64,000 nt of DNA, from NCBI RefSeq assembly GCF_002804105.1, contig NZ_CP024964.1, positions 744,001 through 808,000 on the forward strand, written 5' to 3'. Below, in pieces: positions 1 through 64,000 of this stretch. The notes under the pieces are model-generated. The model ran no database searches, was not told the DNA's origin, and saw nothing but the letters and a program-made list of their open reading frames with translations. Every line of letters starts with the position of its first letter. The first letter of the stretch is position 1. This DNA is from Mesoplasma melaleucae (GTDB lineage Bacteria; Bacillota_I; Bacilli_A; Mycoplasmatales; Mycoplasmataceae). A program made the position numbers and the translations under genes.

Positions 1-1419
1 CCAGCAGGAGCATTAGTGGGTCAAATTAAGCCAGTTAATAAAGACGGACGCTTTCCTAAACTTTATGCAAAAGAAGGAACACAAGTATTTCCTAAATTAA
101 CATTCCCATTTCAAACGCAACCTGTTTTAAGTTTAATCGACTATTGAAATAGTGACCAAATTATACCTTTAAATGATATTCTGAACTTTATTAAATCAAA
201 GGGTAAAAAATATAATGATTCATTTTCTTTAGCTGATTTCTTAAAATTAGGTAAACCTTCAGAGAAACCAGTTTTAAGAGTAGACTCTGGAGAAAAGATT
301 AGATTCTATTCGAAAGGTATAAGAGAAGACGGTAGTTACTCAATGAATGGTGTATGAATACCCAAAAATGAACCATATGAAGAATGAATAGAATTTACTA
401 AAGGAAGTAAAATTGGATATAAAGTAGCTTCAGGAAATCCTGGTGCAGCTAGATTACTAAATAAAATAATTGATGACATCTATCAAGTTGAAGTTACTCC
501 AAAAGAATACACAAACTATAGTGCAGCTTTTGAAGTATTGTTAAGTATGTTAACTGAATCTTTCTGAAAAGATAATGAATTTGAAGGTGCTATAAAAACT
601 GTAGATAAAGATGGGCAAATAATTGAAGAAATTGATGATAAAACTATTTATGTAAGATCGCAAAAATATGCTGGACAAGACAGATATAGTGTAACAACTA
701 ATTTGTGGTTGGCATGAAAGAAAGTTAATCAAGATTTAGTAATTAATAATCAATCAATAATTAAAAGAATAGAATCAGTCATGGCAATGTTATCAGGACA
801 ATTAAAATGTAATTATTCAATCAACAAAGGAGATAATGATGATTATAAAATATTACTGCCATATTATTTTGAGTTACAAAACCCTATAGAAAATCCAAAT
901 AGAAACTGAGTTGAATATAAGGACATTATAGTAAAATTAAAATCTTCATATTTTGATATAACTGCATCTGAAATTAAACCAAAATTGACTCCTATTTCAG
1001 AAAATATCGTACATAAATTAGAATACAATCATTATGCTTTCCCTGAGTTAACAAAAACAATTGAGTCTGCATCAATACCATCGTCTATGCCACTTGATCA
1101 ACAATTGGCAAATGGCGAATATTCTAAATATCAGTTAAAGTCATTTAGCAATAATAAAGATGATATTGAAAAAATTAAAAACCAATATGGATCAGGAGAG
1201 ATTACATTTAACCCATTAACAAACATTTATATTATTAATAAAGGCAATTTTGAATTTAAGGAAGTAGAAGCGATTAAAGAATTAATAATTTCTAGCTTTT
1301 ACGGATCAGGCAAATGAAAAATAACGCTTATGACCGAAGCAAATATAGAAATTACTTTAAATCTAAACTTGTTTAATAAATTTGATACAAACAACAGTTT
1401 TGTTAATTTAATATTATAA
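1..1419 (+). CDS. C-terminal part of a large unknown protein
   Basis: The frame is open from the first base to TAA at 1417-1419, giving 472 residues of a longer protein whose start lies outside the window. It reads through several TGA(Trp) codons. No domain is recognised: the chain is hydrophilic, rich in Lys, Asn, Ser and Tyr, with alternating short beta-like stretches and no membrane segment. A small lipoprotein gene follows 21 bp downstream on the same strand, and the terminase-bearing mobile unit lies beyond that, so a phage or mobile-element structural protein is one possibility. A secreted or surface protein is another. The function is unknown. Confidence 0.75.
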
Positions 1420-1440
1420 TAATTTATATAAGAGGTTCAC

Positions 1441-1788
1441 ATGAAAAAAATATTATTAAGTTTAACATCACTATCAATAATTGGGCTAACAACTTCACAT
1501 GTTATTAGTTGCAATCAAGAAGGGAAATATATGATTCAAATTAGAAATTTAGACAGAAAAACAGGACAACCTATTCCAAACGGCATAGTTTTATGAGAAG
1601 GCGATAAAAGAACCATTAAAAGGTATGCAGTCGATAAAAGTCCAGATGGCGATGCACAGGTTAAAATGGAAGTTGAAGGACAAGAAGCAGCTGTTAGAAT
1701 ATCAGCTCAAGGAAATAAAGAACAGTATACTAAATACTTAACTGATCTTATAGGGTTTCCACCTGAACCATGATGAGGTACTAGCTAG
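1441..1788 (+). CDS. small predicted lipoprotein
   Basis: 115 residues starting at ATG 1441 with an AGAGG ribosome site about 5 bases upstream. The N-terminus is a classic Mollicute lipoprotein signal: MKK, a hydrophobic stretch, then the lipobox VISC with Cys21 as the predicted lipidation site. The mature part is polar and may form a small beta domain (GQPIPNGIVLWEGDKR region). The stop codon TAG lies inside the terminator stem. It should sit on the outer face of the membrane. The role is unknown. Confidence 0.8.
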
Positions 1789-1806
1789 TGATAGCTAGTT
1801 TTTTTT
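1780..1806 (+). terminator. intrinsic terminator after the lipoprotein gene
   Basis: Perfect 8-bp stem ACTAGCTA / TAGCTAGT with a GTGA loop, followed by seven T residues. The left arm overlaps the lipoprotein stop codon. Confidence 0.9.
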
Positions 1807-2066
1807 ATGCAATGTGGGCGGGTGGCGTAAAAGCGTGAAGTATTTTTATTTTTACCGTCAACAAAAAGATTTCACTTGACTCCTGTTTAGTTTTGTAAGA
1901 GAATAAAGTTATAATACATAAATTATATGAAATGTGATTTATGTATAAGTTTCTTTATTGTAGAGTTCTCTTTATAACTAGAACACCCCGCAAGCAAAAT
2001 TTTTTATTTCCGTCATGAATAAAAACTTATGAACGCTTGAGCCACCCAAAATTTTAAGGAGTAAAA
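1807..2066. promoter_or_regulatory. gene-free control region at the left edge of the mobile unit
   Basis: No ORF is supported in these 260 bases. They hold a TATAAT box at 1910-1915, immediately followed by a 10-bp inverted repeat (ATACATAAAT at 1914-1923 and ATTTATGTAT at 1937-1946). They also hold a GC-rich patch around 1814-1826, unusual for this DNA, and the sequence ACGCTTGAGCCACCC at 2033-2047. That sequence recurs at the edge of the second copy of the element and, inverted and degenerate, at 1820-1836. An operator-controlled promoter or a short structured RNA would both fit. Confidence 0.45.
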
Positions 2067-2570
2067 ATGAATACATCTGAAATAATAACTTCTGTTTTAA
2101 CTGCGACTTCTATTTTAGTTGCTGTTATTTTTCCTATTATTCTCTATTATACTAATAATTCAAACGAAGCAAGGAAACTTTATATTAAGCATAGTGAAGA
2201 TTTTAGAAATAATTTACGTCAGCTTGGACTTCAATTGAATATGCAATTTTCAAATGAAGAATATGTAAAATATTTTGTTCATTATTTGCTTCAATTTGAA
2301 GAAAATGTTAATACTGTTGAAAGTCATGTTAATAAAAATTTTTATTGAATTTGTTTAATTTGTAAAGAGCAAGATAGTTTTTCTTCAATAAAAGATACAA
2401 AAATTTCAGGAAAACTAACTGACTATAATGAGATGCGCAAAGTATATTGAATATTTTACTGGTGCAGTTTTAATAAAAGAAAAGTTAAATATAAGTTTAA
2501 AATTAAAACGAAATCAAAAATAGATCTTTATTTTTATTTTAAATGTTGTAATTTAGATTCAAATAATTAA
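2067..2570 (+). CDS. small membrane-anchored protein of the mobile unit
   Basis: 167 residues from ATG 2067, with AAGGAG seven bases upstream, to TAA at 2568-2570. Residues about 7-27 form one hydrophobic helix followed by a hydrophilic, Lys- and Asn-rich tail with two TGA(Trp) codons. The protein is probably anchored in the membrane with a cytoplasmic tail. The corresponding slot in the other copy of the element carries an unrelated zinc-ribbon gene, so this is exchangeable cargo. No family is recognised. Confidence 0.65.
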
Positions 2571-2658
2571 AGAAATGTATTTAAAAGAAGGTTAAATTCC
2601 TTTTTTATTGTAATTTTTAAAAAAGTTGCTAGGTATTACCTTATCTTGGAGGTAGTAC

Positions 2659-4380
2659 ATGAAACAAAATAAAATTAAATGAGAGGATCTAAAACCAACA
2701 GAAAATAATTTTAACTTTACCTTTGACGTTTTAGATGCGGTTTGAAATGATTTACTTAAAGAACCATTCAGTGCAAAAAGTTTATTTTATGCAATGTCAG
2801 GTGCTAAAGGATTTGGTAAGACCTTTTTAATCTGTTTGCTTGCTTTATATCTAGTTTGTAACTTTAAAGATTATAATGCTCAATTAGCTAAATACACTTA
2901 TGCATCAGCTAAAGAAAGTTACTACAAAACAATGAAGAAGGTAATGAATTTACTTAAAGAAGAATATGGAGTTACTGTTATTGATTTTATTGGACAAAAT
3001 AAAGTCGCACTAATTAAAGAATTTAACTCAGAATCAAAATGCGCATGAGTCTTTGAAAATGGCAGAGAAATTAATGTTATAGGATTTGATAATACTAGTA
3101 AATGAGAAGGTGTTCCAGCAGCTACTGGGGAAATAGGAATGTTTGCTATTGATGAAGTTATTCCTTTAGGTGAAGAAATAATCGATGAAGCAGACTATGT
3201 TTACAAGCTTGTAAATCTTATGACTCAAGTAGTGCGTGGTCAAAACTTAACTACATGCTTAGAACCTTTACCTGAATTAAAAGGAATAAAACCTTTACCA
3301 TTTAATAAAAATGAAACATGACAAATGTATAAAAAGCACTATATTCTTTTTGGATTTAATAATCATGATACAAGTCACCCAATTTATCAAATGTTTATGG
3401 ACGAAATAGCACCTTTAACAGACGAAGTAAAAGAAGAACTAGATAAAAATGCAGTTAGTTACAGAGAAGACACTACATTCTTAAACATGGGTGCCACTGT
3501 TATACGTGGAACTACAGCAATTAACAAAGCAAATTTAAATCCTAAAGTTTTGGAACTAGGGGAAGGTATTAAAGAACGTTGACCAGAAACTTACAACACT
3601 TTATTTAAAGGTGATGAAAATCAGATGCAAATAGATAAATATGCATATAGAAAAGATTTGCTTGAAAATGCTCAATTCTTTAACAAGGAAGATTTTTATT
3701 GAGATGAAACAAAGAGATTCTGATTTGACCAAATTAGAATTGGTTCAGATTATGCTGATGGTGGTGAAAGCGGAGATGACGCAGTAACAATGTTAATTGG
3801 ATTTGAACTTGATGCTATAACAGGTGTTGTTAAGGGAGTTTATATTTTAGATGAACTTTCTATATCAACAAAGAAATTTAAAAACATGGAAGATAAAGTT
3901 GAATCTATAGCTAATTTTATTAATGATAAAACTAGAAGCTATGAATTTGGATCAGCTAGAGCAAAATTTGAAGATCATATAAGATTTAAAATTGGAGCTG
4001 ATTCTAGAACTGTTAAAGATTTCTTAATTGGTATTCTTGAAAGAAATCATCAAATAAACAGAGAAATGCTAGAAAGAAATTTTACTTGCTTTATTTCATC
4101 AGGTTCTAAAGGATGAAAGATAGAAACAAGACACTATATGTGAAAGAGACTATTAAATGAAAAGAAATTATTCTTTGCAAACGAGTTAAAAGTAATAAAA
4201 AAAATACAAGGTGTTGACGTTGTAGTTAAAAAACATGGTTACTTGTATGATGAATTATTTAGATGTACACTTCACCCTGATAAAAAAATTAGAGATGAGC
4301 GACCAAAACGAAATAAGTTAGATGCTATAAATGCAGCAGAACATGCAATTAGTTACTTTAGATATAATCTTTTTGAGTAA
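2659..4380 (+). CDS. phage terminase large subunit (left copy)
   Basis: 573 residues from ATG 2659, preceded by a strong GGAGG site. Terminase large subunits are the packaging ATPase-nuclease motors of tailed phages. The N-terminal ATPase domain shows Walker A GAKGFGKT (48-55) and Walker B MFAIDE (161-166). The C-terminal nuclease domain shows GSDYADGG (Asp364 the likely metal ligand) and the late acidic motif DAINAAEHA (555-563). The length is normal for the family. Six or more TGA codons are read as Trp. No portal, capsid or small terminase gene is recognisable beside it; its partner here is a transposase. A near-identical copy lies at 45349-47070. Confidence 0.88.
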
Positions 4381-4381
4381 T

Positions 4382-4405
4382 AGAACCTTTTAGGGTTCTT
4401 TTTTT
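4382..4405 (+). terminator. terminator between terminase and transposase
   Basis: Stem AGAACC / GGTTCT with a six-base loop and a T run. It is conserved in the other copy of the unit at 45330-45347, so the two genes are probably not one simple transcript. Confidence 0.8.
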
Positions 4406-4433
4406 GTAAAATGGTAGCAGTAGGAGGACAACT

Positions 4434-5837
4434 ATGAAAGTAATAAATCAAATCGAAGTTTTTGATGAGTTAAAAGACTTACATTTAAATTTATTAATTG
4501 AAGATATGCTTGAGAAAATCCAAGAATTAGATTTAGAAATTAAAAATAGTGATTGGCGTAAAGCAGAAGGCTATTATGTTAATGGTTACTCAAAAAGAAC
4601 TATTATATTTAGCGAAGGTGTTATGACTTTGAAAAGAACAAAATATAAAATATGAAATTCAATTGAAAAAAAATGAAATACTAAATGTTTAGTGGATGAT
4701 TATATTCAATTAGAAAAATATCAAAGAATCAGTTATGAATACATTGATAAAATTCTTAATCAAGTTTCAGACGGAATTAAATACAAAGATATAATAAATT
4801 GTTATCCTAGAGCGAGAATTGATAAATCAACAATATCAAGAATTATTAAGAAAATGGATATTGAAAATTTAAGTGAAATTTCATCTGATTTAGATTATGA
4901 AATACCAAGTGATGCAGATAAATATGATTATGTTTATGTTTCTACAGATGACGCTTTTTTAAAACTAAAGGAATTTGATAAAGAAGAAGCAAAAATGAAA
5001 GCAAAAAAACATAGAGTTAGATTAGCTGTTCTTTATTTAGGAGTTTCAGATAAAAAAGATGATCGCAATTCTAAGTTAGTTCATAAAAGAATTATTTACC
5101 AAATTGATAAACAAAAAACTAGATTACCTTCATCAGCAAAGTTTGCAGAACTTGTTAGAGAAAAAATTAAAGAATTCTATGGTGACAAGGAAAGACAAAT
5201 TATAGTTTGTGGTGATGGGGATGACTACATAAAAAAAGTTGCAGATGAATTAAACGCTAAAATAGTTTTAGACTTTTTTCACTTAAAAGCAAAAATAAGA
5301 AGAGGTCTTCCTTTTACCAAATGAAATAATCCTGCTGGACTAAATCAATTATGTAACCTAATAATGGAAGATATAAAAACGGATCCATTTGCAGCAATAG
5401 ATAAATTAAAAATTTTAATCCATAGTGCAACCGATAATAAAAAAGTTTTATTAAAAGAAGCAATTAGATATATTAAAAATAATTTAGATGGTATATTTGC
5501 TTATCAAGAAGACTGATACAATGGATGTTACACTGAGTCTAACGTTTATCATTTTATTAAATCAATAAGTAATGGAAAATCTTATGCAGTAAAAACATTT
5601 AAGAACTTGATCGCTTTAAGGGCAGGCAAAATAAATTGTTTAAATGCTTTTGAAATATGAAAACATGAAAAAAACATAAAAATTGAACTAAATGCATTTG
5701 AAAATAAACATCATCAATGAAGAATGTTAAGAAACAAAGATTTTAGAAATGCTTCACGAAATGGTCATATAGCGTCTATAGATAGCAAATTTTCTAGATA
5801 CATTGATATTTTTAAACAATATAAAATGTACAAATAA
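4434..5837 (+). CDS. ISLre2/UPF0236-like transposase (left copy)
   Basis: 467 residues from ATG 4434, with an AGGAGG site, to TAA at 5835. The arrangement fits the UPF0236/ISLre2 DDE transposases, which mycoplasma ICE annotations call transposase-like. A charged N-terminal part with a helix-turn-helix-like stretch (about 110-140) is followed by VYVSTDD (Asp172), IIVCGDGDDY (Asp261) and CYTESNVYHF (Glu368), which I read as the D-D-E set. The chain ends in a basic tail. The gene is complete and could be active. The copy at 43892-45295 differs next to the second Asp. Confidence 0.85.
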
Positions 5838-5946
5838 AACTAAAAAATAGACATAAATGGTAAAAAAGGAAATTTAAGGATTTCTATATTTTTTGTTGCT
5901 TTTTTGCTAAAAATGATAAAATAAATGTAACAAAAGACGTTCACAT

Positions 5947-5982
5947 ACAATTTTTCCAGTAAATTTTTACTGGAAAAATTGT
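5947..5982. repeat. subterminal stem-loop at the 3' end of the mobile unit
   Basis: A perfect 17-bp inverted repeat (ACAATTTTTCCAGTAAA and its complement, two-base spacer). It is followed by AAATCTTAGGCTTTGCACC and then the element end. The same stem, with small bulges, occurs at 43750-43790 and in the scar at 59650-59685; one arm survives at 47500-47520. No T run follows, so a plain terminator is unlikely. It may be a transposase binding or processing site. Confidence 0.75.
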
Positions 5983-6009
5983 AAATCTTAGGCTTTGCAC
6001 CAAATAAAC

Positions 6010-6331
6010 AACTTGCTCAACATTTATAGTGGTTATAATCATCTCATATATTTACTTGAACTTTATTTTTTTCAAAATCAAAACTTATGTTTTCTAAATG
6101 TTGCTGAGCTTCAATTTTTAACAGGAAAATACATTTAAATAATTCTTGATTAATGTCTTCATGCTTGTTAATGAAGCTTCTTTATTGTTTTTCACTAAAA
6201 ATAATTTTTTCTAAGTTTAAATTAGATGTTGTTTTCTTATTAAAAAAGTTTGCACTTTTAATTGCAAAGTACATAGTTGCACAACTTGAAATAATTAGAA
6301 TTAAAACTAATATTGATTTAAAGTATTTCAT
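6010..6331 (-). pseudogene. small membrane or lipoprotein gene, broken
   Basis: From ATG 6331 the frame gives an N-terminal hydrophobic segment (ILVLILIISSCATMYF, possible lipobox) and stops at TAA 6182-6184 after 49 residues. The same frame then continues open for about 55 codons (KHEDINQELFKC..., ending ..NIWDDYNHYKCWA) into the end of the mobile unit. It looks like one gene with a nonsense codon that was truncated by the element insertion. The family is not recognised. Confidence 0.5.
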
Positions 6332-6397
6332 ATGTTTTTAAAAGCTCCTTCATTTCTTCAAAAGTTAAAATTGAAATTACTGTTTAAAATGCATTAT

Positions 6398-7432
6398 TTA
6401 ATTTATATGTGTATTTTTCAATAGTATTAACATTAAATTTATAATCTTGTACAAATAAATATTTTGCATAAATTTTGCATAAGACTTTATTTGATTTGAA
6501 ATTATATATTCCTTATCAAATATATTAAGTTTAATAATTAATTCCTGTTTCTTATTTCAATTATATGGATATATGTATAATTTTTTGTCTCCAGTTTTTA
6601 AATTAACAATTTTAGTTTTTTCATCTAATTCAGAAATACCATTATAAACAATTTGATAATTATCATTATTATTTAAAATACTTAAATTTAAATCACCTGA
6701 GTAGTATGTTTCAAACTTCTTTTTTTCGCTTAGTTCAACACTATTAATTTTAAAAGGCGGAAAAATTTTACTATTTTTTACTTGTTCTATTTCATAAATT
6801 AAGTTTTGATCACTATTTAATAAATGCATATTTAACTTTATTGTATTTTATATTTAAATCAAATAAATCTTAATACCTTTTGTTTATTTCAAGTGCATTA
6901 TTATTAATGTTAACTTCTGCTTTTAAAATAGATTCAGAATTTAGCTTTTTAATATTATTAAAATAATCATAATAACTTAAGCAACTTACTACATTGAGAT
7001 TAACCTTGTTGTTTACTTTCACAAACTCTGGATTTAATCTTATTTCACCCTTAGACTTATAATTTATTTGATTGAAATCATGACTTAAACCAAAATTTAA
7101 ATTAATAACATGATCTTTTTTTAAATCAGTTGGCAATTCATATTCAAAATAGGTTTTTAGAATTGACTGAACTGGTTTAATTTTTTTAAATCGCTTGAAT
7201 ACAATTTAAAATCTAAATTAAATAAATTAAAGGTATTATGATAATCTGAATCATTCATAATGTAAGGATTTAAACTTAAATTAACAAACATTTTGTAATA
7301 AGATGTTTTATTTACTAAATACGGTTTATTAATAAATATTATTTCTGGTGCAATAAATGATTGTTTATTGTTTGAAATAGTTGTATCAACGATAATATAT
7401 GTATTAATTTATTGTTGTGTTTGAACTAACAT
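6398..7432 (-). pseudogene. broken paralogue of the 310-residue protein at 25637-26569
   Basis: Starting at ATG 7432 there is a TAA at codon 8, a frameshift near 7165 and a further TAA at 6870, followed by an open stretch to TAA at 6398. The reconstructed protein is about 340 residues, rich in Asn, Lys and Tyr. In length, composition and local pattern (e.g. LYIYPYNWNKKQELIIKLNI against the FDWKANKLNQIIYTF region) it resembles the intact gene at 25637. Function is unknown. It lies between ldh and the element, in a decaying zone. Confidence 0.55.
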
Positions 7433-7471
7433 TTTTCACCTCTTTATATTTTTAAGCAAAAAGGACAAAAA

Positions 7472-7494
7472 AATAAGATGACAAGCATCTTATT
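7472..7494 (-). terminator. ldh terminator
   Basis: Stem AATAAGATG / CATCTTATT with a five-base loop. On the minus strand it is followed by a run of seven T, directly after the ldh stop. Confidence 0.88.
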
Positions 7495-7504
7495 ATTAAT
7501 TTAA

Positions 7505-8458
7505 TTAAGCAATAGCTTCTTTAGCTTTTTGGTAAGTTGCGTCTAAAGCTTCACATGATTTTTCAAATGCTACTTTTTCATCTTCTGATAAGTCTCATTC
7601 AATAATTGTTTCTCATCCTTTTGCTCCTAAAATTACAGGAACTCCAGTATAGAATCCTTTTTGACCATATTCACCGTTTAATTTAGCACCAACCATGAAT
7701 GTAGTTTTTTCGTCTCTTAAAATTGCTGATGATATAGCTGCTAAACATACACCAATTCCGTAGTATGTTGCACCTTTACGTTCAATAATTTCATAAGCCA
7801 TTCTAATAGCTCTTGTTCAGCATTCTTGTAAATCAGCTTCAGTAATTTTTCCTTCAGCTAAGTATTTGCTAATTGGTTGACCCATAACTGTTCCTTTTGA
7901 GTAAACAACAACTGATGAATCTCCATGTTCTCCCATAATGTAAGCATTAACTGATTTTGGAGCTACTTTTAATTTTTGAGCAACTAATCTTCTTAATCTT
8001 GCTGAGTCAAGAGTTGTTCCTGCCCCAACAACTGAATGTTCGTCATATCCTGTTACTTGTTGGTAAACTGTTGTTAAAACATCACAAGGGTTTGAAGCAA
8101 TAACTGTTACTCCTTTAAATCCTGATGCTTTAATAGCTTCAGCAATACCTTTCATAATTTTTGAGTTATCTGCAATTAATTCTAATCTTGTTTCACCAGC
8201 TCTTTGTGGACGTCCAGCTGTAATTACAATTAGATCTGCATCTTTACAATCTTCGTATGTCCCCGCTTTAATAGTAAATGGTTTGTCTACAACAGCCATT
8301 GTATCTTCGATATCAATTGCGTTTCCATCTGCTGCTTTTGTGTTAAGATCGATTAACACGTATTCTTCAGCTAATCCTTGGTTAACTGCTGAATAAATAA
8401 ATGACATACCAACTGCACCAGTTCCAACTAGTACAACTTTGTTTGAAGTTTTTTTCAT
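7505..8458 (-). CDS. ldh: L-lactate dehydrogenase
   Basis: 317 residues, normal for bacterial L-LDH. It converts pyruvate and NADH to L-lactate and NAD+, closing fermentative glycolysis in the cytoplasm. Visible: Rossmann loop VGTGAVGMS (11-19), the NADH-binding acid in VLIDL, substrate Arg in AGETRLE, and active-site GEHGDS with the catalytic His. One region reads VVGAGTTLDSARLRRL instead of the more usual GSGT.LD.ARFR, which looks like lineage variation. ATG is preceded by AAAGGAG. The gene has its own promoter and terminator, so it is monocistronic. Confidence 0.96.
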
Positions 8459-8495
8459 ATTTGTTTCTCCTTTATTATTTTTTCTCTATACCATT

Positions 8496-8501
8496 ATTAT
8501 A
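8496..8501 (-). promoter_or_regulatory. -10 box of the ldh promoter
   Basis: TATAAT on the minus strand, 38 bases upstream of the ldh start codon. No good -35 hexamer is seen at 16-18 bp. Confidence 0.6.
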
Positions 8502-8569
8502 TTCTCAATGATGTAAAAATTAAGCATTTTCAAAAGAGAAAATATAAATTTTAATTTATTTTGCAAATA

Positions 8570-8598
8570 AAAAAACACCATAGAATATAGCGTTTTTT
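8570..8598 (-). terminator. rpoC terminator
   Basis: A 13-bp stem with two G-U pairs (AAAAAACGCTATA / TATGGTGTTTTTT, TTC loop) ends in a T run on the minus strand, ten bases after the rpoC stop. Confidence 0.87.
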
Positions 8599-8607
8599 AA
8601 ATAATTA

Positions 8608-12372
<3,765 letters not shown>

Positions 12373-12381
12373 TTTGCCCTC

Positions 12382-15300
12382 CTATTCTTCTTCAAATGAA
12401 AGGTTGATTTCACTTTCATCTACTTCTTCAAAAATATCTAAATCTTGAATTTCAACAAGTGATACTGAATCTTCAAATGTCAATTTATCTGTTGATGCAT
12501 GTTTCATATTGTCATCATTTACTAAATCATTGTCATCATCATATGCATTAATTTGTGATTTATTTCCTTTGTCATCTAATAAGTAGATGTCAAATCCTAA
12601 TCCCATAATTTCTTTTGAAAGCACGTTAAATGATTCAGGGGTTCCAGGTGTTGGAATTTGTTTTGATCTAACAATTGCTTCATAAGTTTTTGTACGACCT
12701 TTTAAGTCATCTGATTTAATAGTTAAGATTTCTCTTAGAGTATGAGCTGCCCCATAAGCTTCTAATGCTCAAACTTCCATTTCTCCGAAACGTTGTCCCC
12801 CGTTTTGTGCTTTTCCTCCAAGAGGTTGTTGAGTAATTAATGAGTAAGGTCCAACACTTCTTGCGTGAAGTTTATCATCAACCATGTGTGAAAGTTTCAA
12901 CATGTACATAACTCCAACTGAAATTGGTTTATCAATAACATCTCCAGTTTGACCATCAATTAATTTAACTTTTCCATAGTTTTCCATTCCAGCTTCAGCC
13001 ATGATTTCATCTAAATCATTACTGTTAACACCTTCGAAAACTGGAGTTGCAATTTTAACTCCTAATTTTTTAGCTGCCATTCCTAAATGGATTTCTAAAA
13101 TTTGCCCAATGTTCATACGTGATGGAATCCCTTGTGGGTTCAATAGAATATCTACTGGTGTACCATCTTTTAAGTGAGGCATGTCTTCAACTGGTAACAC
13201 TTTTGAGATAATCCCTTTGTTACCGTGACGTCCTGACATTTTATCCCCTTCTTGGATTTTACGTTTTTGAACGATATATACTTTAATAACTTCTAATACA
13301 TCTGCTGGTAAATCAATACCATCTGGGTTTGTTGCTGATTTAGCTTTGAAGCGTTTAACAGCTTGAACAATACCTTCTCCACCATTTGGAACTTTTAATG
13401 AGTTATCTTTAACTGATCTTGATTTTTCTCCAAAAATAGCATGTAATAATTTATCTTCTGGTGATAATTGAGTTTGTCCTTTTGGAGTTACTTTACCAAC
13501 TAAAATATCTCCTGTTTTAACTTCAGTACCAATTGCTACAATACCTTCTTGATCTAAGTATTTTTTAGCATTGTCACTAATGTTTGGAATTTCAGAAGTA
13601 ATTTCTTCTGCTCCTTGTTTTGTATTACGAACTTCTAATACATATTCATCAATATGCACTGAAGTAAATTTATCTTCCATGATAACTCTTTCAGACATAA
13701 CAATGGCATCCTCGAAGTTGTAACCATTATAAGTTGTAAAGGCAACAATAACGTTTTGACCTAGAGCTAATTCTCCGTTATCAACAGATGGTCCATCAGC
13801 AATAATTTGACCAGCTTCAATTGAATCTCCAACTTTAACAATTGGTTTTTGTACAATTGAACTTCCATTGTTTGAACGTTCAAAGTTTGCTAATGTATAT
13901 GTTTTAATTCCTGATTTTGCTTCAACTGCAATTTGTTTTGCATCTACATATTTAACGATTCCGTTTTCTGTAGCAACAACACAAACCCCTGAGTCTCTAG
14001 CAGCTTCAAATTCAATTCCTGTTCCAACGAATGGTGATTCTGGAACAATTGTAGGGACAGCTTGACGTTGCATGTTGGCACCCATAAGTGCACGGTTGGC
14101 GTCATCGTTTTCTAAGAATGGAATTGCTGAAGTGGCAACTGAAACAATTTGTTTTGGAGAAACGTCAATAAATTGCACTTCTGATACTCTAGCGATGTAA
14201 TCATCACCTTTGTAACGAGAAACAACAGTTTCATCTAAGATTTTTCCATTTTCATCTTTTGTAACATTTGATTGAGAAATAATGTATTCTTTTTCTTCAT
14301 CAGCTGACAAGTATTGGTGTTCATTTTCAATTACACCATCAATAACTTTTAAGTAAGGTGTTCTAATGAATCCTAATTCATCAACGATTGCATAAGTTGA
14401 TAAGTTATTAATCAATCCAATGTTTGGTCCCTCTGGAGTTTCAATAGGACAGATTCTTCCATAGTGAGAAGGGTGAACGTCACGCACTTCTAAGCTGGCA
14501 CGATCTCTTGATAATCCCCCAGGTCCTAAAGCAGTTAATCTACGTTTGTTTGTTAATTCTGCTAATGGGTTAATTTGATCCATGAATTGTGATAATTGTG
14601 ATAAGTTGAAGAACTCTCCAATTACAGCAGTTAATGGTTTTGCGTTAATAATTGTTGAAACTTTAACTTTGTATAAGTCACTTGTTGAAAGTTTTTCTTT
14701 AACATTTTTATCAATACGAGTTAATCCCATTCTGAATTGGTTTTGTAATAATTCTCCAACTGTTCTAACACGACGGTTAGCCAAGTTGTCAATATCATCG
14801 TATTCACCAATGTTGTATTCTAATCCTAACAAGTAAGAAACAGTAGCAACAATATCAACAACTGTAATATGTTCTTCTTTTGAATCAGGTGTAATTCCAA
14901 CTAATGTAAAAGTTTCTCTTCTTGAGTTATTGTCTTGGTAAACTTTTACACTTTGAATTTTACGTGAACCAGGAATGTCTTCTTTGTATTCGATTGAAGA
15001 AACCATAACACCATCTTGTGATAATGCTTCAGCAACTTCTTTAATGTTTGCTTTAGAAATTTCAGTATCTTTTGCTACTAAAACTTTTCCTTTTGCATCA
15101 ACGATATCTTCAGCTAAGATTCTTCCTATTAAACGATTTTTAACAGCTAATTTTTGTTGTAATTTAAATCTACCTGCTTTTGTTAAATCATATTTTCTAC
15201 GGTCAAATAATAATCCGTTAATGTATTTTGATGCTCCATCAGATGTTGCAGTTTCACCTTGTCTAATTTTTTTATAAATTTCTTGAACGTGTTGTGCTCA

Positions 15301-16236
15301 GTCTGCGTATGAATCTCCAGTATCATTGTCATTTTTTAATGTTTCAACAATAACTTTCTCTTTATCAAAAATATTTAAGATTGTATCTCTGTCAATTCCT
15401 AAAATTTTTAAGAATGAAGTTGCAGTTGTTTTTCTTGATTTATCAATTTTTACAAATAATGAATTTGTTGTTTCAGCAGTTTTTTTAGTATCTGTTTCAA
15501 ATTCTAATCAAGTTCCACGACTTGGAATGATATCACCGTTGTATAGGTTTTCTCCTGTCTTGTTGTTGATTTCAGTTTTAAAGTATGATCCTGGTGATCT
15601 AACTAATTGTGAAACAATAACTTTTTGTGAACCATTGATAACAAATGTTCCAGCGTCAGTCATTAAAGGGAAATCTCCAAAGAATACTTGCCCTCACTTT
15701 CTAACATTAATTTCAGCAACAATTAAATCTTCTTTTTCTTCTAAGATTGTAATTTGAAATAAGTCATTCTTTTCTGTACTTTTTAATTTAACGTCAAAGA
15801 AATAAATGTTTTCTGTATTTTTAACAAGAGTAACATTTTTTGAATCTGTTTTTTGAGCAATTCAGTTTACTAAAACTTTTTTAATATCTTTTTCTACAAT
15901 TTCTTCAAACTCTTTTGAAATGTCTTCTGTTTTAGTAAACATTAATTGTAAGTCTACGTAAATTGGAGCATCATAAATTTTTGATTGTTCTTTTGCTTTA
16001 GCTGGAGAGATTTTAGCTTCTTTAATTTCTCACCCTTCTAAGAAAAGAGATGCACTTAAGTCATTTGAGCTCATTGGAAAAAATTCGTTTAATACTTCGT
16101 CAATTCCTTTTGTTTTGAATCATTCGAAAGTTCTTGTTTGAATTTCAATTAAGTTTGGTAATTCAAGATTACCTGAAACTTTTCTATAATCACGTCTTTC
16201 AACGCCACGGTTTACTTTTTTAATTTTATATGCCAT
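12382..16236 (-). CDS. rpoB: RNA polymerase subunit beta
   Basis: 1284 residues from ATG 16236 (AAAGGAAAC upstream) to TAG. All landmark motifs are present: the rifampicin region [40 protein letters not shown], the [12 protein letters not shown] motif and the C-terminal [19 protein letters not shown]. At the position of E. coli His526 it has Asn (residue 563), the change reported to explain natural rifampicin resistance in spiroplasmas. The upstream Fic-like gene ends 14 bases before the start, so the two are probably co-transcribed. Confidence 0.98.
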
Positions 16237-16250
16237 GTTGTTTCCTTTCA

Positions 16251-17408
16251 TTATTCTAAAATATATTTGTATTTATTTAATAGCTTGTCTGCAACTGTAA
16301 AGTTTGCATCGCTTTTTGTAACTTTGACAATATTTGCGCTTTTTAGATTTTCTAAAGCATCTTTTATTTCTTGTTTTTTAATTGTTTGATTACCATTAAT
16401 TTTCAAGATATCTGTAATTCTTTTAACAGAGACTTCTTTTGTTCTTTCTGATAATATTGCACTTAATATAATGATTTCATAATCACTTGCAAAAAATTTT
16501 GATCTAACTTCATAATCAACATTAATTCATTCATAAACTAATGATAATAAGAAGCCTTTTTTAACTGATTCTCTTAAATGTTTTTTTGTAAATGCTAAAA
16601 GTCCATTTATATTAAACCCTTTTTTAAATGATTTATTGATTTGTAAGATCAATTCTTCTCAATGATTTGCAATATCAAAAATTCAAATTTTAAACTTACT
16701 GTTTTCTTTACTTTGATTAATAAATCATAAACTCATTAGTAAAGCAACACTTGAGTTAAATCTTTGGTAAGGTTGAATAATTAAAATCTGCAAGAAAATA
16801 ATTATTGCTTTGGTAAAACCATCAAAAGAATTTTGTGGTACATCATTTATAAACTCAAATAAACCTTTTAACTCATAATCAATAGCATTAAAATCTATTT
16901 CAATGTCAGTTAATATTTTCTTATTATCAGTTCTGTAATAATTAGCTTTTCGATCTAAATTGAATTCTGTATTTCTGAATAAAATATGAATCAGTAATTC
17001 ATAGTTATCTTCATTAATTTCAAAATCAGCTTTCTTTACTAGTCTAATTGCTTCAATAAAGTTCATTGCCATTTTTTCTTTTTTAGATTTTGGCTTTAAA
17101 CCGTTTTCATTTTTTTTAATTGTGTTATGAATTGAAAGCATTGAAGATCCTTCACATAAGTTTTCTAAAAACATCAGTGAAGAAACATTACTTGTAGAAA
17201 TAAGATTTGATAAAAATTTATTTTTTGAAAATGAGTATGCTTGAAAGTAATTTGTTAAATACTTATCACTTTGAATTTCTTCCATTGGTTTAAAATTCAT
17301 TTTTTGCTCTATTGATAAAGGAAAGTTAATAGTAAAAAGTTCTTCATCTTCAACGATTTGAATCATTAAATCTACGAACTTTTTGTTAAGAAAATAATTT
17401 AGACTCAT
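16251..17408 (-). CDS. Fic/Fido-fold protein with degenerate active site
   Basis: 385 residues. ATG 17408 was chosen over an upstream TTG at 17423 because GGGAGG lies just before it. The Fic-like parts are an inhibitory-helix-like ENLCEGSSMLSIHNT, a helix with a YYRTDNKKI segment, and a helix at the Fic core. The catalytic motif HPFxxGNGR is replaced by QPYQRFNSS (212-220), lacking His, Gly and Arg. The C-terminal 100 residues look like a winged helix (SVKRITDILKINGNQTIKKQE). AMP transfer is therefore unlikely; a regulatory or DNA-binding role is my inference. It is driven by its own promoter and leads into rpoBC. Confidence 0.68.
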
Positions 17409-17491
17409 TAGACTTCCTCCCAATATTTCTTTTGCAAAAAAAATAAGGATAGCAGAAGCTCTTAACTAACTAAACTATACTCGATTATTAT

Positions 17492-17520
17492 ATTATATAT
17501 AATTTACTCTAAAAAAGCAA
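17492..17520 (-). promoter_or_regulatory. promoter for the Fic-like gene and rpoBC
   Basis: On the minus strand TTGCTT (17515-17520), a 17-bp spacer and TATAAT (17492-17497). It lies after the rplL terminator and is probably the main promoter of the Fic-like gene-rpoB-rpoC unit. Confidence 0.72.
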
Positions 17521-17593
17521 ATATTATTGAGCTTTTCATGTTTAAAAATAATTAAAATTTTTAACTTTGTAACTTATTTTACATGTAAAAATA

Positions 17594-17618
17594 AAAACCT
17601 AAGATCATCTTAGGTTTT
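17594..17618 (-). terminator. rplL terminator
   Basis: 11-bp perfect stem AAAACCTAAGA / TCTTAGGTTTT with a three-base loop and T-rich flanks, after the rplL stop. It separates rplJL from rpoBC, which are often one operon in other bacteria. Confidence 0.92.
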
Positions 17619-17641
17619 TTTTAATAAGAAATTAGTGAATA

Positions 17642-18010
17642 CTATTTGTATTCAACTGATGCTCCAGCTTCAACTAATTGAGCTTTAATTGCATCTGCTT
17701 CTTCAATTTTAACGTTTTCTTTAATAGATACTGGTAAAGTTCCATCAACTAATTTTTTAGCGTCCATTAATCCTAATCCAGTTACTTCTTTAACTACTTT
17801 AATAACTGCAACTTTTTGTCCACCTGCGTTTGTTAACATAACTGAAACTTCTGATGGTGCTGAATCAGCAGCAGCTGGTCCTGCAGCAACAGCAACACCT
17901 GCTGATGCAACAACGTCGAAGTGTTCTTCGATTGCTTTAACTAATTCGTTTAATTCTGTTAATTTCATTTCTTCTAATGCTTTAATAATATCTTCTTTTG
18001 TAATTGCCAT
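17642..18010 (-). CDS. rplL: ribosomal protein L7/L12
   Basis: 122 residues. Forms the stalk dimers on the large subunit that recruit translation GTPases. The N-terminal dimerisation helix (IIKALEEMKLTELNELVKAI) is followed by an Ala/Gly-rich hinge and the C-terminal domain with KVAVIKVVKEVTGLGLMDAK. It lies 57 bases after rplJ in the L10 operon. Confidence 0.97.
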   Translation of the reverse strand: MAITKEDIIKALEEMKLTELNELVKAIEEHFDVVASAGVAVAAGPAAADSAPSEVSVMLTNAGGQKVAVIKVVKEVTGLGLMDAKKLVDGTLPVSIKENVKIEEADAIKAQLVEAGASVEYK

Positions 18011-18066
18011 GATTTTGGTCTCCTTTTTAATATTTTTATTTGCTATTAATACATTTAATTATTCTA

Positions 18067-18567
18067 TTAGTTTTGTTTTGTATCAGCAACAGCTTTAATT
18101 ACCGCCATAACTTGACGTATTGGGTAAAGTAAGCTTGATGCAAACATTAAGTATAAATCTTCTTTTGATGGTAGTGTAGCAACTTCTGTAATTGCTGCAG
18201 TATTCATAGCTGCGTTTTCGTATACTCCAGCTTTTAATTTTAATGCTTCATTTTCTTTTGCAAAGTTAGCTACTAATTTAGCAGCACCAATTGCATCTTC
18301 GTTTGAGAAAACAAAAACATTTTGTTGAGTTAAATATTCGTTTAATTCTGATAAATTTAATTGATCAACTGCTCTTCTAACAAGTGAGTCTTTATAAACT
18401 TTAACTTCAATACCTTGTTTTAAAGCTTGTCTTCTTAAATTTGACATTTGTTCAACTGTTAAGTGTTTGTATTCTGCAATAGCAACACCTTGAGCTGATT
18501 GAATTTTAGAAACAATCTCAGCAACGATTTCTGCTTTTTTAGCATGTGCAGGTCTATTTGTTGACAT
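18067..18567 (-). CDS. rplJ: ribosomal protein L10
   Basis: 166 residues. Anchors the L7/L12 stalk to 23S rRNA. It shows the N-terminal L10 pattern (AEIVAEIVSKIQSAQGVAIAEY, the GIEVKVYKDSLVRRA segment) and a C-terminal helix for L7/L12. ATG is preceded by TAGGAGG. It lies directly behind an L10-type leader and is followed by rplL. Confidence 0.96.
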   Translation of the reverse strand: MSTNRPAHAKKAEIVAEIVSKIQSAQGVAIAEYKHLTVEQMSNLRRQALKQGIEVKVYKDSLVRRAVDQLNLSELNEYLTQQNVFVFSNEDAIGAAKLVANFAKENEALKLKAGVYENAAMNTAAITEVATLPSKEDLYLMFASSLLYPIRQVMAVIKAVADTKQN

Positions 18568-18602
18568 TCGTATTCCTCCTATTTTCTTATTTTATAAAAC
18601 AA

Positions 18603-18750
18603 AACCCTCGGTTCTTAATGCAAAGACCGAGGGAAACGTAAAAATACATTTTTTAAATTAATGTTTGATTTATTTAATAAATGTTTATGTAATCCTCGGT
18701 AACAAATTAAGGGAAAGTCCCAGTTACTGTCTTTGGTATTAATAGCCTTT
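18603..18750 (-). ncRNA. L10 ribosomal protein leader
   Basis: The leader between promoter and rplJ shows the L10-binding core (ACCAAAGACAGTAACTGGGA, then TTTCCCTTAATTTGTTACCG on the minus strand). It ends in an attenuator hairpin CCCTCGG / CCGAGGG (18605-18633) with a TTTTGTTTT tail. Known L10 leaders let L10-L7/L12 repress their own operon by premature termination. Confidence 0.85.
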
Positions 18751-18754
18751 ATTA

Positions 18755-18782
18755 ATAATATCATAATGATTATTTATTTCAA
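18755..18782 (-). promoter_or_regulatory. promoter of the rplJ-rplL operon
   Basis: TTGAAA (18777-18782), a 16-bp spacer and TATTAT (18755-18760) on the minus strand, just before the L10 leader. Confidence 0.68.
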
Positions 18783-18791
18783 TAAATCTGT

Positions 18792-21332
18792 TTAAACTTC
18801 AACATCATCATTGCGTTTCATAATGTCCATATCAGTTTCATTTGGTGGGTAAACTCCATCATTTTGTCGTTTTTTGTACCATTCAAATTGACCTTCAAAA
18901 GGATGCAACCTTCTAACTTCTTGACTTAATTCTAAATAAATATCATCACTCATTTTATTTCAATTATATTTAAAGAATTTTCTGCCTGATTGGAAATCTC
19001 CTAGTTCTTTAACCATTCCTAATGAATTCATTCCATCAACTACATGTTTTCCCATGAAACTTCCAAAACGAATTTCACGGTTTCTGTTTCTTGCTCCAAT
19101 TAATCCTAATAAAACAAAGAATACACCAAATGCTAATAAAATTCCTGCTTGTTGCATAATGTATAAAGTATCAGTTGTATTAAATCCGTGTTCTCCGACT
19201 CCATATACAATTGCACCAAGTCCATGTAGAACATAAGTAAACTCAGCTACAAAACTAATTTTGTGAAAGAATTCAAATTGCATAAATGAAGGAAATGTTC
19301 CTCAACCAGAAGATATGTTAATAACTAAATAAATAATAATTAAAACTTTTGATACTGTTTCGTCTTTAATTAAGAACCACAGTCCCTGAATTGTTAATAC
19401 AAAGATTAAATCAACAAATAATAACCAAACCCACACTGAAAACATTGCAGCTGATCCAATTGCGATTCATCCTGTAAATGATAAGGCAATTGTTAATGCA
19501 CTAACTTGTAAGATACCGGTTGTTAACATTAATAAAGTTTTAGATGTATATCATTTACCTGTTTTAAGTTTTTTAGTTCTTCTTGCTCTATCATAAATAA
19601 ATGTTTGCATGAATGTTCCAACAAATAAACCAATTAGAATAAAGAATTCACCAATTCCAATTCCATAGATTCCATTTTTTAAACCTGCGATTTCAATATT
19701 TACAACTTTAAATTTATCAAATAATTTATGTTGAATTTGATCTAATATTTTGCTTGTTGCTGTGTTTAAGAACGCAAATTGACTTGCAAAGTTATTTGCT
19801 TGTGCAAACTTGTCCATATTAGCTGTAAATTCTGCTATTGTTACTGCATTTCTATTTAAAGTGTTAGTGTTTGAAGCAAAAACTTCGTATGGTTTAATTG
19901 CTTTTAAATCAATTCCTGTTTTTTCAATTAATAATGAATTTATTTTTGGTAAATAAGTTTTAAAACTAAATTTTAAATTATCAACTGGACTATTATTTAT
20001 TCCTGTGATTAATAATTTTATTACTAGTTCTACTTTTTTGTCTAATCCTAACTTATCAATGTTATCAATGTTAATTCACATTACTTGATCATCAGTAAAT
20101 GGATCAATTCCATGCATGATGTCATAGAAGTATTTATTTATAATGTGAGAGTTATCATTTAAAACAGCAAGATATCCACTTAGTTTAGAACTTGATAAAT
20201 CAATGTTTAATAATTTTGCAATTGTTTGTAATTTTGGGTCTTGTAAAATATTAGCAATTGTATTTGTCAATATTCCATTAGTATTTTTAGCTGCATCATT
20301 TGTTTTAGTAACTTCTGCACTTACATCACCAAAAATTCTATTTGCTGAACTGATTTGTTTATCAGTACTTGTATTTTTAGCATCACTAACAACATATTGT
20401 TTTCCAGCTTCAATTGTAATACTTGAATTGTCAATAAACCCTAATCTTTGAGATCTATTTACAATTTCATTTTTAGTTGGTGTATATGTAACTTGTTTAT
20501 AAAAGTTTTTATAAATTATATTTGATATCGCTGAAGGGATATTTTCACCTAAGAATTTTTCAATACCTTTAACAATTAATGCTGACTTCATTTCCATCAT
20601 ACTGTTTAAGTAGTAACCAAAAATAAAGTTTCTTTCAAATGTTGTTCAGATGTTAATGTTAGCTTTTTGAGATTGAGGTAAAGAGTTTTTGTTAAAAATT
20701 GATCCTACTTGTTTAATTAAGTATTCCCCAAACCCTTCATCAATTTTTGCTTGAACATAATATTTTTTACCTTTTCATTGTTTTTCAATTTCACTTTCAT
20801 ATGAAATGTATCGAATATTTGAAAAAGCCATATCTTCTTTTAATTCTGGAGATGAAAATACATAATCTTCATCTTTAATGTTTTCATCAGTCTTTGGATT
20901 TAAAACTGATTTAATGACATCTCAGACATTAAACTTAAAAATATGATTTGCAATGTCTTCTTGTGAAGATATTGTCATAGTACCAGCATTAGTATATAAA
21001 GTTTGATTTTGTTGTTCATACGCAATTTGAATTGCTTGATCCTTACTAATTGATGAATCTACTGATTTATAATTTTTATCAGTTAAAACTCCAATTTTAA
21101 AGTCAAAATTTTCCATATCATTATTTTTATATACTCAGACTGTTTTGTCTTCGTTTAAAATAGCAACAGGTGCCTTTCCTAAATTGATTGTTGGGTTTCA
21201 GAAAGCTATTAAACATGTAACCCCATACAGAATAGGTATTAAAGCAATACCTATGAATTTAGAAATCCTTTTCACTGAAGACAGAACTCGAGACGTAAAC
21301 TCATCTCGAAAACCTTTGATAATTCCTATCAT
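18792..21332 (-). CDS. YhgE/Pip-family membrane protein
   Basis: 846 residues from ATG 21332 (AAGGAGA upstream). The N-terminus matches the YhgE/Pip signature: a transmembrane segment FIGIALIPILYGVTCLIAFW, then a GKAPVAILNEDK-type motif. A large extracellular domain of about 500 residues follows, then about five membrane helices in the last third and a polar tail. Relatives include the lactococcal phage infection protein and type VII secretion-linked EsaA/YueB; the exact role in Mollicutes is unknown. It is monocistronic or coupled to the permease 78 bases upstream. It shares only its downstream edge with the rplJ promoter region. Confidence 0.8.
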
Positions 21333-21409
21333 ATGTCTCCTTATATTAAATGAACTTTACTTAGTTCATATATATAACATAACATTTAAATAAAAAAATA
21401 ACTAATAAG

Positions 21410-22798
21410 TTATTTAATTTTTATATTATTAAATTTAAAAATACCAAATAAGTAAACTAAGAATGCAATAACAACCATTAAAATTGGTTTTCAAAGAATT
21501 GAGAATGTACTTGCTCCTGTTTGTTGATGAGGTATGATAACCATTAAGTATACTGAACCTACAAAAGTTAATACACATGTTACTAAACTTAATATCATTA
21601 ATACTCAGAATGTTTTATTTCCATAAATTCTTTTATACGTTGGATCTTTTAATCTAAGTTTAATAATTGAAGAATTTAATAAAATTTTTAAAGCACTAGT
21701 TGCTAATGCAAATGATGATATTATTTCAGAAATAGAACTAAATAATATATAGAAAATTGCTACACAAGCTAGCAATCCAATTGCCATATAAGGTTGATTT
21801 GTTTTTTTATGAACTTTTCCAAATATTGAATGCACATTTCCTGTTTCAGATAATTTGTGAATTAGTCGTGATTGGAAAAATAACAATGAGTTAACTGAAC
21901 CAATGAATAAGAAAATTGCAAATATATTAAAAGTAAGTACTGCTCATTTATGTTGTGCAAAAATTGATGAAGTTGTTCCATTTGGAACAATTCAGATTCC
22001 TTCTTCATTTGGTGTTGCTAAAGATAACAAAGCAATACCATAACAAACATAAATAACTAAAACTATCAATACAGCACTTATTATAACTCAAGGAACTATT
22101 TTTTTTGGATTCTCAATTTCCTCAGTTATGTATGTAGGAAACTCATGTCCAGAATATGCAAATCCTGTGTATGTAATCGCAGGAATTAACATTGCAGAAG
22201 ATATATAAGCATGACCTAATTCTTTATTTATTGCTGAATTTGAAAGTAATCCATCTTTTGAACCATACATAATTGGTAAAACAAAAACTAATATAATTGG
22301 TAATGTTTTAACAAATAAAAAAAATATCTGAGTATATTTACTACTATTTTTAACCATTATTTGAATTCCAGCAAGGAACAATAATATAAATAGAGCTAAA
22401 GCTTTTTGTAAAGTTTCAACAGCAATTTCTTTTGAATCTAATTCTAATATTTGTGTAATCATTGAGCTCATTGCTGAACAGCAACTAGATAAAGAAGTTG
22501 CAGAAACAAAAAGAATTAAAACTCAACCAAATCAAAAAGCTAAAATTCTTCAATTACACTTTCTAATTCAACTGTATCCACTACCACTTTGCTCATACCC
22601 AATTGATGGCTCAATAATGATAAAAGCATCTGGTAAAACAATTAATGCACCAAAGATTCATGCTAGTATCATTAATAATGGGTTGGCTTGTGCTAGACCA
22701 AAAACCATGTTGAATGAAATGATTATACTTGATCCAACTATTCCAGCTAAAGTTGATGCTAAAACAGTTCAAAAGCCATATTTTTTATTAAGTTTCAT
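21410..22798 (-). CDS. amino acid permease, APC family
   Basis: 462 residues with about 12 hydrophobic helices. APC hallmarks are a glycine-rich first helix (LASTLAGIVGSSIIISF) and the YTGFAYSGHEFPTYITEEIENPKK segment, typical of amino-acid/polyamine antiporters. The start ATG 22798 overlaps the end of the upstream hydrolase gene by 11 bases, which suggests coupled translation. The substrate cannot be told from sequence alone. The protein acts in the cytoplasmic membrane. Confidence 0.86.
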
Positions 22799-23795
22799 AT
22801 TTTTCCCTCTTTCTTGCAAAATCTAATGTTCTTTGAACATATTCTTCATTGTAATCAGAAATTGTGTTTACATGCTCTGATCCAATTGGTGTTCAAATCT
22901 GACTAATTTTTTCACTTTCAAATTTTATTTTTTTTAAAAACATAGATTTACTCATCTCATACGGAATAAAAGTATCTCCTTTGGCGTGAATAAATAATAT
23001 TGGTGTCTGTTTTGCCTTATTCATATTAACTTCAAGATTATATTTATTTTGTGGTGTTTTTGTTTCTTTACTAAATTTATAAGTAAACAAGAAACCTATT
23101 TTTCATCAAGGCATATGATATAAGTTATTTTCTATATAGTATCTGTATTGTAATTTAACGCTGTTAAAACCACAATCAGCAACCACCCAATTAATATAAT
23201 TTTTATGTTCACCAATTTGTGAATATAAAATACTTGTTGAGGCCCCCATACTATTTCCAATTAAACCAATTGAATCAGCATTTTCATTATATTTTAAGTG
23301 TTTTATACTTAAATCTATCATTTTAATAGACGAATAACCTATATCTGTTTTTTCACCATAGCTTAAACCATGAGCAAATCCATCAAAAGTTAAAACATTA
23401 TAGCCTTGTTTTCAATAATGATGAACTAATCTTAACGCTAAATATTTATTTTCTGTTCAACCATGTAGGCCGATTACTCACTTATTTGAATTATTATTTC
23501 TTGCAACTAAACAACTTATATTTCCATGCTCATTTTTTAATACTAATTCTTTTATGTTTTCATTTGTAAAAGTATCTTTAATATATGATAATTTCTTATT
23601 TTTTAAATCATCATAATATAAATCTAATGAATTAAATTCTATTCCTTCTTTTGTAAAACCATCGCGATAATAGTTGTAACAAAACTTTCTATAATCTAAA
23701 TAATGTGACTTTGACATTTTAAGAATTTTATTAAATTGAATTACTGATAAAAAAATAGTTTTTAATGAATATTTATATTTTTTTATTATTTTCAA
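22788..23795 (-). CDS. alpha/beta hydrolase
   Basis: 335 residues. Start TTG 23795 with AGAGGTG upstream; no nearer ATG fits. The alpha/beta fold is seen in VIGLHGWTENK (oxyanion region), the nucleophile elbow IGNSMGAS (Ser), a late ILFIHAKGDTFIPY strand with the acid, and the catalytic His in GSEHV. It is close to the S9-like/YqkD-type hydrolases of Firmicutes. It overlaps the APC permease gene, so the two may be co-expressed; the substrate is unknown. Confidence 0.8.
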
Positions 23796-23879
23796 ACTAC
23801 ACCTCTTTTTTATAATTAAAGTAATTATACATAAAAAATAATAATATTTTTTTTTAAAATACTATTATTTTTTGGAAAT

Positions 23880-24323
23880 TTATTTTGAGCTTATTATCAT
23901 TTTAATATGATCAATTCCGTCATCATCAAAAACTTCAGAGTATTCAGTAAAACCAAATTTCTTATAAAAATCTAGAAGCCTGTATTGAGCGCTTATTTGA
24001 ATATCTTTTTTAAGTTTATTTTCATCAAGTCAAGCAATTACGCTTTTTAACAATTCAATACCATATTTTTAGCTTCTAAACTTTTTTGTAGTTAAAACTC
24101 TACCAAAAGTTAACGTTTTATCATCGATATCAAAAATTCTTAAATAACCAATCAAATCATCCTGTTCATTTCGCATCATTACATGAGTAGCAATTAAATC
24201 CTTATCATCAATATCACATGCTAATCATTCTTGTTCTACTACAAATACTTCACTTCTATTTTTAAATATTTCTCATATTTCTTTATTTGATAAATCATTA
24301 AATTTTTTAAATTCTATTTTCAT
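23880..24323 (-). pseudogene. ElaA-like GNAT acetyltransferase with a nonsense codon
   Basis: From ATG 24323 the frame encodes an ElaA-type GNAT N-terminus (RSEVFVVEQEW, then HVMMRNEQDDLIGYLRI and TFGRVLT). It hits TAA at 24069-24071, exactly where the acetyl-CoA loop should follow (RS-stop-KYG). The same frame then continues to a normal end (ISAQYRLLDFYKKFGF) and TAA at 23880. A single base change therefore removes the CoA-binding half. It lies between the hydrolase and L1. Confidence 0.8.
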
Positions 24324-24362
24324 AGTGATTCCTTTACCCTTATTAATAAATAGAATAACAAA

Positions 24363-24382
24363 AAAACAGCTTTCGCTGTTTT
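24363..24382 (-). terminator. rplK-rplA terminator
   Basis: 8-bp stem AAAACAGC / GCTGTTTT capped by a GAAA tetraloop on the minus strand, with a T run right after the rplA stop. Confidence 0.92.
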
Positions 24383-24383
24383 A

Positions 24384-25067
24384 TTAGTTAATTTCTACTT
24401 TAATACCTGGGCCCATTGTTGTTGAGATTGTAATGTTAATGATGTAATCACCTTTAACAGTTTGAGGTTTAACTCTTCTCATTTCATTTAGGATTGTAGT
24501 AAAGTTTTCTTTTAATTGTTCGGCAGTAAATGAAGCTTTTCCAATAATTGTATGGATGTTTCCTTCTTTATCTGCACGGTATTCAATTTTACCTTTTTTA
24601 ATTTCGTCAATTGCTTTAGCAACGTCCATTGTAACTGTTCCAGTTTTTGGGTTAGGCATTAATCCTTTTGGCCCTAAAACTTTTCCGATTGCTCCTAATT
24701 TAGCCATCATTTCTGGTGTAGCAACAATTACATCAAATTCAAATCAGTTTTCTTTTTGAATTTTTGCAATTAATTCTTCTCCACCAACAAAGTCAGCACC
24801 TGCATCTTGAGCTTCTTTAACTTTTGTATTTGTTAAAACTAAAACTTTTTGAGTTTTACCTGTTCCAGCTGGTAATACTAATGCTCCACGAATTTGTTGA
24901 TCTGCTTTTCTTGGGTCAATATTTAAGTTGAATGATAATTCAACTGTTGAATCAAATTTAGTTGTTGAAGTTTCTTTTGCTAATTTAATTGCTTCGTCAA
25001 GTGCGTAAACTCTTTGTTTGTCTACTAAACCTTTAACGCTTTTCATTCTTTTTGAAATTTTAGCCAT
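24384..25067 (-). CDS. rplA: ribosomal protein L1
   Basis: 227 residues. Forms the mobile L1 stalk on 23S rRNA. The typical core is seen in [32 protein letters not shown], and [23 protein letters not shown]. Its ATG overlaps the TAA of rplK by one base (TAATG), so translation is coupled. It is the last gene of the operon. Confidence 0.97.
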
Positions 25068-25495
25068 TATTTAGTTTCCTCCATACCAGTTATTTTGATT
25101 CCCATGTTTTTTGCTGTACCTGCAATAATTTTCATTGCTGCTTCAACATCATTTGCATTTAAATCAATTAATTTGTACTCAGCAATTTCTCTAACTTTAT
25201 CAGCTGAAATAGTAGCAACTGTTTGAGTTTTTGCATTACTTGCACCTTTTTCGATTCCTGCTGCTTTTTTTAATAAAATAGCTGCTGGTGTTGTTTTTAG
25301 TATAAAGTCAAATGATTTGTCATCATAAGCTGTAATAACTACAGGAACAACGTCTCCTGAACGATCTTTAGTAGCATCGTTAAATTGTTTTGTAAATTCA
25401 GGCATGTTAATACCTAATGAAGCTAATTCTGCTCCAGGTTTAGCTTGCATCGCCATAAACTCTAATTTGGCAATACGTGTAATTCTTTTAGCCAC
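25067..25495 (-). CDS. rplK: ribosomal protein L11
   Basis: 142 residues. Part of the GTPase-associated centre. Start GTG 25495 (GGAGGAATAAGCCC upstream) gives the expected [13 protein letters not shown] beginning. The L11 signatures are [19 protein letters not shown] and the C-terminal rRNA-binding [17 protein letters not shown]. First gene of the L11-L1 operon. Confidence 0.97.
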
Positions 25496-25541
25496 GGGCT
25501 TATTCCTCCTAATTTCTTTTAGTCGGCTGCTTTTACTCGCT

Positions 25542-25574
25542 GTGGTCCATATGAAGTATTAGAACTTCTCCCAC
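25542..25574 (-). promoter_or_regulatory. structured leader of rplK-rplA, candidate L1 autoregulatory site
   Basis: On the minus strand GTGGGAG...ATGGACCAC encloses an inner stem AAGT/ACTT. The outer pair is GTGG/CCAC. It lies between the promoter and the rplK ribosome site. L1 is known in other bacteria to repress this operon by binding a leader hairpin that mimics its 23S rRNA site; that this hairpin does so is an inference. Confidence 0.5.
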
Positions 25575-25595
25575 AATAAAAATCAGTCACTTTTA

Positions 25596-25623
25596 ATTAT
25601 ACCTTTTTTAAAGTTTGATTCAA
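25596..25623 (-). promoter_or_regulatory. promoter of rplK-rplA
   Basis: TTGAAT (25618-25623), a 16-bp spacer and TATAAT (25596-25601) on the minus strand, about 100 bases before the rplK start. Confidence 0.75.
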
Positions 25624-25636
25624 TAACAAATAACAG

Positions 25637-26569
25637 TTAATTATCTATTTTCATGATATTAGCTATATCTTTGTCATAATTTCTTCTTAATTCTGAATAA
25701 ACATGCTTTAAATAAACATCTTTTTCAACATCAAGTTTTTTAATTTCAGATAGCTCATTTATTAAATACGTACTGTCATTAGTTAAATTATATAAATGTC
25801 AATTTTTCAATTTATCGTTTGATTTATTAATAATTTCAATCATTATTTTTAAAATATCAGCATTGCATTTGTGATTGAAAACGGTTAATTCTAAAATCAG
25901 TTTTGTATTAATTTCACTAATTGAATTTATATAAAATTCGCTCTTATTTAAATCAATAAAATCAGTTACTTCCATTAAAGGTATTTTATTAAATTTGTTT
26001 TTAGGAAAAGTATAAATTATTTGATTTAACTTATTAGCTTTTCAATCAAATTCATTTCCCTTTAATGTTGAAATAGATTTAAATTTTTTATTTTCATAAT
26101 CAAAGTTTTCATTCAATACTAAGAAGTTATTAACATTTTCAATTCTTAAATTATTTTTACAAATCTCTGGTTTAAATGTTTCAATAAATTTAGTGTCAAT
26201 ATTTTTAACTTCTGAAAATGTTAATGTATGTTTGAAATAGTGAGTAAACATTAAGTCTAAAAAGGTTGTAGTAAAATGTTGAGCATTAATAATTTCATTA
26301 AAGAAAAAGATATCACTTATTAATTCGATTTTGTTTGCTTTCAAATTTCAATAAATATTAACATCAAGCATAAAGTACTTATGATCAATCTTGTCTTTTG
26401 GCACTTTACTAATTTTATATTTGAGAGCTCTATTTCAATTTGCTGATGAATATGAATTAGCAATAATAGATGCAGGAATTGAATCATAACTTGCATCACC
26501 AATATAATAATTATTATTATTACTAATACCAATTTCTATTAAGATGCTTTTTGTAAATAAATAAAACAT
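25637..26569 (-). CDS. unknown protein, intact member of a local family
   Basis: 310 residues from ATG 26569 (AAAGGAGAAG upstream) to TAA. Rich in Asn, Lys, Ile, Phe and Tyr, no signal peptide, no clear membrane helix, and three TGA(Trp) codons. The layout (short N-terminal strand region NNNNYYIGDASYDSIPASI, central LNENFDYENKKF, helical C-terminus) resembles the broken gene at 6398-7432. No family name is recognised. It stands alone between rplK and a small membrane protein gene. Confidence 0.75.
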
Positions 26570-26609
26570 TTGACTTCTCCTTTTTTACTTTGTAATTTTA
26601 ACAAAAAAA

Positions 26610-26628
26610 AGATTTGCTAAGCAAATCT
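26610..26628 (-). terminator. terminator of the small membrane protein gene
   Basis: Stem AGATTTGC / GCAAATCT with a three-base loop and a run of eight T on the minus strand. Confidence 0.9.
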
Positions 26629-26640
26629 CTTTTTAATAAA

Positions 26641-26925
26641 TTATTTTTTTAATAATCAGTTTGTGATTTGTAATGCTAAAGGTTTTTTACCCATTAAACA
26701 TCATACGATAATAAATATGATACCTACAAATGAGATACATAATAATACATAGATTAATCCGTAAAGTAACGCAGCACCTTTACCATCAGCTTGAGGAGTT
26801 TTGAAAATCATTTGTCCTACTAGAGGTAAACCTAAAATTCATAATACTAATGGTAAAATTCCAACAGTAAACCCATTTAAGAAACCGTTAATGATAGTTG
26901 ATAATGCTCTTTTAATAATGTTCAT
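26641..26925 (-). CDS. small two-to-three-helix membrane protein
   Basis: 94 residues from ATG 26925, preceded by GAAAGGAAATAAT. Hydrophobic segments lie at about 14-36 (LNGFTVGILPLVLWILGLPL) and 53-78 (LLYGLIYVLLCISFVGIIFIIVW), followed by a basic tail. It has its own terminator. The Lys-Lys-Pro and NWLLKK ending faintly recalls RDD-type proteins, but it is too short to assign. The function is unknown. Confidence 0.75.
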
Positions 26926-26996
26926 TTTATTATTTCCTTTCTCTATTTCAAATAAAATTATACAACATTAGATTGAAAATATAAATTTAAGGGTAC

Positions 26997-29675
26997 TTAG
27001 AACTTACCTTGAGCTAAACTTGCATTTCCTCCACCTTTTGGTAATATAGGTAATACTTTAAAAATTTCTATTGCTGAATATTTTGCTTGTAAATTTTCAC
27101 TAACACCAACAACAACAAAGTTTCCTTCTGCATTCTCTGAAGTTAATGTAATAATCACTTCATCAAATTTATTTTTATAATCATCAACTAAAGTTTTCAT
27201 ATCTTTAATATTTAAACCATCTACTTTTTCTTCAATCACTAAAACACCTTCAGCATTTGGTTTTGGTTCAAATGATTTAAATTTTTCTAGTTTTTGAGTA
27301 GTTAATAATTCTTCAACTTTTCTTTCATGATTTTTCATTGATGCTGTTAAATTATCTAAAATTGCTTTTAATTCTAAAATTGTAGCTTTTGAAATATCTT
27401 TATTATTTGATTGTTTAATCAACTCTTCAATTTTTTCATCACTTGCAAAAGTTTTTGTACTTTCATATTTATGATTAATATCTTTAATTTGTTTTAAAAG
27501 CTTGTTAATTTCTGTATTTAAATATTCATTAATTGCTTGTTTTGAAGTTACACATTTAATTCTATAAACTCCACTACCTTTTGATTCTAAACCAGTAATC
27601 GTAAAATCTTCAATATCAATTGTGTTATCAACGTGTGTTCCCCCACAAAGTTCACTTGAGAAATCACTAAACTTAACAACTCTTACAATATCATCATATT
27701 TTTCTGTAAAGAACGCTAATGCATGATATTTGTTAATTGCATCTTGCATTGAACAAAAGTGCACTTCTCTTGCAATTTTTTCATTAATTTTTTTAACAAC
27801 TAATTCTTCAGCTTCTAATAACTCTTCAGGTTTAATTGATTCATTATATGTAAAGTCCATACGTAATCCAAATTCATCATTATATGATCCTGATTGCATT
27901 ACTGTTTCACCTAATACTACTCTTAGTGCAGAGTGAATCAAGTGAGTTCCTGAGTGATTTTTCATTGTATATGTTCTTTTGTGTTCATTAACAAAAGCAT
28001 CTACTGTATCACCAATTTTAATTGACCCATCTAATTGAATCTTATGAATATGTTGATGATTTGGTCCTTGTTGTGTATCAATTACATCAGCTCTCATTGC
28101 ATTATTTACTAAATAACCAGTATCCGCGGCTTGTCCACCTTTTTCAGCGTAGAATGGAGTTTTATCTAAGATTACATAAACTTCAGTATCTGCAGCTTCA
28201 GTTAAAATTTCTTCATCAGTAAAAATGTAAACAATTTTAGCTTGTTCATGTTGTGTTTTTTCTCAACCAGTAAATTCTGATTCAACATTAATTTTTGTAA
28301 AAATTTCATTTTGTTTATCTCAAGCTTTTAAATCTTTTCTTGCATTACGCGCTTGTTCTTTAGCCTGTTCAAATAATTTATTAAATTCTTCAATATCAAC
28401 TTTAACATTTCTATCTTCAGCGATTTCAATTGTTTGTTCAATTGGAAATCCGTATGATTCAAATAATAATAACGCATTTTTACCTGTAACTTTTTTATCA
28501 GTTTGAATCATCTTATTTAATGCTTCATATCCTTTTGATAAAGTTTTTAAGAATTTTACTTCTTCATTTAGAATTGTTATTTCAATTAAGTTTTGTTTTT
28601 CAATTAAATATGGATAAAAGTCTTTCATTGCATCAATAACTTTAATTACTAATGTACTTAAGAATGGACCATTAATTCCTAATTCCATCCCTTTCATTAA
28701 CGCACGACGAATTAAACGACGAATAATATATCCTCTATCTTTATTACCAGGGAATACACCATCAGCAATGGCAAAACTTGTTGCTCTTATATGATCTGCA
28801 ATTACTTTAAATGCAGTATTAATTTTTGTTTGAGTTTTATCTTCATTAAAATAATTACCCATTGAGTATTTATATTTTGAATCACATATTTTTTCAATTT
28901 GTTCAATAGTTGGTCAAAATATATCAGTTTCAAAGTTAGTTGGTGTATCTTGAAAAATTGATGCAATTCTTTCTAAACCAGCACCAGTATCTATATTTTT
29001 TCTTGGTAATTCTGAATAGTTATCAAATCCATCATTGTTAAATTGTGAAAATACAATGTTTCAAATTTCAATATAACGATCATTTTCAATATCTTCAGCT
29101 AATAATCTTGGTCCATTATTTTCTTTATCTCATTTTTCACCACGGTCAAAAAAGATTTCAGTATTTGGTCCACATGGTCCTTGTCCTACATCTCAAAAGT
29201 TTGTGTCTCTTAATAATCTAAAAATATGATCTGGTTTAATTCCAATATCATTTATTCAATATTCATATGCATCAACGTCTTTATCAAAAACAGTTATGTA
29301 AAGTTTTTCAGATGGAATTGCAAATCATTTATCACTTGTAAGTAATTCTCATGCAAATGCAATTGCTTCTTTTTTAAAATAGTCTCCAATTGAAAAGTTT
29401 CCTAACATTTCAAACATTGTATGGTGTCTTGCAGTTACTCCAACGTTTTCAATGTCATTTGTTCTAATTGCTTTTTGTGAATTGGTTAATCTTGGTGATG
29501 GAGGTCTTTTTCTTCCATCAAAATATGGTTTAAGTGTAGCAACTCCTGAATTAATTCATAATAGTGATGGATCATCAACAGGAATTAAGCTAACAGTTTC
29601 TAAAAAATGGTGATCTTTTTTTTCAAAAAAATCTAGTCACATTTTTCTAATTTCATTTGTGGTTAATTTTTTCAT
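26997..29675 (-). CDS. alaS: alanyl-tRNA synthetase
   Basis: 892 residues, full length. It charges tRNA-Ala. The catalytic domain shows [23 protein letters not shown] and [18 protein letters not shown]. The editing domain shows the zinc motif pattern HSALRVVLG and [13 protein letters not shown] (Cys and His ligands), and the C-terminal region ends [12 protein letters not shown], the C-Ala glycine-rich signature. ATG 29675 follows AAGGACTG. Divergent from the HAD gene. Confidence 0.97.
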
Positions 29676-29700
29676 TTTGAATATCAGTCCTTTAGTTTTA

Positions 29701-29706
29701 ATTATA
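29701..29706 (-). promoter_or_regulatory. -10 box of alaS
   Basis: TATAAT on the minus strand 26 bases before the alaS start. Only a poor -35 (TTCTCT at 17 bp) is visible. Confidence 0.55.
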
Positions 29707-29796
29707 ACCTTTAAGAAAATTAAAGAGAAAAGATTTTTGCTTAATTTTTGATAAAATATATATATGACTACTTATTCTGGAAGGGAAAGTAAAAAT

Positions 29797-30648
29797 ATGC
29801 AATTAAAAGACAAAAATCAAAAAAGATTAATATTAATAGATTTAGATGGAACAACTCTTAAAGATGATCATTTATCAATCAATCCAATTACCAAAAATGC
29901 ATTACAAGATGCAGTTAAAGATGGGCATATTGTATGTATTTGTACAGGGCGCTCTTTAAAAGACACATTACATATTTATAATGAATTAGAATTAGACACA
30001 TTACTTGTAACATTGGATGGTGGTCACATTTCTGATCCTGTTCATAAAAATTTCAAAAGACTTGTTTTACCAATCAGTAAAGAAGTTATGAATGGTATTT
30101 TATCTCACAAAATTCTGAAAAATAGAATAGAAAACATCATTGTTGAATACTACCAATCAAATATGATTCAAAATGGAGCTGATAATTTCTTTGTTGTTGA
30201 CGCTAATGCTGAAAAACCAGCAGAAGGAAACATTTTAACTGATTGAAATGGTCCATGTAGCAATATTGTAGTTAAGTTAAACACAAACTTAGACTTTTAT
30301 AATGTTGTTGATACATTAAATGAAGAATTTGGTAATGCTGTTTCTGTAAAGTCAAATCTTATTTATGGAGTTGAAAACATCGGAGAAAAACCAATCATCA
30401 TTATTACAAATAAATTTGTAAATAAAGGATTTGCTGCTGAAATGGTTGCTCAATACTATAACAAAAACATTAAAGACGTAATTGCTTTTGGTGATCAAAT
30501 GAATGATTTTGAAATGTTAAAAACAGTTGGTTATGGTGTTGCACTAACTAGTGGGAATCCAAAACTAAAAGAAGTTGCTTGAAAAATCACTGATCTATCA
30601 AATGAAGATGGTGGTCTTGGTGATACATTAAATAAAATATTAAAATAA
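29797..30648 (+). CDS. HAD-family (Cof-type) phosphatase
   Basis: 283 residues from ATG 29797. I prefer this start over an in-frame ATG at 29764 because GGAAGGGAAAG lies just before it and the earlier ATG has no ribosome site. HAD motif I is LILIDLDGTTLKDD with the nucleophile Asp, motif II is in ICTGRS, and motif IV is IAFGDQMNDFEML. The large C2B-type cap makes it a sugar-phosphate or phospho-cofactor phosphatase candidate. It is transcribed away from alaS. Confidence 0.88.
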
Positions 30649-30677
30649 TCTATTTTTAATTCTGATGTAGTTATATT

Positions 30678-31120
30678 TTAAACAAGAATTACATAAGTTC
30701 CATATGATGTATGGATAAATGCATTTGAAAATGAATTTTCCGCATTAATGAATTGTTCTCCTAAAATTTGTATGTAGTAATGTCCATTTTCATAATATCA
30801 TGTCTGACCAATAGCAAATTACATTTCAATTCTTGCTAAAAAGTCATTATCTTTTTGATGATAATAAACTGTAACATTATCTTTAAAGTCTTGGTTATAA
30901 TCAGTGATTTTAATATTATTTGAAACATCAAATTTCAATTGGAATGCCGTTTGGTTAAACACATAAACGTATGTATCATTCCTCATGTTACAAAACTATC
31001 TGATAATGGCATTCTATATGATGCTTCTGTTAATTTTCTAGTTCCAACATCAAGAGTTAGAATTTTTCCACTAAATATTGGGCTATTTGTTCCTGGTTCA
31101 GCTGCTTGAGACATTGTCAT
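30678..31120 (-). pseudogene. unknown small protein gene, frameshifted and with a stop
   Basis: From ATG 31120 (AGAGG upstream) the frame runs to SDSFVTW, then must shift near 30985 to reach NDTYVYVFNQTAFQLKF. A TAA occurs at about 30817 (LARIEM-stop-FAIGQTW), and the product would end at TAA 30678. The full product would be about 147 residues with a beta-rich pattern and no signal peptide. The family is not recognised. It is convergent with nothing and sits against the ruined glycerol kinase. Confidence 0.6.
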
Positions 31121-31182
31121 TTAAGTGACCTCTGAGTGATCATTGTTTTAATAGAATTTTTTGAGTGCATAACACTTCCCAC

Positions 31183-32567
31183 GTAAAGGGTGAGTAGAAC
31201 ATGATGCAATAGAAATCTGAAATTCTAGAAATAACAACGCTTATACAAGTTTTAAATAAATCAGGAATTAAACTTATTCAATTTGAAAGATTGGGGATAA
31301 CTAATCAAAAAGAAACTGTTGTTGTTTGAAATAAAGAATCTGGTTTACCAATTTATAATGCAATTGTCTAACAAGATTAAAGAACTGCAGATTATTGTGA
31401 AAAAATTAGTCGAAAAGATTTGAACTTAATTAGAGATAAAACTCGTTTAATAATGAATCCCTACTCTACTTTACAGGATCAAAGGTTAAATGAATCTTAA
31501 ATAATGTAAAAGGTGTAAGAGATTTAGCCAAGCAAAACAAATTAATGTTTGGAATAATTAATACATGGTTAATCTATCGTTTAACTGGTGGGAAATCTTT
31601 GTCACAGATCACACAAATGTACAAAGAACTTTTTTCTACAATATTCATACAAGTGATTGAGATGATGAATTACTTAAATTATTTTATGTTCCAAGAAACA
31701 TGTTACCTTCAATAAAATCTTGTTCTGAAGTTTATGGTAAAACTTTTAAAGGGTTACTTTCAAAAAATGATGAAACACAATTTAAAATCTGCTCATCAAT
31801 TGGAGATCAGCAATCTGCTTTATTTGAACAATTGTGTTTAAATCCAGGTTAAACAAAAATTACTTATGTTACTGGTTGTTTTATTCTAATGAATACTGGA
31901 ACTAAAAAAATATGTCTACACATGTATTATTAACAATAATTGGAGTCAGCATTGTAGATAAGATAACATATGCATTAGAAGATTCTGTAATGGTTGCTGG
32001 AGCTGCTTTTAAATGATTAACAGATAATCTAAGAATTGTTTACAATGCAATTGAGACTGAGTGATATGCTGGTCAAGCAAATGATGATCAAAGAGTTTAT
32101 GTTGTTCCTTATTTCACAGGGTTAGGTTCACCTTATTGAGATTCATATTCATGTGGTGCAATTTTTGGATTAGATAGAGGTACAAAAAGAGTACATATTG
32201 TTAGAGCAACTTTAGAAGCGATTGCATATCAAGCAAATGATGTTGTAAGTGCTATGCAAAAAGATATTAAAGCTGCATTATCAGAAATCAAAGTTGATGG
32301 TGGTGCAAGTAATAATAAATTTATGATACAGTTCAAAACTGATATTAGTAGATCAAAAGTAATTAAACCTACAAACTTTGAAACTACAGCAATGGTAGCA
32401 GCTTATTTAGGTGGACTAGCAATTGAATATTGAAAAACAGTTGAAGAAATTAAGGGAAATTACAAAGTTATTTTGAATTAAGAAGTCAAATTAGTAAAGA
32501 AGATGCAGACAAACTAATAAGAGGATGAAATAGTGCTGTTCAAAGAACATTTGGATGAGTAAAATAA
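31183..32567 (+). pseudogene. glpK: glycerol kinase remnant
   Basis: Glycerol kinase phosphorylates glycerol to glycerol-3-phosphate. Recognisable pieces appear in order: GWVEHDAIEIWN, LGITNQKETVVVWNKESGLP, IYNAIV, GDQQSALFEQ, YFTGLGSPYW, SCGAIFGLDRGTKR, LEAIAYQANDVV, VDGGASNNKFM and the C-terminal NSAVQRTFGWVK. The first roughly 70 codons with the ATP-binding start are missing, and there are many frameshifts and stops (e.g. TAA at 31370, 31497 and 31849). Clearly non-functional. Confidence 0.93.
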
Positions 32568-32580
32568 ATTGAATAAAAAA

Positions 32581-32603
32581 AATAAGCTTGATTTAAGTTT
32601 ATT
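32581..32603. terminator. bidirectional terminator
   Basis: Stem AATAAGCTT / AAGTTTATT (one G-U pair, GATTT loop) with T runs in both directions. It ends the old glpK gene on the plus strand and the membrane protein gene on the minus strand. Confidence 0.82.
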
Positions 32604-32651
32604 TTTCTTTTTTATGCAGTTGTGATTGGTTGTTGAACGGGGGTTATTTTT

Positions 32652-33002
32652 TTATCTTTTGCATTTACAAAAAAAACTGTTGCAACAATAAATAAATACA
32701 CAAGATATTAATCCAACAAATAATAATGTACAAATTGCTAAAACCATGTGTGCTTGTTCTTCTTTAGTACCAACTTGTTTATAAGCTTTACGCGCCATTA
32801 ATGTTATTGGTAATATTCAAGCAAGTGAAATTAAACAGAATACTAACACTAGTACTCTAACTAATGCTGCATTTTTAGTTTCTTTTGCTGCTACTATCGC
32901 AACTGATCGATAAATTAATGCAAATAGTGCTAAAAATGACATCCCTATTATATTTAAAATAATACCAATTATATATAATGTTTTTTGTTTCCATATTTTC
33001 AT
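32652..33002 (-). CDS. small four-helix membrane protein
   Basis: 116 residues from ATG 33002. Hydrophobic segments lie at about 8-30, 46-66 and 84-108, separated by short polar loops (VAAKETKNAAL; MARKAYKQVGTKEEQ), ending in a Cys- and Lys-rich tail CCNSFFCKCKR. AGGAAAGG lies directly against the start codon, closer than usual. Family and function are unknown. It is downstream of nothing conserved and 74 bases from tuf. Confidence 0.68.
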
Positions 33003-33033
33003 CCTTTCCTAAAATAAGTCAATGATAACAAAA

Positions 33034-33055
33034 AAAATACCAAAAAGGTAATTTT
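33034..33055 (-). terminator. tuf terminator
   Basis: Hairpin with GGTA/TACC core and A/T-rich arms, then eight T on the minus strand, 20 bases after the tuf stop. Confidence 0.72.
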
Positions 33056-33076
33056 CTATTTTTCAATTAATAAAGA

Positions 33077-34261
33077 TTATTGAACTGAGATAACAGTTCC
33101 GGCACCAATAGTTCTTCCACCTTCACGGATTGAGAATTTTGTTCCATCTTCAACAGCAATTGGTTTAATTAATTCAATTGTCATTTCAACGTTATCTCCA
33201 GGCATAACCATGTCTGTACCAGCTGGTAAAGTTACTTCTCCAGTAACATCAGTTGTACGGAAGTAGAATTGAGGACGGTATTTGTTAAAGAATGGTTTAT
33301 GACGTCCACCTTCTTCAGTAGTTAATGCATAAACTGAAGCTTGTAATTTAGTATGAGGTTTAATAGTTCCAGGTTTAGCTAAAACTTGTCCACGTTCAAT
33401 ACCATCTCTGTCAACACCACGTAATAATGCTCCTACGTTGTCTCCAGCTTCAGCAAAGTCTAATAATTTTCTGAACATTTCTAATCCAGTAACAACACAT
33501 TTGTGTGCTGCTTCAACTAATCCAACGATTTCAACTTCTTCGTTAACTTTAATTGTTCCACGTTCAACACGTCCTGTAGCAACAGTTCCACGTCCTGTAA
33601 TTGTGAAAACATCTTCAACAGGCATTAAGAATGTTTTATCTGAATCACGAGTTGGAGTTGGAATGTATTCATCAACTGCGTTCATTAATTCTTCAATAGC
33701 TGAAACTCATTTTGCGTCTCCGTTTAATGCTCCTAAAGCTGATCCACGAATAACTGGTGCTCCGTCTCCATCGAAGTCGTAAGTAGATAATAAATCTCTA
33801 ACTTCCATTTCAACTAAGTCGATCATTTCTTCGTCATCAACCATGTCACATTTGTTTAAGAAAACAACAATTTTTGGAACTCCAACTTGTCTTGATAATA
33901 AGATGTGTTCACGTGTCTGAGGCATTGGTCCATCAGTTGCAGCAACAACTAAGATAGCTCCATCCATTTGAGCAGCACCAGTAATCATGTTTTTAACATA
34001 ATCGGCGTGTCCTGGACAGTCTACGTGTGCGTAGTGTCTTTTATCTGTTTTATATTCAACGTGTGAAGTATTAATTGTAATTCCACGTTCTCTTTCTTCT
34101 GGAGCGTTATCGATATTTGCGTAATCTTTAAATTCTGCTCCACCTTTATCTGCTAAAACTTTAGTAATAGCAGCAGTTAATGTAGTTTTACCGTGGTCAA
34201 CGTGTCCAATAGTACCAATGTTAACGTGAGGTAAACTACGATCAAAAGCTTCTTTTGCCAT
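33077..34261 (-). CDS. tuf: elongation factor Tu
   Basis: 394 residues. Carries aminoacyl-tRNA to the ribosome. G1 GHVDHGKT, the effector [13 protein letters not shown]3 DCPGHADY and G4 NKCDM are all present. Domains 2 and 3 are complete ([28 protein letters not shown] end). ATG 34261 follows AAGGAGAAATAC. It has its own promoter and a 5' leader with a GC-rich hairpin, so it can be transcribed apart from fusA. Confidence 0.99.
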
Positions 34262-34321
34262 TTTTGTATTTCTCCTTTATATAAATATAGCGATATTAGA
34301 TTTACTTTCTAGTATCTTTAC

Positions 34322-34337
34322 CGCCCCCGTAGGGGCG
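34322..34337 (-). promoter_or_regulatory. GC-rich hairpin in the tuf leader
   Basis: Perfect 6-bp all-GC stem CGCCCC / GGGGCG with a four-base loop, in otherwise very AT-rich DNA. It lies about 15-30 bases after the predicted tuf transcription start and well before the ribosome site. No T run follows on the minus strand, so it is not a terminator for fusA. An mRNA-stabilising 5' hairpin is likely. Confidence 0.55.
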
Positions 34338-34359
34338 TTTTATTCTTTTAATTAAGAAT

Positions 34360-34388
34360 ATTTTAACTTTTTAGTTAGATAAGTTCAA
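34360..34388 (-). promoter_or_regulatory. tuf promoter
   Basis: TTGAAC (34383-34388), a 17-bp spacer and TAAAAT (34360-34365) on the minus strand, in the gap after the fusA stop. Confidence 0.7.
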
Positions 34389-34399
34389 TTATAATGTAA

Positions 34400-36469
34400 T
34401 TACTTACCTGATTTTTTGATAATTTCTTCTGCAATAGATCTAGGTGCTTCAGCATAATGACTGAAAATCATTGTATAGTTTCCACGTCCTTGTGTGAACG
34501 ATCTTAATTCTGTTGCATATCCAAACATTTCTGTTAGAGGAACTTTTGATTTAATTGTTTGTGCGTTTCCTCTTTGTTCTGATCCTTCAATTAATCCACG
34601 TTTTGATGAAATGTTACCCATTACATCTCCATAGTATTCATCTGGAACAGTTACTTCAACGTTCATGATTGGTTCTAAAATAACTGGGTTCATTTTTTTA
34701 CATGCTTCTTTTAAAGCAAATGATGCTGCAATTTTATAAGCCATTTCGTTTGAGTCAACGTCGTGCATTGATCCATCAACAATTGTTGCTTTAACATCGA
34801 TCATTGGGTATCCAGCAACTACTCCGTTTTGTAATGCGTTTTCTAATCCAACACGTGAAGCGTTGATGTATTCTTTAGAAACACGTCCTCCAGTAATTTT
34901 GTCAACTCATTCAAATCCTTTGTCTGCGTTAGGTTCGAATTCAATAACAACGTGACCATATGATCCACGCCCTCCTGATTGTTTAACATATTTACCTTCA
35001 GCTTTTGCAGGTAATTTAATTGTTTCACGGTATGACACTTGAGGTGCTCCAACGTTTGTTTCAACTTTGAATTCACGTTTCATACGGTCAACAATAATAT
35101 CTAAGTGTAATTCACCCATACCAGCAATAATTGTTTGTCCAGTTTCTTCATCAGTATATGTTCTGAAAGTTGGATCTTCTTCTGCTAATTTTGATAATGC
35201 TAATCCCATTTTTTCTTGGTCAGCTTTTGTTTTTGGTTCTAAAGCTAATTGAATAACTGGTTCTGGAAAAACCATTGATTCTAAAATGATTTCATGTTTT
35301 TCATCTACTAAAGTATCACCTGTTGTTGTATTTTTTAATCCAACAGCAGCTGCGATATCTCCAGCATAAACTTCTTCGATTTCGTTACGGTTGTTTGCGT
35401 GCATTTGTAAAATACGTCCTACACGTTCTTTTTCACCTTTTGTTGAGTTTAATACATAACTTCCTTTTGTAAGGATACCTGAGTAAACTCTAAAGAAAGT
35501 TAATTTACCAACAAATGGGTCACTCATAACTTTGAAAGCTAAAGCTGAGAATGGTTCTTTATCATCTGCATGTCTTTCTGCTTCTTCACCGTTTGGTAAA
35601 ATCCCTTTAATTGAAGGAACATCTAATGGTGATGGTAAGTAATCAACAACTGCATCTAATAATAATTTAACACCTTTGTTTTTGAAAGCTGATCCAGCTA
35701 ATACTGGAAAGAATTCTGCACCAATAACCCCTTTACGGATTGCTTGTTTTAATTCAGAAATAGTGATTTCTTCACCATCTAAGAATTTCATCATTAATTT
35801 TTCATCATATTCAATAGCAGCTTCAATTAATTCACTTCTTAAAGTTTCTGCTTGATCTTTTAAATCTGCAGGAATTTCAATTTCTTTAGCAATTTCTTCA
35901 GCTTTTCCATCAAATTCGTAGGCTTTCATTTCAACTAAATCAATTAGTCCTGTGAAGTTATCTTCAGCACCGATTGGTAATTGAATTGGAGCAGCTTTTG
36001 CTCCTAAACGGTCCCCGATTGATTTAACTGAGTACACAAAGTCTGCACCAGTTTTATCCATTTTGTTAACAAAAACAATACGAGGAACTCTATATGTAGT
36101 TGCTTGTCTTCAAACAGTTTCAGTTTGAGGTTCAACTCCTGATTGTCCATCAAGAACTGCAACAGCACCATCAAGTACACGTAATGAACGTTCAACTTCA
36201 ACAGTGAAGTCCACGTGACCTGGAGTATCGATTATGTTAAAACGGTTATTTTTTCAGAATGCAGTAGTTGCAGCTGAAGTAATTGTAATACCACGTTCTT
36301 GTTCTTGTGCCATTCAGTCCATTTGTGAAGCTCCTTCATGAGTTTCACCAATTTTATGAATTTTACCTGTATGGAATAAAATACGTTCAGTTGTTGTAGT
36401 TTTACCTGCATCAATGTGAGCCATAATTCCAAGGTTACGAGTATTTTCTAAACTAAATTCTCTTGGCAT
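34400..36469 (-). CDS. fusA: elongation factor G
   Basis: 689 residues. Drives translocation with GTP. The N-terminal G domain has the AHIDAGKTT loop and DTPGHVDF. Domains II-V are complete, with [18 protein letters not shown] and a C-terminal [24 protein letters not shown] 36469 follows TAGGAGGCAAAT. It lies 37 bases after rpsG in the str operon rpsL-rpsG-fusA. Confidence 0.98.
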
Positions 36470-36506
36470 AAATTTGCCTCCTATCTAAAATAAATAATTG
36501 TTGATC

Positions 36507-36974
36507 TTATCAACGGTAATGTGCGAATGCTTTATTTGCTTCTGCCATTTTGTGTGTATCTTCACGTTTTTTAACTGATCCACCCATGTTGTTTGATGCA
36601 TCAATAATTTCATTTGCTAACTTAACAGTCATAACTTTTTCATTTCTTAATCTTGCATAGTTAATTAATCAACGTAAAGCTAAAGTAATTTGTCTTTCAT
36701 CAGAAATTTCAACAGGAACTTGGTAGTTTGCTCCCCCAATACGACGAACTTTTAATTCTAAGTGTGGTTTTATGTTTTCTATTGCTTTGTTAAATACTTC
36801 AATTGGTTCTTCACCAGTTTTTTCTTTGATAATGTCAAATGCATCATAAATAATTGTTTGAGCTGTTCCTCTCTTACCATCTAACATAATTTTGTTGATT
36901 GCACGAGTAACTAATTTTGAGTTATAAATTGGATCTGCTAAAACATCTCTTTTTTCTGCTCTATTCTTACGCAT
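36507..36974 (-). CDS. rpsG: ribosomal protein S7
   Basis: 155 residues. A primary 16S rRNA 3'-domain binder. Typical beginning [31 protein letters not shown] in the beta hairpin, and the C-terminal [18 protein letters not shown], where the final residue is encoded by TGA before TAA. It follows rpsL. Confidence 0.98.
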
Positions 36975-37057
36975 AGTTTTGACTCCTTCCTTGTTATATA
37001 TTTTTGTGATACTTATTTGTGGTTCATTTCACGGTTTTTCTAAAAATATTTAATGAA

Positions 37058-37471
37058 CTATTTTTTAGGTCTTTTTGCCCCGTATAATGAACGAGATTGT
37101 TTACGATTGTTAACTGCTTGAGTATCTAATGTTCCACGAATAATATGGTAACGTACCCCTGGTAAGTCTTTTACACGACCCCCACGAATTAAAACAACTG
37201 AGTGTTCTTGTAAGTTGTGTCCTTCTCCTGGGATGTATGCATTAACTTCCATTCCGTTTGTTAATCTAACACGAGCGTATTTACGTAACGCAGAGTTGGG
37301 TTTTTTAGGTGTCATTGTAGCAACACGAGTACATACTCCTCTTTTTTGAGGTGCTGATGCTTTAGTTACTTTCTTTTTCAATGAGTTTACCCCTCTATTT
37401 AAAGCAGGAGCTTTTGTTTTTCAAGTTTTAGCTTTACGGTTTGTTTTAACTAATTGATTGATTGTTGGCAT
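37058..37471 (-). CDS. rpsL: ribosomal protein S12
   Basis: 137 residues from ATG 37471 (GGAGGAAATACA upstream). Part of the decoding centre. Signature [20 protein letters not shown] retains the Lys that, when mutated elsewhere, gives streptomycin resistance. [20 protein letters not shown] is also present. One TGA(Trp) falls in the N-terminus. First gene of the str operon, with a good promoter upstream. Confidence 0.98.
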
Positions 37472-37520
37472 TGTATTTCCTCCTTTCACAATTCCGTGTG
37501 TATTGAACTCACATAAATAA

Positions 37521-37549
37521 ATTATACATGTTATTGATAAAAAGTTCAA
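37521..37549 (-). promoter_or_regulatory. promoter of the rpsL-rpsG-fusA operon
   Basis: TTGAAC (37544-37549), a 17-bp spacer and TATAAT (37521-37526) on the minus strand, 50 bases before rpsL. Confidence 0.82.
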
Positions 37550-37574
37550 ACTAATATCAACGAGTGTATAAATT

Positions 37575-38126
37575 TTAAATGATTTTTAATATTTCGATTA
37601 ATGATTCAATAATTACTTTTTGTTTATTCAAATAATTTACAAGTTCTTTTACTTCTTTAAATGTAACTGCATAACGCAATAAATCTAATAATAAAGTTTG
37701 TTTTTCTACATTACTTAATGATGAAATATCTAGTTCGTTTGCTTGTTTTAAAAAACTTGTAAACTCATTTTCAGTAGTTAAAATATAATCTTTATTCTCA
37801 CGATAAATTACAATAAATAACTTCTGAATATTTTCAACAATTTCTTGAGTTAATTGATTTTGATTTTTGTAATAAACTGAAAGTATTTTTTTAAAAAATG
37901 TATTTTCTAATAATAGCTTATCTAAAGTATTTGATAAAGCTATTAAATTATAATTTTGACATTTATTGATTAATAAAATAAGTTGATCTAACTGAGCAAT
38001 ATTTTCAATTCTTAGATTATTTAAACAAAAATGACTAACTTCTTGATTAAAAGCATATGAATCTAAAGTTTTAAATGCTTGAAAATTTTTGTTTATTTGA
38101 ATATACATTAATTTTTCTAAATTCAT
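37575..38126 (-). CDS. unknown helical protein upstream of the str operon
   Basis: 183 residues from ATG 38126 (AAGGAGAAAT upstream). The protein is almost all alpha-helical, Leu/Asn/Lys-rich, with no membrane segment or known motif. It begins 8 bases after the cls stop codon, so it belongs to the 40410-37575 operon with the 240-residue protein and Cls. The function is unknown. Confidence 0.75.
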   Translation of the reverse strand: MNLEKLMYIQINKNFQAFKTLDSYAFNQEVSHFCLNNLRIENIAQLDQLILLINKCQNYNLIALSNTLDKLLLENTFFKKILSVYYKNQNQLTQEIVENIQKLFIVIYRENKDYILTTENEFTSFLKQANELDISSLSNVEKQTLLLDLLRYAVTFKEVKELVNYLNKQKVIIESLIEILKII

Positions 38127-38134
38127 ATTTCTCC

Positions 38135-39685
38135 TTATAATAACGGTGCCATCACGTTATAAGCTTTAACAACCATTCTTTTTGCTCATGGTAAATCTTT
38201 ATTTGGTACAAACTTATACTCTAATGAATATTTCATGTCAGAAATCATTTTTTTAGAGATTTCATAATTTGTTTTTTGAGATTTAATTAATGCCATAGTT
38301 TGTTGATCAGAGAACAATGCTCGATAATCTAAATTAGAACTACCTGTAAATGATATTGCGTTATCAAAGACATAAGATTTTTCATGAATAAAGGTATTGT
38401 GCATAGAATAAATTTTTACGCCATGTTCAAACATTTTTTTAGTTCAATGTTTTGAAACTTCTAATAATAAAAACTTATCTGATTTTCCTGGTAACAGAAT
38501 TCTAACATCAAGTCCTGTTGAAGCAGCGTTACATAATGCATTTATAATTTCTGGTGGTGGTATAAAGTATGGTGATTTAAGTCAAATTCTATTTTGCGCT
38601 GAGTGAATTAAATTCAATAGCAATTCTAAACATATAGGACTTTGGTGATTAGGTCCATCAGAAACAATTTGAATAAAATCACTTGATACAACTCTGTTTC
38701 CTGTTTCAACACCAACTGTAGGTTCAAGTTTTTCAATTTTTTTATGTTTTTTACCAATATAGAAGTTTCAGTCTTTTTTAAAGATTAATTCAATTTCTTG
38801 AACTGCTTCTCCAACAAGTCTTATTGCTGCATCATTTCATAAACCAAAGTCACAGCTTTTACTAATATATTCATCAGCAAGATTAATTCCACCAATATAG
38901 CCAATTTTTCCATCTATTGATATATCTTTTCTATGATCTCGATAATTTGCATTTCATTTAACGAAAGGAAAATAAATTGGTGAATAAGCTAATAAGTTTG
39001 CACCTTCAGAAATTAATCTTTTTTTATTTTTTCTAAATCTTCCATAACATCCTAAAAAGTCATAAATAATATAAACTCTTATGCCTTCTTCCATTTTTCT
39101 GATTAAAAGTTCTGTTAGCTTTTCTAAAAATTCACCATCAGCAATAATATAACAATTAATTAAAATATAATCTTTTGCATTATTAATATCATTTAATAAA
39201 TTCATAAAATAAGTATTTGCTGATTCTAAATATTGAATATCTGTATTAGAATAAATACTTTCTCTTTGTTTTTCATAAGTCATCATAAATGATCTTTTAA
39301 ATTCAGGGTTTTCTTTTTCAATTAATTTTAAATTAAATTGAGTTTTATTTTGTAATACACTTACTGTGTCTTTATTATAAAGATAATTTGCGTTTCTTTT
39401 ATATTTATAAACTCTTACTAAAAAGGCATAAGCAACAATTCCGAAGAATGGAATAAGTGATATAAAAAGTGCTCATCTTATTCTTGTTTCAATTCTTCTT
39501 TTTTTATTACAAAGCACTATTATTGCTCAGACAATTGAAGCTAAGTGAGTTATTGAAATAAAAAAGATGAAAGGTAATGGGTTAGAAATAAAATTATTTA
39601 GTGAAAGGTTAATTGCTACATATAAAATTGCACCAATACTATAAATCGCTATTAAAGAGGCAGTTGCAATAAAGGGTTTTTTCAT
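38135..39685 (-). CDS. cls: cardiolipin synthase (phospholipase D family)
   Basis: 516 residues. Joins two phosphatidylglycerols to cardiolipin at the membrane. Three N-terminal hydrophobic segments (about 5-28, 34-57 and 68-88) are followed by two PLD domains. HKD motif 1 is [16 protein letters not shown] and HKD motif 2 is [18 protein letters not shown]; both are complete. ATG 39685 starts two bases after the stop of the upstream gene. Confidence 0.94.
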
Positions 39686-39687
39686 AA

Positions 39688-40410
39688 CTAAGCACCATCC
39701 TTAAATTTAAATGTACGACTATATTTAGTAAGTGATTTATTAATTTTTATAATTAAACCATTAAAATGAAAAGGACTTATCTCTTTTGTTGTTTCATTTA
39801 AAGTGTCGTTTAACTTAAGTTTAAAAAAGAAGTTGTTAAATGTTTCATTCTTTTTTTCCATGTCTGATTCAAAATATGTAACAACATACATTGATAGTAA
39901 ATATCCATATTTATAAAACAGTTCTTTATTGTTATCACTAATTGTAGAAAACAAATAACCAATTTCTGTAAAATAAAAGTTTTTTCTTTTATCTAGTATT
40001 TCATCGTTAAAAGATGAAAAATCTTTGATGTCGTTAAAAATAATTTTTTCATAATTAATCTTTTCAAAAATATTATCTTCACTATGTGGCATTAAACTTT
40101 CAATTAATTTAATAATTTTTAAGTATTCTATTTTACTTTCTTTTGTTTCTTTAATTTCTAAACTTCTTTGCATTACATTAGAGTATAAAGTGATATATAT
40201 GATTTCTAAAATATAAGATTTTTTATTTTTGCCCTCTAAATCAAGCAAATTTAAAAATATTCTTAAAATGATATTTTCTCTTGCAAATTTAACTAATCTT
40301 TTAGCTTCTCGTTTAGTCAAACCATGATCATAAAGTCACTTATTGATCTGTTTAGTGCGAGCCTTTAAAAAATGCTTATTTGCTTTAATTTCTTTTGTAA
40401 CTTTAAACAT
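39688..40410 (-). CDS. unknown protein in the cls operon
   Basis: 240 residues from ATG 40410 (AAAAGGG upstream) to TAG. Strongly charged and helical. The N-terminus (KEIKANKHFLKARTKQINKW, then LTKREAKRLVKFA) is basic and may bind nucleic acid or membrane; the rest is acidic and helical. No known domain. Tightly coupled to cls. Confidence 0.72.
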
Positions 40411-40452
40411 AAAAACCCTTTTCAAAATTTAATTTAATTATATGCTAAGTAC

Positions 40453-40500
40453 TGATACCTTGTTTTTGGACATTCAAAATAACTTTGAAATTCAAAACAA
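40453..40500 (+). repeat. IS3-like terminal repeat, left end of island
   Basis: Starts TGATACCTTGTTTTTGGACA and continues with TTTGAAATTCAAAACA. It resembles, in opposite orientation, the sequence ending at 49002. It lies downstream of the transposase C-terminal remnant, where an IS3 end is expected. Confidence 0.5.
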
Positions 40501-40597
40501 TAACTTAAATTTATATTATCATTTTTTAAACAAAATACGCACAAAATAACTTTTTCTTTTTTAAAAAAGAGTTATTGGTATATTCTGTTATAAAACC

Positions 40598-40614
40598 TTA
40601 TATAATCTTGTATA
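40598..40614 (+). repeat. 17-bp motif, copy 3
   Basis: TTATATAATCTTGTATA. It matches 43509-43525 at 16 of 17 positions and the complement of 42209-42225 at 16 of 17. Confidence 0.6.
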
Positions 40615-40628
40615 AAAAATAATTTAAA

Positions 40629-40920
40629 CTATTCAATTATTTTGTTTCTTTTTAACTTAATTTCACTATTTTTATTTTTGTTGTATCAAATACATCAATC
40701 TTGAACATCTAATATGCAATCTTCAATGCAATTATATTTTTTTCAATCCGAATGAATTGTTCCCTTTTTTAAAAGTGAGTGAAAGTTTTCTATTACACTA
40801 TTATCAGTACATAAATAATTGGCTCCCATAGATTGTGATATCTCATTTTTTTGCAGAAGGCAGGAAATTCGTTCAATTCATAAACTAACGCATGATCAGA
40901 GTGAATTATAGTATTTTTGA
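40629..40920 (-). pseudogene. IS3-family transposase C-terminal remnant
   Basis: The minus strand encodes a DDE integrase core: IIHSDHALVYELNEF, then after a frameshift ISQSMGANYLCTDNSVIENF and HSLLKKGTIHSDWKKYN, ending at TAG 40629. These match the IS3 pattern HSDxGxQY ... SMSRKGxxxDNAxxExFF. Only the last third survives, and its start is fused in frame to an unrelated membrane pseudogene. Confidence 0.8.
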
Positions 40921-41607
40921 TTTTATATCCATAATATTTATCAATGTTATTTCTTGAAAATTTCAATAGAAATAAATTTGTTACATACAGCAAAAGTAAG
41001 ACTATAGAAACAGTTGCTAAACAAAATGCAATCATATTTACATTTCATGCAAACCTCTTTCTAAAATTATTATATATGTCATTAATAGCATAAATTGTGC
41101 CTATAAATATACCGTTTATGATATAAAATGGTATTAATAGTCAACTAATAATATTTGGTTTTATAATGCACTTTTTATAAATTTTATTTATCGTTTTCAG
41201 ATTTTGTATTTCATTTTTTAAGATATGAATTTTATATTTTTTGAAATCATTTTTCATATTTATTAAATTTATAATTTTCAATATTATCATTGGTGTGATG
41301 ATAGTTATCAAAATAATTGATATTTTAAAGAATCCTTTAGATAAAAATATTTCTACAATATCTTTGTTTAAATTTTTATTTATATAAGATATAAAGTTTT
41401 TTCAACTATAATTATCTAAAAATTTATTTAATATCGATAACAATGAGATTAATAATATTATCATTAAGAAAAATATCGAAAAGACACAAGTCAATTTATA
41501 TTTTATAAATTCTTTTTTAATTTGTTCTGATATAGCAACTGTTTTAATTCTTTTTTATTTTTTTTGTATTCAACTTTATCTAATTTTAAAATTTTAATTT
41601 ATGCATT
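40921..41607 (-). pseudogene. membrane protein remnant
   Basis: Minus-strand reading with at least four hydrophobic segments (e.g. LTCVFSIFFLMIILLISLLS, ISIILITIITPMIILKI, WLLIPFYIINGIFIGTIYA, MIAFCLATVSIVLLLLYV) separated by basic loops. The likely start ATG near 41607 is separated from this frame by stops and a poly-A frameshift around 41560. The 3' end is cut by the IS3 remnant. It belongs to a decayed mobile region; the family is unknown. Confidence 0.55.
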
Positions 41608-41619
41608 ATTGATTAAATC

Positions 41620-42190
41620 TTACAATGTTTTTGCTAAATATTGATTATATGCAATGTTTATAATAAGAAAAACAATAACTAATATGAATAAAATTGCAAC
41701 ATTAGTTATTAAGATTTTGAATAAGCCTGCAACAGAAACAGCATCTCCTGAAGATTTTTTTGCAAGTCATATTATGTATATTATTGCAAAGGAAAGTTGA
41801 GCAATTCCAATGATTGCAGAAAAAAATGTTTGCAATAACAAAACCCGAAGTGGTAACCGCTGTTGAAAAATCATCTGTAGATACATTTGCCGCATCCTTT
41901 AAAGTTTCGATTTCTGGTTTGATCAACAATAAGTTAATGGATGTTATAATTGCATAACAAATTGCAACGACTAAAATTGAAGCAAAAACTGATATTCAGT
42001 TCTTCAGCAACCCAGAGGGTTCTGCTTTAGCGCCGAACATCTTTTTAGTAAAATATGATAATGCTGGAACTAATATCGCAACAAGCAAAATGACTGCAAT
42101 AGTTTGATAAATAATATTTAATGATCATTGTGTTCACGTATTTACATTTTCTGCCAATTTTATAGTATTTTTAAAATCTAAATTATTCAT
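41620..42190 (-). pseudogene. four-helix membrane protein, frameshifted in a poly-T run
   Basis: ATG 42190 opens a protein with an amphipathic start, then hydrophobic helices at about 25-47 and 68-90. At a seven-T run near 41820 the frame is lost. Removing one T restores SAIIGIAQLSFAIIYIIWLA and a fourth helix to TAA at 41620, 189 residues in total. The size and topology recall membrane proteins of Mollicute integrative elements, but no name is certain. A 17-bp motif lies 19 bases upstream. Confidence 0.6.
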
Positions 42191-42208
42191 ACATTTTTTT
42201 CTATATTT

Positions 42209-42225
42209 GTACAAGATTATATAAT
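42209..42225 (-). repeat. 17-bp motif, copy 2
   Basis: On the minus strand TTATATAATCTTGTACA, directly upstream of the membrane pseudogene at 42190. Confidence 0.6.
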
Positions 42226-42242
42226 TTTGACTAAGTTTACTT

Positions 42243-42497
42243 TTTAAAGAAGTAGAATTTTTAAATTTAATTTTTGTTTTTGCTGGAATAATTTAAATTT
42301 ATTTTTTATAGGATTAAATCATTCATGTTCTAGTTTTTTAATTAATAAGAGATTCCAAATTCATTAATATTTACTTTTTTAACATCGTTTAATGCATTAA
42401 TTATTTCATTAAAAATATTATCAACTATTTCTTTTACTCATTTTTTACTCAAATTATGTTCTTGCACAATTAATTCAATTAATTCTTTTTTATTCAT
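42243..42497 (-). pseudogene. HU-like DNA-binding protein remnant
   Basis: ATG 42497 opens with MNKKELIELIVQEHNLSKK and continues to VKKVNINEFG, which is the HU N-terminal half. TAA then occurs at 42342 (51 codons), where HU should enter its beta arm. Further on, the same strand still shows the HU ending IIPAKTKIKFKNSTSLK with several stops between. A nucleoid-type protein carried by the mobile region is the likely origin. Confidence 0.7.
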
Positions 42498-42569
42498 ATT
42501 TTTCTTCTTTCGAATTTTTTTGACTTGAAACCTACAATATCTTTTAGTTTTGCAGTATAAAGCCGACTT

Positions 42570-42716
42570 CTAGGAGGCTAATTCCCATGATTCTTTTATA
42601 TTTTCTTCAAGTTCTAAAGTTTCTTTTGATAAAGACAAGGAAGTAATTATAGTTCTTGAAGAATTATTTTTTGAAATATCAATTTCATTGCCGAGATAAT
42701 TAATTCTTTTGTTCAT
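42570..42716 (-). CDS. small protein after ParA, possible partition partner
   Basis: 48 residues. ATG 42716 overlaps the ParA stop (TAATG), the arrangement of parA with a small partition gene. The sequence is hydrophilic (ISKNNSSRTIITSLSLSKET, then an acidic helix) and ends at TAG. It could be an RHH-type centromere binder cut short, or simply a fragment. The function is unproven. Confidence 0.4.
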   Translation of the reverse strand: MNKRINYLGNEIDISKNNSSRTIITSLSLSKETLELEENIKESWELAS

Positions 42717-43447
42717 TATAAAATTTCTTTTTCTATCATTTCTTTTTCAATTAATCTTAAAATTTTATTTGTCCTTCCATTTTCTGCCATTCAAGGTTCA
42801 CTTTCGTTTACAGATTTCGCAATTGTAAGTCAATCTAGGATAGTGATTTTGAAATTAATTTTGCCAAGCATTTCTTTTAAGTTGTTTTTTGATAATATAG
42901 ATTCTTTGCCTTCGTGATTGCGATTAAACAAGATACCTTTAACGTTATTTTTCCTTTCAATTTTAGAACAAGTTCATTCTTAATCATTGAACGAATCAAT
43001 TGTTAATGTTGCCGAATTTAAACTACCATCACTAATTAAAATAATTGAATCAACAATTTTATAAACGATTGTGTTTAAATTTGTCATAGCAGAATGCAAA
43101 TTGTAAAAAATATAATCAAAATTGCTAAAATTTTTTCTTTCGACACTTTTAATTTTGGTTCCATTTTTTAAAGTTAATATTTTATTCTGGATTTTTATCA
43201 GTTGGAAGAATTCAAATATTTTTTACTTCTGTTTCAATAATTTTTGGATTTTTATTATTAAAAATATTGAAACTTTCTCATTTTTTATTTGTGGTAAATT
43301 TAACTGTTAGACTTCTTTGACGATTGAAGTCTATTAACAGAATTTTTTTGCCTTTTTTGCTAAATAAACGGCAAAATTTGCTGTTATAAGTGTTTTTCCA
43401 ACCCCGCCTTTATTGTTATTAATCAGATTTTTTTTGTAGCTAGTCAT
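42716..43447 (-). pseudogene. parA: ParA/Soj-type partition ATPase remnant
   Basis: ATG 43447 begins with the deviant Walker A NNKGGVGKTLITANFAVYLA. A frameshift in the poly-A stretch after LAKK is needed to continue GKKILLIDFNRQRS (Walker A'). More stops follow (near 43165 and 42985), yet later pieces such as NFDYIFYNLHSAMTNLN, DSIILISDGSLNSATL and VKGILFNRN keep the ParA order to TAA 42716. Plasmid or chromosome-element partition is the family role. Decayed. Confidence 0.85.
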
Positions 43448-43508
43448 ATTTTTTTAACCCCTTTTTTTAACCCCTTTCTTTTAAAAATTTATATAAGTTC
43501 AAATAATG

Positions 43509-43525
43509 TTATATAACCTTGTATA
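43509..43525 (+). repeat. 17-bp motif, copy 1
   Basis: TTATATAACCTTGTATA, 62 bases upstream of the ParA start codon. Confidence 0.6.
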
Positions 43526-43567
43526 TTTTTTTCTCAAAACAATAAATCACAAAAGAGAAACAAAAAA

Positions 43568-43589
43568 GACAATCACTTTTGTGATTGTC
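43568..43589 (-). terminator. strong terminator between the mobile unit and parA
   Basis: 9-bp perfect stem GACAATCAC / GTGATTGTC, four-base loop, then TTTTTTG on the minus strand. A TATAAT box about 80 bases upstream (near 43673) leaves room only for a short transcript, so this could be a small RNA or the end of transcription from the transposase. Confidence 0.75.
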
Positions 43590-43891
43590 TGAATTAACAT
43601 ATTTAAATAAAGCAGTAAAAAATTTAAGGATTCGTTAAATATGTAATTAGTTTGTTTTCTTAAAATAATTATAACATATTTAATTTATTTTTTCTTTTAT
43701 GATTTTCTAAAGAGCAAGTTGTTTATTTGGTGGAAAGCCTAAGATTTACAATTTCCAGTAGAAATTTACTGGAAAAATTGCATGTGAACATCTTTTATTA
43801 CATTTATTTTATCATTTTTAGCAAAAAAGCAACAAAAAAATATAGAAATCCTTAAATTTCCTTTTTTACCATTTATGTCTATTTTTTAGTT

Positions 43892-45295
43892 TTATTTGTA
43901 CATTTTATATTGTTTAAAAATATCAATGTATCTAGAAAATTTGCTATTTATAGACGCTATATGACCATTTCTTGCAGCATTTCTAAAATCTTTGTTTCTT
44001 AGCATTCTTCATTGATGATGTTTATTTTCAAAGGCATTTAGTTCAATTTTTATGTTTTTTTCATGTTTTCATATTTCAAATGCATTTAAACAATTTATTC
44101 TACCTGCCCTTAACGCGATCAAGTTCTTAAATGTTTTTACTGCATAAGATTTTCCATTACTTATTGATTTAATAAAATGATAAACGTTAGACTCAGTGTA
44201 ACATCCATTGTATCAGTCTTCTTGATAAGCAAATATACCATCTAAATTATTTTTAATATATCGAATAGCTTCTTTTAATAAAACTTTTTTATTATCGTTT
44301 GCGCTGTGGGTTAAAATTTTTAATTTATCTATAGCTACAAATGGATAGGTTTTTATATCTTCCATTATTAGGTTACATAATTGATTTAGTCCAGCTGGAT
44401 TATTTCATTTAGTAAAAGGAAGACCTCTTCTTATTTTTGCTTTTAAGTGAAAAAAGTCTAAAACTATTTTAGCGTTTAATTCATCTGCAACTTTTTTTAT
44501 GTAGTCATGCTTATCACCACAAACTATAATCTGTCTTTCCTTGTCATCATAGAATTCTTTAATTTTTTCTTTAACAAGTTCTGCAAACTTTGCTGATGAA
44601 GGTAATCTAGTTTTTTGTTTATCAATTTGGTAAATAATTCTTTTATGAACTAACTTAGAATTGCGATCATTTTTTTTATCTGAAACTCCTAAATAAAGAA
44701 CAGCTAATCTAACTCTATGTTTTTTTGCTTTCATTTTTGCTTCTTCTTTATCAAATTCCTTTAGTTTTAAGAATGCATCATCTGTAGAAACATAAACATA
44801 ATCATATTTATCTGCATCACTTGATATTTCATAATCTAAATCAGATGAAATTTCACTTAAATTTTCAATATCCATTTTCTTAATAATTCTTGATATTGTT
44901 GATTTATCAATTCTCGCTTTAGGATAACAATTTATTATATCTTTGTATTTAATTCCGTCTGAAACTTGGTTAAGAATTTTATCAATGTATTCATAACTGA
45001 TTCTTTGATATTTTTCTAATTGAATATAATCATCCACTAAATGTTTAGTGTTTCATTTTTTTTCAATTGAATTTCATATTTTATATTTTGTTCTTTTCAA
45101 AGTCATAACACCTTCGCTAAATATAATAGTTCTTTTTGAGTAACCATTAACATAATAGCCTTCTGCTTTACGCCAATCACTATTTTTAATTTCTAAATCT
45201 AATTCTTGGATTTTCTCAAGCATATTTTCAATTAATAAATTTAAATGTAAGTCTTTTAACTCATCAAAAACTTCGATTTGATTTATTACTTTCAT
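43892..45295 (-). CDS. ISLre2/UPF0236-like transposase (right copy)
   Basis: 467 residues, same start, length and stop as the left copy. The first Asp motif VYVSTDD and the CYTESNVYHF Glu motif are unchanged. Around the second Asp the sequence reads CGDKHDY instead of CGDGDDY, because GGG-GAT became AAG-CAT at 44507-44512. Gly after that Asp is part of the usual GDG motif, so this copy may be weakened. Other differences are conservative or scattered. Confidence 0.84.
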
Positions 45296-45329
45296 AGTTG
45301 TCCTCCTACTGCTACCATTTTACAAAAAA

Positions 45330-45347
45330 AGAACCCTAAAAGGTTCT
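45330..45347 (-). terminator. terminator between terminase and transposase (right copy)
   Basis: Stem AGAACC / GGTTCT with a T run on the minus strand, identical to that at 4382-4405. Confidence 0.8.
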
Positions 45348-45348
45348 A

Positions 45349-47070
45349 TTACACAAAAAGATTATATCTAAAGTAACTTATTGCATGTTCAGCTGCATTT
45401 ATAGCATCTAACTTATTTCGTTTTGGTCGTTCATCTCTTATCTTTTTATCTGGGTGAAGTGTACATCTAAATAATTCATCATACAAGTAACCATGTTTTT
45501 TAACTAGAACATCAACACCTTGTATTTTTTTTATTACTTTTAACTCGTTTGCAAAGAATAATTTCTTTTCATTTAATAGTCTCTTTCACATATAGTGTCT
45601 TGATTCTATCTTTCATCCTTTAGAACCTGATGAAATAAAGCAAGTGAAATTTCTTTCTAGCATTTCTCTGTTCATTTGATGATTTCTTTCAAGAATACCA
45701 ATTAAGAAATCTTTAACAGTTCTAGAATCAGCTCCAATTTTAAATCTTATATGATCTTCAAATTTTGCTCTAGCTGATCCAAATTCATAGCTTCTAGTTT
45801 TATCATTAATAAAATTAGCTATAGATTCAACTTTATCTTCCATGTTTTTAAATTTCTTTGTTGATATAGAAAGTTCATTTAAAATATAAACTCCCTTAAC
45901 AATACCTGTTATAGCATCAAGTTCAAATCCAATTAACATTGTTACTGCGTCATCTCCACTTTCACCACCATCAGCATAATCTGAACCAATTCTAATTTGG
46001 TCAAATCAAAATTTCTTTGTTTCATCTCAATAAAAATCTTCCTTGTTAAAGAATTGAGCATTTTCAAGCAAATCTTTTCTATATGCATATTTATCAATTT
46101 GCATCTGATTTTCATCCCCTTTAAATAAAGTGTTATACGTTTCTGGTCAACGTTCTTTAATACCTTCACCTAGTTCTAAAACTTTAGGATTTAAATTTGC
46201 TTTGTTAATTGCTGTAGTTCCACGTATAACAGTGGCACCCATGTTTAAGAATGTAGGGTCTTCTCTATAACTAACTGCATTTTTATCTAGTTCTTCTTTT
46301 ACTTCGTCTGTTAAAGGTGCTATTTCGTCCATAAACATTTGATAAATCGGGTGACTAGTATCATGATTATTAAATCCAAAAAGAATATAGTGCTTTTTAT
46401 ACATTTGTCATGTTTTATTTTTATTAAATGGTAAAGGTTTTATTCCTTTTAATTCAGGTAAAGGTTCTAAGCATGTAGTTAAGTTTTGACCACGCACCAC
46501 TTGAGTCATAAGATTTACAAGCTTGTAAACATAGTCTGCTTCATCGATTATTTCTTCATTTAAAGGAATAACTTCATCAATAGCAAACATTCCTATTTCC
46601 CCAGTAGCTGCTGGAACACCTTCTCATTTACTAGTATTATCAAAACCTATAACATTTATTTCTCTGCCATTTTCAAAGACTCATGCGCATTTTGATTCTG
46701 AGTTAAATTCTTTAATTAGTGCAACTTTATTTTGTCCAATAAAATCAATAACAGTAACTTCATATTCTTCTTTAAGTAAATTCATTACTTTTTTCATTGT
46801 CTTATAATAGCTTTCTTTTGCTGATGCATAAATATATTTTGCTAACTGGGCATTATAATCTTTAAAATTACAAACTAGATATAAAGCAAGCAAGCAAATT
46901 AAAAAAGTCTTACCAAATCCTTTAGCACCTGACATTGCATAAAATAAACTTTTTGCACTGAATGGCTCTTTTAGTAAATCATTTCAAACTGCATCCAAAA
47001 CATCAAATGTAAAGTTAAAATTATTTTCAGTTGGCTTTAGGTCTTTTCAATTAGTTATTTTATGTTCCAT
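45349..47070 (-). CDS. phage terminase large subunit (right copy)
   Basis: 573 residues with Walker A GAKGFGKT, Walker B MFAIDE, nuclease GSDYADGG and DAINAAEHA all intact. The N-terminal dozen residues differ from the left copy (MEHKITNWKDLK against MKQNKIKWEDLK) and the last residue is Val instead of Glu. The left copy's strong GGAGG ribosome site is absent here; only weak purine-rich sequence precedes ATG 47070, so translation may be poorer. Confidence 0.86.
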
Positions 47071-47127
47071 GTGTTTCTAGTTTGAGTAGATTAATACATA
47101 ACAACATTTTTTAAAATTGCAATAAAA

Positions 47128-47146
47128 AAGAAGAATTAACCTTCTT
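47128..47146 (-). terminator. terminator after the zinc-ribbon gene
   Basis: Stem AAGAAG / CTTCTT with a seven-base loop containing the gene's stop codon, then TTTTTTATT on the minus strand. The left copy has a decayed version near 2586-2610. Confidence 0.72.
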
Positions 47147-47313
47147 TGTTTTGATTTTGTTGCATTTTTATCTTTTTATGTCCATAAAGATTTGTACACA
47201 TTCAAGTAGAATCATTATCTACATTGCAATGTTTGCAATCTTTAAAAGATTTTGTTACTCCTACTTTTTTGCAAATACCACATTTAATATCTATAAAAAA
47301 AATGACCAGCCAT
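47136..47313 (-). pseudogene. zinc-ribbon protein with a one-base poly-T frameshift
   Basis: ATG 47313 (GAGAGG upstream) starts MAGHFF, then TAG or TAA follows because the T run has eight bases. With seven, it continues into a 58-residue protein with two Cys pairs, KCGICKK and DCKHCN, plus a third Cys in STWMCTN, ending KKIKMQQNQNKEG. That is a small zinc ribbon. Slippage at the run could still allow some full-length product. Confidence 0.65.
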
Positions 47314-47487
47314 TAATAAACCTCTCATAATTAACTCTTTCTATCTTTTTTTAAGAAATTAGAATAAACCATTTCTGTAACTTCTAGTTCACTTTCTTTC
47401 AAACTAAGGTAAAAGAAACCTATTATTATATAATAAATTAAAAAATTTGGGTGGCTCAAGCATTCATAAGGAGTAAGTTGAATTGTC

Positions 47488-47522
47488 GGTGCAAAGGCTA
47501 AGATTTACAATTTCCAGTTAAA
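47488..47522 (-). repeat. solo 3' end of an older mobile unit
   Basis: Reads GGTGCAAAGGCTAAGATTTA then CAATTTCCAGTT on the plus strand. It matches the 3' end of the unit (compare 43737-43770) in the same orientation as the right copy. Head-to-tail with that copy, 18 bases apart. Confidence 0.75.
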
Positions 47523-47537
47523 ATTTATTTTAATATT

Positions 47538-47690
47538 TAAAATACCTTCATTTTTCTGTAAACATATTTAAGAATTTCAATTAATTCTTTTGCTGCTTTA
47601 GCTTCTTCTTATTTTTTAATTCCTTTACAAGCACTTCTACTATTATTTCTTTAATAGATAAATCATCATATTTATCTTTAACTTATAAAA
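47538..47690 (-). pseudogene. small helical protein remnant
   Basis: Minus-strand fragments KVKDKYDDLSIKEIIVEVLV and, after a frameshift, EEAKAAKELIEILKYVYRKM, ending at TAA 47538. It has no start codon and is probably part of the older, decayed copy of the mobile unit. The family is unknown. Confidence 0.5.
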
Positions 47691-47943
47691 GTTGATTAAA
47701 TTGTTAACAGATTTTTAAAAAAGTTTCTTTTCGAAGAAAAAGAAATTTATAGTTATCTCATTGAATACTAACTAAAACCTTAGTGAGTACTTATTAAATA
47801 CTAATTAAAATTTTAAAAGTTAAATTTGCAGACAAATATTAAGTTTCATATTAAAACAAGCAACAAAAAAATAATTAGTTAAAACTAATGCTTATTTTTA
47901 TGTGTTTAATGATTAATTATTTATTCTCTACTACGTTTTCAAA

Positions 47944-48818
47944 TTATCATTCAATATCTATATTTTCTTCCATTATAAATTCATTTTTAACTTCTTTTGG
48001 AGGAGATTCCTTATCTTTTCCTTGTTTGTCTAGAAATGTTTTAGTAACAAGCTGGTATAATTCTAAATTTACTTTAGATACTTTAAGTTCTATTTCATTA
48101 AATTCTTTTTGCATTTTAATAATCTTTCTTATTTGTTGAGCAGCTTTGTCTTTAATTGTTTTAAGTCCATTTTTAATTGCTGATATTAATTTCCTTGTAA
48201 AGTGAGGACAAATATTCATTAATTCTACTAAATGATTAAATCCTATTGCTTTACATGCTAATTGCTTATATTGTACTTTTTCTCATATATATGAATATGA
48301 TCATTGAGTAAAATCTTTTTTTGGTATTCAAATATAAAAGTAGTCCTTTTCATTATTTTTGTCAGTAACAAACTTTTTAGGCACGTTAAAACTTCTTAGA
48401 ATATCGCTATCTTCTGAAGTCACAATAATTTTAAGGGTATCTTTAGTTGATCGTTCTTTGTCAACAGGTCTTCTAGCTATTGGCACATTTCAACCTTTAA
48501 TAGCTGGTTTTTTAAATTGTACTTTTGCTATATTTTTCCCTACTTTTTATGTTATAAAATAAGCAGGTTTACCATTTTTTATCATACATGATTCATTCTA
48601 CAATTTCTACATTTAAAATATTTTTTCATCTTGAGTTTTAACTACTTCAAAAAATATGTTGTTATATCCATAACATTTACAAATATTTTTTTCACTCTAA
48701 TTTCAATTTCATCTCTTGAAGATATTGAAAGTGGTATTAATTTAATTCTTTGTTTTTGTTGTAAGAATATAACCGATTTTTTCATCACCACGAGTTACCT
48801 TTTTTTGTAATACACCAT
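47944..48818 (-). pseudogene. unknown mobile-region protein, 5' half broken
   Basis: From 48546 to the stop at 47944 the frame is open for about 200 codons (FKKPAIKGWNVPIARRPVD, DYFYIWIPKKDFTQWSYSYI, NICPHFTRKLISAIKNGLK, then an acidic coiled tail). It has no start codon. Upstream to ATG 48818 the pieces YYKKKVTRGDEKIGYIL, IKLIPLSISSRDEIEI and NGKPAYFIT lie in shifting frames with stops. It is one gene in decay. It is not a family I recognise; the neighbourhood suggests mobile-element origin. Confidence 0.6.
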
Positions 48819-48939
48819 TTTTATAAATTAATTATTTTATTTTTATTTTTTCCTTCTTTAATAACTTCTAAAAAATTTTAGTAACCTTTCTAATTTATAT
48901 TAATCTTTTAAATATGTAATAATTTAACAAAACAACAAT

Positions 48940-49002
48940 CACTTATTTAGTTTTAACTGCTTTAAATTTCAAAATAACTTTTTGTCCGGTTTTAGTGTAT
49001 CA
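48940..49002 (-). repeat. IS3-like terminal repeat, right end of island
   Basis: On the minus strand it starts TGATACACTAAAACCGGACA and continues with TTTTGAAATTTAAAGCAG. It resembles the end at 40453-40500, facing it. The stretch 48819-48940 holds nothing else recognisable. Confidence 0.5.
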
Positions 49003-49023
49003 GCGCTCTATTAAAATAAAAAA

Positions 49024-49054
49024 AAGACAATTAGGTCATATAACCGTGTGTCTT
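49024..49054 (-). terminator. terminator of the GNAT gene
   Basis: Outer stem AAGACA / TGTCTT and inner GGT/ACC, followed by eight T on the minus strand. Confidence 0.78.
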
Positions 49055-49058
49055 AATT

Positions 49059-49973
49059 TTATTTTTGTCTTGATAAGATTGGAAACATAAATTTTTTGTC
49101 TCTTAATCCTGTTGTTACTTCTTTTAAGTATAAACATGAATGCATGTCTAAACCTGTTCTAATAAATGAATCTGTTTTTGTAATATGTACGCCTTCTTTT
49201 ATATCAGGCATAAAACCAAAGTCAATTCTTTTAATACCGTTTGGAACAACTATGTTTAACAACTCTGGTAAGTCAATATTATGTGGTGAAAATGATGCTA
49301 TAAAATCAAATACCCCATCTTTAATTCTAAAACATACAACTGTTTCAAGAGATGGTATATATCATAAGTCTTCTTCAAAATATTTTTGAATATTATGAAA
49401 CTTAACTAAACTATCGCCTTTTGTATCAAGTATGTTTGATTGTTTGCTTGAGTGAAGTAACGCTTCTTTTACTAACTCAAAATCGTGAGCTGTTGATAAA
49501 TCTAATTTAACAATTTTTGAAGACTCCATTTTTTCTTTATTATTTCACGGCAAGAAAAATAAATATTCTTGTCTTCTTTCAAATCCTGATTTTTTTAAAA
49601 TTTCTTCATCTTTAAGACCACAATATGAAATTAAAATATCTACTAAATTTGAATATTTATAGATTGCAGCTTCAATTAGAATTTCTTCTAAGTTTTCTTT
49701 TTGGTATGCTTCTTTGACAAAAAAGTTACCAACTTGAACTGCACTGCATTTTTCCCCACTAATGAATACATCAAATTTTAGTATCCCTAAAGCAGCAATT
49801 ATTTCATTTTTTTGATTAACTATTGTGATAGGTGAGAAGTTTTCCAATTGTTTGTCCTTAAATAATCACTTTTCAAAGTTGTCATTCGGTGATCTTTTGA
49901 TAAGGTTACTTAAATCCTGGTTAAAGTGCTTATTATCTTTGTGGTCAAAAACAATATCATAAGTATCTCTCAT
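49059..49973 (-). CDS. GNAT-like acetyltransferase
   Basis: 304 residues from ATG 49973 (GAAGGAGAAGTTC upstream). The N-terminal half follows the GNAT pattern, with a strand pair AALGILKFDVFISGEK, then VGNFFVKEAYQKENLEEIL in place of the V(x)PxxRgxGig loop, and CGLKDEEILKKSGFERRQEY, the typical KxGFe ending. The C-terminal half looks like a second, degenerate GNAT domain. The substrate is unknown. First intact gene beyond the island. Confidence 0.62.
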
Positions 49974-50088
49974 ATGAACTTCTCCTTCATTTTTTTATAA
50001 ATTACTTTTTTATTATATACCACTTTGGTGTGAAAATAAAATTCAAAAATTTGCTAAAAAGAGTTAATTTATTGAAAAACTTTTATTA

Positions 50089-50746
50089 TTAAAGGTTATA
50101 TTCTCTTATTATTATGTCATTTAATGGATTAAACACAAAAACTTTACATATTTTTATATTCGAATTATTTTCAATTAATTTTTTCTCAAGTATTGCTTCA
50201 TACATGTATTTGGCTTCAAATGATGATTTACTAAATTTAAAAAGACATAAAAATCAATCTTTTTCTGATTTTAAAACTAAATCTACTTTTCCATAAAAAT
50301 TTAAATTTGATTCAATTGATGCTAACAATAAGTTTGTTACTGAATGTGTAATTTTATGTTTATAAATAAATTTGTTCAAATCATGAACAACAAATTTAGC
50401 TAAACGTATTGCTTGTTTGTGTTATTCATCATTTTTATGAAATTTAATTGACTCAGAGTTTCTTTTTTCTATTGAGTTAAGAATTAACTCTTTTGCAATA
50501 CTGTTTCTTAAAAATATTTGTTCTAATACTTTAGAAAAAGGGTTTTAAATAAAAGGAAACTCTTTTTGACATAGTTGATCAATTGTTTCAAGATTTAGTT
50601 CAAGATTTTCATCAATATAATAAGTTAAACAAAATTCTGATATCATAATTTATTTCTTTAACTAATTTTAAATTAAATGATTCTTCGTTAAATTCAAAAT
50701 ATTTTGAAATATCATTAATAAAATACTTTTCTTTTATCGAATTCAT
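50089..50746 (-). pseudogene. possible PD-(D/E)XK nuclease-like gene, broken
   Basis: ATG 50746 overlaps the Sua5-like gene end. The frame shifts near 50640, and TAA codons interrupt at about 50546 and 50421; the reading ends at TAA 50089. The last part, SNLNFYGKVDLVLKSEKDWF then a long helix EAKYMYEAILEKKLIE, resembles the GxxDLV ... (E)xK core and following helix of RecB-like nucleases, although the ExK is FKF here. About 220 residues originally. Assignment is weak. Confidence 0.45.
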
Positions 50747-51240
50747 TCGTCTGTAATTGAATTATAAATTTTTGAAGGTTTTGTATTTGTAACTTCGCTA
50801 TCAAAATAAACATTTAAGTTTAAATTAAAATTTAATAATTCCTCTTTCTTGTTTAATGCTTTATCACCATGTTTGTTTACACTTGTAGAAAATATTGGAC
50901 CAACTTCATCAATAATTGTTTTAATATCTTCTCTTTCAATTAATCTTACTGCTATTGTTTGTGAATCATTATTCATTTTAAAAATCACTGTTGTTAACTT
51001 TTCAAATAATAAATCTTTTGCTTTGTTTTCAACAATATGCATACCATCTAATTGCTTTATATCACTTATCAAAACTATTAGTGGTTTATTATTTGTTGCA
51101 TTCTTTAATTTATTTATTTTTACTTCATTTGTTTTATTTCAAAGTGCTGATAAACCATATATGGTATCAGTTGGTAAAATAATTACTTCATCATTTTTTA
51201 AATCTAATATAGCTTTGGAAATTTGAGTACTATTTAACAT
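50734..51240 (-). CDS. Sua5/YrdC-like threonylcarbamoyl-AMP synthase
   Basis: 168 residues. Sua5/YrdC makes threonylcarbamoyl-AMP for the t6A37 modification of tRNA. The signature is VIILPTDTIYGLSALW near the start, KPLIVLISD, and FSTSVNKHGDKA near the end. It is shorter than the full Sua5 and fits the compact YrdC form. ATG 51240 overlaps the upstream membrane gene by 11 bases. A decayed gene follows. Confidence 0.82.
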
Positions 51241-52729
51241 TTTTATTTCCTCTTCTTCTTTTTGCTAATCTTTCTGAGAATAAAATTTGTGCACCAACAC
51301 GTTTTTTAAATATTGTTGTTCTCATAATATTTACACCAATAATTAAGAATGAAGAAATAATTAATCCAAATAAAATAATTGACTCAGACACAATATTAAT
51401 TAAATTTGATCATGCAAAAGTAATATTTCCATTAATTTGATCAAGATAATATGCTTTTTCAATAAATTCGAAATTTTCACCCATAATTAAGTGTATTTTG
51501 CTAATGAAATCTTTACCTATTGTGCTTTGATTTTCAGTACTCCCATTTCATAATCCAACTAAATTTCCTACTTGAACTTTTGAAACAATATTTAAACAAG
51601 TTAAAACTAATAGGTTTGTATAAATAATAAAGTATTGAGTAATAAATAAGTTTTGAGATTTGTTTTCTCCCCTAATTGAAACAGAAATAAAATACATAAA
51701 AGTTGCGATTGTTGTTCCTAGACCTATAATTGGTAATGAGCAATAAACAAAGTAGTTACTTTCGTATTTTAAAATTCCATCAAATTTAGGATCTAACAAT
51801 TGACCTTCAATTCCATATCTTTTTAAAAGTTCTTGTAAGACATGAATTGTTCTAGTTAGCATTGCTGCTTTTGTTGTTTCAAAAGAAATCATAACAACAT
51901 AAATAAATTGCGGTAATAAAATACATCCTGCTGCCAAGATTGTTCAGTTAGAAATGTTTTTATCCGAGTTTTTAAATATTTTTGATAAAAATGCTCTTAA
52001 TTTATTTTGATTTAATTCTTTTTTTCTTTTACTAATATAATCAATATATTTGTTAATGTTTAAGTTTTCACTTTCAACAATTACTGCATTTTGAATACTT
52101 AGCGATAGCATAAAGATAACAATAATTTGAATAAATAAAATTCATCAAATAGCATCTTCAGAAGCTCATGTGTAGCTTTCACTTCTATTTTCCGTAAATT
52201 GTTTTGAGATTTCAACAATTACTTGTGGTACTTGATAAGTTGAAGCATTTTCAGGTTGAATAATTAATGATTCAAATGTAAAGAATTCTTGAAATTTAGA
52301 AAAGTGATATTGACCTATTGAAGAAAATAAAGCTGAAATCATACAAAATAAAATTAAAACTATTCAATATCCTGTTTTAACATTATTGCTTGTTCCTGAA
52401 CTGCTCAAAAATGGCTTCAACATAACAAAACCAATAATAGCTACTATAAAGAAATCTCACCCTAGATACACAGGTACAGCTATTTCTTTTTTTGCAGGCA
52501 CATCAAGAATTTTTATTAATTCTGGTCAGAAATTAAAATATATTTTTAAATTTATATCTGTAAAAACTATTCAACTAAAGATATAGGTTGGAATCATTAA
52601 AACAATAAAAATAAACATACTTAAAATTGCAACTTTATATAAGTGTGCATTTTTTTCTTGAACTGTTTGATCTTTATCTTTAACTTTAAAGTTAAGTCTA
52701 AAGTTACTTTTGAATTTAACCTTCTTCAA
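51230..52729 (-). CDS. polytopic membrane protein, unknown
   Basis: 499 residues from TTG 52729. The TTG has AAGGAGATA upstream, and the prmC stop is three bases away. About eight hydrophobic segments, including LYKVAILSMFIFIVLMIPTY, FFIVAIIGFVMLKPF, IWWILFIQIIVIFMLSL and a last pair near the C-terminus, followed by a basic tail KRVGAQILFSERLAKRRR. No known family is recognised. It is embedded in the tdk-prfA-prmC-sua5 operon with coupled overlaps on both sides. Confidence 0.78.
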
Positions 52730-52731
52730 AT

Positions 52732-53601
52732 CTATATCTCCTTGTTAAATATTATTAAGTTTCTTCAATTATTAAAATAATCTTTTGTGAACTTTCATTT
52801 ATATTTTAAACCTATTTCATTATTTAAATAAGTTTCTAATCCATCTTTTTGCTTTCATCCAATCTCAAAAACAATAATAAACTGTTCTTTAATTGCCATT
52901 ATCCGATTAATATTTTTAATAACTTCTTTGTAATAAAACAAACCATTATCTTCTGCAAATAATGCTAGTTTTGGTTCATATTTTAAAGTTGAATCATCAA
53001 TATTTAAATCGTTTTTATCAATATATGGCGGATTACAAACTAAAATATTAAATTTGTTTTTATCATTTAAAATATTAGTTAAAAAATCACTTTGAAATAA
53101 TTCAATATTGCTTGTTGCATCATGCATTTCAACATTTTGCTTTGCAACTTTTAAAGCTTTTTTAGAAATATCACTAATAACTATTTTATTAATACTTTGT
53201 TTATTTTCTAAAAACATTGATATTCCCAAACAACCTGACCCAGTACATAGATCAAGTGCATTTAATTTATTTTTATTATTTGTTTTTATAAAATCATTAA
53301 CATAATCAAGTATTTGCTCAGTTTCCATTCTGGGTATTAAAGTGTTTTTATTTACAATAATTTTATGACCTCTAAAAATTTTATAGCCTAAAATATAAGC
53401 TAAAGGTTTCCCTTTAGCTAGACTTTTTAAAATTTTAAATATGTGTTTTACTACTTTTTTAGATAAAAAATTGTTTTGATTAATAATCACTTCATTATAT
53501 TCAATTTTAGTTACATATGAAATGATTTCTATTGCATCTGATCTACCTAATTTTTCATTCTGTAAAAGTTTATTTAAAACATCAATAATTTTATTTTTCA
53601 T
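52732..53601 (-). CDS. prmC: protein-(glutamine-N5) methyltransferase PrmC
   Basis: 289 residues. Methylates the GGQ glutamine of release factors using S-adenosylmethionine. The SAM site is [15 protein letters not shown] and the catalytic motif is NPPY in [12 protein letters not shown]. The RMETEQIL segment matches the family's N-terminal signature. Its ATG overlaps the prfA stop by 11 bases, coupling enzyme and substrate. Confidence 0.96.
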
Positions 53602-54685
53602 CGCTTTGAATTTGAGCTGCTACTTTTTGTTTTTGTTCATCATTAACAAGTTCAATGATAAAATCATCAATTTTGCCTTCCATTACTTGATCAAGTTTGT
53701 TTAATGTTAAACCTACTCTATGATCAGTTACACGATTTTGTGGATAGTTATAAGTTCTTATCTTTTCACTTCTAGCTCCAGTACCAACAGCGTTTTTACG
53801 TGTTGCATCTGCTTCAGCTTGTTGTTTTTCAAATTCTGCTTCATAAATTCTTGCTCTTAACATTGTCATCGCAATATCTTTGTTATCATGTTGACTTCTT
53901 CCATCTTGAGAAGCAGCTACAACTCCAGTAGGAATATGAGTAATACGCACAGCAGAATCAGTTGTATTAACGTGTTGTCCACCAGCGCCTGATGAACGGT
54001 ATGTATCGATTCTTAAATCACTATTTTTGATTTCGATTTCTACATCACTCATTTCAGGTAAAACAACTACTGTTGCAGTTGATGTTTGAATTCTTCCTTT
54101 AGCTTCTGTTTTGGGTACTCTTTGAACACGGTGTGCTCCTGATTCGAATTTAAGTTTAGAATAAACTCGATCACCTTTAACCATAAATGAAACTTGTGAG
54201 AATCCACCCGCTTCAGATGGGCTTGTATCAAGCATAGTAATTTTTCAGTTTTGACCTTCTGCATATAATTTATACATTCTTAATAAGTCACCTGCAAAAA
54301 TATTTGCTTCATCCCCACCAGCAGCTCCACGAATTTCAACAATAACGTTTTTATCATCATTAGGATCTTTTGGTAAAAGTAATTCTTCAATAACTTTAAC
54401 AATTGGTTCAATGGCATCTTCATTTTCTGATAATTCCATTTTAGCAAGTTCAATCATTTCAGCGTCTTTTTCATTACCTAAGATTTCTTTTGCATCTGCT
54501 ATTGCCTTAATTACAGTTTTATACTCAATAAATTTTTCAACAACTTCAATTAAATTGGCGTGTTCTTTATTAAGTTCTAGCATTTTTTTAACATCAGCAA
54601 CAATTTCTTCAGATTGTAAATCTTTATCGATTTGTTCAACCCTTTTTTGCATAGTTTCTAATGCTTCATAAGTTTTTGGATTCAT
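53591..54685 (-). CDS. prfA: peptide chain release factor 1
   Basis: 364 residues. Recognises UAA and UAG, which is all this organism needs since UGA codes Trp; RF2 is absent from such genomes. The GGQ motif is in [17 protein letters not shown] and the anticodon-like region contains HIPTG. ATG 54685 follows AAGGAGTAAT. Operon tdk-prfA-prmC. Confidence 0.98.
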
Positions 54686-54686
54686 A

Positions 54687-55298
54687 TTACTCCTTTACTA
54701 TTTCATAACAATTTCTACATCTAGCTTCATAACTATCATTACCATCAACTAAAATTAATGGAGAATTTCATTCAGCTGGTTTACCATCAATGATTCTTTG
54801 AGTTCTGTTAGCAAAATTACCACATTTTTGACAAATAGCAGTTAATTTATCAACCATTTCAGCTAGTGGTAAGATTCTATCAACATTTTTAAATGGTTGA
54901 TTTCTAAAATCTTTATCAAGTCCAGTTACAATTACAATAATTCCACGATCTGCAAGTTCTTCAATGTAACCAACAATTTCTTCATCAAAAAATTGAACTT
55001 CGTCAATTCCAACAACATCAACTTTTTTTTCTAAGATTTTTGCTTCTAAATGTTTTTTCAATTCTGCAGTTGAACTAACTGGTACTGATGGTAAAAGTGT
55101 TCCTGAGTGTGATACTACTTCATTTTTTGCGTATCTTGTATCAACAGCTGCTTTAAAAGCAATTAGATTTCTTTTTGCAACAGCATGTCTACGTAATCTT
55201 TTAATAAATTCTTCAGTTTTACCAGCAAACATACAACCTGTAATTAATTCAACTCAACCTAATTGTTTTTGTTCTATTGTATCTCTATTTGGTATCAT
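54687..55298 (-). CDS. tdk: thymidine kinase
   Basis: 203 residues, type II TK. Phosphorylates thymidine in salvage. P-loop GCMFAGKTEE, Walker B-like VVGIDEVQFFD, and a zinc site made by CQKCGN and CRNCYE. The start ATG 55298 lies inside the end of the upstream DHH gene (14-base overlap). In Mollicutes, which lack de novo pyrimidine synthesis, this is a key salvage enzyme. Confidence 0.96.
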
Positions 55299-56244
55299 AT
55301 TTTTTTTTTCCTTTTGCAATAACTTTATCTAAATCTTTTACAAGTTTATCAATATCACTTAATGCTTTTAATTTACATGCACTTGCTAGTTTGTGTCCAC
55401 CACCATCATATTTATTGGCAATTTTATCAATTTCATAATCTCTACTTCTGATTGAAACTTTAATTTCATCATCTAATTCAATAACTAGAACTCAGATTTT
55501 AATTTCATCGATTCCACTCATTGTTCCTAAAGCTGATTTAATTTCATCGTATGAATAATTTCAAGGTTTTTGATCTTTTTTAGTAATAGTAATATGTCCT
55601 ACACCTTTTTCTGATAATTGTAATTTTGAAAAAGCAAAGTTTGCATATTTTTTTCTTTTTAAATCTGATACGAATAATGAATCATGAACTTGTTTTAAAT
55701 TAGCTCCATTTTCAAGTAATACTTTTGCAGCATTAAAAGTTTTGTAGCTTGTATTTGGGAATAAGAACCTTCCACTATCTGTTACTAATCCCTTGTATAA
55801 ATTTGAAGCAGCATTAGAATTTCATTTTAATTTCATTACTTCTGCTCATAAAGTTATAACTTCTGTACATGCTATTGCAGTCTCATGCACAATTTCATTT
55901 TTTGCATATGGATCAATGTTTACATGGTGATCAATTTTAAAAGTTTCTTCGGCTAAGTCATATCTATCAAAATCTAATCTTGATTTTGTTGCTGTATCAA
56001 CTATTATTACTAAAGCTGATTTAATAAATTTATCAGTTATGTTATCTTCTCAAAAATCAACATTATCATCTAATCTATCACCAGGCACAACAATTGTTTT
56101 ACCTTTATAATTTTCTTGAATTAAATAAGCAAGCCCCATTGAGCTACCTTGAGCATCTCAATCTGGTCTAATGTGTTTTAAAATTATAATATTTTTATAT
56201 TTCTTAATTTTTGCAACTAACAGTTTGTAATTTGTTTCTTTCAT
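55285..56244 (-). CDS. DHH/DHHA1 phosphoesterase (NrnA-like)
   Basis: 319 residues. The DHH domain shows HIRPDWDAQGS, IIVDTATKSR and KIDHHVNID; the C-terminal DHHA1 domain shows the GGGHKLASA motif. The family hydrolyses short oligoribonucleotides, pAp or cyclic dinucleotides. ATG 56244 follows AAGGAGAAAA. The TGA(Trp) in RPDW replaces the common Gly. Tightly linked to tdk. Confidence 0.9.
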
Positions 56245-56253
56245 TTTTTCTCC

Positions 56254-58131
56254 TTATATTATTGCTGATATAGAACGTTCTTCAAGATAAAGAACAACTT
56301 CAGTCTCTCTTTCAAATGATTTATCTTTTGAATAAAAATAAACTTTTGTTTTATTTCGTGTTACACCAAAATACATGTTTTTATCATGATATTTATTAGC
56401 CCTAATAATTCTAACATTTATTGGCACAGAATTATTCTCAATAAATTCTGTTGAGATCTGTAGCGGATTAACAAAGATGAACCCAGAATCATTAAATTTT
56501 TTTGACTTAACATTTCATAATCTATTTTCAATATCAATTAGATTATCTGTTTCTTTTGAGAAAGCAAATACATTTGATTCACCCAACTCATTTTTGCAAA
56601 TATCAACTAAGTTTTTTTCAAAGAATTCAGTTGTTGCAGTTTTAACTAATTCATCATTTTTTAATCAGTAGATTTTTTTTGATTTTCCTAAATCATTTAT
56701 TGTAAATGTTTTTGAGTGCATAATAATGAACGCTATTTCTGGATAGAACTTATTAATTTTTTTAATTGTTTCAAATAACATTTCATAATCTTTACTTGTT
56801 AATAAATGTAAAAAGTCAGATATAAAAATATTCTTCTTCCCTAAATTAATAGCTTTTAAAATTTTAACATAAATCATATTTAACGAAGATAGCTTGAAAG
56901 ACCCTTTTAAGAATCATTCAAAGTTAATGTCCAAGTTTTTAAAGTTAGATTCCATTCAATTCTCAGCTTGTTTTACAACAGGCACAATTTGTTTTTTATA
57001 ATGTTTTCTTAATGACAAGAATTCATTTTTATTACCATATTTTATTTCACCAGTTAAAATCAATTTATGATAATTATGAATATTTGAAATTATGAATTTT
57101 GTTAGCAATGTTGTTTCAGTTTTAATAAAGTTAAATAAAAATATTTTTTCTGAGTTATTTTGATCAGCAAATTTATCAACAATAATTTTTTTCCAATTAG
57201 CAAGTTCAGCTGATATATCTTGTTGTACTTCTTTTGAAACTGAATATATTTTATAGAATTTATCTAATTCAAATTTGAATTGAGACAAAATTGTTCTTTT
57301 TCTAAAAGTTAAAATAATACTTTCAAGTCTTAATTTGTTTAATCTTATGTTTAAAAACTTTAATTGTTTTTCCACAATAAACTTAGTTTGTTTATATTCA
57401 AATAAGCCTTTTCTTTTTCTCAATAATTTGTTATTTGATTTTTTTGTATTATATTCACAAGTACATGAATCTCTTAGTTCATTAAGAGAATCAATTTTGT
57501 CATATAAAACTTGAACAAATTTAAATTCCATTCTATTAAACAAAATTTCTTTTTCAATGTCATGTTTAGCTTTTGACAAAACTTTAACTTGTGGCGAAAA
57601 TTCTTCAAACAGCTTTTGTGCCATTGTTTCATTTAAAGTAGCTACTGATTCATCTAAATTTTTAATTTTTTTTTCATGAGACTCATTTAAGAATTTAAGA
57701 AATTTATTAATTGCTTCATCAATATCTCTTCTTAGCTTTAAATCTGAAAGATCATTTTTTAAATCTAATAAAGATAAATAATCATATTTCTTTTCTGCGT
57801 ATTTAATTCTTGATTTTCTTAAAAATTGTAAATCTGAAAGCAATGAAAGCGCAAGAATTCATTTTGTGGGAATTAAACGTTCAAATCAAGTATCTGTTTT
57901 AATGTATTCTGTGTGTCGTTTAATAAAGTTTTTATTAATGATATCTTTATCATCAACTTGATATCTTCCAGTTTTATTTTTTTGGCGACCTAAAATAAGT
58001 TTTTTAAATGATTTTTGTTTTTCGTCATCTAAGTAAATATTAGTTATTTCCCCAGATTTAGATTCAAAATCAATTTTTTTTATTGTTTCTTTGCTGTTTA
58101 AGGGGATGAAATTTTTAATTTTATATGACAT
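56254..58131 (-). CDS. degenerate ABC-ATPase-like protein with coiled-coil insert
   Basis: 625 residues. ATG 58131 was chosen (AGAGGA upstream) over one nine codons earlier. The outline is that of an ABC ATPase split by an insert. SGEITNIY sits where Walker A begins, but the P-loop reads LDDEKQKS (about 34-41), without Gly or GKS. A Lys- and Leu-rich coiled-coil of about 250 residues follows. Then come KNIFISDFLHLL (434-445) in the Walker B place with Asp439 but no Glu, and FIIMHSKTF with an H-loop-like His472. ATP hydrolysis seems unlikely. The role is unknown. Confidence 0.6.
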
Positions 58132-58215
58132 GAAAAATCCTCTTTCTATTAAAGACATAACATTTATTATATTTTAAATCATTTGATGTCTTAATAAAAC
58201 AGATTTATAAATAAA

Positions 58216-58233
58216 AGACCACTATTGTGGTCT
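58216..58233 (-). terminator. rpmE terminator
   Basis: Stem AGACCAC / GTGGTCT with a four-base loop and a TTTTATTTAT tail on the minus strand. Confidence 0.87.
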
Positions 58234-58236
58234 CGA

Positions 58237-58515
58237 TTATTTATTTTCTTTATTTTTTGATTTTTGGTATTCAGAATTTTTTTGAGCAGTTGCATTAATT
58301 GCTTCTTTTCTTGCAAATTTTGATTTAAATTGTTCAACACGACCTGTTGTGTTTGCAAAGTTTTGTGCTCCTGAGAAAAATGGGTGACAATTTGAACAAA
58401 GATCAATTCTCATTTCTTCTCTTTTTGTAGTTCCACAAATAAATTCATTAGCACATGTTGTACAAATAAATTTTGCTTCCTCAAAGTATTTTGGTTGAAT
58501 ATCTTTTTTTGGCAT
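58237..58515 (-). CDS. rpmE: ribosomal protein L31
   Basis: 92 residues. Start ATG 58515 (GAAAGGAGATACATCT upstream), not the earlier in-frame codon at 58533. The zinc-binding form of L31: CTTCANEF and CSNCHPFFSG, with NTTGRVEQFKSKF, the family's conserved central motif. A Lys-rich tail extends past the usual end. It is monocistronic. Confidence 0.96.
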   Translation of the reverse strand: MPKKDIQPKYFEEAKFICTTCANEFICGTTKREEMRIDLCSNCHPFFSGAQNFANTTGRVEQFKSKFARKEAINATAQKNSEYQKSKNKENK

Positions 58516-58605
58516 AGATGTATCTCCTTTCACACTATGTTTTCATTTAGATACTTTTTCAGTACTTAGAAATTATATAACATTTTTATTTAAAAGAACA
58601 AACAA

Positions 58606-58625
58606 AAAACCGCTTTCGCAATTTT
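58606..58625 (-). terminator. fba terminator
   Basis: AAAATTGC / GCGGTTTT stem with two G-U pairs and a GAAA loop, then a T run on the minus strand. Confidence 0.8.
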
Positions 58626-58642
58626 TAATTAAAATATTTAGA

Positions 58643-59533
58643 TTAAGCTTTTCCTTTGCATCTAAATCATCCAGTTAATTCGTTGAATGTTTCTTTTAAT
58701 GCTTGGTATCCAGGATTTAATAATTTTCTTGGGTCAAATCCTTTTGCTTTATTATCTAAGTCTTTTCCAGCTTCTATGTATTTTCTTGTTGCATCTCTAA
58801 ATGCTAATTGTAATTCAGTATTAACATTGATTTTTGAAATTCCCATTGAGATTGCTTTTTCAACTTGATCTTGAGGGATTCCACTTCCACCATGTAATAC
58901 CATTGGCATTTTACATGCTGATTGTAAAGCTTCTAAAGTATCGAATGATAAACCTGTTCATCATTCTGGGTATTTACCGTGAATGTTTCCGATTCCTGCT
59001 GCTAGCATTGAAATTCCTGTTTTTGAAATTTCAGTTGCTTGAGTTGGGTCTCCTAATTCACCGTTTCCTACAACTCCATCTTCTTCTCCACCGATTGATC
59101 CAATTTCAGCTTCAACTGAAATTTCGTGTTCATTAGCGAAAATTAATAATTCTTTAGTTTTAGCTAAGTTTTCTTCGTATGGTAAGTGTGATCCATCAAA
59201 CATAACTGATGAGTAACCAGCTAAAATACATTTTTTAGCCATTTCGATTGATTGTCCGTGGTCTAAGTGTAATGCAACTGGTACAGTAATGTTTAATTCA
59301 TCTAATAATCCATTAACCATTCCTACAACAGTAATTGGTCCACCCATGTATTTAATAGCACCTTCACTTGTTCCTAAGATAACTGGTGTATTTGAAGCTT
59401 GAGCTGCTTCTAAAATTGCTTTAGTTCATTCTAAGTTATTGATGTTAAAGTGACCGATTGCATATTTGTTTTCGTGTGCTGCTTTAACCATAGCTGTAGC
59501 ATTAACTAATTTTTCATGATATAGTCTTGTCAT
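58643..59533 (-). CDS. fba: fructose-bisphosphate aldolase, class II
   Basis: 296 residues. Splits fructose-1,6-bisphosphate in glycolysis. Zinc and substrate residues are in ALHLDHGQS, VEAEIGSIGGEEDG, GIGNIHGKYP and VLHGGSGIP; the NVNTELQLAFRDATRKY motif is also present. ATG 59533 follows AAAGAGGAAAAT. With ldh in the same window it fits a glycolytic, fermentative metabolism. Confidence 0.97.
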
Positions 59534-59612
59534 TTAATTTTCCTCTTTCTTTAAACTTCTATAAAATTATACAACTTTATAACTTTTAAAAAAATAATTT
59601 TAATTTATCTGG

Positions 59613-59857
59613 GTAAATTGTTTATTTGGTGCAAAGTGCAAGATTTACAATTTCCAGTAGTAATTTACTGAAAAAATTGTATGTGAACGTCTTTTGTTAC
59701 ATTTATTTTATCATTTTTAATAAAAAAGCAACACAAAATAAAGAAATCGTTAAATTTTCATTTTTTGTACACAAGGTACTTTTATTTGTACATTTTATGT
59801 TGTTTTATCATGTCAATATATTTAGCAAACTTAGAATCAGCAAAAGCAATGACCACA
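59613..59857 (-). mobile_element. scar of the mobile unit: 3' end and transposase tail
   Basis: Matches the end of the unit: TTTATTTGGTGCAAAG, the stem-loop, the spacer with AAAAAAGCAACA, then the last codons of the transposase (KYIDMIKQHKMYK, stop) and part of the preceding GHxA region. Everything upstream in the element is gone. The orientation is that of the right copy. Confidence 0.82.
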
Positions 59858-59897
59858 TTTTAACTTCAATTTTATTTAAAAAATGGAAAAATATCCA

Positions 59898-60705
59898 TTA
59901 CTTGTTTTGCCATTTTCATTCTTCAATTACATCAACTTCAGGTAATATATTTTTTAGCATTTCCTTAAAAATCATTTCAATTGCTAAATTCATACATGCT
60001 TTTGAAGTAAAAGAGAATGATCTAAATTTTGCATCTGATGATGATACTTTAATACAAACATCAACTTTATCATTTCAATTATTTTCGAATTCACCAGTTA
60101 ATAAAATAATTTTTATTTTCTTTGAAATCGCTTTTTCAATAAATTTTGATATTTCATTTTTATTCATTGAACAAGAAATTACTATTAATACGTCATTTTT
60201 ACTTATGAAATTTAAATTAATAATTTGTTGATGTCAGTCTAAACTTAACATTACATTTTTTCCAACTCTAGTTAATTTATATTCAAAAAGATATTTAAGT
60301 GAGTAATTCCCACAAAGAGATGCAATGTTTATTTTTTCTGCTTTTACTAATATATTTGAAGCTTTAATTATTTTATTATCATCAATATTATTTAATGTGT
60401 TTGTTATATCCAATAACATTTTTTCTTTGTTATCAGATAAATTATTTTTTTTCGTAATTACTTTTAAAATATATTTTAATTTTTTTGTAAAGTTTTTCTT
60501 TAAAAGTTTTGTAATTACCTTGTGGATAAAGGTCATTTATAAATCTTGTTGTAGTTGGTTGAAAAGCTTTACTTACTTCTGCTAACTCAGTAATACTTAA
60601 ATCAAATTTATTATTTTTGTTATTTCTTTTATTATTGTTTCTGCTATTCTTTTTTGAGATTTTTGATCTTCTATGCTTGCTTTATAAACTTTTTCAATAA
60701 TTAAA
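59898..60705 (-). pseudogene. RpiR-type transcription regulator, frameshifted
   Basis: An intact GGAGG site near 60712 leads to IEKVYKASIEDQKSQKRIAE, then after a frame change the HTH LSITELAEVSKAFQPTTTRF and INDLYPQGNYKTFKEKL. After a second shift the SIS domain follows, including INIASLCGNYSLKYLFEYKL and VLIVISCSMNKNEISK, ending at TAA 59898. RpiR proteins sense sugar phosphates. It is non-functional as read and sits beside the mobile-unit scar. Confidence 0.8.
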
Positions 60706-60750
60706 AAAACCTCCTTTTACACAATAATGATATATCAAACATAAGGGTTT

Positions 60751-62352
60751 TTATTTATTTTTATTTATTATAGCCTCAACAAAACCTTTGAATAACGGAT
60801 TTGGTTTATTTGGTCTTGATGTAAATTCTGGATGAAACTGACTTCCTACAAAAAATGGGTGATTTCGTAATTCAATCATTTCAACCAATTTTTTCTCTTC
60901 ATAAATTCCTGAGAATACTAATCCCTTTTCTTCTAAAACTTCTTTGTATGCATTATTAAATTCATATCTATGTCTATGTCTTTCAAACACTTCATTAGTT
61001 CCATATAATTTTTCAATTAATGTTCCTTTTTTAATTGATGTTTTATAAGAAGCCCCTAATCTTAATGTTCCACCTAAATTTTGAACATCAATTCCTCTAA
61101 TAAAATCAAAAATTGGTTTTGCACCTGAATTATCAAATTCTGTTGAGTTTGCTTCTGGTAAATTTAAAAAATCTCTAGCCATTGAAATGGTTGCAACTTG
61201 CATTCCCAAACAAATACCTAAATAAGGAATGTTATTTTCTCTTGCATATTTTGAAGCTAAGATCATTCCTTCAATCCCACGGTCTCCAAAACCACCAGGA
61301 ACTAATATACCTTTGGCATTTTGTAAAACTTCTTTATAATTATTTTCATTTAGCTTGTCAGCTTGTATTCAATTAATTTTTAGTTTTCTATTAAACTCAT
61401 AACCTGAGATTTTTAATGATTCAATTACTGAAAGATATGCATCTTGTAATTCAATATATTTACCAACAAATGTAACTTCAAATTCTTCTTTTGATTTATT
61501 AATTTTTTCAATAAATTTAATTCAAGAAGACATATCAGTTTTTTTAGTTTTAATTTGTAACTGGTCTAACACTAATCCATGTAAATTTTGTTTATACATT
61601 TCTAAAGGCACTTCATAAATTGATTCTTTATCAATTGCATCAATTACGTTATTAGTTGGAATATTACAAAATAAAGAAATTTTTTCTTTAATATCTTTTG
61701 AAGAATGCTTGTCTGTTCTTTGCACAATAATATCTGGTTGAATTCCTAAACTTAATAATTCTTTAACTGACATTTGAATTGGTTTAGTTTTATATTCTTT
61801 TGAAGCACTTAAATATAATAGCAATGCAACATGAATGAATACAACATTTTCTTTTCCTTGTTCCATTCTAATTTGTCTAATAGCTTCTATAAAAGGTTGT
61901 GATTCGATATCTCCAACAGTTCCACCAATTTCTGAAATAATTACATCAGCTTCAGATGTTTTTGCTGCTTGATACACTTTGTTTTTGATTGAATCAGTAA
62001 TATGAGGAACAACTTGAATTGTTTGCCCTCCTCAGTCTCCGCGTCTTTCAGCATTAATTGCTTCTAAATAAATTCGACCAGCTGATGTTGATGACATTTT
62101 TGTTAACTTTTCATCTATAAATCTTTCGTAGTGACCTAAATCTAAATCAGTTTCTCCACCATCATCTGTTACAAACACTTCTCCATGTTGATAAGGACTC
62201 ATTGTGCCTGGATCCACGTTTAAATAAGGATCAAATTTTTGCATAAAAACTTTTAACCCACTTGCTTTTAATAAATTACCTAATGAACTAGCGGTAATTC
62301 CTTTTCCTAATCCTGAAACTACCCCACCTGTTACAAACACAAACTTTGCCAT
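60751..62352 (-). CDS. pyrG: CTP synthase
   Basis: 533 residues. Converts UTP and glutamine to CTP. The synthase domain starts [16 protein letters not shown] and includes [19 protein letters not shown] and [12 protein letters not shown]. The glutaminase domain shows VPGGFGDRG, the Cys in GICLGMQ, and the His-Glu pair in [11 protein letters not shown] 62352 follows AAAGGAGTAAAC. Confidence 0.98.
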
Positions 62353-62384
62353 AATTGTTTACTCCTTTTTTTAAAAAAAATAAA

Positions 62385-62415
62385 AAAGTTGCTAAAACAT
62401 AAAAGTCGCAACTTT
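62385..62415 (-). terminator. rpoE terminator
   Basis: 8-bp stem AAAGTTGC / GCAACTTT with a 15-base loop and a TTTATTTTT tail on the minus strand, between rpoE and pyrG. Confidence 0.82.
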
Positions 62416-62433
62416 ATTTTTAAATATTATATA

Positions 62434-62841
62434 TTAATCTTCATCCTCATCAAAATAAACTATTGTTGAATCATCATCTTCTTCTTCAACAAAAAGATCA
62501 TCATATACTGCAGGATCTTCATCATCTTCATCCACGATAGTTGGTTCTTCAGTATCATCATCAGAATCAACTTTTTTTTTCTTAATAGGTTTAGAGTCAA
62601 ATTTTTTCTTAACGTCTTCAATTTTTGAATCGTCGCTTAATCCTCATTCACCTTTTGTAGAAAGGGCGAACCTTACATCAAGTACTAAATCACTGTATAG
62701 ATCAGCAATCGCTTCGCTTTCATCATTTTTATGATTGACTGCTTTATTTTTGATAGCATGTCAAATGACCATTAATTTAACTGGATTTTTACGCTTTTTC
62801 AAAAATTCATAAGCTAAATCAATATTTGATAAACTTTGCAT
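62434..62841 (-). CDS. rpoE: RNA polymerase delta subunit
   Basis: 135 residues. An N-terminal HARE-HTH-like domain (IDLAYEFLKKRKNPVKLMV, then LYSDLVLDVRFALSTKGEWG) is followed by a Lys patch and a long Asp/Glu tail, the hallmark of delta. Delta increases RNA polymerase recycling and specificity in Firmicutes and Mollicutes. It lies upstream of pyrG as in Bacillus. Confidence 0.94.
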
Positions 62842-62864
62842 TTTATTCACCCTTACTTTCTTAT

Positions 62865-64000
62865 CTACATTACTTCTTTTGGGAAAAAGTATTTTTTAAC
62901 TATTTTTTCTTCTTCAATTTGTTTAACTGTGTTAGCTAATAAACTAAACTTAGTTAATGATTTAACAACATTATTTTTATCAATTATATAAATTGTCTGA
63001 TCTTTACCATCAATTAGTCCATCTTTATAAATACTTGGTCTTTTGATTTTAGGTTCAATAAAGTAGTATTTCAATTCTTTACCTTCTTCTTTTAGTAAAG
63101 CTTTAATTTCTCTAATTTTAAATTCATCTGCTTCTTTTAATTTCAAGAAATTTCTATTAAATATTCTTGATGATAAATCACTTAAGATATGATCATTTTC
63201 ATTCTTACAATTTTTGATGATATCAACCATTGTAAAATCATCTAAAATTAAGTATAAATCTATTGGAATATTTTTTCCATCAAAAATATAATTAAAATAA
63301 TATTTTATTCTTGAATCTTTAAAATCAAATCCATCATTATTTAAATCAACAATTCTTTCAAATCAACTAACTAGTGTAACATCAAAAGCTATTGATATAG
63401 TATGTTCATAAACTTGTTTGTACATAAGGTATCTTCCAAGCAAGTATGATTCAATTGCATGAATTGTTTTTTTAGGGAAAACAATTTTATTATCTACTAT
63501 TCTTACATTTCTAATTAAAAATTCAGTATCAACTGAAACATAGTTTACTCCACAATAATATGAATCTCTCATTAGATAATCAATTCGATCTGCATCTAAT
63601 TGACTGCTAACTAATAAATTTAAAACCTTATTTGGATATTTACCTTCTAAAATAGCAATTACATCTTCAGGATTTACTTTATGTTTTTTCAATATTTTTG
63701 CAATATTTCCATTGGGGTTTTTGATAATATCAGCACTATACTCTTCATGACTTCTTTTAGTTATTTTTTCAAAAGTATGTGAAAATGGTCCATGACCAAT
63801 ATCATGCATTAATCCTGCTAGTAAAACAATTTTTTTCTCTTTATCAGAAATCTTAGCAAAATTAGGAGTTTGCAAAAATTGATAAATAATATGATAAACT
63901 CCAATACAATGAGTAAATCTTGTATGTGAAGCTCCTGCATAAGCATATTGAGCTCCTCCTAGTTGAAGAACTCTTCTTAAACGTTGCATTTCAGGTGAAT
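62865..64000 (-). CDS. HD-domain phosphohydrolase, 5' end outside window
   Basis: At least 378 residues; the frame stays open to the window edge. The HD domain is complete: RFTHCIGVYHI, then LLAGLMHDIGHGPFSHTFE and SSQLDADRIDYLMRDSYYCG, matching the dGTPase-like group of HD proteins in Gram-positives. The C-terminal part is alpha/beta without a clear motif. It precedes rpoE on the same strand. A nucleotide or dNTP phosphohydrolase is likely; the substrate is open. Confidence 0.9.

Follow-up and report, generated by a model that had tools for sequence, protein, structure and literature searches.

Why should the large terminase of a phage lie next to a transposase? At the beginning of the window, i.e., the whole 64,000-nt stretch of the Mesoplasma melaleucae chromosome analysed here, a complete terminase gene and a complete DDE transposase gene are neighbours separated by 53 bases, just as the preliminary description had reported. 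It took the two genes for a mobile unit at 2026-6018, with the terminase as cargo or partner of an ISLre2-type transposon. Our analysis gives a different answer: with a probability of roughly 0.88, the two genes form the right-hand end of a prophage of ~16 kb that uses transposition to integrate and belongs to a lineage of Mollicutes phages, probably tailed ones. The features of this region, with open reading frames read with TGA as Trp, are as follows.

1-6018, forward strand: the last 6,018 nt (right end) of a transposable prophage of 16,038 bp, judged by its terminal inverted repeats, target duplication and empty site
1-1419, forward strand: 3′ part of g12, a conserved phage protein of 677 AA starting at genome position 743,386 (left of the window), with weak likeness to HtpT of phage MAV1
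1441-1788, forward strand: g13, a small lipoprotein-like ORF with weak, sub-threshold matches to mollicute lipoprotein models
2067-2570, forward strand: g14, a 167-AA ORF with weak matches only and conserved in G004; nothing but its position and appearance suggests a holin
2659-4380, forward strand: g15, large terminase TerL, 573 AA (PHROG_2, E 5.9e-10), related to MarRP of MAV1
4434-5837, forward strand: g16, DDE transposase of the Mutator/MICE type (MICE, mycoplasma integrative conjugative element), 467 AA (NF046004, E 5.6e-87)
5993-6018, reverse strand: right terminal inverted repeat, the partner of which starts at genome position 733,981
6019-6026, no strand: right copy of the 8-bp target duplication flanking the prophage, AACATTTA

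The prophage occupies genome positions 733,981-750,018 (contig C1), and 10,020 bp of it lie to the left of the window start. It is bounded by imperfect terminal inverted repeats, and its target is empty and single-copy in 5/5 relatives that have the locus. Comparison of filled and empty sites, which the preliminary description had suggested, confirmed 6018 as the exact right end, but placed the left end at genome position 733,981; no element end is found at 2026. The repeats and the duplication enclose 16 named ORFs. On the evidence of these sequences, the 16-ORF block between the inverted repeats is the unit that moved, and the prophage seems to transpose much as an insertion sequence does. 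The idea that the terminase belongs to a mobile unit with the transposase was right insofar as both genes share one unit and travel together, within defined ends, in other Mollicutes. The unit is, however, the whole prophage, in which TerL would be the packaging motor and not the cargo of a transposon.

The remaining genes of the prophage are assigned with less confidence. Of the hallmarks of tailed phages (Caudoviricetes), the large terminase is recognised by its PHROG_2 match, whereas assignments of the HK97-fold capsid protein and the portal are weak in the family: g8 has a weak match to the major-head PHROGs (E 7.8e-4), and a portal role for g11, like the tail roles, is suggested by position and weak hhalign matches. 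A gene resembling RuvC matches the RuvC-like gene of the Spiroplasma NSRO phages, and g14 gave a sub-threshold match (E 0.026) to the MICE pilin-like model of NCBIfam. Nothing credible was obtained from solved structures (PDB) with the family profiles of MCP, g11, the RuvC-like protein and TerL; AlphaFold models, one built for a g11 relative as a single sequence and one for TerL from a 4-row alignment, had mean pLDDT values of 31.6 and 30.7 and were unusable. TerL, g12 and g11 had no match among 50,697 phage records.

Mycoplasma phage MAV1 (AF074945) has a genome of 15.6 kb, close in size to the 16-kb prophage, and forms plaques according to the available part of PMC7466169. In profile comparison its MarRP, HtpN and HtpT appear related to TerL, g11 (weakly) and g12, respectively, with hhalign probabilities of 97.5, 92.8 and 86; g9 reached 35 and MCP had no match. 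MAV1 differs from the prophage described here in its annotated phage-family integrase and attP, and carries no annotated transposase.

Further copies of family elements were found in the window.

43712-47147, reverse strand: second, decayed copy, 96% identical over 3,442 nt to copy 1, comprising a right end in which the transposase (43892-45295) and TerL (45349-47070) are open
47467-48558, reverse strand: internally deleted fragment, directly adjoining copy 2, of another family element; its right-end sequence is fused to sequence from the left arm (g4/g5 region)
59607-59766, forward strand: isolated right-end remnant of a third element

Within copy 2, the stretch 43892-47070 on the opposite strand keeps both ORFs open (97% over 3,249 nt to copy 1), and dN/dS between the copies is 0.09 and 0.20 for the two ORFs. 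Judged by these ratios, purifying selection was at work while copy 2, a relative now decayed, diverged. We regard it as improbable that the prophage is instead a domesticated packaging cluster, or a helper-dependent phage satellite, equipped with a transposase for mobility. The genome of just 16 kb, virion production that is at most presumed, and the broken copies carried by several relatives would suit such an origin; yet plaque-forming MAV1 is of similar size and has apparent relatives of TerL, g11 and g12, the 16,038-bp prophage contains long open ORFs, and TerL and transposase remained under purifying selection between the two copies.

The joint repetition of TerL and transposase at 43712-47147 is also what a two-gene, insertion-sequence-like transposon would leave, with TerL as cargo or partner (a nuclease/translocase, or a means of packaging by a helper phage). 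This is very unlikely in view of the 16 named ORFs between the prophage ends. The module duplication proposed for 43712-47470 holds as regards a second copy with both ORFs open, but on its left side copy 2 is bounded by the fragment of the other element and not by an end that belongs to it. In G026, G040 and G053, moreover, TerL and transposase are divergent and phage genes adjoin them. As the proposed search in other Mollicutes revealed, the pairing is not unique to this locus: the 29 examined stretches contained 23 TerL ORFs with a length of 450 AA or more, and a transposase of the NF046004 type lies within 80 bp of 14 of these and within 700 bp of 17. In G010 and G013 TerL is located elsewhere in the element, away from the end slot.

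The transposase itself was assigned with curated models. g16 scored 292.4 bits against NF046004 (Mbov_0401 family ICE transposase-like; cut-off 162) and 82 bits against NF033529 (ISLre2; cut-off 200), so that the label ISLre2 was too loose; as an ISLre2 insertion-sequence enzyme g16 was rejected on this score and because the element has 16 named ORFs, not a transposase alone. D172, D261 and E368, which we take to be its catalytic DDE triad, are conserved in 13/13 aligned homologues. Three of the 50,697 phage records matched the transposase: the two NSRO phages and MT838724, the latter an unannotated faecal 'Bacteriophage sp.' with a match of 20% identity (E 2e-4).

Mutator-type transposases are common (matches in 18/60 genomes searched, including that of M. 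melaleucae), which might suggest an ordinary prophage into which an IS happened to insert next to TerL. The prophage around TerL does seem intact, and this is the setting that the preliminary description had coupled with an independent insertion; the transposase, however, lies at an end slot inside the prophage's inverted repeats. These outer ends are next to the transposase gene, the duplication has a length typical of the enzyme family, the slot is conserved across genera, and no second integrase was recognised among the proteins of the G000 element (Pfam, PHROGs), all of which makes a chance insertion scarcely credible. Nor is a MICE remnant at all probable: the transposase scores above the NF046004 cut-off and MICE, too, have a transposase beside one inverted repeat and circular forms (available part of PMC3942029), but the element is filled by TerL, RuvC-like and capsid-region genes, and no type IV secretion gene was recognised among the five element proteins covered by NCBIfam.

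The elements represented by NF046004 (Mycoplasma ICE/p-MULT 5) share with the prophage the transposase family, its position beside one inverted repeat and duplications of 8-9 bp, but carry a conjugation module where the prophage has a phage-like one. The available text of PMC3942029 gives 8-9-bp duplications and circular forms with target-derived spacers of 6-10 bp for MICE, compared with 5-nt spacers in the tandem pairs found here.

The transposable prophage belongs to a family: g12 was found in 36/298 genomes of the order (own genome included) and in 11/46 genera, and the phage gene set with a terminal transposase recurs in other Mollicutes genera with its own ends and duplications. In every copy with both ends located, the transposase gene occupies the end slot and is enclosed by the inverted repeats of the prophage itself. 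An exact target duplication flanks 6/8 Mutator-type insertions with both ends located, the exceptions being the G053 1261520 pair (6/8 nt match) and G071 (none). The duplications are AAATTTTA and GAACTTTT in G053, AAAGTAAT and TTTAATTT in G040, and 9 bp long in G004, where one side of the empty site is not clean. These counts leave aside G137, G158, G172 and G153, with unresolved ends, and G075, with candidate ends and an 8-bp duplication. The copy on an S. citri plasmid showed no family ends in its surroundings. Between the G000 type and the Spiroplasma type, no relationship of the capsid-region proteins was detectable.

Comparison of relatives with the same structural genes indicates that three transposase types fill the end slot within the lineage: Mutator/MICE (8-9-bp duplications), an IS3-type rve (3 bp) and another rve (15 bp). 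These types interleave on both the TerL and the g12 trees. The raw match between the inverted repeats of G010 and of G013 was not above shuffles (reached by 27/60 and 15/60), and their case consists of a motif shared by both ends and exact 3-bp duplications; for G134 the match was reached by 0/60 shuffles. A putative serine recombinase in G013 was rejected, the 938-AA ORF being a cation ATPase. The NSRO phage transposases group with those of the G026 and G153 family members (tree support 100/100), and the transposase therefore crosses phage lineages; in this tree at least one row labelled 'other' (L040) is near a g12 ORF.

The transposase would cut and join the prophage ends and so integrate the incoming genome at varied sites. 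Probably it would also generate the substrate for packaging by TerL, a circle or a replicated form, since neither another integrase nor a polymerase, primase or helicase was recognised in the prophage (most of its proteins match nothing, and replication genes could be missed), and since the members of two tandem prophage pairs are separated by spacers of 5 nt, ACTTT and CTTTT, equal to part of the flanking target, although these pairs may be assembly artefacts. Perhaps, then, the transposase starts phage replication besides integration. To a wider proposal we give somewhat less than even odds: insertion-sequence transposases may have taken over both the integration and the replication of the genome in this lineage, which would have a 'mobility slot' at one end in which types with their own end repeats (Mutator/MICE, IS3, the rve with 15-bp duplications) were swapped repeatedly and shared with other phages, their common trait being copy-out transposition via a circle that is the packaging substrate.

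Transposable tailed phages are usually viewed as relatives of Mu with one transposase lineage. Mu prophages lie at scattered sites by means of a DDE transposase, with MuA/MuB-type proteins and 5-bp target duplications, and phages of this type replicate by transposition and package host DNA along with their own. The family described here resembles them in having a DDE transposase, with an inferred role, inside the phage ends and copies at different sites with target duplications, but no MuA/MuB-like pair was recognised, the transposases are of insertion-sequence type (NF046004/UPF0236 or rve) and the duplications measure 8-9, 3 or 15 bp. It would be a phage family of Mollicutes in which insertion-sequence-type transposases of one type have been exchanged for another, the genes for packaging and structure being retained. 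As one transposase family moves ICEs and, seemingly, phages, the boundary between insertion sequence, ICE and phage becomes testable; these small systems also allow one to ask if copy-out transposition can act as phage replication, and the family could account for some repeated, rearranged prophage remnants in spiroplasma genomes.

Part of this finding has prior art in phage records from S. poulsonii that end with a UPF0236 transposase. The ~19-kb records of Spiroplasma phage MaM-2019a clones NSRO-P1/P2 (OL689227, OL689226) have a terminal UPF0236/Mutator-type transposase with divergent terminase genes beside it, and a RuvC-like gene. Their structural module is different (the g9, g10, g11, g12 and MCP profiles match nothing there at E ≤1), and the likeness of their TerL is confined to hhalign (88% and 65%). 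We infer that they are the ~19-kb contigs that, according to the available part of PMC12453411 (citing Ramirez et al. 2023), were obtained by assembling the DNA of phage-like particles from two S. poulsonii strains, NSRO being one. In Mesoplasma florum W37, W12 and W20, a cluster encodes 16 hypothetical proteins together with a predicted phage-tail-fibre protein, and for 12 of them homologues exist in spiroplasmas and entomoplasmas (PMC5893858). This cluster is possibly a prophage of the same kind, although the available text of that paper does not name it a transposable prophage. Scans of IMG/VR with queries A2 and A11 gave no match, and query A10 retrieved one Spiroplasma-type contig.

Reading ORFs with TGA as Trp in the 845,295-bp Mesoplasma melaleucae genome (G000), whose use of this codon and whose relatives mark it as a Mollicute, we found a large terminase gene (TerL, g15) neighbouring a transposase gene (g16) at 2659-5837 of the window. 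The pair is duplicated, as the preliminary description had stated; the second copy lies on the other strand. The features concerned, in window coordinates, are as follows.

2659-4380: TerL (g15), 573 aa, large-terminase PHROG match (5.9e-10)
4434-5837: transposase (g16), 467 aa, NF046004 at 292.4 bits vs. a cut-off of 162
43892-47070, opposite strand to the first pair: second TerL and transposase pair (copy 2)
47467-48558: fragment of another family element, right-end joined to left-arm sequence, abutting copy 2
59607-59766: solitary right-end remnant, including the final bases of a transposase gene

No TerL match beyond these two occurs in the genome; for the g16 transposase, three further hits, all partial, lie around 220 and 412 kb. 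The former assignment of g16 to the ISLre2 type is loose, with 82 bits under the 200-bit ISLre2 cut-off vs. 292.4 bits over the 162-bit cut-off of NF046004 ('Mbov_0401 family ICE element transposase-like protein'; here, Mutator type).

Leftward of the window the run of ORFs goes on, on the same strand. By comparison with G004, a second species of the genus, and with copy 2, the element was delimited to genome positions 733,981-750,018 (16,038 bp), the right limit making window position 6018 its last base. The left end is GGGCAAGTTGAATAGTTAGTGCAAA and the right end, inverted, GAGCAAGTTGTTTATTTGGTGCAAAG; AACATTTA flanks both as a target duplication. Empty and filled sites were compared among relatives, as had been proposed: the neighbouring ldh gene was found in 5/6 other species of the genus (no match in G005), and in 5/5 relatives having the locus both flanks meet. 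The flanks overlap by 8 bases directly in stretches L110, L112 and L114 (genomes G001, G003, G006), and at the same offset, extrapolated from the start of the right-flank match, in L111 and L113 (G002, G004); the target letters of these sites are similar, not identical, to those of G000. A mobile unit limited to TerL and transposase, as originally suggested, is thus replaced by one enclosing 16 named ORFs. The sequence shows that the prophage as a whole is what was transposed and that a transposase gene stands at its end.

All 16 ORFs (at least 70 aa; a 132-aa overlapping ORF on the opposite strand was left out) lie on one strand. No credible match was obtained for g1, g2 and g4; g3 is weakly ASCH/DUF3850-like, g5 RuvC-like by family, and g7 acidic, while g8, in the capsid region, matches major-head PHROGs (7.8e-4 and 2.6e-3). 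The remainder comprises g6, the large conserved proteins g9-g12, lipoprotein-like g13, g14, TerL and the transposase. Among the proteins scanned (all but g2), none was recognised as a polymerase, primase, helicase, endolysin or second integrase; most matched nothing, so such genes may have been missed. A missing lysin would suit a wall-less host.

Residues D172, D261 and E368, which we take to be catalytic, are conserved in 13/13 aligned transposases. The transposase would integrate the phage genome and probably make a circle or replicated copy that TerL packages; IS3 transposition goes through circles. A RuvC-like protein, encoded in the Spiroplasma phages NSRO-P1/P2 as well, could speculatively resolve branched intermediates. 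Circles are reported for the Mutator-type superfamily, with 6-10-bp spacers taken from one flank (PMC3942029).

Both ends could be placed for eight Mutator-type insertions, a tandem pair counting as one, and exact duplications were seen in 6/8. No target duplication was found at the located ends in G071. The others are listed by genome.

G000: AACATTTA
G004: 9 bp, element of 15,391 bp
G053: AAATTTTA; GAACTTTT around a tandem pair
G053, another tandem pair: TAAACTTT/AATACTTT, inexact
G040: AAAGTAAT; TTTAATTT, the latter spanning 21.8 kb (known from its ends alone)

Copies within the tandem pairs were 100% identical over 10,897 nt and 99.97% over 12,250 nt compared. In each pair the two copies are parted by a 5-nt spacer (ACTTT, CTTTT) that repeats the final five bases of the target copy on the left, the trace expected of circular-form integration or recombination; an assembly artefact is a possible alternative.

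Between copies 1 and 2, dN/dS was 0.09 for TerL and 0.20 for the transposase (dS 0.16 and 0.08), indicating divergence mostly as working genes, the pattern of two related phages and not of decay following a single duplication. Copy 2 is without a left end and adjoins the fragment beginning with right-end sequence, whose layout is as in an internal deletion derivative. The solitary remnant lies near a presumably aldolase-like gene. A ribosomal protein L10 leader (Rfam RF00557) occupies 18590-18754.

In other Mollicutes, TerL matches were found in 10/60 genomes and transposase matches in 18/60, own included, and g12 matches in 36/298 genomes of the order. The search for TerL beside a UPF0236-like transposase bore out the association: 29 stretches contained 23 TerL ORFs of 450 aa or longer, and a Mutator-type gene lay within 80 bp of 14 of these and within 700 bp of 17. 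The six without such a neighbour within 700 bp belong to G010, G012, G013, G044 (both) and G040 (one). The two genes are codirectional in G000 and G004, and divergent in G026, G040 and G053. Iterated profiles from G000 proteins reached Spiroplasma-type RuvC, g6, g9, g10, g11, g12, TerL and transposase; the capsid-region proteins of the two types were not joined by them. Relatives include broken copies in S. poulsonii MSRO and S. phoeniceum P40. A further copy is on S. citri plasmid pScpLB319-1, in whose record the transposase is labelled as a 'UPF0236 family transposase-like protein', g12 as a 'DUF3688 family protein' and TerL as a hypothetical protein.

G010 and G013 carry the family phage genes with TerL inside the element and no Mutator-type gene at the end. 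After g12 and a lipoprotein-like ORF, the end slot of G010 holds a single ORF bearing HTH_21 and rve domains and that of G013 two of this kind, which we take to be IS3-type; in G134 an HTH_21/rve ORF immediately follows TerL. TAGnGTGAACCC is common to the ends of all three elements, each of which is flanked by an exact 3-bp duplication.

G010: 17,287 bp, AAT
G013: 17,362 bp, TTG
G134: 14,917 bp, GTA

Raw inverted-repeat matches exceeded 60/60 shuffles in G134 only, being reached by 27/60 in G010 and 15/60 in G013. At up to 2 mismatches, 1.05 to 2.7 occurrences of TAGnGTGAACCC are expected per stretch; the six copies at the ends carry no more than one mismatch and stand in inverted order at the two ends, and each stretch has at most one match besides. 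A third, rve/rve_3 type adjoins TerL in G060 and G065 (elements of 15,373 and 16,198 bp; ends TGTAA...TTACA, taken from homology limits), with exact 15-bp duplications CGTTTAGTTTTCTTA and AAATATAGTTGTTAG; it presumably resembles the IS1202 family. All 6/6 full-length copies of this transposase at 94% or more in these genomes have a TerL ORF no further than 1.2 kb away. A 65% identical relative in L168 (G060:C1:306000-314000) at 3291-4373 stands beside a 615-aa ORF, with no terminase recognised there, and may belong to a different sort of mobile element that uses this transposase.

Within one genus, TerL of G172 (Mutator type) is 71% identical to that of G158 (IS3 type), and the capsid-region proteins of G172 share 70.5% identity with those of G137 (IS3 type), with differing transposases straight after TerL. 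The TerL and g12 trees each require four type changes vs. a minimum of two, with G010 and G013 on long branches and one starred branch only in the small g12 tree. On a subset with close rows, and with groups named after the first trees were seen, forcing together the three Mutator-type phages (p-AU 0.017 for TerL, 0.0013 for g12) or the IS3-type phages (0.0017, 0.0087) was rejected. Phage Mutator-type transposases form three groups. The G026 and G153 enzymes join those of the NSRO phages (100/100), whose structural module differs from that of the prophage family. In G158, IS3-type genes also occur apart from recognised phage genes (L170, L172); they share 41% identity with the phage one of that genome, so no recent capture from that copy is seen.

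In the open-access literature searched, which leaves out most subscription papers, we found no description of transposase exchange within a phage lineage or of this prophage family as transposable phages. The NSRO-P1/P2 records annotate the terminal gene as transposase or UPF0236 protein. In published work, ~19-kb contigs are reported from phage-like particles (PMC12453411), M. florum is reported to have a cluster of 16 hypothetical genes (PMC5893858), S. citri prophages are described mainly as plectroviruses (PMC8140453), and the transposase superfamily is linked to ISs and ICEs in a text with one word beginning 'phage' and none beginning 'prophage' (PMC3942029).

Several minor observations were made. 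L149/L150 (G019), L143 (G031) and L146 (G150) hold g12/g10 relatives with no TerL or transposase recognised in the stretch; G150 and G019 have two g12 genes inside 10 kb. In L156 (G202), 2496-18385, g9-g12 lie between a broken family TerL and an NSRO-type TerL accompanied by a transposase gene of its own, possibly a mosaic or nested insertion of two phage lineages. In three genomes of family f9, Mutator-type matches number at least 27 (G044), 24 (G050) and 15 (G055), the last two genomes having no TerL match. The G013 and G010 phages of IS3 type have an ORF family in common (L066 12496-13335, L079 15561-16346), of which the G010 member is a D12-class adenine methyltransferase. MT838724, an unannotated 4,939-bp phage record from a human faecal sample, gives a weak 20% match over 87% of the transposase at 718-1911.

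What the first reader, a model, noticed from the sequence alone, without database searches (positions are those of the whole stretch)
2067..2570. Cargo swap in front of the terminase
The left unit has a 167-residue membrane protein where the right unit has a zinc-ribbon protein (47136-47313), while the flanking edge (GCTTGAGCCACCC) and the terminase are conserved. This suggests a modular slot for changing accessory genes, as seen in mobile elements that carry small defence or counter-defence genes.
Basis: partly seen in the sequence, partly recalled or inferred. Interest (0 to 1): 0.62.

Follow-up and report, generated by a model that had tools for sequence, protein, structure and literature searches.

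The report
Swappable gene slot in mollicute prophages

Summary
The swap is real, but its setting was misread. The left 'unit' is the last third of a 16.0-kb transposable prophage that starts outside the window (G000:733,981 to window 6018). It has imperfect inverted ends and an 8-bp target duplication (AACATTTA), and the site is empty in five congeners. The right 'unit' is an internally deleted relative.

The 'edge' GCTTGAGCCACCC is the 3' arm of a ~230-nt rod-shaped structured element (window ~1820-2047). It has strong covariation, no credible Rfam match, and lies beside the terminase (TerL) gene in all ten of 320 genomes that hold close TerL relatives.

The interval between rod and TerL is a variable slot. 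It holds a membrane protein in the left prophage and its G009 relative, a frameshifted zinc-ribbon ORF in the right remnant, and nothing in most relatives. More distant relatives carry a type II restriction-modification pair, Panacea-antitoxin or TIR-like genes, or an S1 protein. Two copies in one genome with 91-93% identical flanks hold unrelated cargo.

The defence role of the two window genes is unproven. The rod's function is open and is the more novel lead.

The parts
16..1419 (+). C-terminal part of a large prophage protein (DUF3688-like); the gene starts before the window
   Evidence: 54% identical to the 683-aa G031 protein and related to the S. citri DUF3688 protein, E 3e-17
1441..1788 (+). 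Prophage lipoprotein gene, followed by a terminator-like hairpin at 1780-1799
   Evidence: ORF; same place in relatives; terminator scan
1820..2047 (+).
   Evidence: fold z -5.5; model hit 1861-2005; covariation
2048..2607 (+). Variable slot of the left prophage, ending in a small hairpin followed by T
   Evidence: boundaries from left/right comparison; hairpin
2067..2570 (+). Slot cargo P0003: 167-aa protein with N-terminal hydrophobic helix, function unknown
   Evidence: found only in G000 and G009
2659..4380 (+). Terminase large subunit (TerL), 573 aa
   Evidence: PHROG 2, E 5.9e-10; conserved K54, D165-E166, D364, D373, D555
4434..5837 (+). ICE-type DDE transposase (Mbov_0401 family, ISLre2-like)
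   Evidence: NF046004, 292 bits, cut-off 162
5993..6018 (-). Right inverted end of the left prophage; target duplication AACATTTA follows at 6019-6026
43712..43737 (+). Right inverted end of the right remnant (the element reads on the minus strand)
43892..45295 (-). Transposase of the right remnant
   Evidence: 96.6% identical to P0004
45349..47070 (-). TerL of the right remnant
   Evidence: 96.9% identical to P0001
47136..47313 (-). Slot cargo of the right remnant: zinc-ribbon-like ORF, frameshifted at an 8-T run
   Evidence: no relatives found
47441..47470 (-). Remaining rod 3' arm of the right remnant (30 nt, 93% to the left copy)
47471..47513 (-). Second right-end-like sequence, abutting the rod fragment
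47553..48501 (-). Decayed copy of the prophage early region
   Evidence: 71-79% to L083 early genes

Best explanation
It is an accessory-gene ('moron') slot in a family of transposable prophages of Mollicutes. The slot lies between a conserved rod-shaped structured element and the terminase large-subunit gene. Rod and TerL stay constant and act as homologous borders; the gene between them is lost or replaced. Homologous recombination between co-resident copies or infecting relatives is the likely route (inferred). In the left prophage the cargo is a small, probably membrane-anchored protein, perhaps acting at the lysogen's membrane, for example in superinfection exclusion (weak inference). In the right remnant it was a zinc-ribbon protein, now frameshifted. 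The whole prophage moves as one element: inverted ends, 8-bp duplication and empty sites are shown; that its own ICE-type DDE transposase does this is inferred.
For: Both edges of the slot are homologous between the two copies while the interiors are not. Relatives hold different cargo or none in the same interval, including a type II restriction enzyme and methyltransferase (E 2.6e-39 and 8.7e-122), SocA/Panacea antitoxins above the Pfam cut-off and a TIR-like protein just below it, and an S1 protein. Two copies in genome G023 share 91% over 3.2 kb on the TerL side and 93% over 337 nt on the rod side with unrelated cargo between. Where the slot is empty the rod starts 259-459 nt before TerL; in G009 and G000 it starts 820-839 nt before it. 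Mobility: inverted ends, AACATTTA duplication and contiguous empty sites in five congeners.
Against: Only two cargo types are seen in the window's own genus, and one of them is a pseudogene in a remnant, so exchange there rests on one pair of copies. In Spiroplasma, f9, G004 and G005 the rod lies downstream of TerL rather than upstream, so equating the intervals rests on the shared TerL and a similar rod, not on identical order; the Spiroplasma rod scores only E 0.3 with the model. Other parts of these prophages also gain and lose genes. No expression or phenotype data.
Confidence: 0.78

Rival explanations
1. Simple deletion and decay: the ancestor carried both genes (or neither) and the difference is neutral decay of an old remnant, with no functional slot.
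For: The right copy is clearly degraded: internal deletion, frameshifted zinc-ribbon ORF, truncated rod.
Against: No relative carries both genes; the same interval holds unrelated intact genes in other lineages and in sister copies of one genome.
Confidence: 0.12
2. The left and right copies are stand-alone mobile units (insertion sequences with a terminase passenger), and the edge is the unit's end.
For: Spiroplasma genomes hold many copies of a compact transposase-TerL core with constant limits.
Against: In G000 and G009 the inverted ends and target duplications bracket the whole 15-16-kb prophage, and the site is empty in five congeners. The edge lies inside, 4 kb from the right end.
Confidence: 0.05
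3. On the rod: it is a packaging RNA or a hairpin packaging site recognised by TerL, taking the place of a small terminase subunit; the slot is merely the gap between two functionally linked parts.
For: Rod and close TerL relatives (E<1e-40) occur in exactly the same 10 of 320 genomes, 4 of them not used for the model; they stay adjacent even where side or strand changes; covariation; phage MaM-2019a, which has a small terminase, lacks a rod beside TerL.
Against: TerL elements of family f11 have no detectable rod; no expression or binding data; absence of a small terminase was not tested rigorously.
Confidence: 0.3
4. On the rod: it is a regulatory leader that carries the promoter of the downstream gene (TTGACT-17-NAGAAT) inside a folded region, controlling cargo and terminase expression.
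For: TTGACT and GAAT keep a 17-nt spacing in most aligned rods; promoter-like match at 1876-1904 and a terminator just upstream at 1780-1799.
Against: Promoter-like matches in the region are not above shuffled background (9 against 6.5). In Spiroplasma, f9, G004 and G005 the rod lies downstream of TerL and cannot lead it.
Confidence: 0.3

Closest known systems
Spiroplasma phage MaM-2019a (OL689226-OL689230; DNA from phage-like particles of S. poulsonii, Ramirez et al. 2023 as cited in PMC12453411)
   Same: Mollicute phage of 19 kb with a transposase gene at one end; one structural protein 26% and the transposase 25% identical
   Different: Different TerL with a small terminase subunit, no rod beside TerL, no match to P0001
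Mycoplasma ICEs (MICE) and their p-MULT 5 DDE transposase CDS22 (PMC7466169)
   Same: Transposase of the Mbov_0401 ICE family at the 3' end, inverted ends
   Different: Phage genes (TerL, weak head-protein match) in a 16-kb element; no conjugation genes recognised
phiMAV1 and phiMFV1 prophages (PMC7466169)
   Same: About 16 kb, compact, nearly unidirectional; variable genes for surface proteins (vir, mem)
   Different: The review confines them to the Hominis group; the phage collection gave no TerL match
Accessory-gene (moron) and defence hotspots of other prophages and genomic islands (own knowledge; modular hotspots for example in PMC12629846)
   Same: Fixed borders, exchangeable cargo including restriction-modification and toxin-antitoxin-like genes
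   Different: Here the borders are TerL and a structured element, in Mollicutes
phi29 packaging RNA (own knowledge, not tested)
   Same: A structured element linked to the packaging ATPase of a small phage with no small terminase recognised
   Different: No Rfam match here; this TerL keeps nuclease residues; function untested

Membership tests
Transposable prophage (broad sense) | Transposase gene within the element | tested here: met
   NF046004, 292 bits
Transposable prophage (broad sense) | Inverted ends and short target duplication around the whole prophage | tested here: met
   G000 and G009; empty sites
Transposable prophage (broad sense) | Phage structural and packaging genes | tested here: met
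   TerL E 5.9e-10; weak head-protein match E 8e-4
Transposable prophage (broad sense) | Replication by transposition, as in Mu | not testable with these tools
   needs experiments
Accessory-gene (moron) slot | Constant borders with unrelated genes between them in different copies | tested here: met
Accessory-gene (moron) slot | Cargo with its own promoter and terminator | tested here: inconclusive
   small hairpin before a T run after the cargo; promoter-like match not above background
Accessory-gene (moron) slot | Cargo that changes the lysogen's phenotype | not testable with these tools
   inferred from families only
IS element carrying a terminase | Ends and target duplication directly around transposase plus TerL | tested here: not met
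   in G000 and G009 they bracket the whole prophage
Integrative conjugative element (MICE) | Conjugation genes | tested here: not met
   none recognised among the prophage proteins scanned
Known RNA family (Rfam) | Match at the gathering score | tested here: not met
Packaging RNA (phi29-like in function) | Transcribed RNA that binds the packaging ATPase | not testable with these tools
   strand bias of folding favours RNA (9 of 11 and 11 of 12) but mismatch counts are neutral

The most novel reading that the evidence does not exclude
The rod is a packaging RNA (or hairpin packaging site) that partners TerL in place of a small terminase subunit in a transposable phage family of Mollicutes, and the interval between the two is a defence-gene hotspot because it lies between two parts that must be inherited together.
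Probability: 0.25. Interest if true: 0.85.

Novelty: new variant of a known kind. Interest (0 to 1): 0.6.

Why it matters
Phages of Mollicutes are poorly known and these are barely annotated (TerL is 'hypothetical protein' in an S. citri record). A fixed, recognisable slot gives a systematic way to find new defence and counter-defence genes in wall-less bacteria: look between TerL and the rod. The rod itself, tied to one TerL family and without a credible Rfam match, makes a packaging-RNA hypothesis directly testable outside the phi29 group.

Tried and rejected
Stand-alone IS with a terminase passenger: rejected for G000 and G009 by ends and empty sites. Known RNA family: no credible Rfam match; isolated hits (sR35, mir-4657) judged chance. 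Phage and plasmid collections: TerL relatives found only in S. citri plasmids. Pattern scans of genome and viral contigs for TerL and P0003 found no relatives. AlphaFold models of P0003 and TerL were too poor to use (mean pLDDT 44 and 32), so no fold search was run. A profile search of PDB sequences with the TerL alignment gave no match. Promoter scan alone: not above chance (9 against 6.5 +/- 2.6). In the output the two G019 rods are labelled 'anti, down'; that label of mine is wrong: TerL there is on the minus strand and the rod lies upstream in sense. Some partners of the Panacea genes looked PemK-like by eye, but no Pfam model supports it.

Full report
Observation. The window lies at 744,001-808,000 of an 845-kb mollicute genome read with code 4. 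Left (+): ORF 2067-2570 (167 aa, P0003), terminase large subunit 2659-4380 (P0001), transposase 4434-5837 (P0004). Right (-): transposase 43892-45295, TerL 45349-47070, zinc-ribbon ORF 47136-47313. TerL and transposase are 96-97% identical between the copies. At the slot, 30 nt on the rod-side edge (93%, E 3.5e-9) and 56 nt on the TerL-side edge (86%, E 4.6e-14) align; the interiors do not. The zinc-ribbon frame is out of register with its apparent ATG across an 8-T run, so it is probably a pseudogene.

What the 'units' are. Relatives at 45-86% TerL identity show a phage gene order that continues upstream of the left copy: large structural proteins, a DUF3688-like protein, a lipoprotein, TerL, transposase. 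In G000 the element runs from 733,981 to 750,018 (16.0 kb). Its imperfect inverted ends are GGGCAAGTTGAATAGTTAGTGCAAAA on the left and GAGCAAGTTGTTTATTTGGTGCAAAG on the right (reverse complement); the target duplication is AACATTTA. A joined-flank query is contiguous in five congeners and broken only in G000, with an 8-bp overlap. The G009 prophage (15.4 kb) has the same kind of ends and its own duplication of 8-9 bp. One 346-aa protein weakly matches major head proteins (E 8e-4). TerL matches PHROG 2 (E 5.9e-10) and keeps candidate ATPase and nuclease residues over 12 divergent members. The transposase belongs to the Mbov_0401 ICE family (292 bits, cut-off 162); mycoplasma ICEs carry a DDE transposase at their 3' end (PMC7466169). 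The right copy is a remnant with internal deletion: a decayed early region (47553-48501), a second right-end-like sequence, a rod fragment, the slot, TerL, the transposase and the right end.

What the 'edge' is. GCTTGAGCCACCC closes a long imperfect hairpin at ~1820-2047. Elements with the same architecture lie before TerL in G009, G031, G042, G027, G040, G022, G021 and G019, and beside TerL on its other side in G004. The four folded singly have z -5.0 to -5.7. In eight prophages the rod is the best-folding 240-nt window within 1.8 kb of TerL. It starts 259-459 nt before TerL where the slot is empty, and 820-839 nt before it in G009 and G000, the extra length being the P0003 slot. Covariation: 45 cells changed on both sides against 15.4 +/- 3.0 in shuffles (0/500), score 0.348 against at most 0.172 when slid. 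Caveat: the set includes close pairs, and the structure was derived from these sequences. A covariance model of six core sequences finds 11 hits in 10 of 320 genomes of the order, the same ten that hold TerL at E<1e-40; four of these were not used for the model. Spiroplasma-type elements, family f9 and G005 have a comparable 210-230-nt rod on the downstream side of TerL; whether it is homologous to the first type is not proven (best model score E 0.3). Family f11 TerL elements show none. There is no credible Rfam match.

The slot. Contents between TerL and rod: P0003 in G000 and G009 only (83% identity); zinc ribbon in the G000 remnant only; no recognisable gene in G031, G042, G027 and G040, in G022 and G021/L039, and in several Spiroplasma-type copies. 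An S1-domain protein in the multicopy G021 elements (Pfam E 6e-15). In G023/L076 a type II restriction enzyme (E 2.6e-39) and methyltransferase (E 8.7e-122); in G023/L075 a SocA/Panacea antitoxin above the Pfam cut-off, with unassigned partners. In G309 Panacea plus a TIR-like protein (24.5 bits, cut-off 24.7); in G305 Panacea plus an unassigned partner; in G014 an unassigned 152-aa ORF. The two G023 copies share 91% over 3.2 kb on the TerL side and 93% over 337 nt on the rod side, with unrelated cargo between. This is the clearest exchange. Panacea antitoxins neutralise many different toxins, and related systems are linked to phage defence (PMC8832971 and PMC10440598, abstracts).

How it probably works. 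Shown: conserved borders, exchanged interior, mobility of the whole prophage. Inferred: exchange by homologous recombination across rod and TerL; cargo that benefits the lysogen or the phage. P0003 has a hydrophobic N-terminal helix followed by a soluble part and no relatives found in a scan of 84,980 genomes. A membrane role such as superinfection exclusion is a guess by analogy with phiMAV1 vir and phiMFV1 mem (PMC7466169). The rod may be an RNA or DNA packaging partner of TerL (linkage, adjacency on either side, absence beside TerL in the TerS-bearing phage MaM-2019a), a regulatory RNA, or a promoter-bearing leader (TTGACT-17-NAGAAT in most copies). Strand bias of folding (9 of 11 and 11 of 12) favours RNA, but mismatch counts are neutral.

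Known or new. Cargo hotspots in prophages, transposable phages and ICE-type transposases are each known kinds. New here, as far as these searches reach, are the combination in Mollicutes, a slot defined by TerL and a structured element, and the element itself. The claim is limited by one genome per species, by poor annotation of the structural genes, and by the absence of expression data.

Noticed in passing
L036 10788-11936; L037 7804-8931; L040 10540-11669; L127 1643-2755: The transposase beside TerL is itself swapped between lineages: Mbov_0401 type in G000, G009, G031 and Spiroplasma-type copies, an IS3-like ORF in G027, G040 and G042, IS481 family in G309; MaM-2019a clones carry IS285-like or IS30-like ones.
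   Followed up: partly
L108 8331-8855 (+) and 8884-11088 (-): In S. citri the lipoprotein and the divergent DUF3688 gene share a 109-aa segment at 88% identity in inverted orientation, which could allow inversion or conversion of a variable surface domain.
   Followed up: no
window 59607-59832: A third remnant: the transposase 3' end and right end of a related element.
   Followed up: partly
window 2595-2653 and L083 12127-12186: A 60-nt block just before TerL is repeated (92%) in the early region of the same prophage.
   Followed up: no
L075 6477-6570: A 94-nt stretch at the far end of the G023 cargo resembles the TerL 3' end of the sister copy (77%), perhaps a trace of how cargo was inserted.
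   Followed up: no
L025 3042-3164 (G019): One rod has become a nearly perfect inverted repeat, as if one arm had been copied onto the other.
   Followed up: no
L131 4861-5090 (family f7): A strong rod-like fold also lies near a distant TerL relative in G166, but behind another gene.
   Followed up: no
L063 (G021:C1:1598500-1610000): Two TerL-rod-lipoprotein copies lie in tandem 5,169 bases apart, the first with a truncated transposase.
   Followed up: no
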